A stretch of DNA of 39,434 nucleotides from Saprospiraceae bacterium (lineage in GTDB: Bacteria > Bacteroidota > Bacteroidia > Chitinophagales > Saprospiraceae), in NCBI GenBank assembly GCA_021739645.1, contig JAIPBL010000058.1, positions 1 through 39,434 on the forward strand. Direction: 5' to 3'. The position numbers and the translations under genes were made by a program. Shown here one piece after another: positions 1 through 39,434 of the stretch; the stretch's first letter is position 1, and every line of letters begins with the position of its first letter. The notes under the pieces are model-generated. The model searched no databases and was not told where the DNA came from. It saw only the letters and a program-made list of their open reading frames with translations.

Positions 1-423
1 TCCTCTTTGCTTTTGTCCGATAAGGCTCCTTTTGTCAACATGCCGAAAGTTAAAAATTATTTGTTTTACACAGCTTTCTATTGCAATAATTTTCGGGGCT
101 TCAAAAAAATGATTACTTTTCGCTAATCAATTACATTTTTTTTATTTGCCACCTAACTCCAGATTGACGCATTGCATGTCTTACTCAGTCGCCCAGCCAA
201 AACCCGCAATCCGTCAATCCCATCCCGTGTGCTACCACCAGCACCCAGTCCAGGTTTGGTTTTTCAAGTTTTCCCAAGTAAGTTCTCTTTGTTTGCACAA
301 ATATAAAAACTCCTCAGCAATCCACCGTCTCCATTTTTTTCCACTATTTTCACTCACCCCCGAAGGATTCCCCCACCCGTCGTCGTCCAAGCTCCTCGAA
401 ACATCCATCACATCAAAATCAGC
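1..423. other. Non-coding left edge, possible start of a leftward gene
   Basis: No convincing gene is visible. The rightward open stretch at 146-427 would need a TTG start, has low-complexity Ser/His/Pro composition and no recognisable domain, so I treat it as non-coding upstream DNA of the YHYH gene. On the minus strand an ATG at 41-39 opens a frame of 13 codons (Met-Leu-Thr-Lys-Gly-Ala...) that runs off the left edge and could be the start of a neighbouring gene, but it is too short to judge. The stretch 60-145 is AT-rich, as promoter DNA is in this window. Confidence 0.4.
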
Positions 424-1797
424 ATGAAAAAAACGATTATTTTACTTTCCCTTTTACTCAATGGCCTTGCAGCCTATTCACAGACCAACCCTGCCATCAC
501 CACCTGGCTGCGAAACGTCACGAGCATTACGGGCCGGCACTATTTGCAGGGCAACCCAACGCCCATCAACGACAACGTGCTGGCCAATGTGCAGTCGGTG
601 AAGTATTCCACCAATTGGGTGTACGTGCAGGCAACGGGCATCCCGGCCTACATCACCGGGCCGTTTTTGGATGGCAATCCTTCGCTGGCTACCGAGCAGA
701 CGGGCTATTTCAAGTTCCCGCTCAGCCCCGTCCAGAACACCGGGACGCCAACTGCCACCAATGCTGGCAACATCGGCGCCTTCATCAACGGCGTGGCGCT
801 GTTCGACTGGCGGGACGGCGTGGCGTGGAACCCCAACACTATGGCACTCTGCGGCGGCCCCGGCAACCCACCCTGCCCCGGTGGCATGGGTGCCGCACAG
901 GCCTGGAACCGGGATGCCATCCCTGCCGAGCGGGTTGGCTTCGACTGTGCCAAGGCGCACCCTGCGATGGGCAACTACCACCACCATCAGAACCCCTCTG
1001 CTTTTAACCTCGACCTCGTGGTGATCTCCGACATCTGCGACCTGTATCCCGCCGATGGGCTATATGTTATTGATGAAACGCAGCACTCGCCGCTCATCGG
1101 TTTTGCCTACGACGGCTTCCCGATTTACGGGGCTTATGGCTATAAAAACACCACCGGCACGGGCGGTTTCACCCGCATAAAATCAGGTTATCAGCTTCGC
1201 AATATCACCGTGCGCACGCACTATGCCGATGGCACGGATGTCGCCGACGGGCCGCCCGTGAGCACCACCTATCCGCTCGGTTATTTCCGGGAGGATTATG
1301 AGTTCATCACCCATTCAGAACCCGAATATTTGGACGTTCACAATGGCCGTTTCTGCGTCACACCGGAGTACCCGAACGGTATTTATTGCTACTTCGCCAC
1401 GGTGGATGCCAATTGGAATTCCGCTTATCCGTATGCCGTTGGCCCTACTTTTTATGGGGTGAAAAACGCCGGCAAGGTGACGACCATTACCGAAGCTGTC
1501 ACGACCTATAGCCCGACTTCGGCAGTTTTGGAGCATGGTTCTGAGAAGATAAAGACCACCATTTTCCCCAACCCATCCAGTGATTTTATTGCGTTGCAAA
1601 TCAGCGGTTTATTATCGGAGAAATTGGAAGTAAAACTGTTCGATATGAACGGGAGAATGATTCAGCAAACAACCGTCCAACCAGGAAGCACTATTGCTTA
1701 TCTCGATACCCGGACGCTGTATAGCGGTACTTACGTGATATCGTACTTTTTGAACGGCAACTTGGTAGGCGGTGATAGGGTGGTTTTACAGCAATGA
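424..1797 (+). CDS. YHYH-domain-like secreted protein with T9SS type A sorting domain
   Basis: This 457-residue protein begins with a clear signal peptide (MKKTIILLSLLL..., cleavage near residue 19). The central part carries the signature of the YHYH domain family: a Tyr-His-His-His stretch at residues 185-188 (the family name motif with one Tyr replaced by His) and the block IGFAYDGFPIYG around residues 226-237. YHYH proteins are exported and their biochemical role is not established; the His-rich motif suggests metal binding, which is inference. Residues from about 380 to 457 form a T9SS type A sorting domain (FPNP start, LFDMNGR core, SGTYVISY end), so the protein should cross the outer membrane by type IX secretion and be surface-attached or released. 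The start is chosen because the signal peptide begins exactly there. It stands alone; the next gene is convergent. Confidence 0.88.
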   Translation: MKKTIILLSLLLNGLAAYSQTNPAITTWLRNVTSITGRHYLQGNPTPINDNVLANVQSVKYSTNWVYVQATGIPAYITGPFLDGNPSLATEQTGYFKFPLSPVQNTGTPTATNAGNIGAFINGVALFDWRDGVAWNPNTMALCGGPGNPPCPGGMGAAQAWNRDAIPAERVGFDCAKAHPAMGNYHHHQNPSAFNLDLVVISDICDLYPADGLYVIDETQHSPLIGFAYDGFPIYGAYGYKNTTGTGGFTRIKSGYQLRNITVRTHYADGTDVADGPPVSTTYPLGYFREDYEFITHSEPEYLDVHNGRFCVTPEYPNGIYCYFATVDANWNSAYPYAVGPTFYGVKNAGKVTTITEAVTTYSPTSAVLEHGSEKIKTTIFPNPSSDFIALQISGLLSEKLEVKLFDMNGRMIQQTTVQPGSTIAYLDTRTLYSGTYVISYFLNGNLVGGDRVVLQQ

Positions 1798-1824
1798 CTT
1801 TTTACGCATGATTGGCAGGACAGC

Positions 1825-1878
1825 GTAAATTATACTTTTGGCTTTTGGCCAAGTCAGGCCTGAAGTATAGCTACGCCA
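1825..1878. terminator. Imperfect inverted repeat between convergent genes
   Basis: GCGTA (1825-1829) pairs with TACGC (1874-1878) and TATACTT (1833-1839) with AAGTATA (1865-1871), with a small internal GGCC/GGCC stem. It lies between two converging genes and could act as a bidirectional terminator, but there is no strong T-run, so the call is weak. Confidence 0.3.
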
Positions 1879-1951
1879 ATTTAACTGCGACCAAAATAAA
1901 TATTCAAACAAGATGGGCAGCAGTGTATTTGCACTGCCGCCCATCCTTACC

Positions 1952-2659
1952 TTAAAGGTTAATAATAAACGTCTTCCCGTTCACCGTAAGTTTTGCCTTT
2001 CCATTGCCCAAGAAGACGATTTGTCCTTCAAAATCAAAGCTCTCCCCAGAGTCGGTAGAGCCATGTACGTTCACCTTGGCACTGCCGCTGTTGATTTCTT
2101 CGTTGCTTTTATCAATGTTCAAATTGGTCACCACGAAGTCAATGTTCGACTCGGTCACGATGCCATCAGCTTTGAAAGTCTGCTCGCCGTTGCGGTCAAA
2201 AGTGCCGTTGGCGCTGAATTCGTTCACGTTTTGGCTCAAGCCCTCCAGCACCCAGTCTGCGTCGCCGTAGTCGTTGGAAGTCATGTGGTTGTTGTTGTAC
2301 GAGCCTTGGCTGTGGCAGATGAAATCGTAGTTGAGCGGAGTCACGTCGTTTTCACATTCCAGCGTCCAGGTGTACTGTGTGGTGTACTCGGAACTGCCGA
2401 TGGTCGTTTCGTTTTCCGTGATGATGGTGGTGTCTTTCGTCACGCCGCACTGGGAGCTTACGGTTTCCTGGGCGATTTCAACCGCCATTTCCAATTGTCC
2501 GGTAAAGCCGCCCATGCCTGCCTGCATGGCGCTTTCAATCATGTAAGATAGCTGGGTTTCCGAGATGGCCGCTTTGATTTGTTCCCGGTCTTTTCCGCAG
2601 GAACTGAGTGTGAAAAGGGCAAGGGCAAGTGCGCAAAGGCTAAAGATTTGATTTTTCAT
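1952..2659 (-). CDS. Hypothetical lipoprotein, putative LytTR-regulon member
   Basis: This is a 235-residue protein of unknown function. The N-terminus (MKNQIFSLCALALALF then LSSCGKD) is a textbook lipoprotein signal with a Cys at about residue 20, so it should be lipid-anchored. I chose the ATG at 2659 because the frame upstream of it (to 2713) would put 18 residues ahead of the signal peptide. The mature part is acidic, contains three further cysteines, and ends in a beta-rich stretch with a GNGKAKLTVNGKTFIINL-like tail; no domain is recognised. Its promoter region carries a 21-bp-period direct repeat and -33/-7 boxes matching those of the sterol desaturase gene at 5675, which suggests shared control (see findings). 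It lies downstream of the Kelch-like gene on the same strand, with 124 bp between them. Confidence 0.78.
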   Translation of the reverse strand: MKNQIFSLCALALALFTLSSCGKDREQIKAAISETQLSYMIESAMQAGMGGFTGQLEMAVEIAQETVSSQCGVTKDTTIITENETTIGSSEYTTQYTWTLECENDVTPLNYDFICHSQGSYNNNHMTSNDYGDADWVLEGLSQNVNEFSANGTFDRNGEQTFKADGIVTESNIDFVVTNLNIDKSNEEINSGSAKVNVHGSTDSGESFDFEGQIVFLGNGKAKLTVNGKTFIINL

Positions 2660-2710
2660 GTTTCTTAAATTTTTGATTGTGAATGATTTGGATGTTGTTA
2701 TTTGATGAAC

Positions 2711-2776
2711 CAAAGATGCCCGGCAAAGGGCGCCAATTCAAAATCTCTTCAACCAACGGTCGGGAGGTTTCAACCA
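2711..2776 (-). promoter_or_regulatory. Promoter with 21-bp-period direct repeat (putative LytTR operator)
   Basis: Read on the minus strand, TGGTTGAA occurs at 2776-2769 and again at 2755-2748, starts exactly 21 bp apart; the repeat extends to 12 bp with one mismatch (CCGATGGTTGAA / CCGTTGGTTGAA). Five bases further on is TTTG (2742-2739), then 20 bases, then CATCTTTG (2718-2711), which fits the Bacteroidota -33/-7 promoter with one base off the TAnnTTTG consensus. LytTR-family regulators classically bind two 9-bp direct repeats 12 bp apart, i.e. a 21-bp period, just upstream of the core promoter. The gene driven is the lipoprotein starting at 2659. Confidence 0.6.
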
Positions 2777-2783
2777 TCGGCAA

Positions 2784-4376
2784 CTATTGTTTCACTAGCT
2801 TCAGTACGCCAGTGTCGTTGTTCCCGCCATATTTCAAGAAATAAACCCCGCTGGGCAGCCCTTGCAGCATTTGCTTTAGCTCCGCAAAACCAGTGGACGC
2901 TGTTTGGGAATAAGCCGCTAAGACTTGGCTATCCACTCGCAGCAACTCACAATGGTTAATTGGTGACAATGATTCGATGTGCAAGAAGTCATCGTTCGAA
3001 AAAGGATTGGGAAAGACCTGCAAGGAAGGCGCAGTCGCCTCCGCCGTGGAACTCACCGTCGGCTTGGGGGTGATGTAAACCTTGAACATCCGTTGGTTGG
3101 CGCTCGATGGCGTGATGTTGGGAATCTCCGCTTTGATACCCCCGAAGAGGTGGCCAACGAAGGTCGGGCCGCTCATTGCCCGGAGCTTCAGCACCTCGTT
3201 GGGGTAGTGCGGCGCATTTTCCGAAGGCACAAAAACCATGTTTGCTCCCAGCAGTTCGTCAAAGCTTTGTGGCATGACGAACTCCTGGCTCGTCCCGTCC
3301 GCCTGTCGCCGGAAGGTGGTGATGTCCTTGATGAACGGCACTTTGCTGTCGTACTGCAAGCCATTGTTCCAAAAATGAACGCTCAGGCCGCCAAAGAACA
3401 GCGTGTTCATGGAGCCATCCAGCGAGTCGAAAAGTGGCACGGCAGGGCAGGTGTATTGTGAAAACAACTGCTCATAGCTGGCGTCCATTTCGAAGATATT
3501 GTCTTCGGCAATGAAGATGGGATTGTAAAACGGCAGGTCTTCGTCTGGTCGGAAAACGCCACCGTAAAGGCACAGCGCTTCACTACCGTTCGGTCGGATA
3601 ACGGGTGACAGGGTGAAATCCCGTCGGTGCAAATTGGCCTCGTCGTGGTGTGCCGTGTAGTCAGTGATGGCGAGGCTGGCGGTGTTGTTCGTTATTTTGA
3701 AACGCCTGATTTCATTGGTATAAACTTGCGTGAACTGTGGCGGCCCGTTCTGGTTGTACAGCCCCGAAAACTCGTGGCCGCCGACGAGGTAAAACCAGTC
3801 ACCCATCTTTTCCATTTCCCCGCCACATGCTTTGAGTTGTGGCACTTCGGTTTGCCGAAAAGCTGCCGCCGGATTCTCGCCAGCCAGCAGTTTTGTCTTG
3901 AGCAATAGCAAATCCACCGCCGTCAAAACAGGGAAAGTCCTGAACTCGCCGCTGGCAATATCTTTCCCATAGCCTCCGGCAATATAGAGCCAGTCGCTGT
4001 CCTGTGCGTACTGCGGGTTGGTGGAGTGGAGGGCATCCCCGAAGGGCAGGTTCATGTCCTCCACCTCGAAGGACAGCACCGTACCGTTGTCGGGATGGAT
4101 GAGCAGCACTTCCACATTGGCTTTGTCTTCTGGAAAACCCGTGGCGATGAAAAAGCCGTGCAGCCCGTTGATACGGCCCCCAATGACCACCCACCACTCA
4201 TCCACTTTGCCGAAGGCAAAAGAATGAAGGCCGGGGATGCTGGCCTGTGTCACCTCCTCCAGGTCGAGGGTAAAGGGCAAATCGGCAGGGTCGCCGAGGG
4301 TTTGGGCTTTTGGGGAAATGGGCGACAGCAGCAGCGCCAAAGTGAGGAGGATTAAAACGTGTAGGGTTGTTCTCAT
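2784..4376 (-). CDS. Kelch-like beta-propeller protein with T9SS type A sorting domain
   Basis: This is a 530-residue secreted protein. The ATG at 4376 gives a good signal peptide (MRTTLHVLILLTLALLLSPIS, then PKAQ); the longer frame to 4421 adds an unlikely extension. The body contains repeated aromatic/hydrophobic strands followed by Gly-Gly: WWVVIGG, LYIAGG, FYLVGG, LCLYGG, LFFGG and HLFGG, the spacing seen in Kelch-type propellers. The C-terminal 75 or so residues start with VFPNPFSND and end LPSGVYFLKYGGN...LKLVKQ, a type A T9SS sorting domain. Nothing points to an enzymatic residue set, so a binding or adhesion role is the most one can infer. It lies 81 bp downstream of the sterol-desaturase gene, but a hairpin at 4408-4433 separates them. 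Confidence 0.8.
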   Translation of the reverse strand: MRTTLHVLILLTLALLLSPISPKAQTLGDPADLPFTLDLEEVTQASIPGLHSFAFGKVDEWWVVIGGRINGLHGFFIATGFPEDKANVEVLLIHPDNGTVLSFEVEDMNLPFGDALHSTNPQYAQDSDWLYIAGGYGKDIASGEFRTFPVLTAVDLLLLKTKLLAGENPAAAFRQTEVPQLKACGGEMEKMGDWFYLVGGHEFSGLYNQNGPPQFTQVYTNEIRRFKITNNTASLAITDYTAHHDEANLHRRDFTLSPVIRPNGSEALCLYGGVFRPDEDLPFYNPIFIAEDNIFEMDASYEQLFSQYTCPAVPLFDSLDGSMNTLFFGGLSVHFWNNGLQYDSKVPFIKDITTFRRQADGTSQEFVMPQSFDELLGANMVFVPSENAPHYPNEVLKLRAMSGPTFVGHLFGGIKAEIPNITPSSANQRMFKVYITPKPTVSSTAEATAPSLQVFPNPFSNDDFLHIESLSPINHCELLRVDSQVLAAYSQTASTGFAELKQMLQGLPSGVYFLKYGGNNDTGVLKLVKQ

Positions 4377-4394
4377 AATGAATAGGCTTAAATT

Positions 4395-4433
4395 AAAAAG
4401 CAACAAACAGGCTTGGTGCAATAACCAAACCTG
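4395..4433 (-). terminator. Putative intrinsic terminator after the desaturase gene
   Basis: On the minus strand CAGGTTTGG, an 8-base loop and CCAAGCCTG form a 9-bp stem with one wobble pair (4433-4408), followed by a T-rich tract (TTTGTTGCTTTTT). It sits just downstream of the stop codon at 4458 and ahead of the Kelch-like gene. Confidence 0.5.
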
Positions 4434-4457
4434 CCTACTACTTTTTCTTGGTAAATT

Positions 4458-5675
4458 TTAAAAAAAGAAGTCCTGAATGCCCTTCCAGAACAGTTCGTCC
4501 CGCTTCACGGCGTATTTCTCAAACTGCGTGGCGTTCAATACAGCCTTCATTTCCTTGTCTTTGTCATTCTGGATTTTGCTCAATCGGCGGTACTTCGACC
4601 AGTCGCTGAGTTTTGGTGTTATGACCTCCTCCTCCACTCGCTTTGCGGAGCGCAGGTTGATGTCGTGGACTTTGGGCAATTGGTCTTGCCGCAGCGCCAG
4701 GCCCAAGCGCATCAGCGAGTCCACCTGCTGGGTGCGGTATTCCGGAGTGCCGTAATTGCCTTCTTTGATGTCGTCGAGCGACATTTGGCCGCTGGCCACC
4801 GAGCTGCAAAGCAAGAATGCAACCATGGCAGCGGCTTTGGTGATTTGCTGGCGCAATGGCACGGGTGACTTTGACTGTGGAGTTTTGCCAGTACGTTCCA
4901 CTACCTCCTCGAAATATTGGTCGTATTCGGGGTGGTTTGTGCCCATCACCCGGTCCCAGAAGTTGAAGTAGAGGCCGTAGTTGAATCGGGCTTGGTGGTG
5001 GTGCATATTGTGGTGCGTGGGCGTGTTCAGCCACTTGAACAGGCGGTGGCGGGTGAAGCCGCTCGGCGAAATCTCGTAGCCCGTGTGGCCCAGCACGTTG
5101 AACAAAATGCTCCACAACGTGAACAGGAAAAAGGCCGCTGCATGGACGGGCAGAACCAGCGTCAGCACCGGGATGATGGCGAATTCCAGCACCGATTCCA
5201 GCGGGTGAAACGAGAAAGAGGTATAGGGCGTGGGGTTGGTAGATTTATGGTGAACGAGGTGGAAACGACGGTACAATTTCGGGTGGTGCATCAGGCGGTG
5301 CATCCAGTAGAAGTAGGTGTCGTGCGCCACGATGAGGAAGGCGAGGCTAAAAACCCAATAGACCCAACCGTACTCTGCCACCTCAAAATAGAGCTGGCCA
5401 TAGCCCATTTTTCGAAGGAAAAACACACCCAAAGCCATGCCGCCGAAGAGCAGCGAAGTGAGCAGAGAGTAGCTGATTTCTTGCCGGATTTGCGCCGATT
5501 TTGGAAAACGCTGCTGGATTTTCCAAGCGAACCATTCCTTGCGCTTCCATTTGTAAACCAATAAAAAAGCCAGGGATGTGGGGATTGCGAAGCGCAGGAA
5601 TATCATGGTAGAAGTGAGCAACCAAGCGGCGCCAGGGCCGAATTGCAAGCCGATGTTTTCGATGATAGAATGCAT
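4458..5675 (-). CDS. Sterol desaturase / fatty acid hydroxylase family protein with extra C-terminal tail
   Basis: This is a 405-residue integral membrane di-iron enzyme. The fatty acid hydroxylase histidine clusters are all present: HDTYFYWMHRLMHH, HLVHHKS, a single conserved H in GHTGYE, and THHNMHHH, set among about five hydrophobic segments. Such enzymes hydroxylate or desaturate lipids at the membrane; the substrate cannot be read here. After the catalytic part there is an unusual addition: a new hydrophobic stretch AAAMVAFLLCSSVASGQ that looks like a signal peptide, followed by about 110 polar residues (QVDSLMRLGLALRQDQLPKV..., INLRSAKR, KAVLNATQFEKYAVKR) resembling small exported LTxxQ/Spy-like proteins of Bacteroidota. 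The ATG at 5675 was chosen because the upstream extension is Pro/Arg/Cys-rich and overlaps promoter boxes. It is adjacent to a LytTR regulator gene. Confidence 0.85.
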   Translation of the reverse strand: MHSIIENIGLQFGPGAAWLLTSTMIFLRFAIPTSLAFLLVYKWKRKEWFAWKIQQRFPKSAQIRQEISYSLLTSLLFGGMALGVFFLRKMGYGQLYFEVAEYGWVYWVFSLAFLIVAHDTYFYWMHRLMHHPKLYRRFHLVHHKSTNPTPYTSFSFHPLESVLEFAIIPVLTLVLPVHAAAFFLFTLWSILFNVLGHTGYEISPSGFTRHRLFKWLNTPTHHNMHHHQARFNYGLYFNFWDRVMGTNHPEYDQYFEEVVERTGKTPQSKSPVPLRQQITKAAAMVAFLLCSSVASGQMSLDDIKEGNYGTPEYRTQQVDSLMRLGLALRQDQLPKVHDINLRSAKRVEEEVITPKLSDWSKYRRLSKIQNDKDKEMKAVLNATQFEKYAVKRDELFWKGIQDFFF

Positions 5676-5710
5676 GATTGTTTGTTTTGAGTGAAGAAAT
5701 ATTTGTTCTT

Positions 5711-5775
5711 CAAAAATGCAGGCAGCCGGGCGGCGGGGCAAACTTCTTCAACGAGTGGGCGGGAGCTTTCAACGA
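5711..5775 (-). promoter_or_regulatory. Promoter with 21-bp-period direct repeat (putative LytTR operator)
   Basis: On the minus strand TCGTTGAA occurs at 5775-5768 and 5754-5747, exactly 21 bp apart. Four bases later TTTG (5742-5739) is followed by 20 bases and CATTTTTG (5718-5711). The layout is the same as at 2711-2776: same repeat period, a 4-5 bp gap to the -33 box, the same 20-bp spacer and CATnTTTG at -7. The driven gene is the sterol desaturase starting at 5675, and the next gene upstream is a LytTR regulator. CGTTGAA fits the general LytTR half-site pattern (C/A)GTTnA. Confidence 0.65.
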
Positions 5776-5814
5776 ATGGTAGGTGGGCAGGGTGGAGCGG
5801 GGTTTTGAGGCAAA

Positions 5815-6564
5815 TCAATCTTCTGATTCCGCATCTGCTTTTGAGCTTTCGGGCGAGGTCAGGTTAAAAACTGCCTGCACCACTTCCTCCCTTTTACCTC
5901 GACTTATGGGGATTTTATGTGCCTGTATTTCGAGCATGTTGCCCAATATGGATTGCACTTTTTCTTTTGAAATAATATAGCTTTTATGCACCCGAAGAAA
6001 TCGGTCGGCGGGCAGTTGTTCTTCCAAGTTTTTCAGGCTTTCCAGCGTGACATATTTGCCGTTCCGGCAAATAAAACGCACATACTCTTTTAAGCCCTCC
6101 ACGAACAATATATCATCATAAAATAGCTTGACGATTTTGCCGTCCACCTTGGCCGTGAGGAAGTCGGCTGACGAGGTCGGAGCGGTAGGGATGGGCTGGC
6201 GCAATTTGAGCTGTTCCTTTGCTTTGTTCACCGCTTGCAGGAAGCGCTCGAAAGGGAAGGGCTTCACCAGATAATCCACCACATTCAGGTCGAAAGCTTG
6301 GATGGCATACTCGGAATAGGCCGTGGTGAAGATGGTGACGGGCTGCTGTTGCAGGGTTTTGAGCATGTTCACCCCGCTCAGCGTCGGCATCTGGATGTCG
6401 AGGAAAAGCAGGTCGATTGGCTGTGAATTCAGGACTTCGAGCGCGGCCATGGCCGATTTTACCTTGGCCACCACTTCCAGCCCTGGCACATCCTGGATGA
6501 ACGTTTCGAGCAGGTTCAGGGCCAGGTATTCGTCGTCAACAAGCAGGGTTTTTATCGTGGACAT
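5815..6564 (-). CDS. LytTR-family response regulator
   Basis: This is a 249-residue cytoplasmic two-component regulator. Residues 1-120 are a receiver domain: LLVDDE at the start (acidic pocket), phosphoacceptor Asp56 in LLFLDIQMP, the Thr/Ala switch in IFTTAYSEYA and the Lys in YLVKPFPFERF. Residues from about 140 to 245 are a LytTR DNA-binding domain (DDILFVEGLKEYVRF..., FLRVHKSYIIS, IPISRGKREEV). I chose the ATG at 6564 because the receiver fold starts there; the longer frame to 6609 overlaps the kinase stop. The cognate LytS-type kinase ends 41 bp upstream, so the pair is almost certainly one operon. The likely direct targets are the promoters at 5711-5775 and 2711-2776 (inference). Confidence 0.93.
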   Translation of the reverse strand: MSTIKTLLVDDEYLALNLLETFIQDVPGLEVVAKVKSAMAALEVLNSQPIDLLFLDIQMPTLSGVNMLKTLQQQPVTIFTTAYSEYAIQAFDLNVVDYLVKPFPFERFLQAVNKAKEQLKLRQPIPTAPTSSADFLTAKVDGKIVKLFYDDILFVEGLKEYVRFICRNGKYVTLESLKNLEEQLPADRFLRVHKSYIISKEKVQSILGNMLEIQAHKIPISRGKREEVVQAVFNLTSPESSKADAESED

Positions 6565-6605
6565 AAGGAAATTGTTGAATTGCTTTATTGTTGGATTGTT
6601 AGGGG

Positions 6606-7637
6606 TCAAGCGTTTACTTTTAATACAAAAAAGACCTTGAAAAGGCCAAGCTCATCGTGGGTTTCCAACTGGAAATCGTCGGGATGCTGCAAGGCCAATC
6701 GTCGGTGGATATTCTCCAACCCGACGCCGCCCGTCCGGTCTTTTTGTTGGTCGGCATCGTTTTTAGTATTGGCGGTATTGAAGGTCAATTCACCTTCCCG
6801 TACCGTCAACTGCATTTTTACAAAAGCCTTCGGGTTGGTGTCAAAATCGCAGTGTTTAAAGCAGTTCTCGACGATGGGAATCAAAATCATCGGCTCGATT
6901 TTCACCCCGTTCAACTCCCCTTCTGCGGTGAATTCGATGTCCTGCGGCTCCTCGTTCCGCATCTGGAATAGCTCGATAAAATGCCGGATATGCTCCACTT
7001 CTTTTTCCAGCGGCACGAGGTCGCCCTTCTTTTCGTACACCACGTAGCGCAGGAGTTGGGAGAGTTTGAGCACCATATCCGCCGTTTTCGGGGAGCGCAC
7101 CACGGCGAGGGAATAGATATTGTTGAGGGTATTGAACAGGAAATGCGGGTTGATTTGCGCCCGGAGGAACTGCAACTCCGCCTCCGTCTGCCGGTTGATG
7201 ATGGCCAGCGCCTTGCGCTCGGCAGCGTATCGGTTGATGAGCACTTGGTAAATCGTGCTCAACATGACGATACCGTACCCCGTGGCGACCGCCCCAAACA
7301 GCAAGCCCCGCTCTAAGCTTAGTGGTTCTACGCCGCTTTGCAAGAGGGATTGCTTATTGATATAAAAACGGCAAGGCACGGTCACCCAAATCATCACGTT
7401 TGCCAAGGCGATATATGGCACATACTTTTTCTTTTCGAGGAACAGGTTGACCAGCCAGGCATTGGCATAAAAAAGCAGGGCCAGCACCACGTGGTTGATC
7501 AGTGGCCGCCAGATGTTCAGCCCGGGGTCGAGGAACCAATTGGACAGCACGAGGTTCAGTACCCCCAGTACCAGCCAAAAGGCCACGTGCAGCCAGATGG
7601 TCATCTTCCGGTCGGTCATTTTTATCATTTGCCGCAT
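6606..7637 (-). CDS. LytS/YehU-type sensor histidine kinase
   Basis: This is a 343-residue membrane kinase counted from the ATG at 7637 (MRQMIKMTDRKM...). Alternative ATGs at 7628 and 7619 are also plausible; the frame to 7709 adds a stretch that does not look like protein. Four hydrophobic segments (about residues 13-33, 47-67, 74-92, 110-132) precede the His_kinase domain with phosphoacceptor His165 in QINPHFLFNTLNNI, followed by a HATPase domain with the N-box ENCFKHC and the G-box GGVGLENIHRRL. There is no obvious periplasmic sensor domain, so it probably senses through its membrane segments. It is the partner of the LytTR regulator encoded immediately downstream. Confidence 0.9.
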   Translation of the reverse strand: MRQMIKMTDRKMTIWLHVAFWLVLGVLNLVLSNWFLDPGLNIWRPLINHVVLALLFYANAWLVNLFLEKKKYVPYIALANVMIWVTVPCRFYINKQSLLQSGVEPLSLERGLLFGAVATGYGIVMLSTIYQVLINRYAAERKALAIINRQTEAELQFLRAQINPHFLFNTLNNIYSLAVVRSPKTADMVLKLSQLLRYVVYEKKGDLVPLEKEVEHIRHFIELFQMRNEEPQDIEFTAEGELNGVKIEPMILIPIVENCFKHCDFDTNPKAFVKMQLTVREGELTFNTANTKNDADQQKDRTGGVGLENIHRRLALQHPDDFQLETHDELGLFKVFFVLKVNA

Positions 7638-7799
7638 ATCGTTTTTGTCATTGGGTAAAACTATTCCAAATGCCGGAGCTGGCCAATCTTTTTCAATCAA
7701 CTGCAGCAATCAGCAAACCAATCGTTCACCAACTTCAATGATTGGGGAACCCCAATCGTCTAATGCGCCCAACTTGTTGTTTTTTTATCCACCTGTATT

Positions 7800-8546
7800 T
7801 CAAATAGCTTTCATTGCTTTCACCACCTCCTCCTTTCGTCGTCTCGAAACTTCGATGCGGGCGTCGTTGCGAAGCACCAAATACCCCTCGTGGTCAAGGA
7901 AGGAAATGAACGAGCGGTTCACGAGGTGCGACTTGTGGGTTCGCAAAAAACCATGCGGAGCGAGCAACTCTTCATACTCACCCAAACCCTTTGATGCTAG
8001 AAATTTACGCCTTTCGGTCAGGTGAAACTGCGTGTAACTACCCAGCGCCTCCAGTCGGATAATTTCATTGGGAGGAAAAAAATGGATGCCGTCTTTCGAG
8101 GACACGGCGAGCCGGAACTGTTCGGGGCTTTTCGCTTGGAGGTTGCTCAAGCCATTGCGGAATTGCTCAGGCTGGAAGGCCAACTCATCGAGGCTGGTCT
8201 GGTAGCGCTGAACAGCAGCCATAAGTTCTTCCGGTTCGATGGGTTTTAGCAGGTAATCAAAGGCGCTAAAACGGATGGCCTGGAGGGCAAATTCACTGAA
8301 AGCGGTGGTGAAAATGACCTTGAAACTTCGCTGGCGAATCTGTTGTAGCACCTGAAACCCATCGAGGTGTGGCATCTGGATGTCGAGGAAAACGAGGTCG
8401 GGTTTCAGCTCGTGAATCATGGGAGCAGCCTGACGGGCGTCGTTGCACGACCAGATGCGTTCGACGTCCGGCACGTAACGCTCCACCATCAATTGCAGGA
8501 CGCTGGAAGCCCTCAGTTCGTCGTCTATGATTAGTGCTTTGAGCAT
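7800..8546 (-). CDS. LytTR-family response regulator paired with the propeller kinase
   Basis: This is a 248-residue regulator starting MLKALIIDDELRASS; the in-frame ATGs a few codons earlier (8564, 8561) are less likely. The receiver has Asp55 in LVFLDIQMPHLDGF, the switch IFTTAFSEFALQ and Lys in YLLKPIEPEEL. The C-terminal LytTR domain follows a short linker (EIIRLEALGSYTQFHL, GFLRTHKSHLVNRSFI, IEVSRRRKEEVV). It belongs with the large sensor kinase at 8772-11774, which is immediately upstream on the same strand, but the two are separated by 225 bp that consist almost entirely of a hairpin-rich repeat element (8568-8762). The downstream kinase/regulator pair at 5815-7637 is a paralogous system. 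Confidence 0.92.
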   Translation of the reverse strand: MLKALIIDDELRASSVLQLMVERYVPDVERIWSCNDARQAAPMIHELKPDLVFLDIQMPHLDGFQVLQQIRQRSFKVIFTTAFSEFALQAIRFSAFDYLLKPIEPEELMAAVQRYQTSLDELAFQPEQFRNGLSNLQAKSPEQFRLAVSSKDGIHFFPPNEIIRLEALGSYTQFHLTERRKFLASKGLGEYEELLAPHGFLRTHKSHLVNRSFISFLDHEGYLVLRNDARIEVSRRRKEEVVKAMKAI

Positions 8547-8567
8547 GGATGTTTTATTCATCAAGGA

Positions 8568-8762
8568 TAATTAGCTCAAGTTGCGGATGATGTTCCGTAG
8601 GAACAAAATCTTTGTAGCACTTTGCCAAAGCACGGTTTTCCGTTCCATCGGAACGGCATCTTTGGGGCAAAATACCGTTCCGATGGAACGGAAGGATTCA
8701 AAATGCATGATTCTACAAAGATGTCGTCCCGATGGGACGTTATCCGCAATTTGAGTTAATTA
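8568..8762. repeat. Hairpin-rich miniature inverted-repeat element, copy 1
   Basis: This 195-bp element has imperfect terminal inverted repeats: taattagctcaagttgcgg on the left, and the reverse complement of the right end reads taattaactcaaattgcgg. Inside, in order: palindrome GTTCCGTAGGAAC (8592-8604), ATCTTTGTAGCAC (8608-8620), TGCCAAAG, palindrome CCGTTCCATCGGAACGG (8640-8656), palindrome CCGTTCCGATGGAACGG (8675-8691), TTCTACAAAGAT (8711-8722) and CGTCCCGATGGGACG (8725-8739). The same order of modules recurs at 18061-18241. It sits between the propeller kinase gene and its regulator gene. Confidence 0.8.
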
Positions 8763-8771
8763 AGCTCCGAT

Positions 8772-11700
8772 TCACGCCAGTTTTATCATCACTTTCGTCC
8801 CAATTGGAGTGCCATCCTCTGAAACCAAGTCAATGATTTCCAACGAATTATGCTGCTGGTGACGGCTGTTGAGCGCCTCCAACCTTTCCAAGCCAGCGCT
8901 CATGCCCTTGCTTTGGTGCTTGCCGTTTCCGTTAGTTTTTTGGGCGGCAGTCCTTCCAACCCCATTGTCCTCGACGATGCAAACTAGGTGCTCCGCAATG
9001 TCGGTTTCAAAACGGACGAACAGGCGGCGCATGCCTTCCTTGTGCAAAAGTCCGTGCCAAATAGCGTTTTCGACAAAAGGCTGGATGAGCAGTGTGGGCA
9101 GTTTGTACTCGTTGAGGTCGAGGCTCGGTTCGTGCTCGATGCTGTACTCGAAACTATCGGCAAATCGCAGGGACTCCAATTCGAGGTACAGGCGTAGCAT
9201 CCCGATTTCTTCCCGGAGGCTCACCATTTCGTGGTCGCTGTGCGCCAGTACCAACCGCAGCAGCTTCGAGAACTTGGACAGATAAGTGGCTGCGCCATCG
9301 CTGTTGCCCGTCATTATCAATTCTTGGATGGAGTTCAGGGAGTTGAACAAAAAATGCGGGTTCATTTGCAGCCGCAGGCTTTGCAGCCGGGCCTGGAGGG
9401 CGGAAGCTTTCAACCGCTCCAGTTCCAAAGCCTGTAATTGGCGTTTTTTCAACATGGCCTCCCGTCTGCGGATGAAAAACCAGAGCAGGCAAATTGCGGC
9501 GGCAGCCGCAAACCCAAAGAAAAGCGGCGTCTGCCAGAAAGCCGGTTGGATACGAAAATTGAATGGCGGCGCTGCATACCACTGCGACCCAGAGAGGCTG
9601 GCTGCCAATTCCAACTGGTGCTTTCCGAGCGGTAAGTTGGCGAGCCGGATGGTGCCACTGCCGTTGGTGCTGACCCACGGCCCATTGTCCTCCAGGCGGT
9701 AGCGGTACTGCAGTTTTCCGGCGTTGTTGAAGTACGGTGCCACCACCTCGAAAGTCAGCGTGTTTTGCTCATGTGAAAAAACGAGGTCTGGCTGAGGGTT
9801 CCAGATGACGCTATCGCCGTCACCGATTGTCAGCGTTTGCAGGGTTGGGGCGAGGGGCTGGCTTTCCAGCTCGATTTTTTCAGGGTAAAAATAGTTGATG
9901 CCATTCTGCCCGCCGAGAAACAGCAGCCCGTTGCTGGCCCGAAGCATGGCATGGGGGTGGTAAAAAAGGCTCTGGATATTGTCGGCAAAATCGAAGCGGC
10001 GAAACACCCCAAGCGAGGAGTCGGCGAGAAAAAGCCCGTCGCTGGTGCCGAACCAAAACCGCTGCCGGTGGTCTTGGTAAATAATTGTCGCATGCGAGTT
10101 TCCAATCGGAGAATCCACTTTTGAAATCACGCCCGCTGCTGATGCGGGCGATAACCGGAACAGCCCATTGGAGGTGCCGAGCAACATTTCGTCGTTGCCA
10201 TTTTGGGCGATAGCCCACACCAATTTCTGGTCGGTAGGGATGCTGAACTGGAGGTGCAGCTGCTCGTCAAGTACATAAACGCCTTTTGTGCTGCCAAGCC
10301 AAATCCTGCCCGTTGAGTCCTGACAAGCGCCGACAATATTGGTGTTGTTGCCCGGGAATTGCAGAAAATCAAGCAGATATGACTTTGCTCGGAGCAAGTA
10401 AGTATGTTTTTTGGCACACACAACAAAGTCGCCATTGCGCAAGAGGAGGATGCCGGAGATGAAGTCATTTTCGATTTCTGCCGCCACCGAATCGGAGGTG
10501 ATTTTAGGGCGGCGGTAGGAATCCGCCGCTGGGTTGTACAACCAAACTCCCTTCCCAGTGGGGCCAAGCACGACGTAAGGCGCAGCGAACGCCATGCCCC
10601 GCACGCTGGGGTGGCTGAGGCGGTCGGTAACGTCTTCTCCCGGCGCATGAACCGCTACTTGCCCTGTTTTTAGGTCCAATTTATTGAACCCATGAAAACC
10701 GCCGAACCAGATATTCCCGTCACTGTCTTCGGTGAAACCTATCACGTTGGAATTCCATTTCAGCGGTTCTTCGTCGTGGTAGTTTCGGAACAGCCCAATG
10801 GTGTTTTCCAACGAGCGGAACGCCACGACGTTGGTCTGGTTGTGGGTCCAAAAAGTCCCATTATCGTCTGAAAAGAGCCGAAACAGCCGCTCGTCCAGGT
10901 CAATTGGTTTGCCTTCGGCAAAAATGCGTTGCCGGGTAAAGCGGTCGCTGCGCAAGTCGTAAGTGCATATTCCAAACTTCGTGGTGACGAGAAAAAGGCT
11001 GTCACCAACTGGAACGGCGTCATGGATGCCAGGAAAATGCTGCCAGTTGCTTAGACCATATTCCATGGCATCCACTGGGGTCTTCGTACCTAAGTTGAAA
11101 TCGAGCCAGAACGAATAATCGTTGAAATAGGACCAGACGGCGAGGTCGGGGGTTAGGGCGCAAATGCTGACATAAGGCGTCCAAACTTCCACCGTCCTAA
11201 CCTTTCCGGTGGCGAGGTCGGCGGCGTGGATGCAGTTTTTGCCGGGGTAAAAAATGGTGCTTTCGCAAACGTCGAAGCGCAGGCTGCCAGTGGAAAACAA
11301 GGGCGGCGGCAGGGAAATGGGGAGGCTTTGGAAAGCGCCTTTTTTTTCATCCCAACCGAAAAGCCCTTTGGAGGTGAGGGCGTAAACTGGCCGTTCTTCC
11401 AACTGAAAAATGATACGGACAATGCCGATGCTGGCAGTGTCATGTGGCACGGGCTCGAAGCCCCAGCGGTCGGTGCAAGTGCGGAAGATGCTGCTGCCCA
11501 CCAGTGCCCAAACCCGGTTATCCCGGTCGCAGAGCGCCTGCATGACGTTGTTTTCAAATTGGTATTTGTAAACATTCCGGCCATCGAAACGCTGCAAAAC
11601 ATCGCCTGCCCCGACCCATAAAAACTGCTGACGGTCTTTGAAAAAGAACTCGATGGAGCCGCCACTGATGCCTTGCGCTGCGCCAAATACCTGCGCATGG

Positions 11701-11774
11701 TATTGCGGAAGCTGGGCGGAAAGCATGAGCCTCCCAGACAGGAACAGCAAGAGAAATAGACATCTCAAGGGCAT
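8772..11774 (-). CDS. Hybrid propeller sensor histidine kinase (Reg_prop, Y_Y_Y, His_kinase)
   Basis: This is a 1000-residue sensor. A signal peptide (MPLRCLFLLLFLSGRLMLSAQ) is followed by a long periplasmic beta-propeller region with repeated two-component-regulator-propeller strands (QFLWVGAGDVLQRFDG, GNIWFGGFHGFNKLD, GRIWLGSTKGVYVLD, QRFWFGTSDGLFLAD). A Y_Y_Y-type domain follows (LTFEVVAPYFNNAGKLQYRYRLE, LPLGKHQLELAAS), then one transmembrane segment (PLFFGFAAAAAICLLWFFI), a coiled linker, and a LytS-type His_kinase domain with the phosphoacceptor His in LQMNPHFLFNSLNSI and the N-box ENAIWHGL. In Bacteroidetes such sensors detect extracellular polymers or their fragments, but the ligand here is unknown. 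It is not a one-protein hybrid system because the receiver is encoded separately downstream. It is divergent from the glycoside-hydrolase pair at 12086-16132, which may be what it helps control (inference). Confidence 0.93.
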   Translation of the reverse strand: MPLRCLFLLLFLSGRLMLSAQLPQYHAQVFGAAQGISGGSIEFFFKDRQQFLWVGAGDVLQRFDGRNVYKYQFENNVMQALCDRDNRVWALVGSSIFRTCTDRWGFEPVPHDTASIGIVRIIFQLEERPVYALTSKGLFGWDEKKGAFQSLPISLPPPLFSTGSLRFDVCESTIFYPGKNCIHAADLATGKVRTVEVWTPYVSICALTPDLAVWSYFNDYSFWLDFNLGTKTPVDAMEYGLSNWQHFPGIHDAVPVGDSLFLVTTKFGICTYDLRSDRFTRQRIFAEGKPIDLDERLFRLFSDDNGTFWTHNQTNVVAFRSLENTIGLFRNYHDEEPLKWNSNVIGFTEDSDGNIWFGGFHGFNKLDLKTGQVAVHAPGEDVTDRLSHPSVRGMAFAAPYVVLGPTGKGVWLYNPAADSYRRPKITSDSVAAEIENDFISGILLLRNGDFVVCAKKHTYLLRAKSYLLDFLQFPGNNTNIVGACQDSTGRIWLGSTKGVYVLDEQLHLQFSIPTDQKLVWAIAQNGNDEMLLGTSNGLFRLSPASAAGVISKVDSPIGNSHATIIYQDHRQRFWFGTSDGLFLADSSLGVFRRFDFADNIQSLFYHPHAMLRASNGLLFLGGQNGINYFYPEKIELESQPLAPTLQTLTIGDGDSVIWNPQPDLVFSHEQNTLTFEVVAPYFNNAGKLQYRYRLEDNGPWVSTNGSGTIRLANLPLGKHQLELAASLSGSQWYAAPPFNFRIQPAFWQTPLFFGFAAAAAICLLWFFIRRREAMLKKRQLQALELERLKASALQARLQSLRLQMNPHFLFNSLNSIQELIMTGNSDGAATYLSKFSKLLRLVLAHSDHEMVSLREEIGMLRLYLELESLRFADSFEYSIEHEPSLDLNEYKLPTLLIQPFVENAIWHGLLHKEGMRRLFVRFETDIAEHLVCIVEDNGVGRTAAQKTNGNGKHQSKGMSAGLERLEALNSRHQQHNSLEIIDLVSEDGTPIGTKVMIKLA

Positions 11775-12085
11775 TTTTTTGTCAAATTTAACCTAAGATT
11801 TGAGTTGACAGGGAAAGTCTTTTTAAAAGGAAGGTTTGGGTTGAGGAACGGAAACGAGGTTCAAGCCGGGCTTGAAAGGAAAGTACTGTCGAAGTCCTCT
11901 TCGACAGCCCGGACGCCAAAGAGGACTTTGGCGATACGTTCACTCAAACGCGACATGAGCCGGAAATGAAACCGCTTGTGCCGTTGAAAAACCGAAATGC
12001 GCCGTTGGTGAAAATAAAGCGGGGCAGCTGCTTTGGGCGGAATAATTTGCTTTAAAATCCTCCCATAACTGATGCAACAATTGCC
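11775..12085. other. Divergent intergenic region with palindromes
   Basis: The region lies between the sensor kinase start (minus strand) and the first glycoside hydrolase (plus strand), so it must hold both promoters. I could not assign -33/-7 boxes with confidence. It contains the palindrome TTCAAGCCGGGCTTGAA (11860-11876) and the twin hairpins described separately. No gene is supported here; the minus-strand open frame at 11861-12106 is a read-through of these repeats. Confidence 0.6.
11886..11933. repeat. Twin perfect hairpins with complementary loops
   Basis: Hairpin 1: CTGTCGAAG (11886-11894), loop TCCT, CTTCGACAG (11899-11907). Hairpin 2: CGCCAAAG (11914-11921), loop AGGA, CTTTGGCG (11926-11933). 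Both stems are perfect and the two loops are reverse complements of each other; the 10-mers AAGTCCTCTT (11892-11901) and AAGAGGACTT (11919-11928) are exact reverse complements. It looks like a REP-type repeat pair of a different family from those at 8568, 18061 and 18245. Confidence 0.75.
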
Positions 12086-14044
12086 ATGATGCGAATTTAC
12101 TTTCATTTCAAACCACTGTTATTCCTGCCCCTCCGCCCAATTTTTATCGCCCCAATTTTGCTCATCTCCGTGTCCTTGTGCTTTGGTCAACAACAGCCAT
12201 TAGGAGCATCTTTGGGCAGCATCAACCGCACTACACCCCAGATTGGGTTCAATACCAATGCGCACCTCGCTCAAGGTTTTCCGCAGCCTTCCTATTCCGG
12301 TGCCAATTGGAACCAACAATGGTTCATTGACAGTACGGCTTCCATTTACCCCGAAATATTAAGGTACCCAGGTGGACTGAACTCAAACCATTGGGATTGG
12401 GTGACCGGATGGTTCCGCCCTGGGTTCGAACCCGCCAGCCCTCCTGTGACAGTCAGGGCCGATGAGTTCAAACAGGGTGTAAACGCTTGTAATGCAGAAG
12501 GGCTTTATGTGGTAAATTTGGAAACATCCGATGCGCATTATGAAATGGATGGATTGCGGCACGCCGAAGCGATTGGGCTGTCCCCGACCTTGTTTGAATT
12601 GGGCAACGAGCACAATTTGCAAAATGGGAATTTCCCCAACCAATACATGACTTCATTGGGATATGCCCAATTGGCCAAAATATATTACGACAGTATAAAA
12701 ATAGAATACCCCAATGGCAAAGTGTGCGCAGTTGGGGGCAACACCAATGGCCGGCCAGACTGGCATACGGTCATCGAAACAGAGATACCAACCATTGAAG
12801 CATTTGCCTGGCATGTTTACACAAATGCAGATAATGTTGACCATGTTTTCAATGTGAACCGGGCACTGGCTGTCCCTTTTGGAACGGCTACCGATAATAA
12901 TTCTTTGGCCTTTAGATTTATCAAGGGCGGGTTCAATTCTCTCCAACCTGGTCGAGAAGTGTGGGCTACCGAATATAATCTATGGGAGCAACAAATAGCA
13001 AGTTCGCCTGTCATAGCAGAGACATGGACTCATTTTCTTTACCTGAATGCCATGCACCATTTTTTCCTTTCCCAGCCCAGTATAACGATGTTTTTAAACC
13101 ACTCTTTGGCTTCCGTCAATACCTTTTATTATTCCATTTCAAATTATGACAAACATATAACGGCCAATGGCATTGCCATGCAATTATTGCTTGATGTGAG
13201 TAGGGGGTCTTCCACTTGTCAAGACATGGTATTTACAGGTAACCCCTCCATGGTTTATAACAATATATCCATCCCGAAATTGACAGGTTGGAAGTTTAAT
13301 CATACCGGGACTGAGAAAGGATTTGTCTGTAATTATTCTGCCGATACATTTAGGCTTTCACTTGCCAATGTTTTTTCCAATTCAATGCTTTTTGACCAAT
13401 ATTTTGCCGACACGGCATTAGTGGTAAATGGACTTTCAAGCATCAATAAAACTTCAGGAAGTAGCAGTGACTCTATCACTATTTTACCATTTTCATTTAC
13501 CCAAATCACCGCCGAAACGCCCCTCCCTGTTGAATTTGCCGACCCACTGCAAGCCAAGAAAGTGAATGGGGGAATTGAGGTGATGTGGGCGACCGAAACC
13601 GAAAACAATTGCGATAAGTTTGAAGTGGAACGAAGTGGCGGAGCGGGGATTTTTGAAAAAATAAAAACGGTAAAAGGGAGCGGGAATTCAAGCTCATACC
13701 GCCTCTATAAAATCACAGATACCCGACCATTAAACAAGCATAATTATTATCGGATTAAACAAATTGATTTTGATGGGAGGTATAAATATTCAAGAATAGT
13801 GGCAGCGCAATATGAAAACCCCGTAGCCAAAATTTTTCCGAACCCGGCGGGTGATGAATTGTTTTTTGAAACCAATGACCATGTCGAAAAAATAGAAATA
13901 ATCAGCACAATGGGCAGGGTGGTAGAAACAATTAATAATCCCGAAAAAGCAATTAATTTAGAATCGCTACCGACGGGGGTTTATTATTTAAGGTTATTCG
14001 GCAATAGCTATCAATCTATCATAATGAGGTTTTGTAAGTCGTAA
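12086..14044 (+). CDS. Secreted glycoside hydrolase-like protein (clan A, GH39/51/79-like) with T9SS sorting domain
   Basis: This is a 652-residue protein with a signal peptide that ends near residue 34 (ISVSLCFG, then QQQ). The following 400 or so residues resemble a TIM-barrel retaining glycosidase of clan GH-A: the early strand ILRYPGGLNSNHWDW, the acid/base Glu175 in FELGNEHN and the probable nucleophile Glu296 in VWATEYNLWE, 121 residues apart. The exact GH family and substrate cannot be fixed by eye; arabinofuranosidase- or glucuronidase-like activity is possible. A beta-domain with the FEVERS...YYRIKQIDFDGRY signature common in T9SS cargo follows at about 490-570, and the protein ends in a type A sorting domain (KIFPNPAGDEL..., LPTGVYYLRLF). 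Start at 12086 or the next codon (12089). It is followed after 12 bp by a related protein, so the two are probably co-transcribed. Confidence 0.8.
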   Translation: MMRIYFHFKPLLFLPLRPIFIAPILLISVSLCFGQQQPLGASLGSINRTTPQIGFNTNAHLAQGFPQPSYSGANWNQQWFIDSTASIYPEILRYPGGLNSNHWDWVTGWFRPGFEPASPPVTVRADEFKQGVNACNAEGLYVVNLETSDAHYEMDGLRHAEAIGLSPTLFELGNEHNLQNGNFPNQYMTSLGYAQLAKIYYDSIKIEYPNGKVCAVGGNTNGRPDWHTVIETEIPTIEAFAWHVYTNADNVDHVFNVNRALAVPFGTATDNNSLAFRFIKGGFNSLQPGREVWATEYNLWEQQIASSPVIAETWTHFLYLNAMHHFFLSQPSITMFLNHSLASVNTFYYSISNYDKHITANGIAMQLLLDVSRGSSTCQDMVFTGNPSMVYNNISIPKLTGWKFNHTGTEKGFVCNYSADTFRLSLANVFSNSMLFDQYFADTALVVNGLSSINKTSGSSSDSITILPFSFTQITAETPLPVEFADPLQAKKVNGGIEVMWATETENNCDKFEVERSGGAGIFEKIKTVKGSGNSSSYRLYKITDTRPLNKHNYYRIKQIDFDGRYKYSRIVAAQYENPVAKIFPNPAGDELFFETNDHVEKIEIISTMGRVVETINNPEKAINLESLPTGVYYLRLFGNSYQSIIMRFCKS

Positions 14045-14056
14045 AATCCAAACAAA

Positions 14057-16132
14057 ATGCAATTGATTATTCTCATGAAACAGCCATCATATTTTTGGAA
14101 CTTCATTTTCTTCATTTTTTGCCAATTCGTGCCTTCATTCATCCAGGCGCAGGTAACCTGTACGGTGAGTGTCAACGCATCGCAAGTCATCAACCCTGCA
14201 TCCAAAAAGCTCCTCGGAACCAGCTTCGATGGGCGTTCGAGCATGGATTTCAATGCTGGCCCTGGCGTTGATCCTGCCGGATATTTTGACCCTGCTACCG
14301 GGGCAATTTTGCCAGCAGTGGAAGCGGCTTGGAATAGGCTGCCTGTTCGGGGAACACGCTATCCGGGAAACCTTGAAATCCTAAATTGGAACTGGTCGTA
14401 CACCATCGGGCCGTTTGCCAGCAGAACAGCCCAACCTATGGGCCCCAACAACTTCAATCCCCAAGCCTTGCAGTTTGGTTTCGACGAGTTCATGGACACC
14501 ATGACAATCGGGAAAGGGCTGCCAGCGGATGAAGTGCAAATCATGGTCAACCTTTATCCAAGTGTCGGGCAACCAAACCCTGCCATCCTCGCTGCCGATT
14601 GGGTGGAATATTGCAACGTAGAGAACGACGGCACGAACCCAAGGTACGGGACAGACTGGGCCATGCTTCGGGATTTGTATGGACACCCCGACCCCTATGG
14701 CATCAAAATCTGGAACATTGGCAACGAACCTTGGTCGCCCAATGAGCTTGGCAATGGTGTTACCGGTGCAAATGATTTTATTGCTTTGGCTATCCCCATC
14801 ATTGATTCCATGCTCGCCGCTGACCCTACCATTCACATCACCGTGCCTGCCGTAGGCCCAAGCTACTCCAACTGGAATAGCACTTTGCTCGGTTCGTCAG
14901 ACCTGATGAGCAGGGTATATGGCTTTTCCTCTCATGCCTTTTATGACGAGAACCCGGCCACTGGAAACCCGAGCATCAGTCAGGTAGAGGTCTGGCTGGC
15001 AGATTTGGCTATGGCTGCAAATGCGATCGGGAAAAAAGTCATTTCAGGCGACCATGCACATGATGCCCCCAACGGCGACCTAGACAAGGCGATGCGCTGG
15101 GAGGGTGCCCTCGCAACAGCTAATATGTTGCTCATGGTGAGCCAGGTCAACAATGTCGAACTTGCCAATTTCTGGATATACGGCAATGTAAAAGCCCAAT
15201 GGCACCCCATCCGGCAAAACGTTGGTGGCACTTATACTTTCATGGCCGTTCCTCAACTATACGAGCAGTTTGCTTCCGTTTTTTACGACAAATCTTTGAG
15301 CACGACCATCTCAAACGCATCAGGCGGTGGCCCTGTGCCCAACGTTCGGGCCACGGCTTTTAAGTCGAACAATGGCGCATTGGCAAGCGTGGTCGCTGTC
15401 AATATTGACCTCGCAACGGACAACGAGATGATTCCGCCCACCATGTCGGGTTTTGACCTACAGACCGTCAAGCTGCTGACCGCCCCATCCATCAATAACG
15501 ATACTTTCTTCACTACCACCGTCCTGCCATTGGGCAATGGAAACTATTTGTTCCCACATACGGGTGTCTTGATTTTTGACTACCAAAGCTCACCGCTCGC
15601 CGTCGAATATGCCGAACCGATGCGGGCTTATCCCGTCGAAGCAGGTGTCCGAGTGGAATGGGCGACGGCCTCAGAATCCAACAGCAGCCATTTCGAGGTG
15701 GAGCGAAGTGCGGGTGGGATTGATTTTGAAAAAATCGGGAAGTTGGATGCCCAAGGATTTAGCGATGAAATGAAACGTTACCATTTCATCGACAGAAACC
15801 CGCTTGCAGGCTTGAGCTATTACCGAATCAAGCAGATGGACACTGATGGGAGGTTCAATTTTTCAAAAATCATGAGCGTGCAAACACGGGTTTTTGAATT
15901 GAAGATGAGCCCCAACCCAGTGCTGGAAGAACTCCACCTCTCCGTTTACCCCGCCCCCAGCGACGACGCCATTTTCCAACTTGTCAACACTGCTGGCCAG
16001 CTTGTGCTGGAGCAAAAACTCTCCCCCTCAGCCGAGGCTTGGTTGAACCTCTCGCACTTATCCGATGGCATTTATGGCTATCGTTTTTGGACCGGCAGGT
16101 ATTGGCTCGCCGGGCGATTATTGAAACAATAA
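14057..16132 (+). CDS. Secreted GH51-like protein, probable nucleophile substitution, with T9SS sorting domain
   Basis: This is a 691-residue protein. A signal peptide ends near residue 31 (VPSFIQAQ); the ATG at 14075 would give an equally good signal. The N-terminal 450 residues resemble alpha-L-arabinofuranosidase-type barrels: TRYPGNLEILNWNW, the acid/base Glu224 in IWNIGNEPWS, and FSSHAFYDENP. At the position where the second catalytic Glu is expected the sequence reads KKVISGDHAHDAP, with Asp332 and no Glu nearby, so catalysis may be altered or lost. A FEVERS...YYRIKQMDTDGRF beta-domain and a type A T9SS sorting domain (MSPNPVLEE..., LSDGIYGYRFW) complete it. The architecture matches the preceding gene 12 bp upstream, pointing to tandem paralogues that work on the same polymer or bind it. 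The second could act as a carbohydrate-binding partner rather than an enzyme. Confidence 0.78.
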   Translation: MQLIILMKQPSYFWNFIFFIFCQFVPSFIQAQVTCTVSVNASQVINPASKKLLGTSFDGRSSMDFNAGPGVDPAGYFDPATGAILPAVEAAWNRLPVRGTRYPGNLEILNWNWSYTIGPFASRTAQPMGPNNFNPQALQFGFDEFMDTMTIGKGLPADEVQIMVNLYPSVGQPNPAILAADWVEYCNVENDGTNPRYGTDWAMLRDLYGHPDPYGIKIWNIGNEPWSPNELGNGVTGANDFIALAIPIIDSMLAADPTIHITVPAVGPSYSNWNSTLLGSSDLMSRVYGFSSHAFYDENPATGNPSISQVEVWLADLAMAANAIGKKVISGDHAHDAPNGDLDKAMRWEGALATANMLLMVSQVNNVELANFWIYGNVKAQWHPIRQNVGGTYTFMAVPQLYEQFASVFYDKSLSTTISNASGGGPVPNVRATAFKSNNGALASVVAVNIDLATDNEMIPPTMSGFDLQTVKLLTAPSINNDTFFTTTVLPLGNGNYLFPHTGVLIFDYQSSPLAVEYAEPMRAYPVEAGVRVEWATASESNSSHFEVERSAGGIDFEKIGKLDAQGFSDEMKRYHFIDRNPLAGLSYYRIKQMDTDGRFNFSKIMSVQTRVFELKMSPNPVLEELHLSVYPAPSDDAIFQLVNTAGQLVLEQKLSPSAEAWLNLSHLSDGIYGYRFWTGRYWLAGRLLKQ

Positions 16133-16180
16133 GCATATTTGAGCACCCATTCAATTGGTAATTCGAGAAACCTCCTTATT

Positions 16181-16783
16181 TCAAAACCACCGTGGCTTTT
16201 TCACCCGAAAAGGCAAGAGCATCGGCACGTCCCGCTGGTATCTTCGGTAGGCTTCGCCAAACTCGGTGACCAGTTTTTCCTCCTCCAGCCTGCTTCCAAT
16301 GACGAGATAAATCGTGGAAATGAGCGCAAAGGCGAACATGGCATCCGTCGGGAAGATGAGCAAGATGCCGATCACCACCAGCAAGGTGCCAAAATAGAGC
16401 GGATGCCGCACCCGGCCGTTCAAGCCCCTGATTATCAGTTTGTTGTGTTGAGGTTTTTGGTCAGTCCGCAGTTGTTCCAGCCCCATGAACTCGTCGAGGT
16501 TGTAGCGTTTCATTGCCCGTACTATCCATGAAATACCGGCCAAGGCCAAGAAAGCGCCAGGGTAGGGGAGTATCAGGTTCGGCGTCCAGAGCGCCGTTTT
16601 TTCCACCAAAAAATAGAGGGTGAAAATGGCGGCGAACAGCCCCACCGCCACCACGTTGAACAACAGGCGATAGTAGCGTGGCGATACAATTTTGGTCAGT
16701 GCTGCCTTCACACCATTGGCAGCAAGCAGGCTGTGCAGGGTGTAGTATGCGATGAGGGCTAGGATGAAGTAGAGGGTGTGCAT
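16181..16783 (-). CDS. Isoprenylcysteine carboxyl methyltransferase-like / PEMT-family membrane protein
   Basis: This 200-residue protein has five or so hydrophobic segments and the C-terminal signature of the ICMT/phospholipid methyltransferase fold: GRVRHPLYFGTLLVVIG, then RLEEEKLVTEFGEAYRRYQRDVPMLLPF, which binds S-adenosylmethionine in known members. The N-terminal half (ALIAYYTLHSLLAANGVKA..., YYRLLFNVVAVGLF) also resembles NnrU-like proteins. In bacteria these enzymes methylate lipids or small molecules, and the substrate here is unknown. The ATG at 16783 begins the first membrane segment. It converges with the GH-like gene and shows no clear functional tie to its neighbours. Confidence 0.82.
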   Translation of the reverse strand: MHTLYFILALIAYYTLHSLLAANGVKAALTKIVSPRYYRLLFNVVAVGLFAAIFTLYFLVEKTALWTPNLILPYPGAFLALAGISWIVRAMKRYNLDEFMGLEQLRTDQKPQHNKLIIRGLNGRVRHPLYFGTLLVVIGILLIFPTDAMFAFALISTIYLVIGSRLEEEKLVTEFGEAYRRYQRDVPMLLPFRVKKPRWF

Positions 16784-16928
16784 TGGTCGTCAATATTTGG
16801 GGTAAAGGTAGGCTGGAATCTTGTTTCGTCAGTATGATTCACGCCACACTTCTACCGACGAAAGACATCGTCACGCAGTTTTTCACAAATTCACGCACCG
16901 GGAGTTTCGGACGTTGTACACTACCCCC

Positions 16929-17597
16929 TCACTTCATACCGGCAAGTTTGTCCAAGTCCACGGCTTCGACGAGTTTTTTCAAATCGTCCATATCGGAATC
17001 GCTGCCATTTGTGCGGCCGTTGGCGGTCAAAATAAAACGGCTGGCAACAATGACGGCCAACTCGCTGCTGCCGTTTTTACGAAACTTTTCATAGCTTTTG
17101 TAGCTGCCCATTTTACCGGTGCGCTCGTAACCGTTCTCGTCCTCCTTGTCCACTTCCATGGTGGACCAGGCGGCGATGCCCATCATGGCCATACCGAGGC
17201 CGCCGGTGTCGGTGATGGTCATTTTTACAGACCGGTCGCCGGATTTGTAGTTGGCTTCCGCTACGGACACATTCATGCCCAGCGCCCCGGTGGATTGCCC
17301 AGACTTGGAGGTGCGGGAATAACCACCCAGGCTTTCGGGCAGCAGTTCCTGTAGGCTTCTGAAGTTAACGGTTTTCACCTCTTCGCCCCCATTGATATTT
17401 TTCATGGCATCCTGTGCCTGCTTCATGGCTTCGGCCATGTTGGCGGGTTCGGAGGAGGTGGAGGAAGTGTTTTCGCTTTCGGCTGTCGAAGCGGCAGTTT
17501 CCTGGCTGGCCTGTTCTTTTTCCTCCTTGTTGCCGGAGCAGTTGGCGAGGAAAATCATGGCAAACAGGAATAGCAATGCGGAGATTGATTTTTTCAT
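16929..17597 (-). CDS. Hypothetical lipoprotein
   Basis: This is a 222-residue lipoprotein of unknown function. The signal (MKKSISALLFLFAMIFLANCSGN) has a lipobox Cys at residue 20. I chose the ATG at 17597 because the frame upstream (to 17870) is an implausible 91-residue extension. After the anchor comes a low-complexity linker rich in Glu, Ala and Ser (EEKEQASQETAASTAESEN), then a folded region with FRSLQELLPESLGGYSRTS, SVAEANYKSGDRSVKMTITDTGG and a C-terminal helix ending DLDKLAGMK. The pattern suits a small periplasmic domain on a flexible tether. The gene is divergent from the remnant at 17822. Confidence 0.75.
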   Translation of the reverse strand: MKKSISALLFLFAMIFLANCSGNKEEKEQASQETAASTAESENTSSTSSEPANMAEAMKQAQDAMKNINGGEEVKTVNFRSLQELLPESLGGYSRTSKSGQSTGALGMNVSVAEANYKSGDRSVKMTITDTGGLGMAMMGIAAWSTMEVDKEDENGYERTGKMGSYKSYEKFRKNGSSELAVIVASRFILTANGRTNGSDSDMDDLKKLVEAVDLDKLAGMK

Positions 17598-17821
17598 ACG
17601 GCTTGGATTTTTAAATAAGCTGAAAAGCTTGTTGTTAATTATGTAAAGCAGTTCGTGTCTTTTGCTAGTTGGGCAGGTAGTGCATGGAATAGGCAGCTTT
17701 GCAAAGATAACCGAAAAACCTGTCGCTGCAAGTCTTCTATTTTTCCTCAAAACCACTACCTTTCCGTCGAACGAAAATCCGACCTGTGAGAGGATGTTTG
17801 CAAAACCCTTTTCGGCTGGTG

Positions 17822-18060
17822 ATGGCCTGCACGATGCTGTGCTTGGCCACGCTATCCACGCTATCGGCATGTGCCCAATATGATTCCCTGTTGAACATGC
17901 CGTTCAACGTCAGGTACCCTAAGCTGCTTGGTTTGTTGAGCCAGAATCAAAACGCTTCCGATTCAGCAAGGCTCGTGGCTGAACTTGATGCACGGGCTAC
18001 ATTTGCGAAGGCAAAAAAAGACCCACAACTGTTGGCAGAAATCGAGTCGGTTCGGTTCAA
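17822..18060 (+). pseudogene. 5' remnant of an exported-protein gene truncated by a repeat insertion
   Basis: The ATG at 17822 starts a signal-peptide-like sequence (MACTMLCLATLSTLSACAQ) followed by about 60 plausible residues (YDSLLNMPFNVRYPKLLGLLS..., DSARLVAELDARATFAKAKK...) that end abruptly where the terminal repeat of the hairpin element begins at 18061. Downstream the same frame translates the repeat itself for about 30 codons and stops at 18160. No continuation of the gene is found beyond the RAYT island, so the 3' part appears lost. A GTG at 17786 is an alternative start. The original function is not recognisable. Confidence 0.55.
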
Positions 18061-18241
18061 GGGGTTGTGTAAAAAGTCCCATCGGGACTACATCTTTGTA
18101 GCATTGCCAAAGAATGTTCCGAACCGTTCCGTAGGAACGGCATCCTGGCAGAACAAATGACGTTCCTACGGAACGGTAGACGAAATTACATTCGTCAGTT
18201 CTACAAAGATTCACCCCCTACGGGGCTTTTTACACAACCCC
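18061..18241. repeat. Hairpin-rich miniature inverted-repeat element, copy 2
   Basis: This 181-bp element has terminal inverted repeats: GGGGTTGTGTAAAAAGTCCC at 18061-18080, and the reverse complement of 18223-18241 is GGGGTTGTGTAAAAAGCCC. Internal modules, in the same order as at 8568-8762: palindrome GTCCCATCGGGAC (18076-18088), ATCTTTGTAGCA and TGCCAAAG, palindrome CCGTTCCGTAGGAACGG (18124-18140), CGTTCCTACGGAACG (18161-18175), TTCTACAAAGAT (18199-18210), and a CCCCTACGGGG palindrome near the right end. Only the outer ends differ from copy 1. It abuts the left repeat of the RAYT gene. Confidence 0.8.
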
Positions 18242-18244
18242 GGG

Positions 18245-19069
18245 GTAAATATGCTAACTTTTCACACCGCCGAACTGGAGTTCGGCGGCACGATAAACAC
18301 CTAACTATGGACAAAGAAAACTACTTCTACCGAGGCGATTTGCCGCATTGGCAGCCACCAGAGGGTACTTTTTTCATAACCTACCGCCTCTTTGGCTCCG
18401 TTCCAATAATCATAATCGAAGAATTGAAAAAAGCACACCAAGTGGCTTTGTTGCAAATAGAACGAGAACCCTTCGAGAAGGAAGGCGTTGAATTAGCCGA
18501 TTTGCCGCCCAATATTCGCAACAAATGGCTGGCCATTATGGACAAGAAAAGGTATGAAGAAGGCGCTCGACATTTCAAGCGATTGGACGATTTCTTGGAC
18601 ACGAATTTAAACGAACCGCATTGGTTGAAACAACCAGATATCGCCCGACTCGTAGCAGATGCTATTCATCATGGAGCAGATAAGTATTATAAATTATGGG
18701 CTTTTTGCATCATGTCCAACCATGTTCATATCCTGCTCACGATGCTGCCCGGCGCACCCATACTTTGGAAGGTGCTTCAAGACAGCAAAAAATATACAGG
18801 CCGAAAAGCCAACCGACTGTTAGGGAGGGAAGGGCAATTTTGGGAAACGGAAAGCTTCGACCACTTGGTTCGGGAAAAACGAACTTATCAAAAAGGCTCC
18901 TTTGGCCGCATCTTTTGGTACATCTTGAATAATCCAGTAAAAGCAAGATTGGCAGTGGATTGGAAGGATTGGCCTTGGAGCTATGCGCATCCTGATTTCG
19001 TGCCGCCGAACTCCAGTTCGGCGGTGTGAAAAGTTAGCATATTTACTCCGCCGAACTGGAGTTCGGCAG
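18245..19069 (+). mobile_element. RAYT transposase locus bounded by 49-bp perfect inverted repeats
   Basis: Left arm 18245-18293 and right arm 18998-19046 are perfect reverse complements over 49 bp. Each arm contains a hairpin of 10-bp stem, CCGCCGAACT / AGTTCGGCGG, with a 2-base centre (18267-18288 and 19003-19024). A third, slightly degraded copy of the hairpin in the left-arm orientation follows at 19048-19069, making an inverted BIME-like pair at the right end. The island contains a single gene, the transposase. Flanking palindromes of this kind are the substrate of REP-associated tyrosine transposases. No target-site duplication could be recognised by eye. Confidence 0.85.
18307..19029 (+). 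CDS. REP-associated tyrosine transposase (RAYT, Y1_Tnp / IS200-like)
   Basis: This 240-residue protein is of the single-domain Y1 transposase type. It starts MDKENYFYRGDLPHWQ and has FFITYRLFGSVP as the first core strand. The HUH motif is in IMSNHVHILLTML (His-Val-His), and the putative nucleophilic Tyr in the alpha-helix LQDSKKYTGRKANRLLG. The tail contains FWETESFDHLVR and YILNNPVKARL, both typical of RAYTs, which nick and rejoin single-stranded REP palindromes. The ATG at 18307 lies 13 bp after the left repeat; the longer frame to 18157 only translates repeat DNA. The right 49-bp repeat begins inside the gene, so the last ten residues (VPPNSSSAV-type tail) and the stop codon are encoded by the repeat. 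The protein is full length with no frameshift, so it may be active. Confidence 0.93.
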   Translation: MDKENYFYRGDLPHWQPPEGTFFITYRLFGSVPIIIIEELKKAHQVALLQIEREPFEKEGVELADLPPNIRNKWLAIMDKKRYEEGARHFKRLDDFLDTNLNEPHWLKQPDIARLVADAIHHGADKYYKLWAFCIMSNHVHILLTMLPGAPILWKVLQDSKKYTGRKANRLLGREGQFWETESFDHLVREKRTYQKGSFGRIFWYILNNPVKARLAVDWKDWPWSYAHPDFVPPNSSSAV

Positions 19070-19086
19070 CACATTGGGCGGCACAA

Positions 19087-21360
19087 TTAGACCAGCCAAA
19101 GCCCAGTTTTTCTTAGCGCCGCCCATTCCTCAGAGGCCAAAAAAAATGAGAAATCCCCCTCCCCATGCTCCGCAAAATCCTTCTCCAGCGCTGCAAAACT
19201 CAACACCGGATGCTCGCCGATTTGCAGCAGCGGCAGCACGTCCACCAGCCATTGGCCGTGGGCGGGCGTGGTTTGCAATTCCCAACTGTGTTGTTTGTGG
19301 TGAAAAACGAGCGTTGCCACGGCATTTCCGTCTTCGTCTTCATCGAGGGTGGCAGTGGGTAGCGGGCCATGCCAGGCGACCAGTGCCGTCGGGCGGGTCG
19401 TTTTTTCGGGTTGCGGTGCAATGCTTTTTTGGATGAAACTTTTCGGTATCGTGGGCCTTGGCGTCTTGAACTCAAACCAATCCGCCAGCCGGAAATCAAA
19501 GCAGACGCCGTGCATGTAGTTGAACAGCGACTTGCGCAGTCCCTCGGCAAAAAGGTCGTGTTCGGCACCCGTGGGGTCGTCGTGGTGGCGGTCGTTGTCG
19601 GCAAAGCCAGCGAAATCAGGGCCAGTTTCGGTCACGCCATAGGCTACCGGATCGAGGCCGACGGGGCTATGCGCCGTCATTGCGAAGCGGTGCCAAAACC
19701 CCGACTGCACCACCCCGTTTTCAAACAACTGTCGCACCATTTCCAGCGAATCAATCGTCTCCTGCGCTGTCTGCGTCGGGAAGCCGTACATCAGATAGGC
19801 ATGCACCATGATGCCCGCCTCGGTGAAATGGTGTGCCACCCGTGCTACTTGCGCCACGGTCACGCCCTTTTTCATGCGCTCCAGCAGTCGGTCGGAGGCC
19901 ACTTCCAGCCCGCCGGACACGGCGATGCATCCCGATGCCTTCAGCAGCCGGCAAAGGTCGGCGGTGAAGCTCTTTTCGAAGCGGATGTTCGTCCACCAAG
20001 TGACGGTGAGGCGGCGGCGCAGGATTTCCAACGCCAAATCCCGCATGAGGGCGGGCGGTGCGGCCTCGTCCACAAAGTGGAAGCCCGTCTGCCCGGTCTG
20101 TGCGATGATTTCTTCGATGCGGTCGCAGAGCAGCGCCGGTGTGAGCGGCTCGTAGCGTTGGATGTAGTCGAGCGTCACGTCGCAGAACGAGCATTTGCCC
20201 CAGTAGCAGCCGTGGGCGAGCGTGAGCTTGTTCCAGCGGCCATCGCTCCAAAGGCGGTGCATCGGATTCACGATTTCGATGACGGAGAGGTAGTCGTGGA
20301 GTGGGAGGTCGGAGTAATCAGGCGTTCCGGTTTCCCGCTGTGGCACGTCGAGTTCGGTGCTGGTATTGTGATAGCATACCACGCCATTTAAGAGCGAATA
20401 AGTCCGCTTTAAATATTGTGCATCTTTTTTGCCCTCAATATGCTCGATTAAATTCAATAGCGGCAATTCTCCGTCGTCCAAACATATATAGTCCAAATAA
20501 GCGAAAATACGAGTGTCAGCAAGTCTTCTCAGCTCGGTATTGGCGTAGCCGCCGCCCATGATTATTTTTATTTGCGGATGAAATTGCTTCACATATTGTC
20601 CGCATTTAAAAGCCCCATATACATTGCCGGGAAACGGTACGGAGAGGCATATTATAGCTGGGTTTTGCGCCGCAATATGTCTCTCCAAGGTTTCTTTTAA
20701 AATAGTGGCCACCAACGAGTCCGGTGCTTGCAGTTCTCGCTCCATTTCATCGAAACTGGAGGCTGTGCTGCCGAGCCGTTCCGCATAGCGGCTGAACCCA
20801 AAATGCGGGTCAACCGCCTCTTTTATCAGGTCGCCCAAATCTTCCAAATACAGCGTGGCGAGGTGTCGTGCCTTGTCATGCGTGCCCATGGTCCCGAAGG
20901 CCCATTCGAGTTCCTCCAGGGTATCAAAACGGCTGGCCTCGGGTAAGTAGCTGCGGTCGCAAATGCTATGGGCTAGCGTCGGGTTTTTGTTCTGCAAAAA
21001 AGCGATGACCGGGTTGATGGTGGCGAGGTAGTCGGCTTTTAATGCGATGATTCTCAGGGCGTTATCACTCAATTGCGGATTGGGGGTGCTGCCGGAATCC
21101 GGAATCCCCAATCCGCAATCAAAAAGCCGTTGGAGTCCTTTTTTCGAGAACAGTTCTAATATCACCTCGATGCCGAGGTCAGCCTGCGCCGAGGGGTAGC
21201 CCTTCGTGTTCAGGAAGCCTTTGAGGTACGCCGTGGCCGGGTACGGCGTGTTCAACTGCGTAAAGGGCGGGGTGATGAAAAGGGTCTTCTTTTTCAAAAA
21301 ACAGGAATTGGTACGGGGCGAAGTTAGGCAAAGTGATGAAAGGGGCAATCCCTCAGTCAT
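19087..21360 (-). CDS. B12-binding-domain radical SAM protein
   Basis: This is a protein of about 757 residues. The N-terminal third resembles a cobalamin-binding-type Rossmann domain (IICLSVPFPGNVYGAFKCG, IKIIMGGGYANTELRRL, YLDYICLDDGELPLLNLIE). The radical SAM core follows with the cluster motif at Cys385, Cys390 and Cys393 in HGCYWGKCSFCDV (CX4CX2C, one residue longer than the usual CX3CX2C), then GFHFVDEAAPPALM, ISGGLEVASDRLLERMKKG-like strands and YLMYGFPTQTAQE. The C-terminal 200 residues match no domain I recognise. The start is uncertain: ATG at 21360 or 21378, or the TTG at 21297 directly before KKKTLFITPPFTQ, where recognisable protein begins; the ATG at 21489 overlaps the upstream gene. 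It follows the fusion gene at 21461 on the same strand and may be co-transcribed. The reaction is unknown. Confidence 0.82.
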   Translation of the reverse strand: MTEGLPLSSLCLTSPRTNSCFLKKKTLFITPPFTQLNTPYPATAYLKGFLNTKGYPSAQADLGIEVILELFSKKGLQRLFDCGLGIPDSGSTPNPQLSDNALRIIALKADYLATINPVIAFLQNKNPTLAHSICDRSYLPEASRFDTLEELEWAFGTMGTHDKARHLATLYLEDLGDLIKEAVDPHFGFSRYAERLGSTASSFDEMERELQAPDSLVATILKETLERHIAAQNPAIICLSVPFPGNVYGAFKCGQYVKQFHPQIKIIMGGGYANTELRRLADTRIFAYLDYICLDDGELPLLNLIEHIEGKKDAQYLKRTYSLLNGVVCYHNTSTELDVPQRETGTPDYSDLPLHDYLSVIEIVNPMHRLWSDGRWNKLTLAHGCYWGKCSFCDVTLDYIQRYEPLTPALLCDRIEEIIAQTGQTGFHFVDEAAPPALMRDLALEILRRRLTVTWWTNIRFEKSFTADLCRLLKASGCIAVSGGLEVASDRLLERMKKGVTVAQVARVAHHFTEAGIMVHAYLMYGFPTQTAQETIDSLEMVRQLFENGVVQSGFWHRFAMTAHSPVGLDPVAYGVTETGPDFAGFADNDRHHDDPTGAEHDLFAEGLRKSLFNYMHGVCFDFRLADWFEFKTPRPTIPKSFIQKSIAPQPEKTTRPTALVAWHGPLPTATLDEDEDGNAVATLVFHHKQHSWELQTTPAHGQWLVDVLPLLQIGEHPVLSFAALEKDFAEHGEGDFSFFLASEEWAALRKTGLWLV

Positions 21361-21460
21361 GGAGAGGGCGTCATTCATGAACGGGCATCGGTCAGAACTT
21401 CGGGAATGACAAAGCGGCTTGAGCGAAAAAAAATGGGTAGAAAAATCAATGACAAACTTC

Positions 21461-24400
21461 TCACCCCACCCGCATCCTATCCTCCCCAAAAACCTTTTCG
21501 AGCATTTCCAATAAAAAATCGGCGTCCATTTTCGAAAAAATAATTGGCGGTTTAATTTTTAAAACATTGTGAAACGGCCCGTCGGTGCTCATCAGAATGC
21601 CGAGTTCCCGCATCCGGTTGGCGAGGTAAGCAGTTTCGGCAGCGGCAGGCGTGAGCGTTCCCCGGTCTTTTACCAACTCAATTCCAAGGAACAGGCCCGG
21701 CCCCCGCACATCGCCAATGATAGGGAATTGGTTGGCCAGTTCGTGCAGACCTTGGCGGAGGTAGCCCCCGATTTCTCGGGCATTTTCCTGCAAACCCTCG
21801 TCTTTTATGACCCGCAGCACCTCCAGCCCGATGGCACAGGACACCGGATTCCCCCCAAAAGTGTTGAAATATTCCATGCCGTTTGCGAAGGCATCGGCAA
21901 TGGCTCGGGTTGTCACCACCACGCCCAGCGGATGGCCGTTGCCGATGGGCTTGCCCACCGTCACGATGTCCGGCACAACGCCGTGCTCCTCGAAAGCCCA
22001 AAAATGCTCACCGTGCCGCCCGCAGCCTGTCTGTACTTCGTCGGCAATGAGGAGGCCGCCAAAGCTGCGAATCTGCTTTGCTGCCTCCGCCAGATAGCCC
22101 GTCGGCAGTGGGACTTGTCCGCCGCAACTGATGACCGACTCGCAGAGGAACGCCGCCACGCCACGCCCGGCATCTTTGATTTTTTGAGCGGCTTCGCCTA
22201 AATGGGCGGCGTATTTCAGACCATTTTCCTTGGTATTTCCCCGGTAAATCCCCCGATAGACGTCGGGCATCGGCATGACGTGCACATGTGGGGGAGCGCC
22301 CTTGCCGCCCGGCCCTTCGAACTTGTAGGAACTCACGTCCACGCAGCCCTGTGTGTTGCCATGGTAGCCGACTTCCACCACCAGCATGTCTTTTTGTTGG
22401 GTAAAATTCTTCGCCAAACGCATGGCCAGTTCGTTGGCCTCGCTGCCGCTGTTGACGATGAACGCCACGTCCAGTTCCGGCGGGAAGGTGGCCAAAAGCT
22501 CCTCGCTGAACCGGACGATATTCTCGTGCAGGTAGCGGGTGTTGGTGTTCAGGACGGCCATTTGGCGCTGGCCGGCCCGCACCACACGGGGGTGTTCATG
22601 GCCCACGTGCGCCACGTTGTTCACGGTGTCCAGGTAGCGCCGCCCAGTTTCATCGAAAAGGTACTGCCGCCAGCCCCGCCGCATGTTGAGCGGATTTTGG
22701 TACGACACACTGAGGTTTTTGCCCAGATGTCGTTGGCGGAATTGCAGGATTTCACCCGCAGCCAACTTGACTGGCGGCGGCGGAGACGGCTGGCCAAACA
22801 GCAGCAACCACGGGTCGGGGCAGATGCTTTTCCAAACCGTTTTCTTTTCGGGAAAGACCACTCCGGTGAAGTCGCCCTGCCAGCCCATCATGTCGAGCAT
22901 GACCTGCAGGTGCAGGTGCGGCGGCCAGTTTCCGTTCTCTGGCATTGGCCCGATTTGGCAGAACGCCTCGCCTGCCCGAACCTTTTGACCTACTTCCAGG
23001 CTCTCCAGTGATTTGCGGCTCAAGTGGCCGTACAGCGTAAAAAAGGTCAGGGTAGGGGAGACCCGGTGTTCCAAAATGATGGTTGGGCCGTAATTCAGTT
23101 CGCTGGCATTGTCCTGAAAACTGTGCACCGTGCCAGCGACGGGTGCCTGGACGGGTGTTCCCGGTGGCGCAAAAATATCCAGCCCGATGTGCACGGTACG
23201 CCATTCGGGGCCGTCGTTGCCGTTCACGGCGTAGGCATCGGTGGTGTAAAACGGGCGGGCTTCATCGTAGCGGCCAATGATGGGACGGTTTGCGAATTGG
23301 GGTTTGCCGGACTCGGCCAGCACCTGCATGATTCGGCGCTGGAGCTTTTCGGGGTCTTCGAGGTTGGCGTAGTTGCCGAGGTCTTGGCTGCCAACGCTGA
23401 GGTCGAGCCAGATGGCTTCGTTGAGGTCGGCACCAATGACAGCGGCAACGTTTTTTGGAAAATTGTCCCCATTTACCCAATTCATGAACGCCGCATTTTG
23501 GGGGCAAGGCTCCCAGCCGCAGGCGTGTCGGACGGTGGCATGGGCAAGGGCAGGCGGGATTTCCCGCAGTTTTTTCAACAAATCCCAGGCTGGCCGGTCG
23601 CTGATTTGCAGGTATTCGTTGCCGGGGTTTTCCGCCAGGTTCATTGCCGAGCAGGTGACGCTGATGAGCAGCCTCGCAATGGTGAGCGGGAACAATGCTT
23701 CGGCCTCCGGTTCCGTGAGTGGAAATTGTCGGTGGTAGCCTTTTGCCAAATGGGAAATGGCGGCCAAGGGGTCGGGTTTGTGCATGGCGGCGTAGGCACA
23801 GGCGATGGCCAGTTCGTTGACGGTATGGGTGAAAACAGCGTCGCCAAAATCAATCACGCCCGGCACCACCAGGTTTTCTGGGTCGTGGCTGACGAGGATG
23901 TTGTAGTCATTGGCGTCGTTGTAACAGACGCTTTGGCGCAGTTGGGGCAGCAGTGGCACGGCATTTTTTTCAAAAAGCTGGTAAAAATATTGCGCCAGCG
24001 CCTGTTTTTCATCGCCTTCTATCTGGGGTGAAAACTCACCCGTCCAGCCCGCTTGCGAGGCATCCCATTTGAGGAAGCGGTGCGCTGCCGGGTGGTCGAA
24101 ACCTTCGAGCGCCCGGCTCAGTTTCCCGCAGAGTTCCCCCACTTTTTCCAGCAAATCGGGCGAGTGCGGGTTCACCTCGGCGAAGCAGCGGCCCTCCACC
24201 CAAGTGAGCAGGCGCATCAGCCGCAAGCTGCCATCGGGGGCAGTGATGCTGGTGATTGTTTCACCAGAAACGGACGGCACAACTTGCGGGATTTTCAGCC
24301 CTAACCCCGCGCTGTTCAGGCGGGCCATGAGCGCATTCTGAAATTCGAGGTACTCCCTGTTCGTGTCCGGGTGGGCGATTTTCAGGTTGTACTTTTCACC

Positions 24401-24517
24401 AGTGGGCGTTTTTGCCAAGAAATTGAGGTCAATCTCACCGGGCAGTTGTTCGGCGGAAATTGACAGGTTGAAATGCTCGGCGGCAAGGGTGGCGATTTGG
24501 TGCGATGTAAAGGTCAT
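21461..24517 (-). CDS. Three-domain fusion: APH-type kinase, M23 peptidase, class III aminotransferase
   Basis: This 1018-residue protein starts [19 protein letters not shown] chose the ATG at 24517 over 24544. Residues 1-330 form an aminoglycoside-phosphotransferase/hydroxylysine-kinase-like domain with YNDANDYN (199-206) and VIDFGDAVF. Residues about 410-560 form an M23 domain with zinc ligands His443 and Asp447 (HIGLD) and HLHLQ. Residues about 590-1018 form a class III PLP enzyme with [17 protein letters not shown], catalytic Lys856 in TVGKPIGNG and [11 protein letters not shown]. The aminotransferase part belongs with AGXT2L-type ammoniophospholyases, and fusion with a hydroxylysine-kinase-like domain is known in bacteria; a phosphorylate-then-lyse route for a hydroxy-amine substrate is therefore plausible. 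The Brenner-motif His expected at 199 is Tyr (codon TAC, one base from CAC), which may disable the kinase. The M23 domain role is obscure. Confidence 0.9.
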
Positions 24518-24763
24518 AAGCTGGAATAGATGTGGTTTGGGCAAAGATACGGTGTCGCTCTGTGGTTCTCTGTGTGCTAAGTGCCTCCGTGTTTATTTTA
24601 TGAAAAGTGAATCAGCGACCACCAAAAGGCATTGCGCTATGCGGGTTCAATTTACCGGACCGCTGGTGCTGGAAAATTATTTTCAGATTCTGATTAGAAT
24701 GCACCATCTTTCGCCCTTGTGATCAATGGTTGTGTGTTCTTAACTAACGAAAAATCGTACTCA

Positions 24764-27145
24764 ATGCAAGCCCTCCAGGACGTTAAGAAATTCGGAACAG
24801 CGCCGGTGTTTTTCACTGCTATCTCCACCATTTTAGGGGCAGTCATGTTCCTGCGCTTTGGTTTTTCAGTGGGCAATGTGGGGCTACTAGGTACGCTGGC
24901 CATCATTATCATCGGCCACCTCGTCACTATCCCCACCGCCATGGCCATTGCCGAGATTGCCACCAACCAAAAAGTAGAAGGCGGGGGTGAGTATTATATC
25001 ATCAGCCGGAGCTTCGGACTCGTCATTGGGTCCACCATTGGCATTGCACTTTACCTTTCGCAGGCCATCAGCGTGGCGTTTTATATCCTCGCCTTCACGG
25101 AGGCGTTCAGTTCTTTTTTTGGTTGGCTGGCGCAAAATTTCAGTTTGCCGTCTTGGTTGGTTTGGCTTTTCGCCCAGAAGCAGACCATCGGGATACCTGC
25201 TCTGCTGGGGCTGACGTACATCATGCTCACCAAGGGCGCCGACCTTGGCGTGAAGGCACTCTACATCGTGGTGGCAACACTGGGCATTTCGCTGTTGGCA
25301 TTTTTTGTAGGCACGACGGAGTATTCGCAAACCCATGGGTTGGACCTGATGTCCACGGTGGCTGATATTCCGCAGGCTGTGAATAAAATAGTGACCAACA
25401 GCGACCTGACGACCCAACAATTCCAGGACAGCACCACTTACCTCAATCCCTCCCCAGCAACCAGCCCCGTTCAGCAGCAGGACGAGCCGCCTTCACCGCT
25501 CATCCCGCTCGGCTTTTTTACGGTGTTTGCCATCATTTTTCCAGCATTTACGGGCATGACGGCGGGGGTTGGTCTCTCTGGCGATTTGCGGGACCCTGGA
25601 AAATCCCTGCCCATGGGAACAATGGCAGCCACCCTCTTCGGTATGATTATTTATGTTTTTATTGCTTACAAATTGGCAGCCTCGGCCAGCCCGGCAGACC
25701 TCGCCGATACCTCCAAACTCGTCATGGCGGACATTGCCTGGCAAGGCTGGTGGCTCATTCCGCTTGGCCTTGCGGCAGCTACCATTTCATCAGCACTTGG
25801 CTCCATCATGGTGGCGCCCCGCACCTTGCAGGCCATTGCCCGTGACCAGATTTTTCCGACACCGGGTGTGAACAACTGGCTCTCGAAAGGGAAAGGCGCA
25901 GCGGATGAACCCTTCAACGCCACGGTGCTGACGGTCATTCTGGCGGGGGCGTTCATCCTCGCCGGGGCACTGGACATGGTGGCGCAGGTCATCTCGATGT
26001 TCTTCATGGTGACTTACGGCTCGCTGTGCCTTATTTCGTTCCTCAACCATTTTGCCGCCGACCCCTCGTACCGGCCCAAGTTCAAGTCCCGCTGGTACAT
26101 TTCGTTGTTTGGTGCGATAGCTTGTTTCGGGCTGATGTTCTTCATGAACGGCGGCTATGCGGTGGTGGCCATCATTTCGATGGTGGGTTTGTACTTTGTG
26201 ATTGCCTCGTTTAACAAGGATAAAAAAAGCATTGCGCTGATTTTTCAGGGCGTGATTTTTCAGTTCAGCCGCCAGTTGCAGGTGTTTTTGCAAAAAGCGG
26301 ACAAAGAGCAGACGAAAAGCTGGCGGCCCTCTGCTGTGGCTTTTTCCGAGCGGTCGTTCGATAGGCTGGGTGCTTTTCACCTTTTGCGATGGATTTCGCA
26401 GAAATACGGCTTTGGCACCTATATCCACCGCATCAATGGCTACCTGTCCCGGCAGTCGGGGATTGAGTCCAAGCAGTGCAAAGACCGCCTCATCAAAATG
26501 GCGGAAACCACGGACAGCAATATCTACGTGGACACGATGGTGACGCCGTCCTTCACCTCCGGCATCGCCCAAATCATGCAATTGCCAGGTATTGCTGGCA
26601 CGGAAAACAACCTCCTTATTTTTGAATTTGCGAAAAAAAACCCCGAAGAGGTGGCGGAAATCGTGGACAATTTCAAGCTCATCCAGGCGCTGGACTTCGA
26701 TGTGCTGGTGCTCGGCGGCTCTGAGCGGGGCTTTGGGTTGAAAAAACAAATCCATATCTGGATAACCTCTGCCGATTACGACAACGCCAACCTGATGATT
26801 CTGCTGGCATACATCATCATGGGCCACAAAGACTGGCGGGAGGCCGAAATCAAGATTTTTGCCATCTACCCCGAAGGCAGTATCGAGGAGGAGCGCAACC
26901 GCTTCCTGATGCTCATATCGGCAGGCCAGTTGCCCATTTCACCGAACAATATCGAGTTCATCACCCGCAAGCCGGACATCAGCAACCGGACGGTCATTTC
27001 CCAAAAATCAAAGGATGCCGACCTGACCATCGTCGGCTTCCGGGAGGAGGCGCTGACCCACCACGGCAAGGATGTTTTTGGGAATTTGGATGAAATAGGG
27101 AACGTGCTGTTCGTGAGTGCGGGGAAGCAGAAGGAGATAAAGTAG
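24764..27145 (+). CDS. SLC12-like cation-chloride cotransporter / amino acid permease family
   Basis: This 793-residue protein starts MQALQDVKKFGTAPVFFTAIST; the GTG at 24719 is a less likely earlier start. Residues 1-470 have about twelve membrane segments in an APC-fold with SLC12-type features: STILGAVMFLRFGFSVGNVG in helix 1, EIATNQKVEGGGEYYIISRSFG, and TGMTAGVGLSGDLRDPGKSLP before helix 6. The C-terminal 300 residues form a soluble domain as in eukaryotic and bacterial cation-chloride cotransporters (NNLLIFEFAKKNPEEVAEIV, DVLVLGGSERGFG, DADLTIVGFREEA). Function by family: electroneutral K+/Na+-Cl- symport or amino acid transport; which ions is not readable. It is divergent from the fusion gene at 24517, with 246 bp between them holding both promoters. 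The intergenic DNA has no strong box I can assign. Confidence 0.87.
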   Translation: MQALQDVKKFGTAPVFFTAISTILGAVMFLRFGFSVGNVGLLGTLAIIIIGHLVTIPTAMAIAEIATNQKVEGGGEYYIISRSFGLVIGSTIGIALYLSQAISVAFYILAFTEAFSSFFGWLAQNFSLPSWLVWLFAQKQTIGIPALLGLTYIMLTKGADLGVKALYIVVATLGISLLAFFVGTTEYSQTHGLDLMSTVADIPQAVNKIVTNSDLTTQQFQDSTTYLNPSPATSPVQQQDEPPSPLIPLGFFTVFAIIFPAFTGMTAGVGLSGDLRDPGKSLPMGTMAATLFGMIIYVFIAYKLAASASPADLADTSKLVMADIAWQGWWLIPLGLAAATISSALGSIMVAPRTLQAIARDQIFPTPGVNNWLSKGKGAADEPFNATVLTVILAGAFILAGALDMVAQVISMFFMVTYGSLCLISFLNHFAADPSYRPKFKSRWYISLFGAIACFGLMFFMNGGYAVVAIISMVGLYFVIASFNKDKKSIALIFQGVIFQFSRQLQVFLQKADKEQTKSWRPSAVAFSERSFDRLGAFHLLRWISQKYGFGTYIHRINGYLSRQSGIESKQCKDRLIKMAETTDSNIYVDTMVTPSFTSGIAQIMQLPGIAGTENNLLIFEFAKKNPEEVAEIVDNFKLIQALDFDVLVLGGSERGFGLKKQIHIWITSADYDNANLMILLAYIIMGHKDWREAEIKIFAIYPEGSIEEERNRFLMLISAGQLPISPNNIEFITRKPDISNRTVISQKSKDADLTIVGFREEALTHHGKDVFGNLDEIGNVLFVSAGKQKEIK

Positions 27146-27264
27146 GGGGGGAGTTGGTGATTATACTTCTGGCCGTTAGCTTTTGGCAGTTAGCAAAACC
27201 TAATGACGCAAAGTAGAATACCCCCTTTCTGAAAATATACCTCAACAATTTTTTCAGGCTCTTT

Positions 27265-28416
27265 TTACGGGCACGTTCCCAGCTTTCTTCTGACGCAAAT
27301 GTTCCCGTCCACTAGGTACACTTTCTCAATCAATGGTATCACATTGCCATTAGTTTGGAACTGATGGGCATTCACGTCAATTGGCCTTCCCATGAAGTCA
27401 AAGACCTCAATTCGCTCGATAGCCTCCGGCGGTAGGTTTGTACAACCTGAGGGAGCAACTGACGACACTGCACTGGGATATTTAACCCAAAATTCAAAAA
27501 AATCTTCCTCAGTGCCATTCAGCAGGAGCCTCACACTCCACCACCCTTCGGTGGGAAGACCGGGGTCTATGTACGACCAGTAGTAGTAGTACCACCAGTC
27601 TCTATCCATCACCACGTCAAAGGAGAACCACAATTGATTTTGAGGAGTGTGCCATTCGATGGTCAGCACATCGTCTGTGCGCAAACCAATCAGCTGTGCC
27701 CAAAAGCTGGTAGGGTTGGTTTGGGTCTCATCCATGATGTACGGACAACAATCGGACAGGCCCTGCCTCTCCCGTAGTTCGTCAATCGTCAGCGTTTTTT
27801 CAGCCATGCCGCTGTCCCAAATCCGAAAGTCGGTCTCATAGGTCAAGTCTGTCAGCCATAAGCTTTGGGGATTGCCGCATGGGCCTGCAAAGGGGTCAAC
27901 CAGGAAAAGGCTATCGTGCCAGAGTTCAAAATGCAGGTGCGGGTCAGTGCTGTTGCCGCTGCTGCCCACTTGGGCGATGACTTCTCCTTCCTGTACTTGC
28001 TGGCCCACCGTGACCAAACTAGAGTTTTTCCTCAAATGCCCGTAGTAGGAGTAGTGCCCATTTGTATGACGGATGGCGATATAGTTGCCCAGCCCTTTTA
28101 GCACATCAGAAACAGTTTCCCGGTCAAACAAGGTATCCAGCACAAAAGTAACCTCGCCATCGGCGGCAGCCAATACGTCGTGCCCAGCGTCCATGGCCAC
28201 AAAACTTGGCAGGACGAAATCGGTGCCTTGGTGCCCGTCATAGGTTTTGCTGCCGCATTGGTGGTCGGAGATGCCGGAAGGGGCCCAATTCACATAATTC
28301 ACAATTGTAAAGTCGGTAATTTCCACGCCGGACATTGGGCTTTGCAGGAATGCTTGCGAACGCACGTCGGGCAGCAATGCCACCAAGAAAAGAAAGGTCA
28401 GGTAGGTTATTTTCAT
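27265..28416 (-). CDS. Secreted M23 (LytM-type) peptidase with a degenerate T9SS-like tail
   Basis: This is a 383-residue exported peptidase. The signal peptide (MKITYLTFLFLVALLPDVRSQ) begins at the ATG. The LytM fold occupies about residues 40-175, with HQGTDFVLP supplying the first His and Asp, GLGNYIAIRHTNGHYSYYGHLRKNS-type strands (including the catalytic-loop YGHL), and HLHFELWHDS supplying the third zinc ligand. A disulfide-rich middle (CGNPQS, CCPY) follows, then a beta-rich region and a C-terminal segment IERIEVFDFMGRPIDV...VYLVDGNICVRRKLGTCP. That segment resembles a T9SS sorting domain but lacks the FPNP opening, and it ends in Cys-Pro rather than the usual basic/hydrophobic end. 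A cell-wall or peptidoglycan-remodelling role is a family inference. Confidence 0.85.
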   Translation of the reverse strand: MKITYLTFLFLVALLPDVRSQAFLQSPMSGVEITDFTIVNYVNWAPSGISDHQCGSKTYDGHQGTDFVLPSFVAMDAGHDVLAAADGEVTFVLDTLFDRETVSDVLKGLGNYIAIRHTNGHYSYYGHLRKNSSLVTVGQQVQEGEVIAQVGSSGNSTDPHLHFELWHDSLFLVDPFAGPCGNPQSLWLTDLTYETDFRIWDSGMAEKTLTIDELRERQGLSDCCPYIMDETQTNPTSFWAQLIGLRTDDVLTIEWHTPQNQLWFSFDVVMDRDWWYYYYWSYIDPGLPTEGWWSVRLLLNGTEEDFFEFWVKYPSAVSSVAPSGCTNLPPEAIERIEVFDFMGRPIDVNAHQFQTNGNVIPLIEKVYLVDGNICVRRKLGTCP

Positions 28417-28481
28417 CTCAATTAAATTAGAAAGTGTTTGGATTATGACTTCCGGTGAAAAACGTCAATTTTACCTTCGAT

Positions 28482-28506
28482 GCTAAAATCTGAATCTAAT
28501 TTTAGC
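28482..28506. repeat. Perfect 8-bp inverted repeat in a divergent promoter region
   Basis: GCTAAAAT (28482-28489) and ATTTTAGC (28499-28506) are separated by 9 bases between the divergent M23 and ferric-reductase-like genes. No T-run follows, so it is more likely an operator or an incidental palindrome than a terminator. Confidence 0.35.
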
Positions 28507-28583
28507 AGTGCAAGAAACCATAAAATATTTAGTTTTTCACAATCGGCTACTTAATGGCGCCTCAATCCGAAAACTCGTAAAAC

Positions 28584-29186
28584 ATGGAAACCCAACCCAC
28601 CTCCGGTCTCTGGCACTGGCGCATCGTTCAGTTCTCCGTCGGCCTTTCTCTACTTGGCTTTGTGTTGATTTTCATCATTGGCGGCTTCAACGAGGAAAGC
28701 ACCCGGCAGTGCATCCGCCTCTCAGCGAAGGTAAGCGTGGTGCTGTTCTGCATGGCGTTTTCGGCTTCAGCGGTGCAGGGGCTGCTGCACAATGTCCTCA
28801 CGTTTTGGTGGCGCATGAACCGCAAATACCTCGGCATCTCCTTTGCCATTGCGCACCTGCTGCACCTGTTTTTTTTGGTGCTGTTGCAGCAGTGTTTTCA
28901 CCCGGTTTTCACCCTCGCAAAAACCTCCTCACTGGCAGCGGGCGGCACGGTGTACCTTTTCTTGGTGCTGATGCTGCTCACGTCGTTCCAGCGTTTCTCC
29001 CACTATCTGTCCAAAAAGCAATGGAAGCTGCTGCACACCGTGGGCGGCTGGTGGATTTGGGGGATTTTCGCAAGCAGTTATTTCAAGCGGGTGCTGCATG
29101 GGGAGATGGATTACCTGCCTTGGGCGGGGTTGGTGGCGGCGGTGGGCGTCCTGCGAGTGGTAGCTTTGTTTCGCAAGCAGCGTTGA
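28584..29186 (+). CDS. Ferric-reductase-like / MsrQ-type heme membrane protein
   Basis: This is a 200-residue integral membrane protein with six hydrophobic segments starting from METQPTSGLWHWRIVQ. The arrangement of histidines in the helices (AHLLHLFFL, FSHYLSKKQWKLLHTVGGWWIWGIF, SYFKRVLHG) matches the ferric reductase-like transmembrane domain, in which two helices coordinate two b-type hemes. It is closest in size to the stand-alone YedZ/MsrQ-type heme subunits. It could deliver electrons across the membrane to a periplasmic partner, but no MsrP-like gene is next to it, so the partner is not evident. The longer plus-strand frame that overlaps it (28508-29494) is Pro/Ala/Arg-rich shadow coding. 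Confidence 0.8.
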   Translation: METQPTSGLWHWRIVQFSVGLSLLGFVLIFIIGGFNEESTRQCIRLSAKVSVVLFCMAFSASAVQGLLHNVLTFWWRMNRKYLGISFAIAHLLHLFFLVLLQQCFHPVFTLAKTSSLAAGGTVYLFLVLMLLTSFQRFSHYLSKKQWKLLHTVGGWWIWGIFASSYFKRVLHGEMDYLPWAGLVAAVGVLRVVALFRKQR

Positions 29187-29787
29187 TACCGCTTTTGAAG
29201 CGTCTCACGCATTTTCTGCCTTTGGCAAAAGGAAAATCACGAAATGGTTCCACTTTCTTCTCCGCTTTTTCGCTGTGTAAATGGCCAGTGCCTTGCCTGG
29301 ATGGCAACCCTTTTTTGTGGTGTTTAAACCCAACACGAATGTACGGCCTGATGGAATCCAAAATTCAAAATATTGGCCGAAGTCCCACAGCCAAGGTTTT
29401 TTCTTTCATTTTTGCTATGCATATTCTTGAAGAAATTGTACTATTGCAATTGTCAAACTTTCTGAGCTATTATTTTTTCTATTTTAGCTTCTAAGTTTCT
29501 CGTCTATATTAAGTTTATCTCACTCATCATAGCTCCTATTTAGCGAGCTAATCCATTCAAACAGACAGGCTTACTCGACACTGTGTTAGGCTGCCAATGG
29601 CGCACCTGTTGCTACTGAATTTTACTGTTTTTAGGTAAAATTCCCATTATCCTTAATTTTAATTTTTGTGTGTTAGTGATTGTGTTATGCAAGCACTGGC
29701 ATGGAGTGTATAAAGTATGTGCTCTTTTATATGTGCCATATTTAATAAAAACTATTTGAATACTTTAACCTTTATAAATTTTCTAAA
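29187..29787. other. Long AT-rich intergenic region upstream of the M43 protease gene
   Basis: No gene is supported in these 601 bases. Codon-like composition stops at about 29350 and the rest is markedly AT-richer than the surrounding genes, as expected for a long promoter/5' leader of the giant exoprotein gene. I see no perfect TTTG / TAnnTTTG pair at the usual spacing. Confidence 0.6.
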
Positions 29788-32700
29788 ATGAGAAATGAGA
29801 AAAACTACACTACACAAACCCCTGAACTTGATTTCAGGAAGCTGCCGAGCGCAGTCTTGGAATGGATTGCCCGGTACATGCCCCAAATGGAGGACATGCT
29901 AAAAAGCTTTGTCCTATTGCTTTTGGCATCTAGCCTCCCGTTTGGAGCTACCTTGTTTTCGCAGAATGTCAAGCCGAAAATTATCCATGAATGCAGCACC
30001 TTCACCCCACCGGTGGAGGCGTTGGCGCACGAGCAAAAAATTGCAAGCCAGTTGGCCACTTTCACCGAAGAATACATGAAGGAGGGTGGTGCCAAAATGG
30101 CCACCGTTGTGCCTATCCATATACATATCGTAAGGCGAGACGACGGTACAGGCGGTATCAATGTGGCTACCGTCCAGTCAGAAATAGCGAATTACGTTAA
30201 CACTCGCTATTCCTCCATTGGCGTATCCTTTCAAGAGTGTTCCCCTGCTACCTACATTAACAGCACCGCCTATTACGACCTGTCAGGAGACCCCGAAGGC
30301 GACGCCATGTCGGCGGCATACAACGTGCCCAATGTGCTGAACCTTTACTTCGTAAACGACCCGGACGGCGCCTGTGGTTGGGCAAGATTCACTTTCTTGC
30401 TGCCTTCCGATTACGTAGTAATAGCCAATGGTTGCGCCGATAACACAAGTACCCTTGCTCATGAAATCGGCCACTATTTTGACCTTTTCCATACGCATGA
30501 GACGGCTTTTGGCGCTGAGTGCGTAGATGGCTCCAACTGCGCTGTGGCTGGCGACCTGTTTTGCGACACACCTGCCGACCCGGTTTTGAGTGGGAAAGTG
30601 ACGGCTTACCCCGGTTGTGGATATGTTGGGGCAGATTTAGACCCCTGCAACAATGACCCATACACCCCGAGCACGCACAACATCATGTCTTACTCCCAGA
30701 AGCAATGCCGTGACATTTTCACCGCACAACAGAATGCTAAAATTCTGTTTACCATTGCCAACGGGCGTAGCTACTTGGATTATGGATGCGCTATGCAAGT
30801 ACCAGGGGATGACTGTGCCGATGCCATCCCCATCTCTTGTGGCGACATGGCCTCCGGCTCCACAGTAGATGCCACCCTGGATGGGCCTGCTCAAGATTGT
30901 TTTGGGCTAAGCGTGGCACCTGACGTCTGGTACACCATGTTGGGTACTGGCGGCAATATCACCGCTAGCCTATGCGGCGCTGGTACCAATTACGATTCGA
31001 AAATTGATATTTACACCGGTACCTGTGGCGCCCTTAGCAGTGTGGTATGTAATGATGACTTTTGTGGATTGCAATCTCAAGTTACCTGGGCCTCAACGCT
31101 GGGTGTTCCCTACCTTATCAGAGTGCATGGTTTTATTGGTGGTACAGGCAATTACACCCTTTCGATAACTTGCCCAGTGACGCTGACCTGTCCAGGGGAT
31201 ATGACGGTAGCCTCCTGCCAGACGCAGGCGGACGTTGACGGCGAGTTTGCTACATGGCTGGCTTCGGCCACGGCCAGTGGCGGCTGCAACGGGGTTTTGA
31301 TGAACAACAACCAAGGCCCACCGTCCATTTGCGGCGGTTCGACAACAGTGACGTTTACCTACACCAGCAGCTGTTCACCGCTCCAAACAAACTGCACGGC
31401 GACCTTCACGGTCACCGCCCCACCAACAGTACAACTTAACTGCCCAGGGGATATGACGGTAGCCGCCTGCCAGACGCATGCGGACGTTGACGGCGAGTTT
31501 GCTGCATGGCTGGCTTCGGCTTATACAAGCGGCGGCTGCAATGGCGTTTTGATGAACAACAACCAAGGGCCACCCTCCATCTGCGGCGGTTCGACAACGG
31601 TGACGTTCACCTACACCAGCAGCTGTTTTCCGTTCCAAACAAACTGCCCAGCAACCTTCACAGTAACCGCACCTCAGCCAGTGGTGCTGGTGTGCCCGGT
31701 GAACACGACGGCAAGTCCTTGTTTGACACAAGCCCAGGTAAACACTGCCTATGCAACATGGTTGGCATCGGCAACTGCCTCAGGTGGCTGCAACGGTGTT
31801 TTATCGAACAACAATGCGCTGCCTGCACCGACAATTTGCAATCAGCAGGCAGCAACAAGGACGGTGACCTGGACCTATACAAGCTCATGTTTCCCGTTCA
31901 CAACTACTTGTACGGCGACGTTCACCTTGCAAGCGTACCCGGACTTTGCCGTACCGGTAAACGGTGCTGCGACGGTGCCTTGTCCTGCCAACGCCACGCA
32001 ACCCACGCCGCCAGTGGTGTTGGATGCCTGCGGCAAAACAGCTACACGCACGGGGCCGGTGATAACCAACAATCCGAACCCGCTGACCTGTGAGGGCACA
32101 AGAACCTACACTTGGACTTATTCCGACTGTGCTGGCCATTCTCACCAGTGGAGCTTTGTTTACACGGTGGTTAGGTTGGACTTTGGCGTTCCGCCAAACA
32201 GTGGCAGCACCGTGGCTTGCCCCGGCCAAACGGATGTGCAGCCCACTCCACCGGTCGTATTCAGCAATTGTGGGGAACAGTTGACACCCGTTTTGACAAG
32301 TGTGACCCCAAAGCCGGGTTGCGAGGGCAACCGGAACTATACTTGGACCTACACGGACTGTGCTGGCCATTCGCACCAGTGGACGTACATCTACACCGTC
32401 AAATACCTTGACTTCACGGTTCCGGCAAATGAGATTGAGGCAGTGGAGTGCCCATTGAACGTGGTGGTTCCGACACCGCCAGTGGTTCACGACAACTGTG
32501 GCAACCTGCTCAACGCAATAGGCCCGGTCATTACCAGTACGAACAACGCTGGGGGTTGCGAGGCATCGAGGACTTACGCTTGGACCTACACTGACTGTAC
32601 GGGCAGAACCCATACCTGGAGCAAAACCTTCAACTTCCTGTATTCGCTCGACTTCGACATTTACCCGAGCAAAGTGGCCGAGGTGACCTGCGTTGACCAT

Positions 32701-34140
32701 GCGGTGACGCCGTTCCCACCAACCGTTTACGATTGGTGCGGCAACGCTACGCAGACGGCACTGGTAGGCATAAACAAGGAACTGGCCAACGGCGGCTGCT
32801 CCGGCGTCATCGTTTACAGTTTCAACTACTTCGACTGCGGCGGGCATACCCACCCCTGGACGTTCACCTACCTCATCAACGACAACGTTGCACCGACGGG
32901 CACCTGCCCGGACCTGGACGTGACCGACCTGGCCTGCATCGGCGATGTGCCATGCCCACAGGACGACTTCTCCGCCCTGATGGCCAAACTGCTGCAGGCA
33001 GGCAATTTCAAGGACAACTGCACCCTCAACCTGAACATCACGCTGGACAGTTGGACCGACCTCTGGGACTGCTCCGATGCAGACGGCGACGGGGCTTACA
33101 CCTTCGGCAGGACGTTCTACTTCCTGATTGAAGACAACTGCGGCAACGCCTATCCTGAGCTGTGCTCGGTCACTTACTCCGGCGAGTGTCAGCCCATCCA
33201 GTCGTTTTCACAGAAAGCCTGGGGCGACGAGAACGGTATGCCCGGCACTTCCATGGGCATTTCCAACCTGACGGTCATCCAGAACCTGCTCACATCAGGT
33301 GGACCCATAAAAGTTGGCGGAACGAACAGGTCGCTTTCCATCAGCCAGGCACAGTGCGTATTGGACATGCTTCCAGCTACTGGCGGCCCGAGCGCATTGG
33401 CGAGCTGCCACCAGAACAACTGCCCGGGCTGCAACCCGATGGCCTATGGCGGCCTCAAGAACAGCCTTGCTGGTGGTATGATTGCACTGAACCTCAGCAT
33501 GCGCTACAGCAGCGTTTACAATGGAGCCAATATGAACGCCATGATGACCCAGGGCCTCGGCTGCATGGAGGTGCACCCCTGCATCAAGACCTGTGACGAG
33601 GGGGGCAACTGCTTGTTGCACCTCTTCGACGACGGCGACACCGAGTACCTCTTCCCGTACACCCTTGGCGGGCTGATGGAGATTGCCAACCTCTACCTCG
33701 ATGGCGGCATCAACCTGAGCATTGGGCAGCAGACACTGTACGGCACGGCGCTGAACCAAGCAGTTGGCGCAGCCAACGCCTACTGGAGCGCCAATGGCGC
33801 AGCGGCACATGCCTGCAATGCGGACTACGTGCCAGACGGCGGTGGCGATGCTTCGGCGAAGTCTGGCAGCCCAGTGACTGGTGACAAACTGGAATACAGC
33901 CTGGCGCCGAACCCGGCAGGTAACGAGGTGAAGTTTATCTTGTCGGAACTTGCCGAACAGCAAGCGGTTGTATTTGAGATATACAACCAGCTGGGCCAGC
34001 AGGTGCTACGGCGTGATTTTGGCGTGGTGAGCTACGCCAACGAGCGCATTGACCTGAGCGGCATTGGCGCAGGTCTGTACATCGTCAGCGTAAGGGCGGG
34101 CGAGCAGGGCTTCGAGCAGAAGCTGGTGGTTAGCAAGTAA
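29788..34140 (+). CDS. Giant secreted M43 (cytophagalysin-type) metalloprotease with repeats and T9SS sorting domain
   Basis: This is a 1450-residue protein. The signal peptide hydrophobic core (MLKSFVLLLLASSLPFGATL) begins at residue 37 after a long, partly acidic N-region; the ATG at 29896 may be the true start. The protease domain has the zincin motif HEIGHYFDLFH (His225, Glu226, His229, His235) and Met-turn NIMSYS (Met300). A beta-sandwich follows (340-465), then three 84-residue HYR-like repeats (466-717, starting LTCPGDMTVASC), then four 77-80-residue repeats (719-1033) with PTPPVV...CG and YTWTYTDCAGHSHQW. Next comes a unique Cys-rich region (about 1035-1365) and a type A T9SS sorting domain (YSLAPNPAGNEV, GIGAGLYIVSV). 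It probably digests extracellular protein and is surface-displayed. A strong terminator follows directly. Confidence 0.93.
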   Translation: MRNEKNYTTQTPELDFRKLPSAVLEWIARYMPQMEDMLKSFVLLLLASSLPFGATLFSQNVKPKIIHECSTFTPPVEALAHEQKIASQLATFTEEYMKEGGAKMATVVPIHIHIVRRDDGTGGINVATVQSEIANYVNTRYSSIGVSFQECSPATYINSTAYYDLSGDPEGDAMSAAYNVPNVLNLYFVNDPDGACGWARFTFLLPSDYVVIANGCADNTSTLAHEIGHYFDLFHTHETAFGAECVDGSNCAVAGDLFCDTPADPVLSGKVTAYPGCGYVGADLDPCNNDPYTPSTHNIMSYSQKQCRDIFTAQQNAKILFTIANGRSYLDYGCAMQVPGDDCADAIPISCGDMASGSTVDATLDGPAQDCFGLSVAPDVWYTMLGTGGNITASLCGAGTNYDSKIDIYTGTCGALSSVVCNDDFCGLQSQVTWASTLGVPYLIRVHGFIGGTGNYTLSITCPVTLTCPGDMTVASCQTQADVDGEFATWLASATASGGCNGVLMNNNQGPPSICGGSTTVTFTYTSSCSPLQTNCTATFTVTAPPTVQLNCPGDMTVAACQTHADVDGEFAAWLASAYTSGGCNGVLMNNNQGPPSICGGSTTVTFTYTSSCFPFQTNCPATFTVTAPQPVVLVCPVNTTASPCLTQAQVNTAYATWLASATASGGCNGVLSNNNALPAPTICNQQAATRTVTWTYTSSCFPFTTTCTATFTLQAYPDFAVPVNGAATVPCPANATQPTPPVVLDACGKTATRTGPVITNNPNPLTCEGTRTYTWTYSDCAGHSHQWSFVYTVVRLDFGVPPNSGSTVACPGQTDVQPTPPVVFSNCGEQLTPVLTSVTPKPGCEGNRNYTWTYTDCAGHSHQWTYIYTVKYLDFTVPANEIEAVECPLNVVVPTPPVVHDNCGNLLNAIGPVITSTNNAGGCEASRTYAWTYTDCTGRTHTWSKTFNFLYSLDFDIYPSKVAEVTCVDHAVTPFPPTVYDWCGNATQTALVGINKELANGGCSGVIVYSFNYFDCGGHTHPWTFTYLINDNVAPTGTCPDLDVTDLACIGDVPCPQDDFSALMAKLLQAGNFKDNCTLNLNITLDSWTDLWDCSDADGDGAYTFGRTFYFLIEDNCGNAYPELCSVTYSGECQPIQSFSQKAWGDENGMPGTSMGISNLTVIQNLLTSGGPIKVGGTNRSLSISQAQCVLDMLPATGGPSALASCHQNNCPGCNPMAYGGLKNSLAGGMIALNLSMRYSSVYNGANMNAMMTQGLGCMEVHPCIKTCDEGGNCLLHLFDDGDTEYLFPYTLGGLMEIANLYLDGGINLSIGQQTLYGTALNQAVGAANAYWSANGAAAHACNADYVPDGGGDASAKSGSPVTGDKLEYSLAPNPAGNEVKFILSELAEQQAVVFEIYNQLGQQVLRRDFGVVSYANERIDLSGIGAGLYIVSVRAGEQGFEQKLVVSK
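31183..31938 (+). repeat. Three in-frame tandem repeats of 252 bp
   Basis: Units start at 31183, 31435 and 31687, exactly 252 bp (84 codons) apart. Units 1 and 2 are nearly identical at the DNA level over long stretches, including silent positions, while unit 3 is more diverged. Each encodes a Cys-containing HYR-like Ig fold domain. The near identity suggests recent duplication or gene conversion. Confidence 0.9.
31942..32886 (+). repeat. Four in-frame repeats of 77-80 codons
   Basis: Units start at 31942, 32179, 32410 and 32650 and encode DFxVPxNxxxxVxCP...PTPPVVxxxCG...CEGxRxYTWTYxDCxGHxHQW. They are a second repeat family within the M43 protease gene, more diverged in DNA than the first, each with four conserved cysteines. 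Confidence 0.85.
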
Positions 34141-34160
34141 TCTTTGCGTTTTAGAATAAA

Positions 34161-34206
34161 CAAGCCGCAATTGCCCAGGATTGGGTGGTTGCGGCTTGCT
34201 TTTTTA
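34161..34206 (+). terminator. Strong intrinsic terminator after the M43 protease gene
   Basis: CAAGCCGCAA (34161-34170) pairs perfectly with TTGCGGCTTG (34189-34198), a 10-bp GC-rich stem with a further partial stem inside the loop, followed by a T-run (CTTTTTT). It lies 20 bp after the stop codon. Confidence 0.9.
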
Positions 34207-34464
34207 GGTTGGTTTTGGAGTGCTTTTGGCGAATTCAAAATTCAAATGCAGCAGGTGTTACCCCGTGAATCCCTTGAAACTGGCGGGCAGCATTCAGTTC
34301 TTCACCGATTGATACAACAAAATGGAAATTAAAATAAGAACCCCCTCTGTAAGTAATGCGTACCTGTTCGTTGCGTTGAAACTGTTTCTGTCGATTAGTC
34401 GTTTTTCAAACCATTACCTGCGTTGCACACTTTCAAAATAGAAGAGAATATGGAGTTAGAATCA
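34207..34464. other. Intergenic region between convergent genes
   Basis: No gene or clear signal is seen here beyond the terminator preceding it. The short plus-strand frame 34144-34332 translates the terminator and is rejected. Confidence 0.6.
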
Positions 34465-35928
34465 TCAACACCGCTTCATCATCTCCTCCAGTTTTTTCTT
34501 TAACCATTCCCGTTCCGCCACGGCTTTTTGATTTTCCAGTTTATCTAGCAGCTTTTGGATGCGCTCTCGGTTGCGGAGGGTCTTGGGTGCAAGTATCTGT
34601 CGTAGTAGGTCAATAAAATGGTTGTTCGGTGCAATCTTGTCAACAGTCAAAATTGATTTCATTTCATGTACAAGAATCTTGAATGCATCCAAGCGGGCAT
34701 CCAGCAATGGAGACCGGGCTTCATAGTATAATTTGATTTCCAGCCGCCGGGCTGCGAGTTTGTAGAACATTTCCCGGAAATTGTAGTTGGCGAGCAATCG
34801 TTCAGCTTCTATGAAATCCCCTTTATGGAAGAGACAATTGGCGAGGTTGAATTGATAGATTGCTTCGGGGTCGTCGGCTCCGACGATGCGGTAGCGATGT
34901 TGGGTTAAGAAATCTATTGCCCATTTGTAGTCGCCAAGCTTTAAGGCTACGGTAATGGCGCTTTGGAGGGTGCTGGCAGGTATATCCCCTCCTTCTTGAT
35001 AGATGGTAGCTTGTGCTGCATGATTTTTAATTAAATCCAGTAGTTCAGGCAAAACAGTGTTATCGCCTTTGTTATATCTTCCAACTATATAGTTTCTTAG
35101 GCAATTATGAAACACTATCAATGAGCTATGAGAAAATTCTTCCCCATAATTTTGGAGGACAGCCTTTAACTGATAGTAATTGTCCTCATTCTCTTCCCAG
35201 CGGTGAAGCAATAATGCGTAGGAATAGTAATATGCAGCTACCACCGGAATATCTAGGTAGTTATCTTTTGCTGTTTCTAATACTTTATCAATTAAAGCAA
35301 ATGCATGGTTTCTGCTGTTATCTTGTTGTTTATGGTTGCCTTGAATAAGTAAATATGAGCAGTGTACCATTTTTGTAATAATGTAAAAAATATCTAAGTT
35401 TTTTATGGTGCTTGTAGCATTAATGTCCTTTTTTCTGTCATTAGAATCTACTAAATCAATCATCCGCTCATGTTCAAGATTAAACTGCCTATAAAAGTAG
35501 TCTTCTCCTCTGAAAGGCATTTTTTGTTGTAGCTTTTCTATTCTATCTATGGCATATTGGAATTCGGTATTCAACCTTCTTAGTCTAAAAAACTGAGCTT
35601 GTGATAACCAGTATTGATAGTCTGCAAGGGCATCAGAGCAGAAAACAGCAATAAACTTCCTAATTACCTTCACTAATTCCGTCGCTACCTTATCCAATTT
35701 TGATTCAGAATATGTCTCTTCAGGGAAAATTTCCAAAAACAACGTTTCTTTTTTCAAACCCTCATCCTCAAAGTGAGGATGATATTCCGACAAGTGTTCG
35801 AGTAGAGCCTGTGATTTTTGAGGACGTCTACCGTCGTTGAACAGAGAAGACTGAATGAATAGCCTCAATTGTTTCACCTCTTCTACACTAAATGTTTTTA
35901 ACAGTCGTATCAATTTTGTCTGTAGCAT
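34465..35928 (-). CDS. Saprospiraceae-type helical-repeat hypothetical protein
   Basis: This is a 487-residue, probably cytoplasmic, protein with no signal peptide. The ATG at 35928 (MLQTKLIRLLKTFSVEEVKQL) starts the conserved N-terminal domain: LLKTFSVEEVKQLRLFIQSSLFN..., HPHFEDEGLKKETLFLEIFPEETYSESKLDKVATELVKVIRKFI. The rest is all-helical with TPR-like pairs (AIYQFNLANCLFHKGDFIEAERLLANYNF) and ends in a basic, charged coiled coil (LLDKLENQKAVAEREWLKKKLEEMMKR). I recall similar proteins as a paralogue-rich family in Saprospiraceae without known function. The AT-richer codon use compared with its neighbours is notable. A scaffold or regulatory role is conceivable but not supported by any motif. 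Confidence 0.75.
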   Translation of the reverse strand: MLQTKLIRLLKTFSVEEVKQLRLFIQSSLFNDGRRPQKSQALLEHLSEYHPHFEDEGLKKETLFLEIFPEETYSESKLDKVATELVKVIRKFIAVFCSDALADYQYWLSQAQFFRLRRLNTEFQYAIDRIEKLQQKMPFRGEDYFYRQFNLEHERMIDLVDSNDRKKDINATSTIKNLDIFYIITKMVHCSYLLIQGNHKQQDNSRNHAFALIDKVLETAKDNYLDIPVVAAYYYSYALLLHRWEENEDNYYQLKAVLQNYGEEFSHSSLIVFHNCLRNYIVGRYNKGDNTVLPELLDLIKNHAAQATIYQEGGDIPASTLQSAITVALKLGDYKWAIDFLTQHRYRIVGADDPEAIYQFNLANCLFHKGDFIEAERLLANYNFREMFYKLAARRLEIKLYYEARSPLLDARLDAFKILVHEMKSILTVDKIAPNNHFIDLLRQILAPKTLRNRERIQKLLDKLENQKAVAEREWLKKKLEEMMKRC

Positions 35929-36107
35929 TGTGTATGGATTCAAAAAACAAAGCCGAAGTAAAGGCAATCAGGAAAAACATCCCAAAAATCTAATGTTTTT
36001 TTTGCCGACAAGGTCGTTCCTTTGATTTTTCTGGCAGAATATTCAACCATTATTGAGTTTTGCCAAAATATCAAACCCTATTTTCAATTCACTTAAATAC
36101 TTGAAAA

Positions 36108-36926
36108 ATGAAACGAAATCATGTCTACCTCCTATTGGCCATTCTAATTGCTGCAATCATTTACTACATCACTTGCTGTAGGGAAACGCCACCTCATCCT
36201 CCTTGCCAACTTCCGGCCCCACAAAACCTCAATGTTGAAGTGGTGATGCCCGATTCAGCGCAGTTGGAGTGGAATTCGGTGCCAAGTGCAGTAGGCTACC
36301 GTATTGTAGTGACAGATTCCACCGATTTGGACACTTTTGGCATATTCGATACAACTTTACCTGAGCTTGGATTGACACAACTAGAGGCAAATCACAAGTA
36401 CAAAGCCGAAGTTCGAGCGAAATGTTCGCCAGATTCTGTTAGTACCAATTTTGATACTACTTCTTGGCTGCAAGAAGGGATCATTATCATTGATGAGGTG
36501 GTAATGATGCCGGGCACTGGCAATGAAAACTGCGATTGTGACTCTGCTACTGCTTGGTCTGTCCCCTTAACAACTGATAATTCAAGTATCGATTTGTCCC
36601 CATTGGTTTATCCCGGAGGTATCACCAACCCAAGAGTCGTGTATCAGGTTCAAGTCTCGGATGGGACTTTTGACAGGGTAATCAAACTGGCTTTTGACCG
36701 CAATTGCAATAAAATCAAGCTTTGGAGCAATTGTGAAAGCAATCGGATTACCGTTGCCAACAACGGCTCATCCATAGATTTTGCCAGTGGAGCTTCTTCA
36801 CCTTTTCTTACCTTAACCATAGATTTCGACCTGAATCAAGCTGCCAGTTTTGGTGTTGACTTTAGAGGAACGGGATCGTTTAAGTACCGAAAATGCAATG
36901 GTGCCTGGGTAGGCTACTGCAATTAA
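36108..36926 (+). CDS. FnIII-containing lipoprotein-like exported protein
   Basis: This is a 272-residue protein. The N-terminus MKRNHVYLLLAILIAAIIYYITCCRE has a hydrophobic segment ending in a Cys pair, consistent with a lipoprotein signal or a membrane anchor. Residues about 35-108 form a fibronectin type III domain (PAPQNLNVEVVMPDSAQLEWNSV..., YRIVVTDSTD, LEANHKYKAEVRAKC). The C-terminal half contains an acidic Cys motif (ENCDCDSATAW) and beta-rich sequence ending GSFKYRKCNGAWVGYC, with no domain recognised. It is followed by a good terminator, so it is probably a single-gene unit. It sits in a cluster of three Cys-rich proteins with the VWA and the short secreted protein downstream. Confidence 0.75.
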   Translation: MKRNHVYLLLAILIAAIIYYITCCRETPPHPPCQLPAPQNLNVEVVMPDSAQLEWNSVPSAVGYRIVVTDSTDLDTFGIFDTTLPELGLTQLEANHKYKAEVRAKCSPDSVSTNFDTTSWLQEGIIIIDEVVMMPGTGNENCDCDSATAWSVPLTTDNSSIDLSPLVYPGGITNPRVVYQVQVSDGTFDRVIKLAFDRNCNKIKLWSNCESNRITVANNGSSIDFASGASSPFLTLTIDFDLNQAASFGVDFRGTGSFKYRKCNGAWVGYCN

Positions 36927-36988
36927 TTAACCTTTCCTCTGAACATTCATTCGCCCCAAATGGGGCTTAACCCTAAAAAACATTTCGA

Positions 36989-37024
36989 AAAGCGGTCACC
37001 TTCCCTGGTGGCCGCTTTCTTTTT
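36989..37024 (+). terminator. Intrinsic terminator after the FnIII lipoprotein gene
   Basis: AAAGCGGTCACC (36989-37000), loop TTCCCT, and GGTGGCCGCTTT (37007-37018) form a 12-bp stem with one G-T wobble, followed by CTTTTT. A smaller GCCCCAAATGGGGC hairpin precedes it. Confidence 0.85.
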
Positions 37025-37200
37025 GAGTGCTTCCACTGGAATTCCTACCACAAAGTCTAATGGTTTTGCGGATATGCCCGCCCCCATCTTTGCACCGACC
37101 ACTGCGCAGAATAGGTCACATCCAACATACTTGAGTCAGCTAGGGCGTATTGCCGAAAAGCCCCTAAATAGAGTAGGCATTTATCCAAATTACTAAACAA

Positions 37201-38478
37201 ATGAGTAAGTCAATTAAACCAACCAGCGCTGCAACTAATGCTGCGGTGGAACGTCCAGACACCATTTTCCCATTGCCGCCTACCTCTCCAAGAGACCTGT
37301 GCGGGACTACAGCAGCAAAAATGGAAGCGTATTTCACGAAAGCCCTCCATGCGAAAGTGAACAAACTGGAGCATTGCGGCGACCATGATGACGATTGCCC
37401 CTGTTCAGGAGGTGGCGTAAATGCTAAACCCAAAGTGGACCTCATCGTGCTCATTGATACCAGTGGCTCTATGACTAGCTATGCTACGAGCGTCAGTGAC
37501 GCAGCAAGGGAGGCCATTGACAAGGTCAAATCCAAGTGTGCTTCCGACCTGAAAACAACCTACCTTGGTGTTGATGGCAAATGGGTTGGAACTGTTTTTA
37601 CTACCAGCCACCGTGATTATATCACTGGGGTGCAGGGCGCACCAGTACCATTGGCGGCAGATGTGCCCCCTGTTGGGTCACTACAAGACCAAGGTGCCAA
37701 TGCTGTTCAAGACCTATCGAAATACGCCGACTGGCGGAAAGGCGCTTGCCGGGCCATTTTCTACATCAGTGATGAAGAACTTGACAGTGTTAGCCCACGT
37801 GGGAATATCGCTCAAGAGGCAGCTGCAACGCTTGCTGCCATCAATGAGGCAAACCAAAACAATGTGACCGTTTTTGCCCACCATTTGACCTACCAGCATT
37901 CGAATCCATTAGGTGCTTGGGCCAACGTTATCCAGAATTACACGGATTTGTGCACAAAAACAGGCGGGAAGGCCTTTTTTAGCAATACTGCTGACAAGGC
38001 CAAGTACATCGAATTGCTCGAAGAGGTCATCTGCAATGCCTGTGGCGGCTGCAGGGATGCAAAGCTTCCGAATGCTGCGCCTTGTTTTTCCGTTGCTTGG
38101 GGCGACAGCGATTGCGATTGCTTGGAAACCAACGACTTCGAAGTTTTGTCAGTCACCGCCTGTAACTGTTACAGCAATATCGCTTTTGAGAACCTGATGG
38201 TTGGCAGCATCGTCGTGACGGATGCCTTCGGGAATCCAGTTCCACTTCTGCCTGACGGTTCGCCTTCCGTGGAGGTACACCCGCCAGGTGCGCTTTGCTT
38301 TGGTACGCTCGGGCCATGTATCGACAATAAAACTACCTGCAAGACAAGGGAAATCGTGATTTACACCCGTGGCGCAAAAGCAGGTAAGTACTCCTTGCAC
38401 TTTGAAGCAGTATGTTACTCCATCTCCTACACAGCACAGACGAAGGAATGTTTCTCCTTTAACCTCTGCAAGGATTGA
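37201..38478 (+). CDS. VWA-domain protein without signal peptide, Cys-rich C-terminal domain
   Basis: This is a 425-residue protein. The N-terminal 75 residues are polar with HCGDHDDDCPC, and there is no signal peptide or membrane segment. A von Willebrand A domain spans about residues 79-270, with a complete MIDAS start DTSGS (86-90) after the strand KVDLIVLI, and the later strand CRAIFYISDEELDS. The last 145 or so residues are a beta-rich domain with many cysteines (CNACGGC, DSDCDC, TACNC, CFGTLGPC) and a strand pattern CFSVAWGD...LETNDFEVLSV..., REIVIYTRGAKAGKYSLHFEAVC. The protein has about 21 cysteines overall, odd for a protein with no export signal. Two flanking terminators make it a single-gene unit. 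A metal-dependent binding role is the only one supported. Confidence 0.83.
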   Translation: MSKSIKPTSAATNAAVERPDTIFPLPPTSPRDLCGTTAAKMEAYFTKALHAKVNKLEHCGDHDDDCPCSGGGVNAKPKVDLIVLIDTSGSMTSYATSVSDAAREAIDKVKSKCASDLKTTYLGVDGKWVGTVFTTSHRDYITGVQGAPVPLAADVPPVGSLQDQGANAVQDLSKYADWRKGACRAIFYISDEELDSVSPRGNIAQEAAATLAAINEANQNNVTVFAHHLTYQHSNPLGAWANVIQNYTDLCTKTGGKAFFSNTADKAKYIELLEEVICNACGGCRDAKLPNAAPCFSVAWGDSDCDCLETNDFEVLSVTACNCYSNIAFENLMVGSIVVTDAFGNPVPLLPDGSPSVEVHPPGALCFGTLGPCIDNKTTCKTREIVIYTRGAKAGKYSLHFEAVCYSISYTAQTKECFSFNLCKD

Positions 38479-38531
38479 GCTATTTGGCGAACCTACACTC
38501 GTCCCCTAAAAAACCATTCCTTGGACCTATG

Positions 38532-38567
38532 CACCGGGTGGTTATTGACAAACCGCCCGGTGTTTTT
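38532..38567 (+). terminator. Intrinsic terminator after the VWA gene
   Basis: CACCGGGTGGTT (38532-38543), loop ATTGACA, and AACCGCCCGGTG (38551-38562) form a 12-bp stem with one wobble pair, followed by TTTTT. Confidence 0.88.
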
Positions 38568-38680
38568 CCCACAATTCAAATGTAATGTATCATCGGATGA
38601 TTGCCAAAAAGCAATATCATCTGGTCGTGTATTGCTTATGAAGCCATACGTCAATTTTTTAACCTTTAAATTCTCCTGAG

Positions 38681-39325
38681 ATGAAAAAAATGTTTTTGTT
38701 TTTAATGGCCTTTTTGTTTCACTTTTGTGATACAAATGCACAAGAGATTAGCCTTAATGATGATAATGCAACAGCATCATGGCAATATTCAGCACCAATA
38801 TACAAGTTGCCGGCCGATATTCCTGAGAGCGAAATTGTCAAGGTAGATGAAGATGCGTCCAAAAGGACTTGTTATTGCGTCGTTTCTTATGACAATTTAA
38901 CCAACCAACCACATAGGACGGGCCAATGCCTAGATTTGACAGGAGTTGTTAATACTTCCTATAGCAGTATGAGTGAAGCAAACCGAAATAAATGCAACGA
39001 CAAGTGTACAACTGCTGCTTCAAACTTAACTGCTGCTCAAAAGCAGAATATAGCAAATTGTGTCTGTGCTGCGGGCAAGCCCACTGGTACTGTCATAAGA
39101 GCTTATAGTGCATTGAGTACTAAAGATTATAAGACTGCACAACAAATTGGCACCTTGACTAATTCACCCGAATCAACTCAAACCACCTGTAAATGCCCGG
39201 TTGGGTGGTGGGCCAATACCTCCAATGTTGACGGTGGTATAACAGCCGACGGTCAATGCAAAAAACCTGTTTGTTCCCCGATAGGTGTAGCACCTTGGGT
39301 GCGGCTCCAATTTGATGTACTTTAG
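38681..39325 (+). CDS. Cys-rich secreted hypothetical protein, probably truncated at the 3' end
   Basis: This is a 214-residue protein as it stands. The signal peptide MKKMFLFLMAFLFHFCDTNAQ begins at the ATG. The mature part carries repeated CxC or CxxxC pairs: RTCYCVV, NKCNDKCTT, ANCVCAAG, TTCKCPVGWW and GQCKKPVC, a pattern reminiscent of small disulfide modules. The last residues (IGVAPWVRLQFDVL) fall in DNA that appears to belong to an insertion sequence whose transposase starts at 39343, so the natural C-terminus is probably missing (no T9SS sorting domain is present). No domain is recognised. It stands alone after the terminator of the VWA gene. Confidence 0.65.
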   Translation: MKKMFLFLMAFLFHFCDTNAQEISLNDDNATASWQYSAPIYKLPADIPESEIVKVDEDASKRTCYCVVSYDNLTNQPHRTGQCLDLTGVVNTSYSSMSEANRNKCNDKCTTAASNLTAAQKQNIANCVCAAGKPTGTVIRAYSALSTKDYKTAQQIGTLTNSPESTQTTCKCPVGWWANTSNVDGGITADGQCKKPVCSPIGVAPWVRLQFDVL

Positions 39326-39342
39326 GGGCAAAAATAACACCT

Positions 39343-39434
39343 ATGATAGCACAGCACAAAATAGAAACAGACAGCAGCGTCACCATCACCATGAACTTGA
39401 AGACCGAAGGCAGCATGCTTGAACAAGAGGAACA
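39343..39434 (+). CDS. Partial transposase-like CDS, ISKra4-type N-terminus (runs off the edge)
   Basis: An ATG at 39343 opens a frame of 30 codons plus two bases to the window end: MIAQHKIETDSSVTIT then MNLKTEGSMLEQEE. The pattern of a short charged lead followed by MxLxTEGxxLExEE resembles the start of ISKra4-family transposases, which continue with an EAxNEAGxxAT-type stretch. The preceding DNA has a small inverted repeat (GCACC TTG GGTGC at about 39288-39301) that may be near the element's end. The identification rests on recall of the family and only 30 residues. Confidence 0.42.
   Translation, partial: MIAQHKIETDSSVTITMNLKTEGSMLEQEE

Follow-up and report, generated by a model that had tools for sequence, protein, structure and literature searches.

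According to PMC11347149, most LytTR regulators bind upstream of the -35 element and activate transcription. Their operators consist of 9-11 nt repeats separated by 11-13 nt spacers (PMC4847170). Operators of the YpdB, BtsR and AgrA type comprise two repeats with centres about 21 bp apart, placed upstream of the promoter, and the element described here is built likewise. It differs from them in having a 12-bp repeat that ends in a near-invariant TTGAA, in its link to a putative Bacteroidota -7 box at a distance of 28-29 bp, and in its target genes. The half-site also resembles the general LytTR motif reported by Nikolskaya and Galperin (2002). The regulator encoded at this locus finds its best NCBIfam match in BtsR (NF008677), at 130.1 bits, well under the cut-off of 246. 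In the BtsS/BtsR (YehU/YehT) system, the YehT binding-site oligonucleotide presented in PMC4847170 has ACCGCTTA and ACCACTCA, which resemble the half-site found here in its 5′ portion; in contrast to that system, the kinase here has no detected LytS sensor domain, and genes for a lipoprotein, a hydroxylase and a kelch protein are the predicted targets.

A second point of comparison is DesK/DesR of Bacillus subtilis, which PMC3996569 and PMC6879721 describe as two-component control of a membrane-bound lipid-modifying enzyme. Here, likewise, a two-component pair would preside over a membrane lipid enzyme; the analogy is one of function only, the operator being different. DesR belongs to a different family of regulators from the LytTR protein considered here. 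Literature searches for LytTR with Saprospiraceae, with Bacteroidetes and fatty acid hydroxylase, or with a 21-bp direct repeat returned nothing, nor did one for sterol desaturase and two-component systems in Bacteroidetes. Broader listings, judged by title and by the opening of the abstract, contained no LytTR operator defined in Bacteroidota. This kind of operator is already known from LytTR regulators, and this particular regulon is undescribed in the openly accessible journal literature searched.

Putative operators and gene module in the window

The window (the whole 39,434-nucleotide stretch of Saprospiraceae DNA that was analysed) carries on its minus strand, in this order, genes for a kinase and a regulator, an operator, genes for a hydroxylase and a 530-aa T9SS protein, a second operator and a lipoprotein gene (Table 1). 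The initial annotation had reported, in front of the hydroxylase gene, a repeat of exact 21-bp period lying 4 bp before a TTTG-N20-CATTTTTG promoter. The sequence agrees: TCGTTGAA-N13-TCGTTGAA is read on the minus strand at 5775-5747, followed by GAAG, TTTG (5742-5739), 20 bp, CATTTTTG (5718-5711) and the ATG at 5675. A second copy with a like layout (TGGTTGAA-N13-TGGTTGAA, GAGAT, TTTG, 20 bp, CATCTTTG; 2776-2711, minus strand) stands ahead of the lipoprotein gene; this copy was absent from the initial annotation. The two (5747-5775 and 2748-2776, both minus) are the only exact matches to TSGTTGAA-N13-TSGTTGAA in the window, where 100 dinucleotide shuffles gave none, and also the sole exact matches in the whole genome of 6,157,607 bases, where the reversed pattern occurs once.

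Table 1. Coordinates of the module and of further genes preceded by the operator
Feature	Position	Strand	Basis
Sensor histidine kinase	6606..7637	minus	PF06580; hydropathy
Response regulator, Response_reg + LytTR; presumed operator-binding protein	5815..6564	minus	PF00072, PF04397; 15-orthologue alignment
Candidate degenerate triple half-site before kinase gene	7745-7734, 7720-7713, 7699-7692	minus	matrix score
TAGTTTTA box of candidate kinase promoter (element 7656..7745)	7663-7656	minus	promoter tail common to same-genus loci
Distal half-site, hydroxylase operator, CCATTCGTTGAA	5768..5779	minus	sequence; conserved in 25 sites
Proximal half-site, hydroxylase operator, CCACTCGTTGAA, 21 bp on	5747..5758	minus	sequence; conserved in 25 sites
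Core promoter of hydroxylase operon, TTTG-N20-CATTTTTG	5711..5742	minus	sequence; TTTG fixed 32/33 bp past operator in relatives
Membrane hydroxylase, FA_hydroxylase superfamily, with C-terminal extension	4458..5675	minus	PF04116; alignments
Kelch-like protein, 530 aa, with type IX secretion tail; encoded second in the hydroxylase operon	2784..4376	minus	T9SS tail; orthologues
Distal half-site, lipoprotein operator, CCGATGGTTGAA	2769..2780	minus	sequence; 25-site alignment
Proximal half-site, lipoprotein operator, CCGTTGGTTGAA	2748..2759	minus	sequence; 25-site alignment
Core promoter of lipoprotein gene, TTTG-N20-CATCTTTG	2711..2742	minus	sequence; family-wide pattern search
Lipoprotein, co-conserved with kinase and hydroxylase	1952..2659	minus	lipobox; loci
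Asn/Arg-rich repeat protein with operator	L109 7611-8084		
Asn/Arg-rich repeat protein with operator	L118 3824-4321		
Asn/Arg-rich repeat protein with operator	L226 2466-2939		

Relaxing the pattern makes it unspecific. At up to two mismatches, with TSRTTGAA as the first half-site, the genome contains 105 matches against 45 for the reversed control, and this form was rejected as a genome-wide regulon finder. An extended pattern at up to three mismatches gave seven matches (two exact, five at three mismatches) against three in the control; we therefore claim no more targets in this genome. At C15:42041-42090 of the same genome, three half-site-like words follow one another in 21-bp steps, with two mismatches per pair.

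Alignment of 25 training sites showed that the 8-bp half-site of the initial annotation, TSGTTGAA, is too short. Conservation reaches 12 bp (CCRYTSRTTGAA, twice at 21 bp), and positions that the search had left free are conserved as well (C at -3 in 23/25, at 18 in 25/25 and at 19 in 22/25); the 8-bp word was thus rejected as the full half-site. When scored with a matrix from which same-genus training sites had been removed, both window sites rank top, at 37.4 and 33.8 bits. The third-best match in the window (19.7 bits at 595, plus strand) lies within a coding frame; the maximum for the reversed window is 10.9 bits. The candidate site ahead of the kinase gene scores 12.4-12.5 bits, barely above that maximum; the tail of its promoter matches same-genus loci, whose own sites score 33.2 bits (L034) and 12.2 bits (L033).

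Pfam agrees with the genes that the initial annotation had assigned, finding Response_reg and LytTR domains in the regulator and His_kinase in the kinase; a PF06580 kinase together with a Response_reg-LytTR regulator identifies the pair as a LytTR two-component system. The kinase has about four hydrophobic segments by hydropathy. Pfam finds just His_kinase in it, and no extracytoplasmic or LytS-type sensor domain was recognised. Its ATP-binding motif (residues about 257-271) has an unusual, two-cysteine form, NCFKHCDFDTNP, which the consensus of 17 orthologues shares. Another kinase-LytTR pair lies directly upstream in the window, at 7800-11774 (regulator 7800-8564).

The hydroxylase matches PF04116 at 106 bits (gathering cut-off 31), and its histidine clusters are kept: His 118, 126, 130, 139, 142, 143, 197, 221, 222, 225 and 226 are invariant in 16 sequences. 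Its best NCBIfam match, ornithine lipid hydroxylase OlsE, scores 23.3 bits, far under the cut-off of 475, and a PDB search returned one match, taken as chance, on the C-terminal extension (E 0.44). This extension (residues about 300-395) had by eye a Spy/CpxP-like look, a reading that was abandoned when Pfam gave it no support. In L036, L110 and L111 it corresponds to a small protein encoded separately next to the hydroxylase, and in L049 to a stand-alone gene with its own operator. In G010 a site precedes a separate gene for it. Read from these sequences, the extension is a gene fusion within the putative regulon. One orthologue of the kelch-like protein gives a weak Kelch match, and in three genomes (G142, G251 and G010) the operator stands directly ahead of the kelch-like gene. 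For the lipoprotein, Pfam returned no match at E values up to 1; its lipobox cysteine 21 is invariant in 17 sequences. Elsewhere in the window, a single 1027-aa frame (21461-24544) joins APH phosphotransferase, M23 peptidase and class-III aminotransferase domains, and a 1450-aa secreted protein (29788-34140) combines an M43 peptidase, four HYR-like cysteine domains and a type IX tail.

The site in relatives

Homologues of the hydroxylase were searched in 60 relatives and 17 stretches were taken, with genes called by six-frame homology rather than from annotation. Six of them (L033, L034, L035, L036, L038 and L049) carry at least one zero-mismatch TSRTTGAA-N13-TSGTTGAA site each before the hydroxylase or lipoprotein gene; in L037 the operator at this place has two mismatches. 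In L039, L040 and L042-L047, where the hydroxylase is more distant and the lipoprotein is absent, no match was found at up to two mismatches. A single two-mismatch match in L041 lies far from the hydroxylase gene, and L048, a hydroxylase fragment at a contig end, has no operator match.

An evaluation outside the training set used 36 stretches (L157-L192) found by the lipoprotein profile and belonging to the same family as the training sites. Sites of at least 10 bits precede 22 of the 36 lipoprotein genes and 15 of the 17 kinase genes, with none of either in reversed regions and a background maximum of 9.7 bits over 635,388 positions (three further lipoprotein genes, with too little upstream DNA, were dropped). 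Every first lipoprotein gene with a kinase in the same stretch has a site (17/17); the proportion is 5/16 where the stretch has no kinase orthologue and 0/3 for second lipoprotein copies. The hydroxylase genes have a site of their own in just one case out of 15, which fits their position in these genomes, behind the lipoprotein gene. When the spacing was left free, 9 of the 11 half-site pairs detected in 56 upstream regions were exactly 21 bp apart, and the control gave no pairs. Conservation upstream of orthologues, on which the initial annotation had staked its reading, is thus found at multiple loci, these non-training stretches included.

A scan with the hydroxylase alignment gave 80 loci, which with six out-of-family stretches made 86 to be scored, about 12 of them loci already in the earlier sets. 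A site of at least 12 bits is present in 18 of the 21 stretches that have a kinase or regulator of at least 300 bits (the other three have none) versus 9 of the 65 that do not. The cultivated Lewinella cohaerens DSM 23179 (L270) possesses the entire module, Flavilitoribacter nigricans (L271) the hydroxylase and the site, and Xanthocytophaga flavus (L274) the kinase, regulator and hydroxylase, with a 25.5-bit site ahead of the kinase gene. The hydroxylase orthologues of L256 and L257 (69% identity) have sites scoring 11.9, in which one half-site is preserved at the right distance from the promoter and the distal one is degenerate; these genomes encode the kinase elsewhere.

The strict pattern TSRTTGAA-N13-TSGTTGAA-N32/33-TTTG was sought in 298 Saprospiraceae genomes, with the reversed pattern as control. 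There were 29 matches in 21 genomes and none in the control; among 395 genomes sampled across the phylum, the strict site occurs in the genome under study only. A chance repeat is rejected by the shuffles, by this family search and by the phylum search. Random genome-wide occurrence, named in the initial annotation as a refuting result, is not seen for the motif with its promoter; alone, at up to two mismatches, the motif is unspecific. Behind the 29 matches lie 12 lipoprotein, 6 hydroxylase, 5 kinase and 1 kelch-like genes (24/29); of the remaining five, two precede an Asn/Arg-rich repeat protein and three (G136, G181 and G242) other secreted or lipoprotein genes. The Asn/Arg-rich secreted repeat protein has the operator directly upstream in all three gene-bearing genomes of the 10 searched. 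Targets seen once each include a redoxin-like protein in G142. A 380-aa secreted protein (L121 6470-7612) has a strict-pattern site (15.9 bits by matrix) and is encoded next to a kinase-LytTR pair that has diverged, which may point to a paralogous regulon.

Kinase orthologues (E 1e-85 or better) exist in 48 of the 298 family genomes. They are found in 20 of the 21 strict-site genomes compared with 28 of the other 277 (Fisher p 4.9e-17, relatedness uncorrected). Such p-values overstate independence, since most of the loci behind the kinase and lipoprotein profiles bear the operator and the genomes share ancestry. The strict site occurs in 1 of the 250 genomes without a kinase orthologue, and its strict form is missing in 28 of the 48 genomes that have one. 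G136 has the strict site and lacks the kinase orthologue; G719 has sites at both lipoprotein and hydroxylase genes, yet its best kinase scores just 258.6 bits. The lipoprotein is encoded in 49 family genomes, 14 of them among the 21 site-bearing ones and 36 also with the kinase, and in 16 of the 395 phylum genomes. The six stretches from outside the family showed neither kinase nor site.

The Bacteroidota sigma-A -7 consensus is given as TAnnTTTG in PMC9723704. The -7 boxes of both window operators (CATTTTTG and CATCTTTG) have the TTTG part and lack the TA part. At 40 sites outside the training set, the operator is placed ahead of the core promoter by its spacing to TTTG: at 32/33 bp beyond it, TTTG is present in 26 sites and TTT[GAC] in 35, whereas other offset pairs have a mean of 0.69 TTTG. 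Lipoprotein promoters have a TT-rich -33-like box right after the operator in 39 of 42 sites and a -7 box usually without TA. Kinase promoters have a -33-like box after the operator in 9 of 31 sites, and in relatives they usually have T and A or T at the TA positions of the -7 box. These differences suggest that one regulator serves two promoter types. Comparison across the loci thus shows a conserved site whose distance to a promoter box is constant and which is associated with this kinase-regulator pair.

Probable regulator and proposed mode of action

Very probably, the site is the operator of the LytTR regulator at 5815-6564, which together with the kinase at 6606-7637 would turn on transcription of the lipoprotein gene and of the hydroxylase/kelch operon. 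The initial annotation had proposed that this regulator activates the adjacent enzyme. Comparison supports its LytTR-operator reading and widens the set of targets: as predicted from the sites, the regulon takes in the lipoprotein, the hydroxylase and the kelch-like T9SS protein, to which most relatives add the operon of the kinase and regulator themselves. The kinase would phosphorylate the regulator, and the phosphorylated form would bind the two CCRYTSRTTGAA half-sites as a tandem dimer, two helical turns apart. Once bound, it would recruit polymerase to a putative weak Bacteroidota promoter with a poor -7 box and so activate both transcription units; the operon encoding the kinase and the regulator would be a further target in most relatives. 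The geometry of the operator and the activator habit of LytTR regulators point to activation.

The same regulator could also act through the same site as a repressor, its phosphorylated or unphosphorylated form blocking polymerase at the -33 box. The proximal half-site does end 4-5 bp before TTTG, and a LytTR repressor overlapping the -35 element, CoxC, is known (PMC11347149). We consider this unlikely: the site lies upstream of the -33 box without covering it, the lipoprotein and hydroxylase promoters mostly lack the -7 TA, as activator-dependent promoters would, and most LytTR regulators described in the same text are activators. Improbable to a greater degree is that the operator serves another factor, either the second LytTR regulator (7800-8564) or an alternative sigma factor, with the adjacent regulator a bystander. 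The presence of the second pair directly upstream would fit such a view, as would the abundance of LytTR paralogues in these genomes, seen in numerous kinases of this type that score 210-265 bits. At the loci examined, however, the first pair belongs to the recurring gene set and the second does not, which disfavours the second regulator as the binder. Moreover, the site is present in the first pair's own kinase promoters, the strict site is nearly confined to genomes with the kinase orthologue (the one exception in 250 noted above), and two direct repeats with a separate, fixed -7 box are unlike a sigma-factor promoter.

Scarcely credible, finally, is inheritance of the motif as mere promoter sequence, with no regulator involved. 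The genomes are indeed related and the sites near-identical within a genus. Against descent alone, the 12-bp half-sites and the 21-bp period persist while the spacers diverge, the site precedes unrelated genes elsewhere in the genome (those of the kelch protein and the Asn/Arg-rich protein), and even at two mismatches no match accompanies the hydroxylase homologues that lie outside the module (L039, L040, L042-L047).

If the adjacent LytTR regulator is the activator, the signal might be the state of the membrane or envelope and the output an altered membrane lipid. An intramembrane signal is plausible since the kinase has its hydrophobic segments and no recognised sensor domain. We tentatively raise the possibility, somewhat short of an even chance, that the module is a membrane-remodelling switch of Saprospiraceae, a LytTR-built functional counterpart of DesK/DesR in which the kinase, having little if any extracytoplasmic portion, would read the state of the membrane and induce the hydroxylase, its partner lipoprotein and the secreted kelch-like protein.

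Saprospiraceae genomes carry many kinase-LytTR pairs, and for one of them the present operator offers a half-site of 12 bp at constant promoter spacing, with few predicted targets. It would provide a regulatory handle on an unassigned membrane hydroxylase and on a lipoprotein yet to be characterised, with the prediction that these proteins work together as members of a small putative regulon recurring across environmental bacteria of one family.
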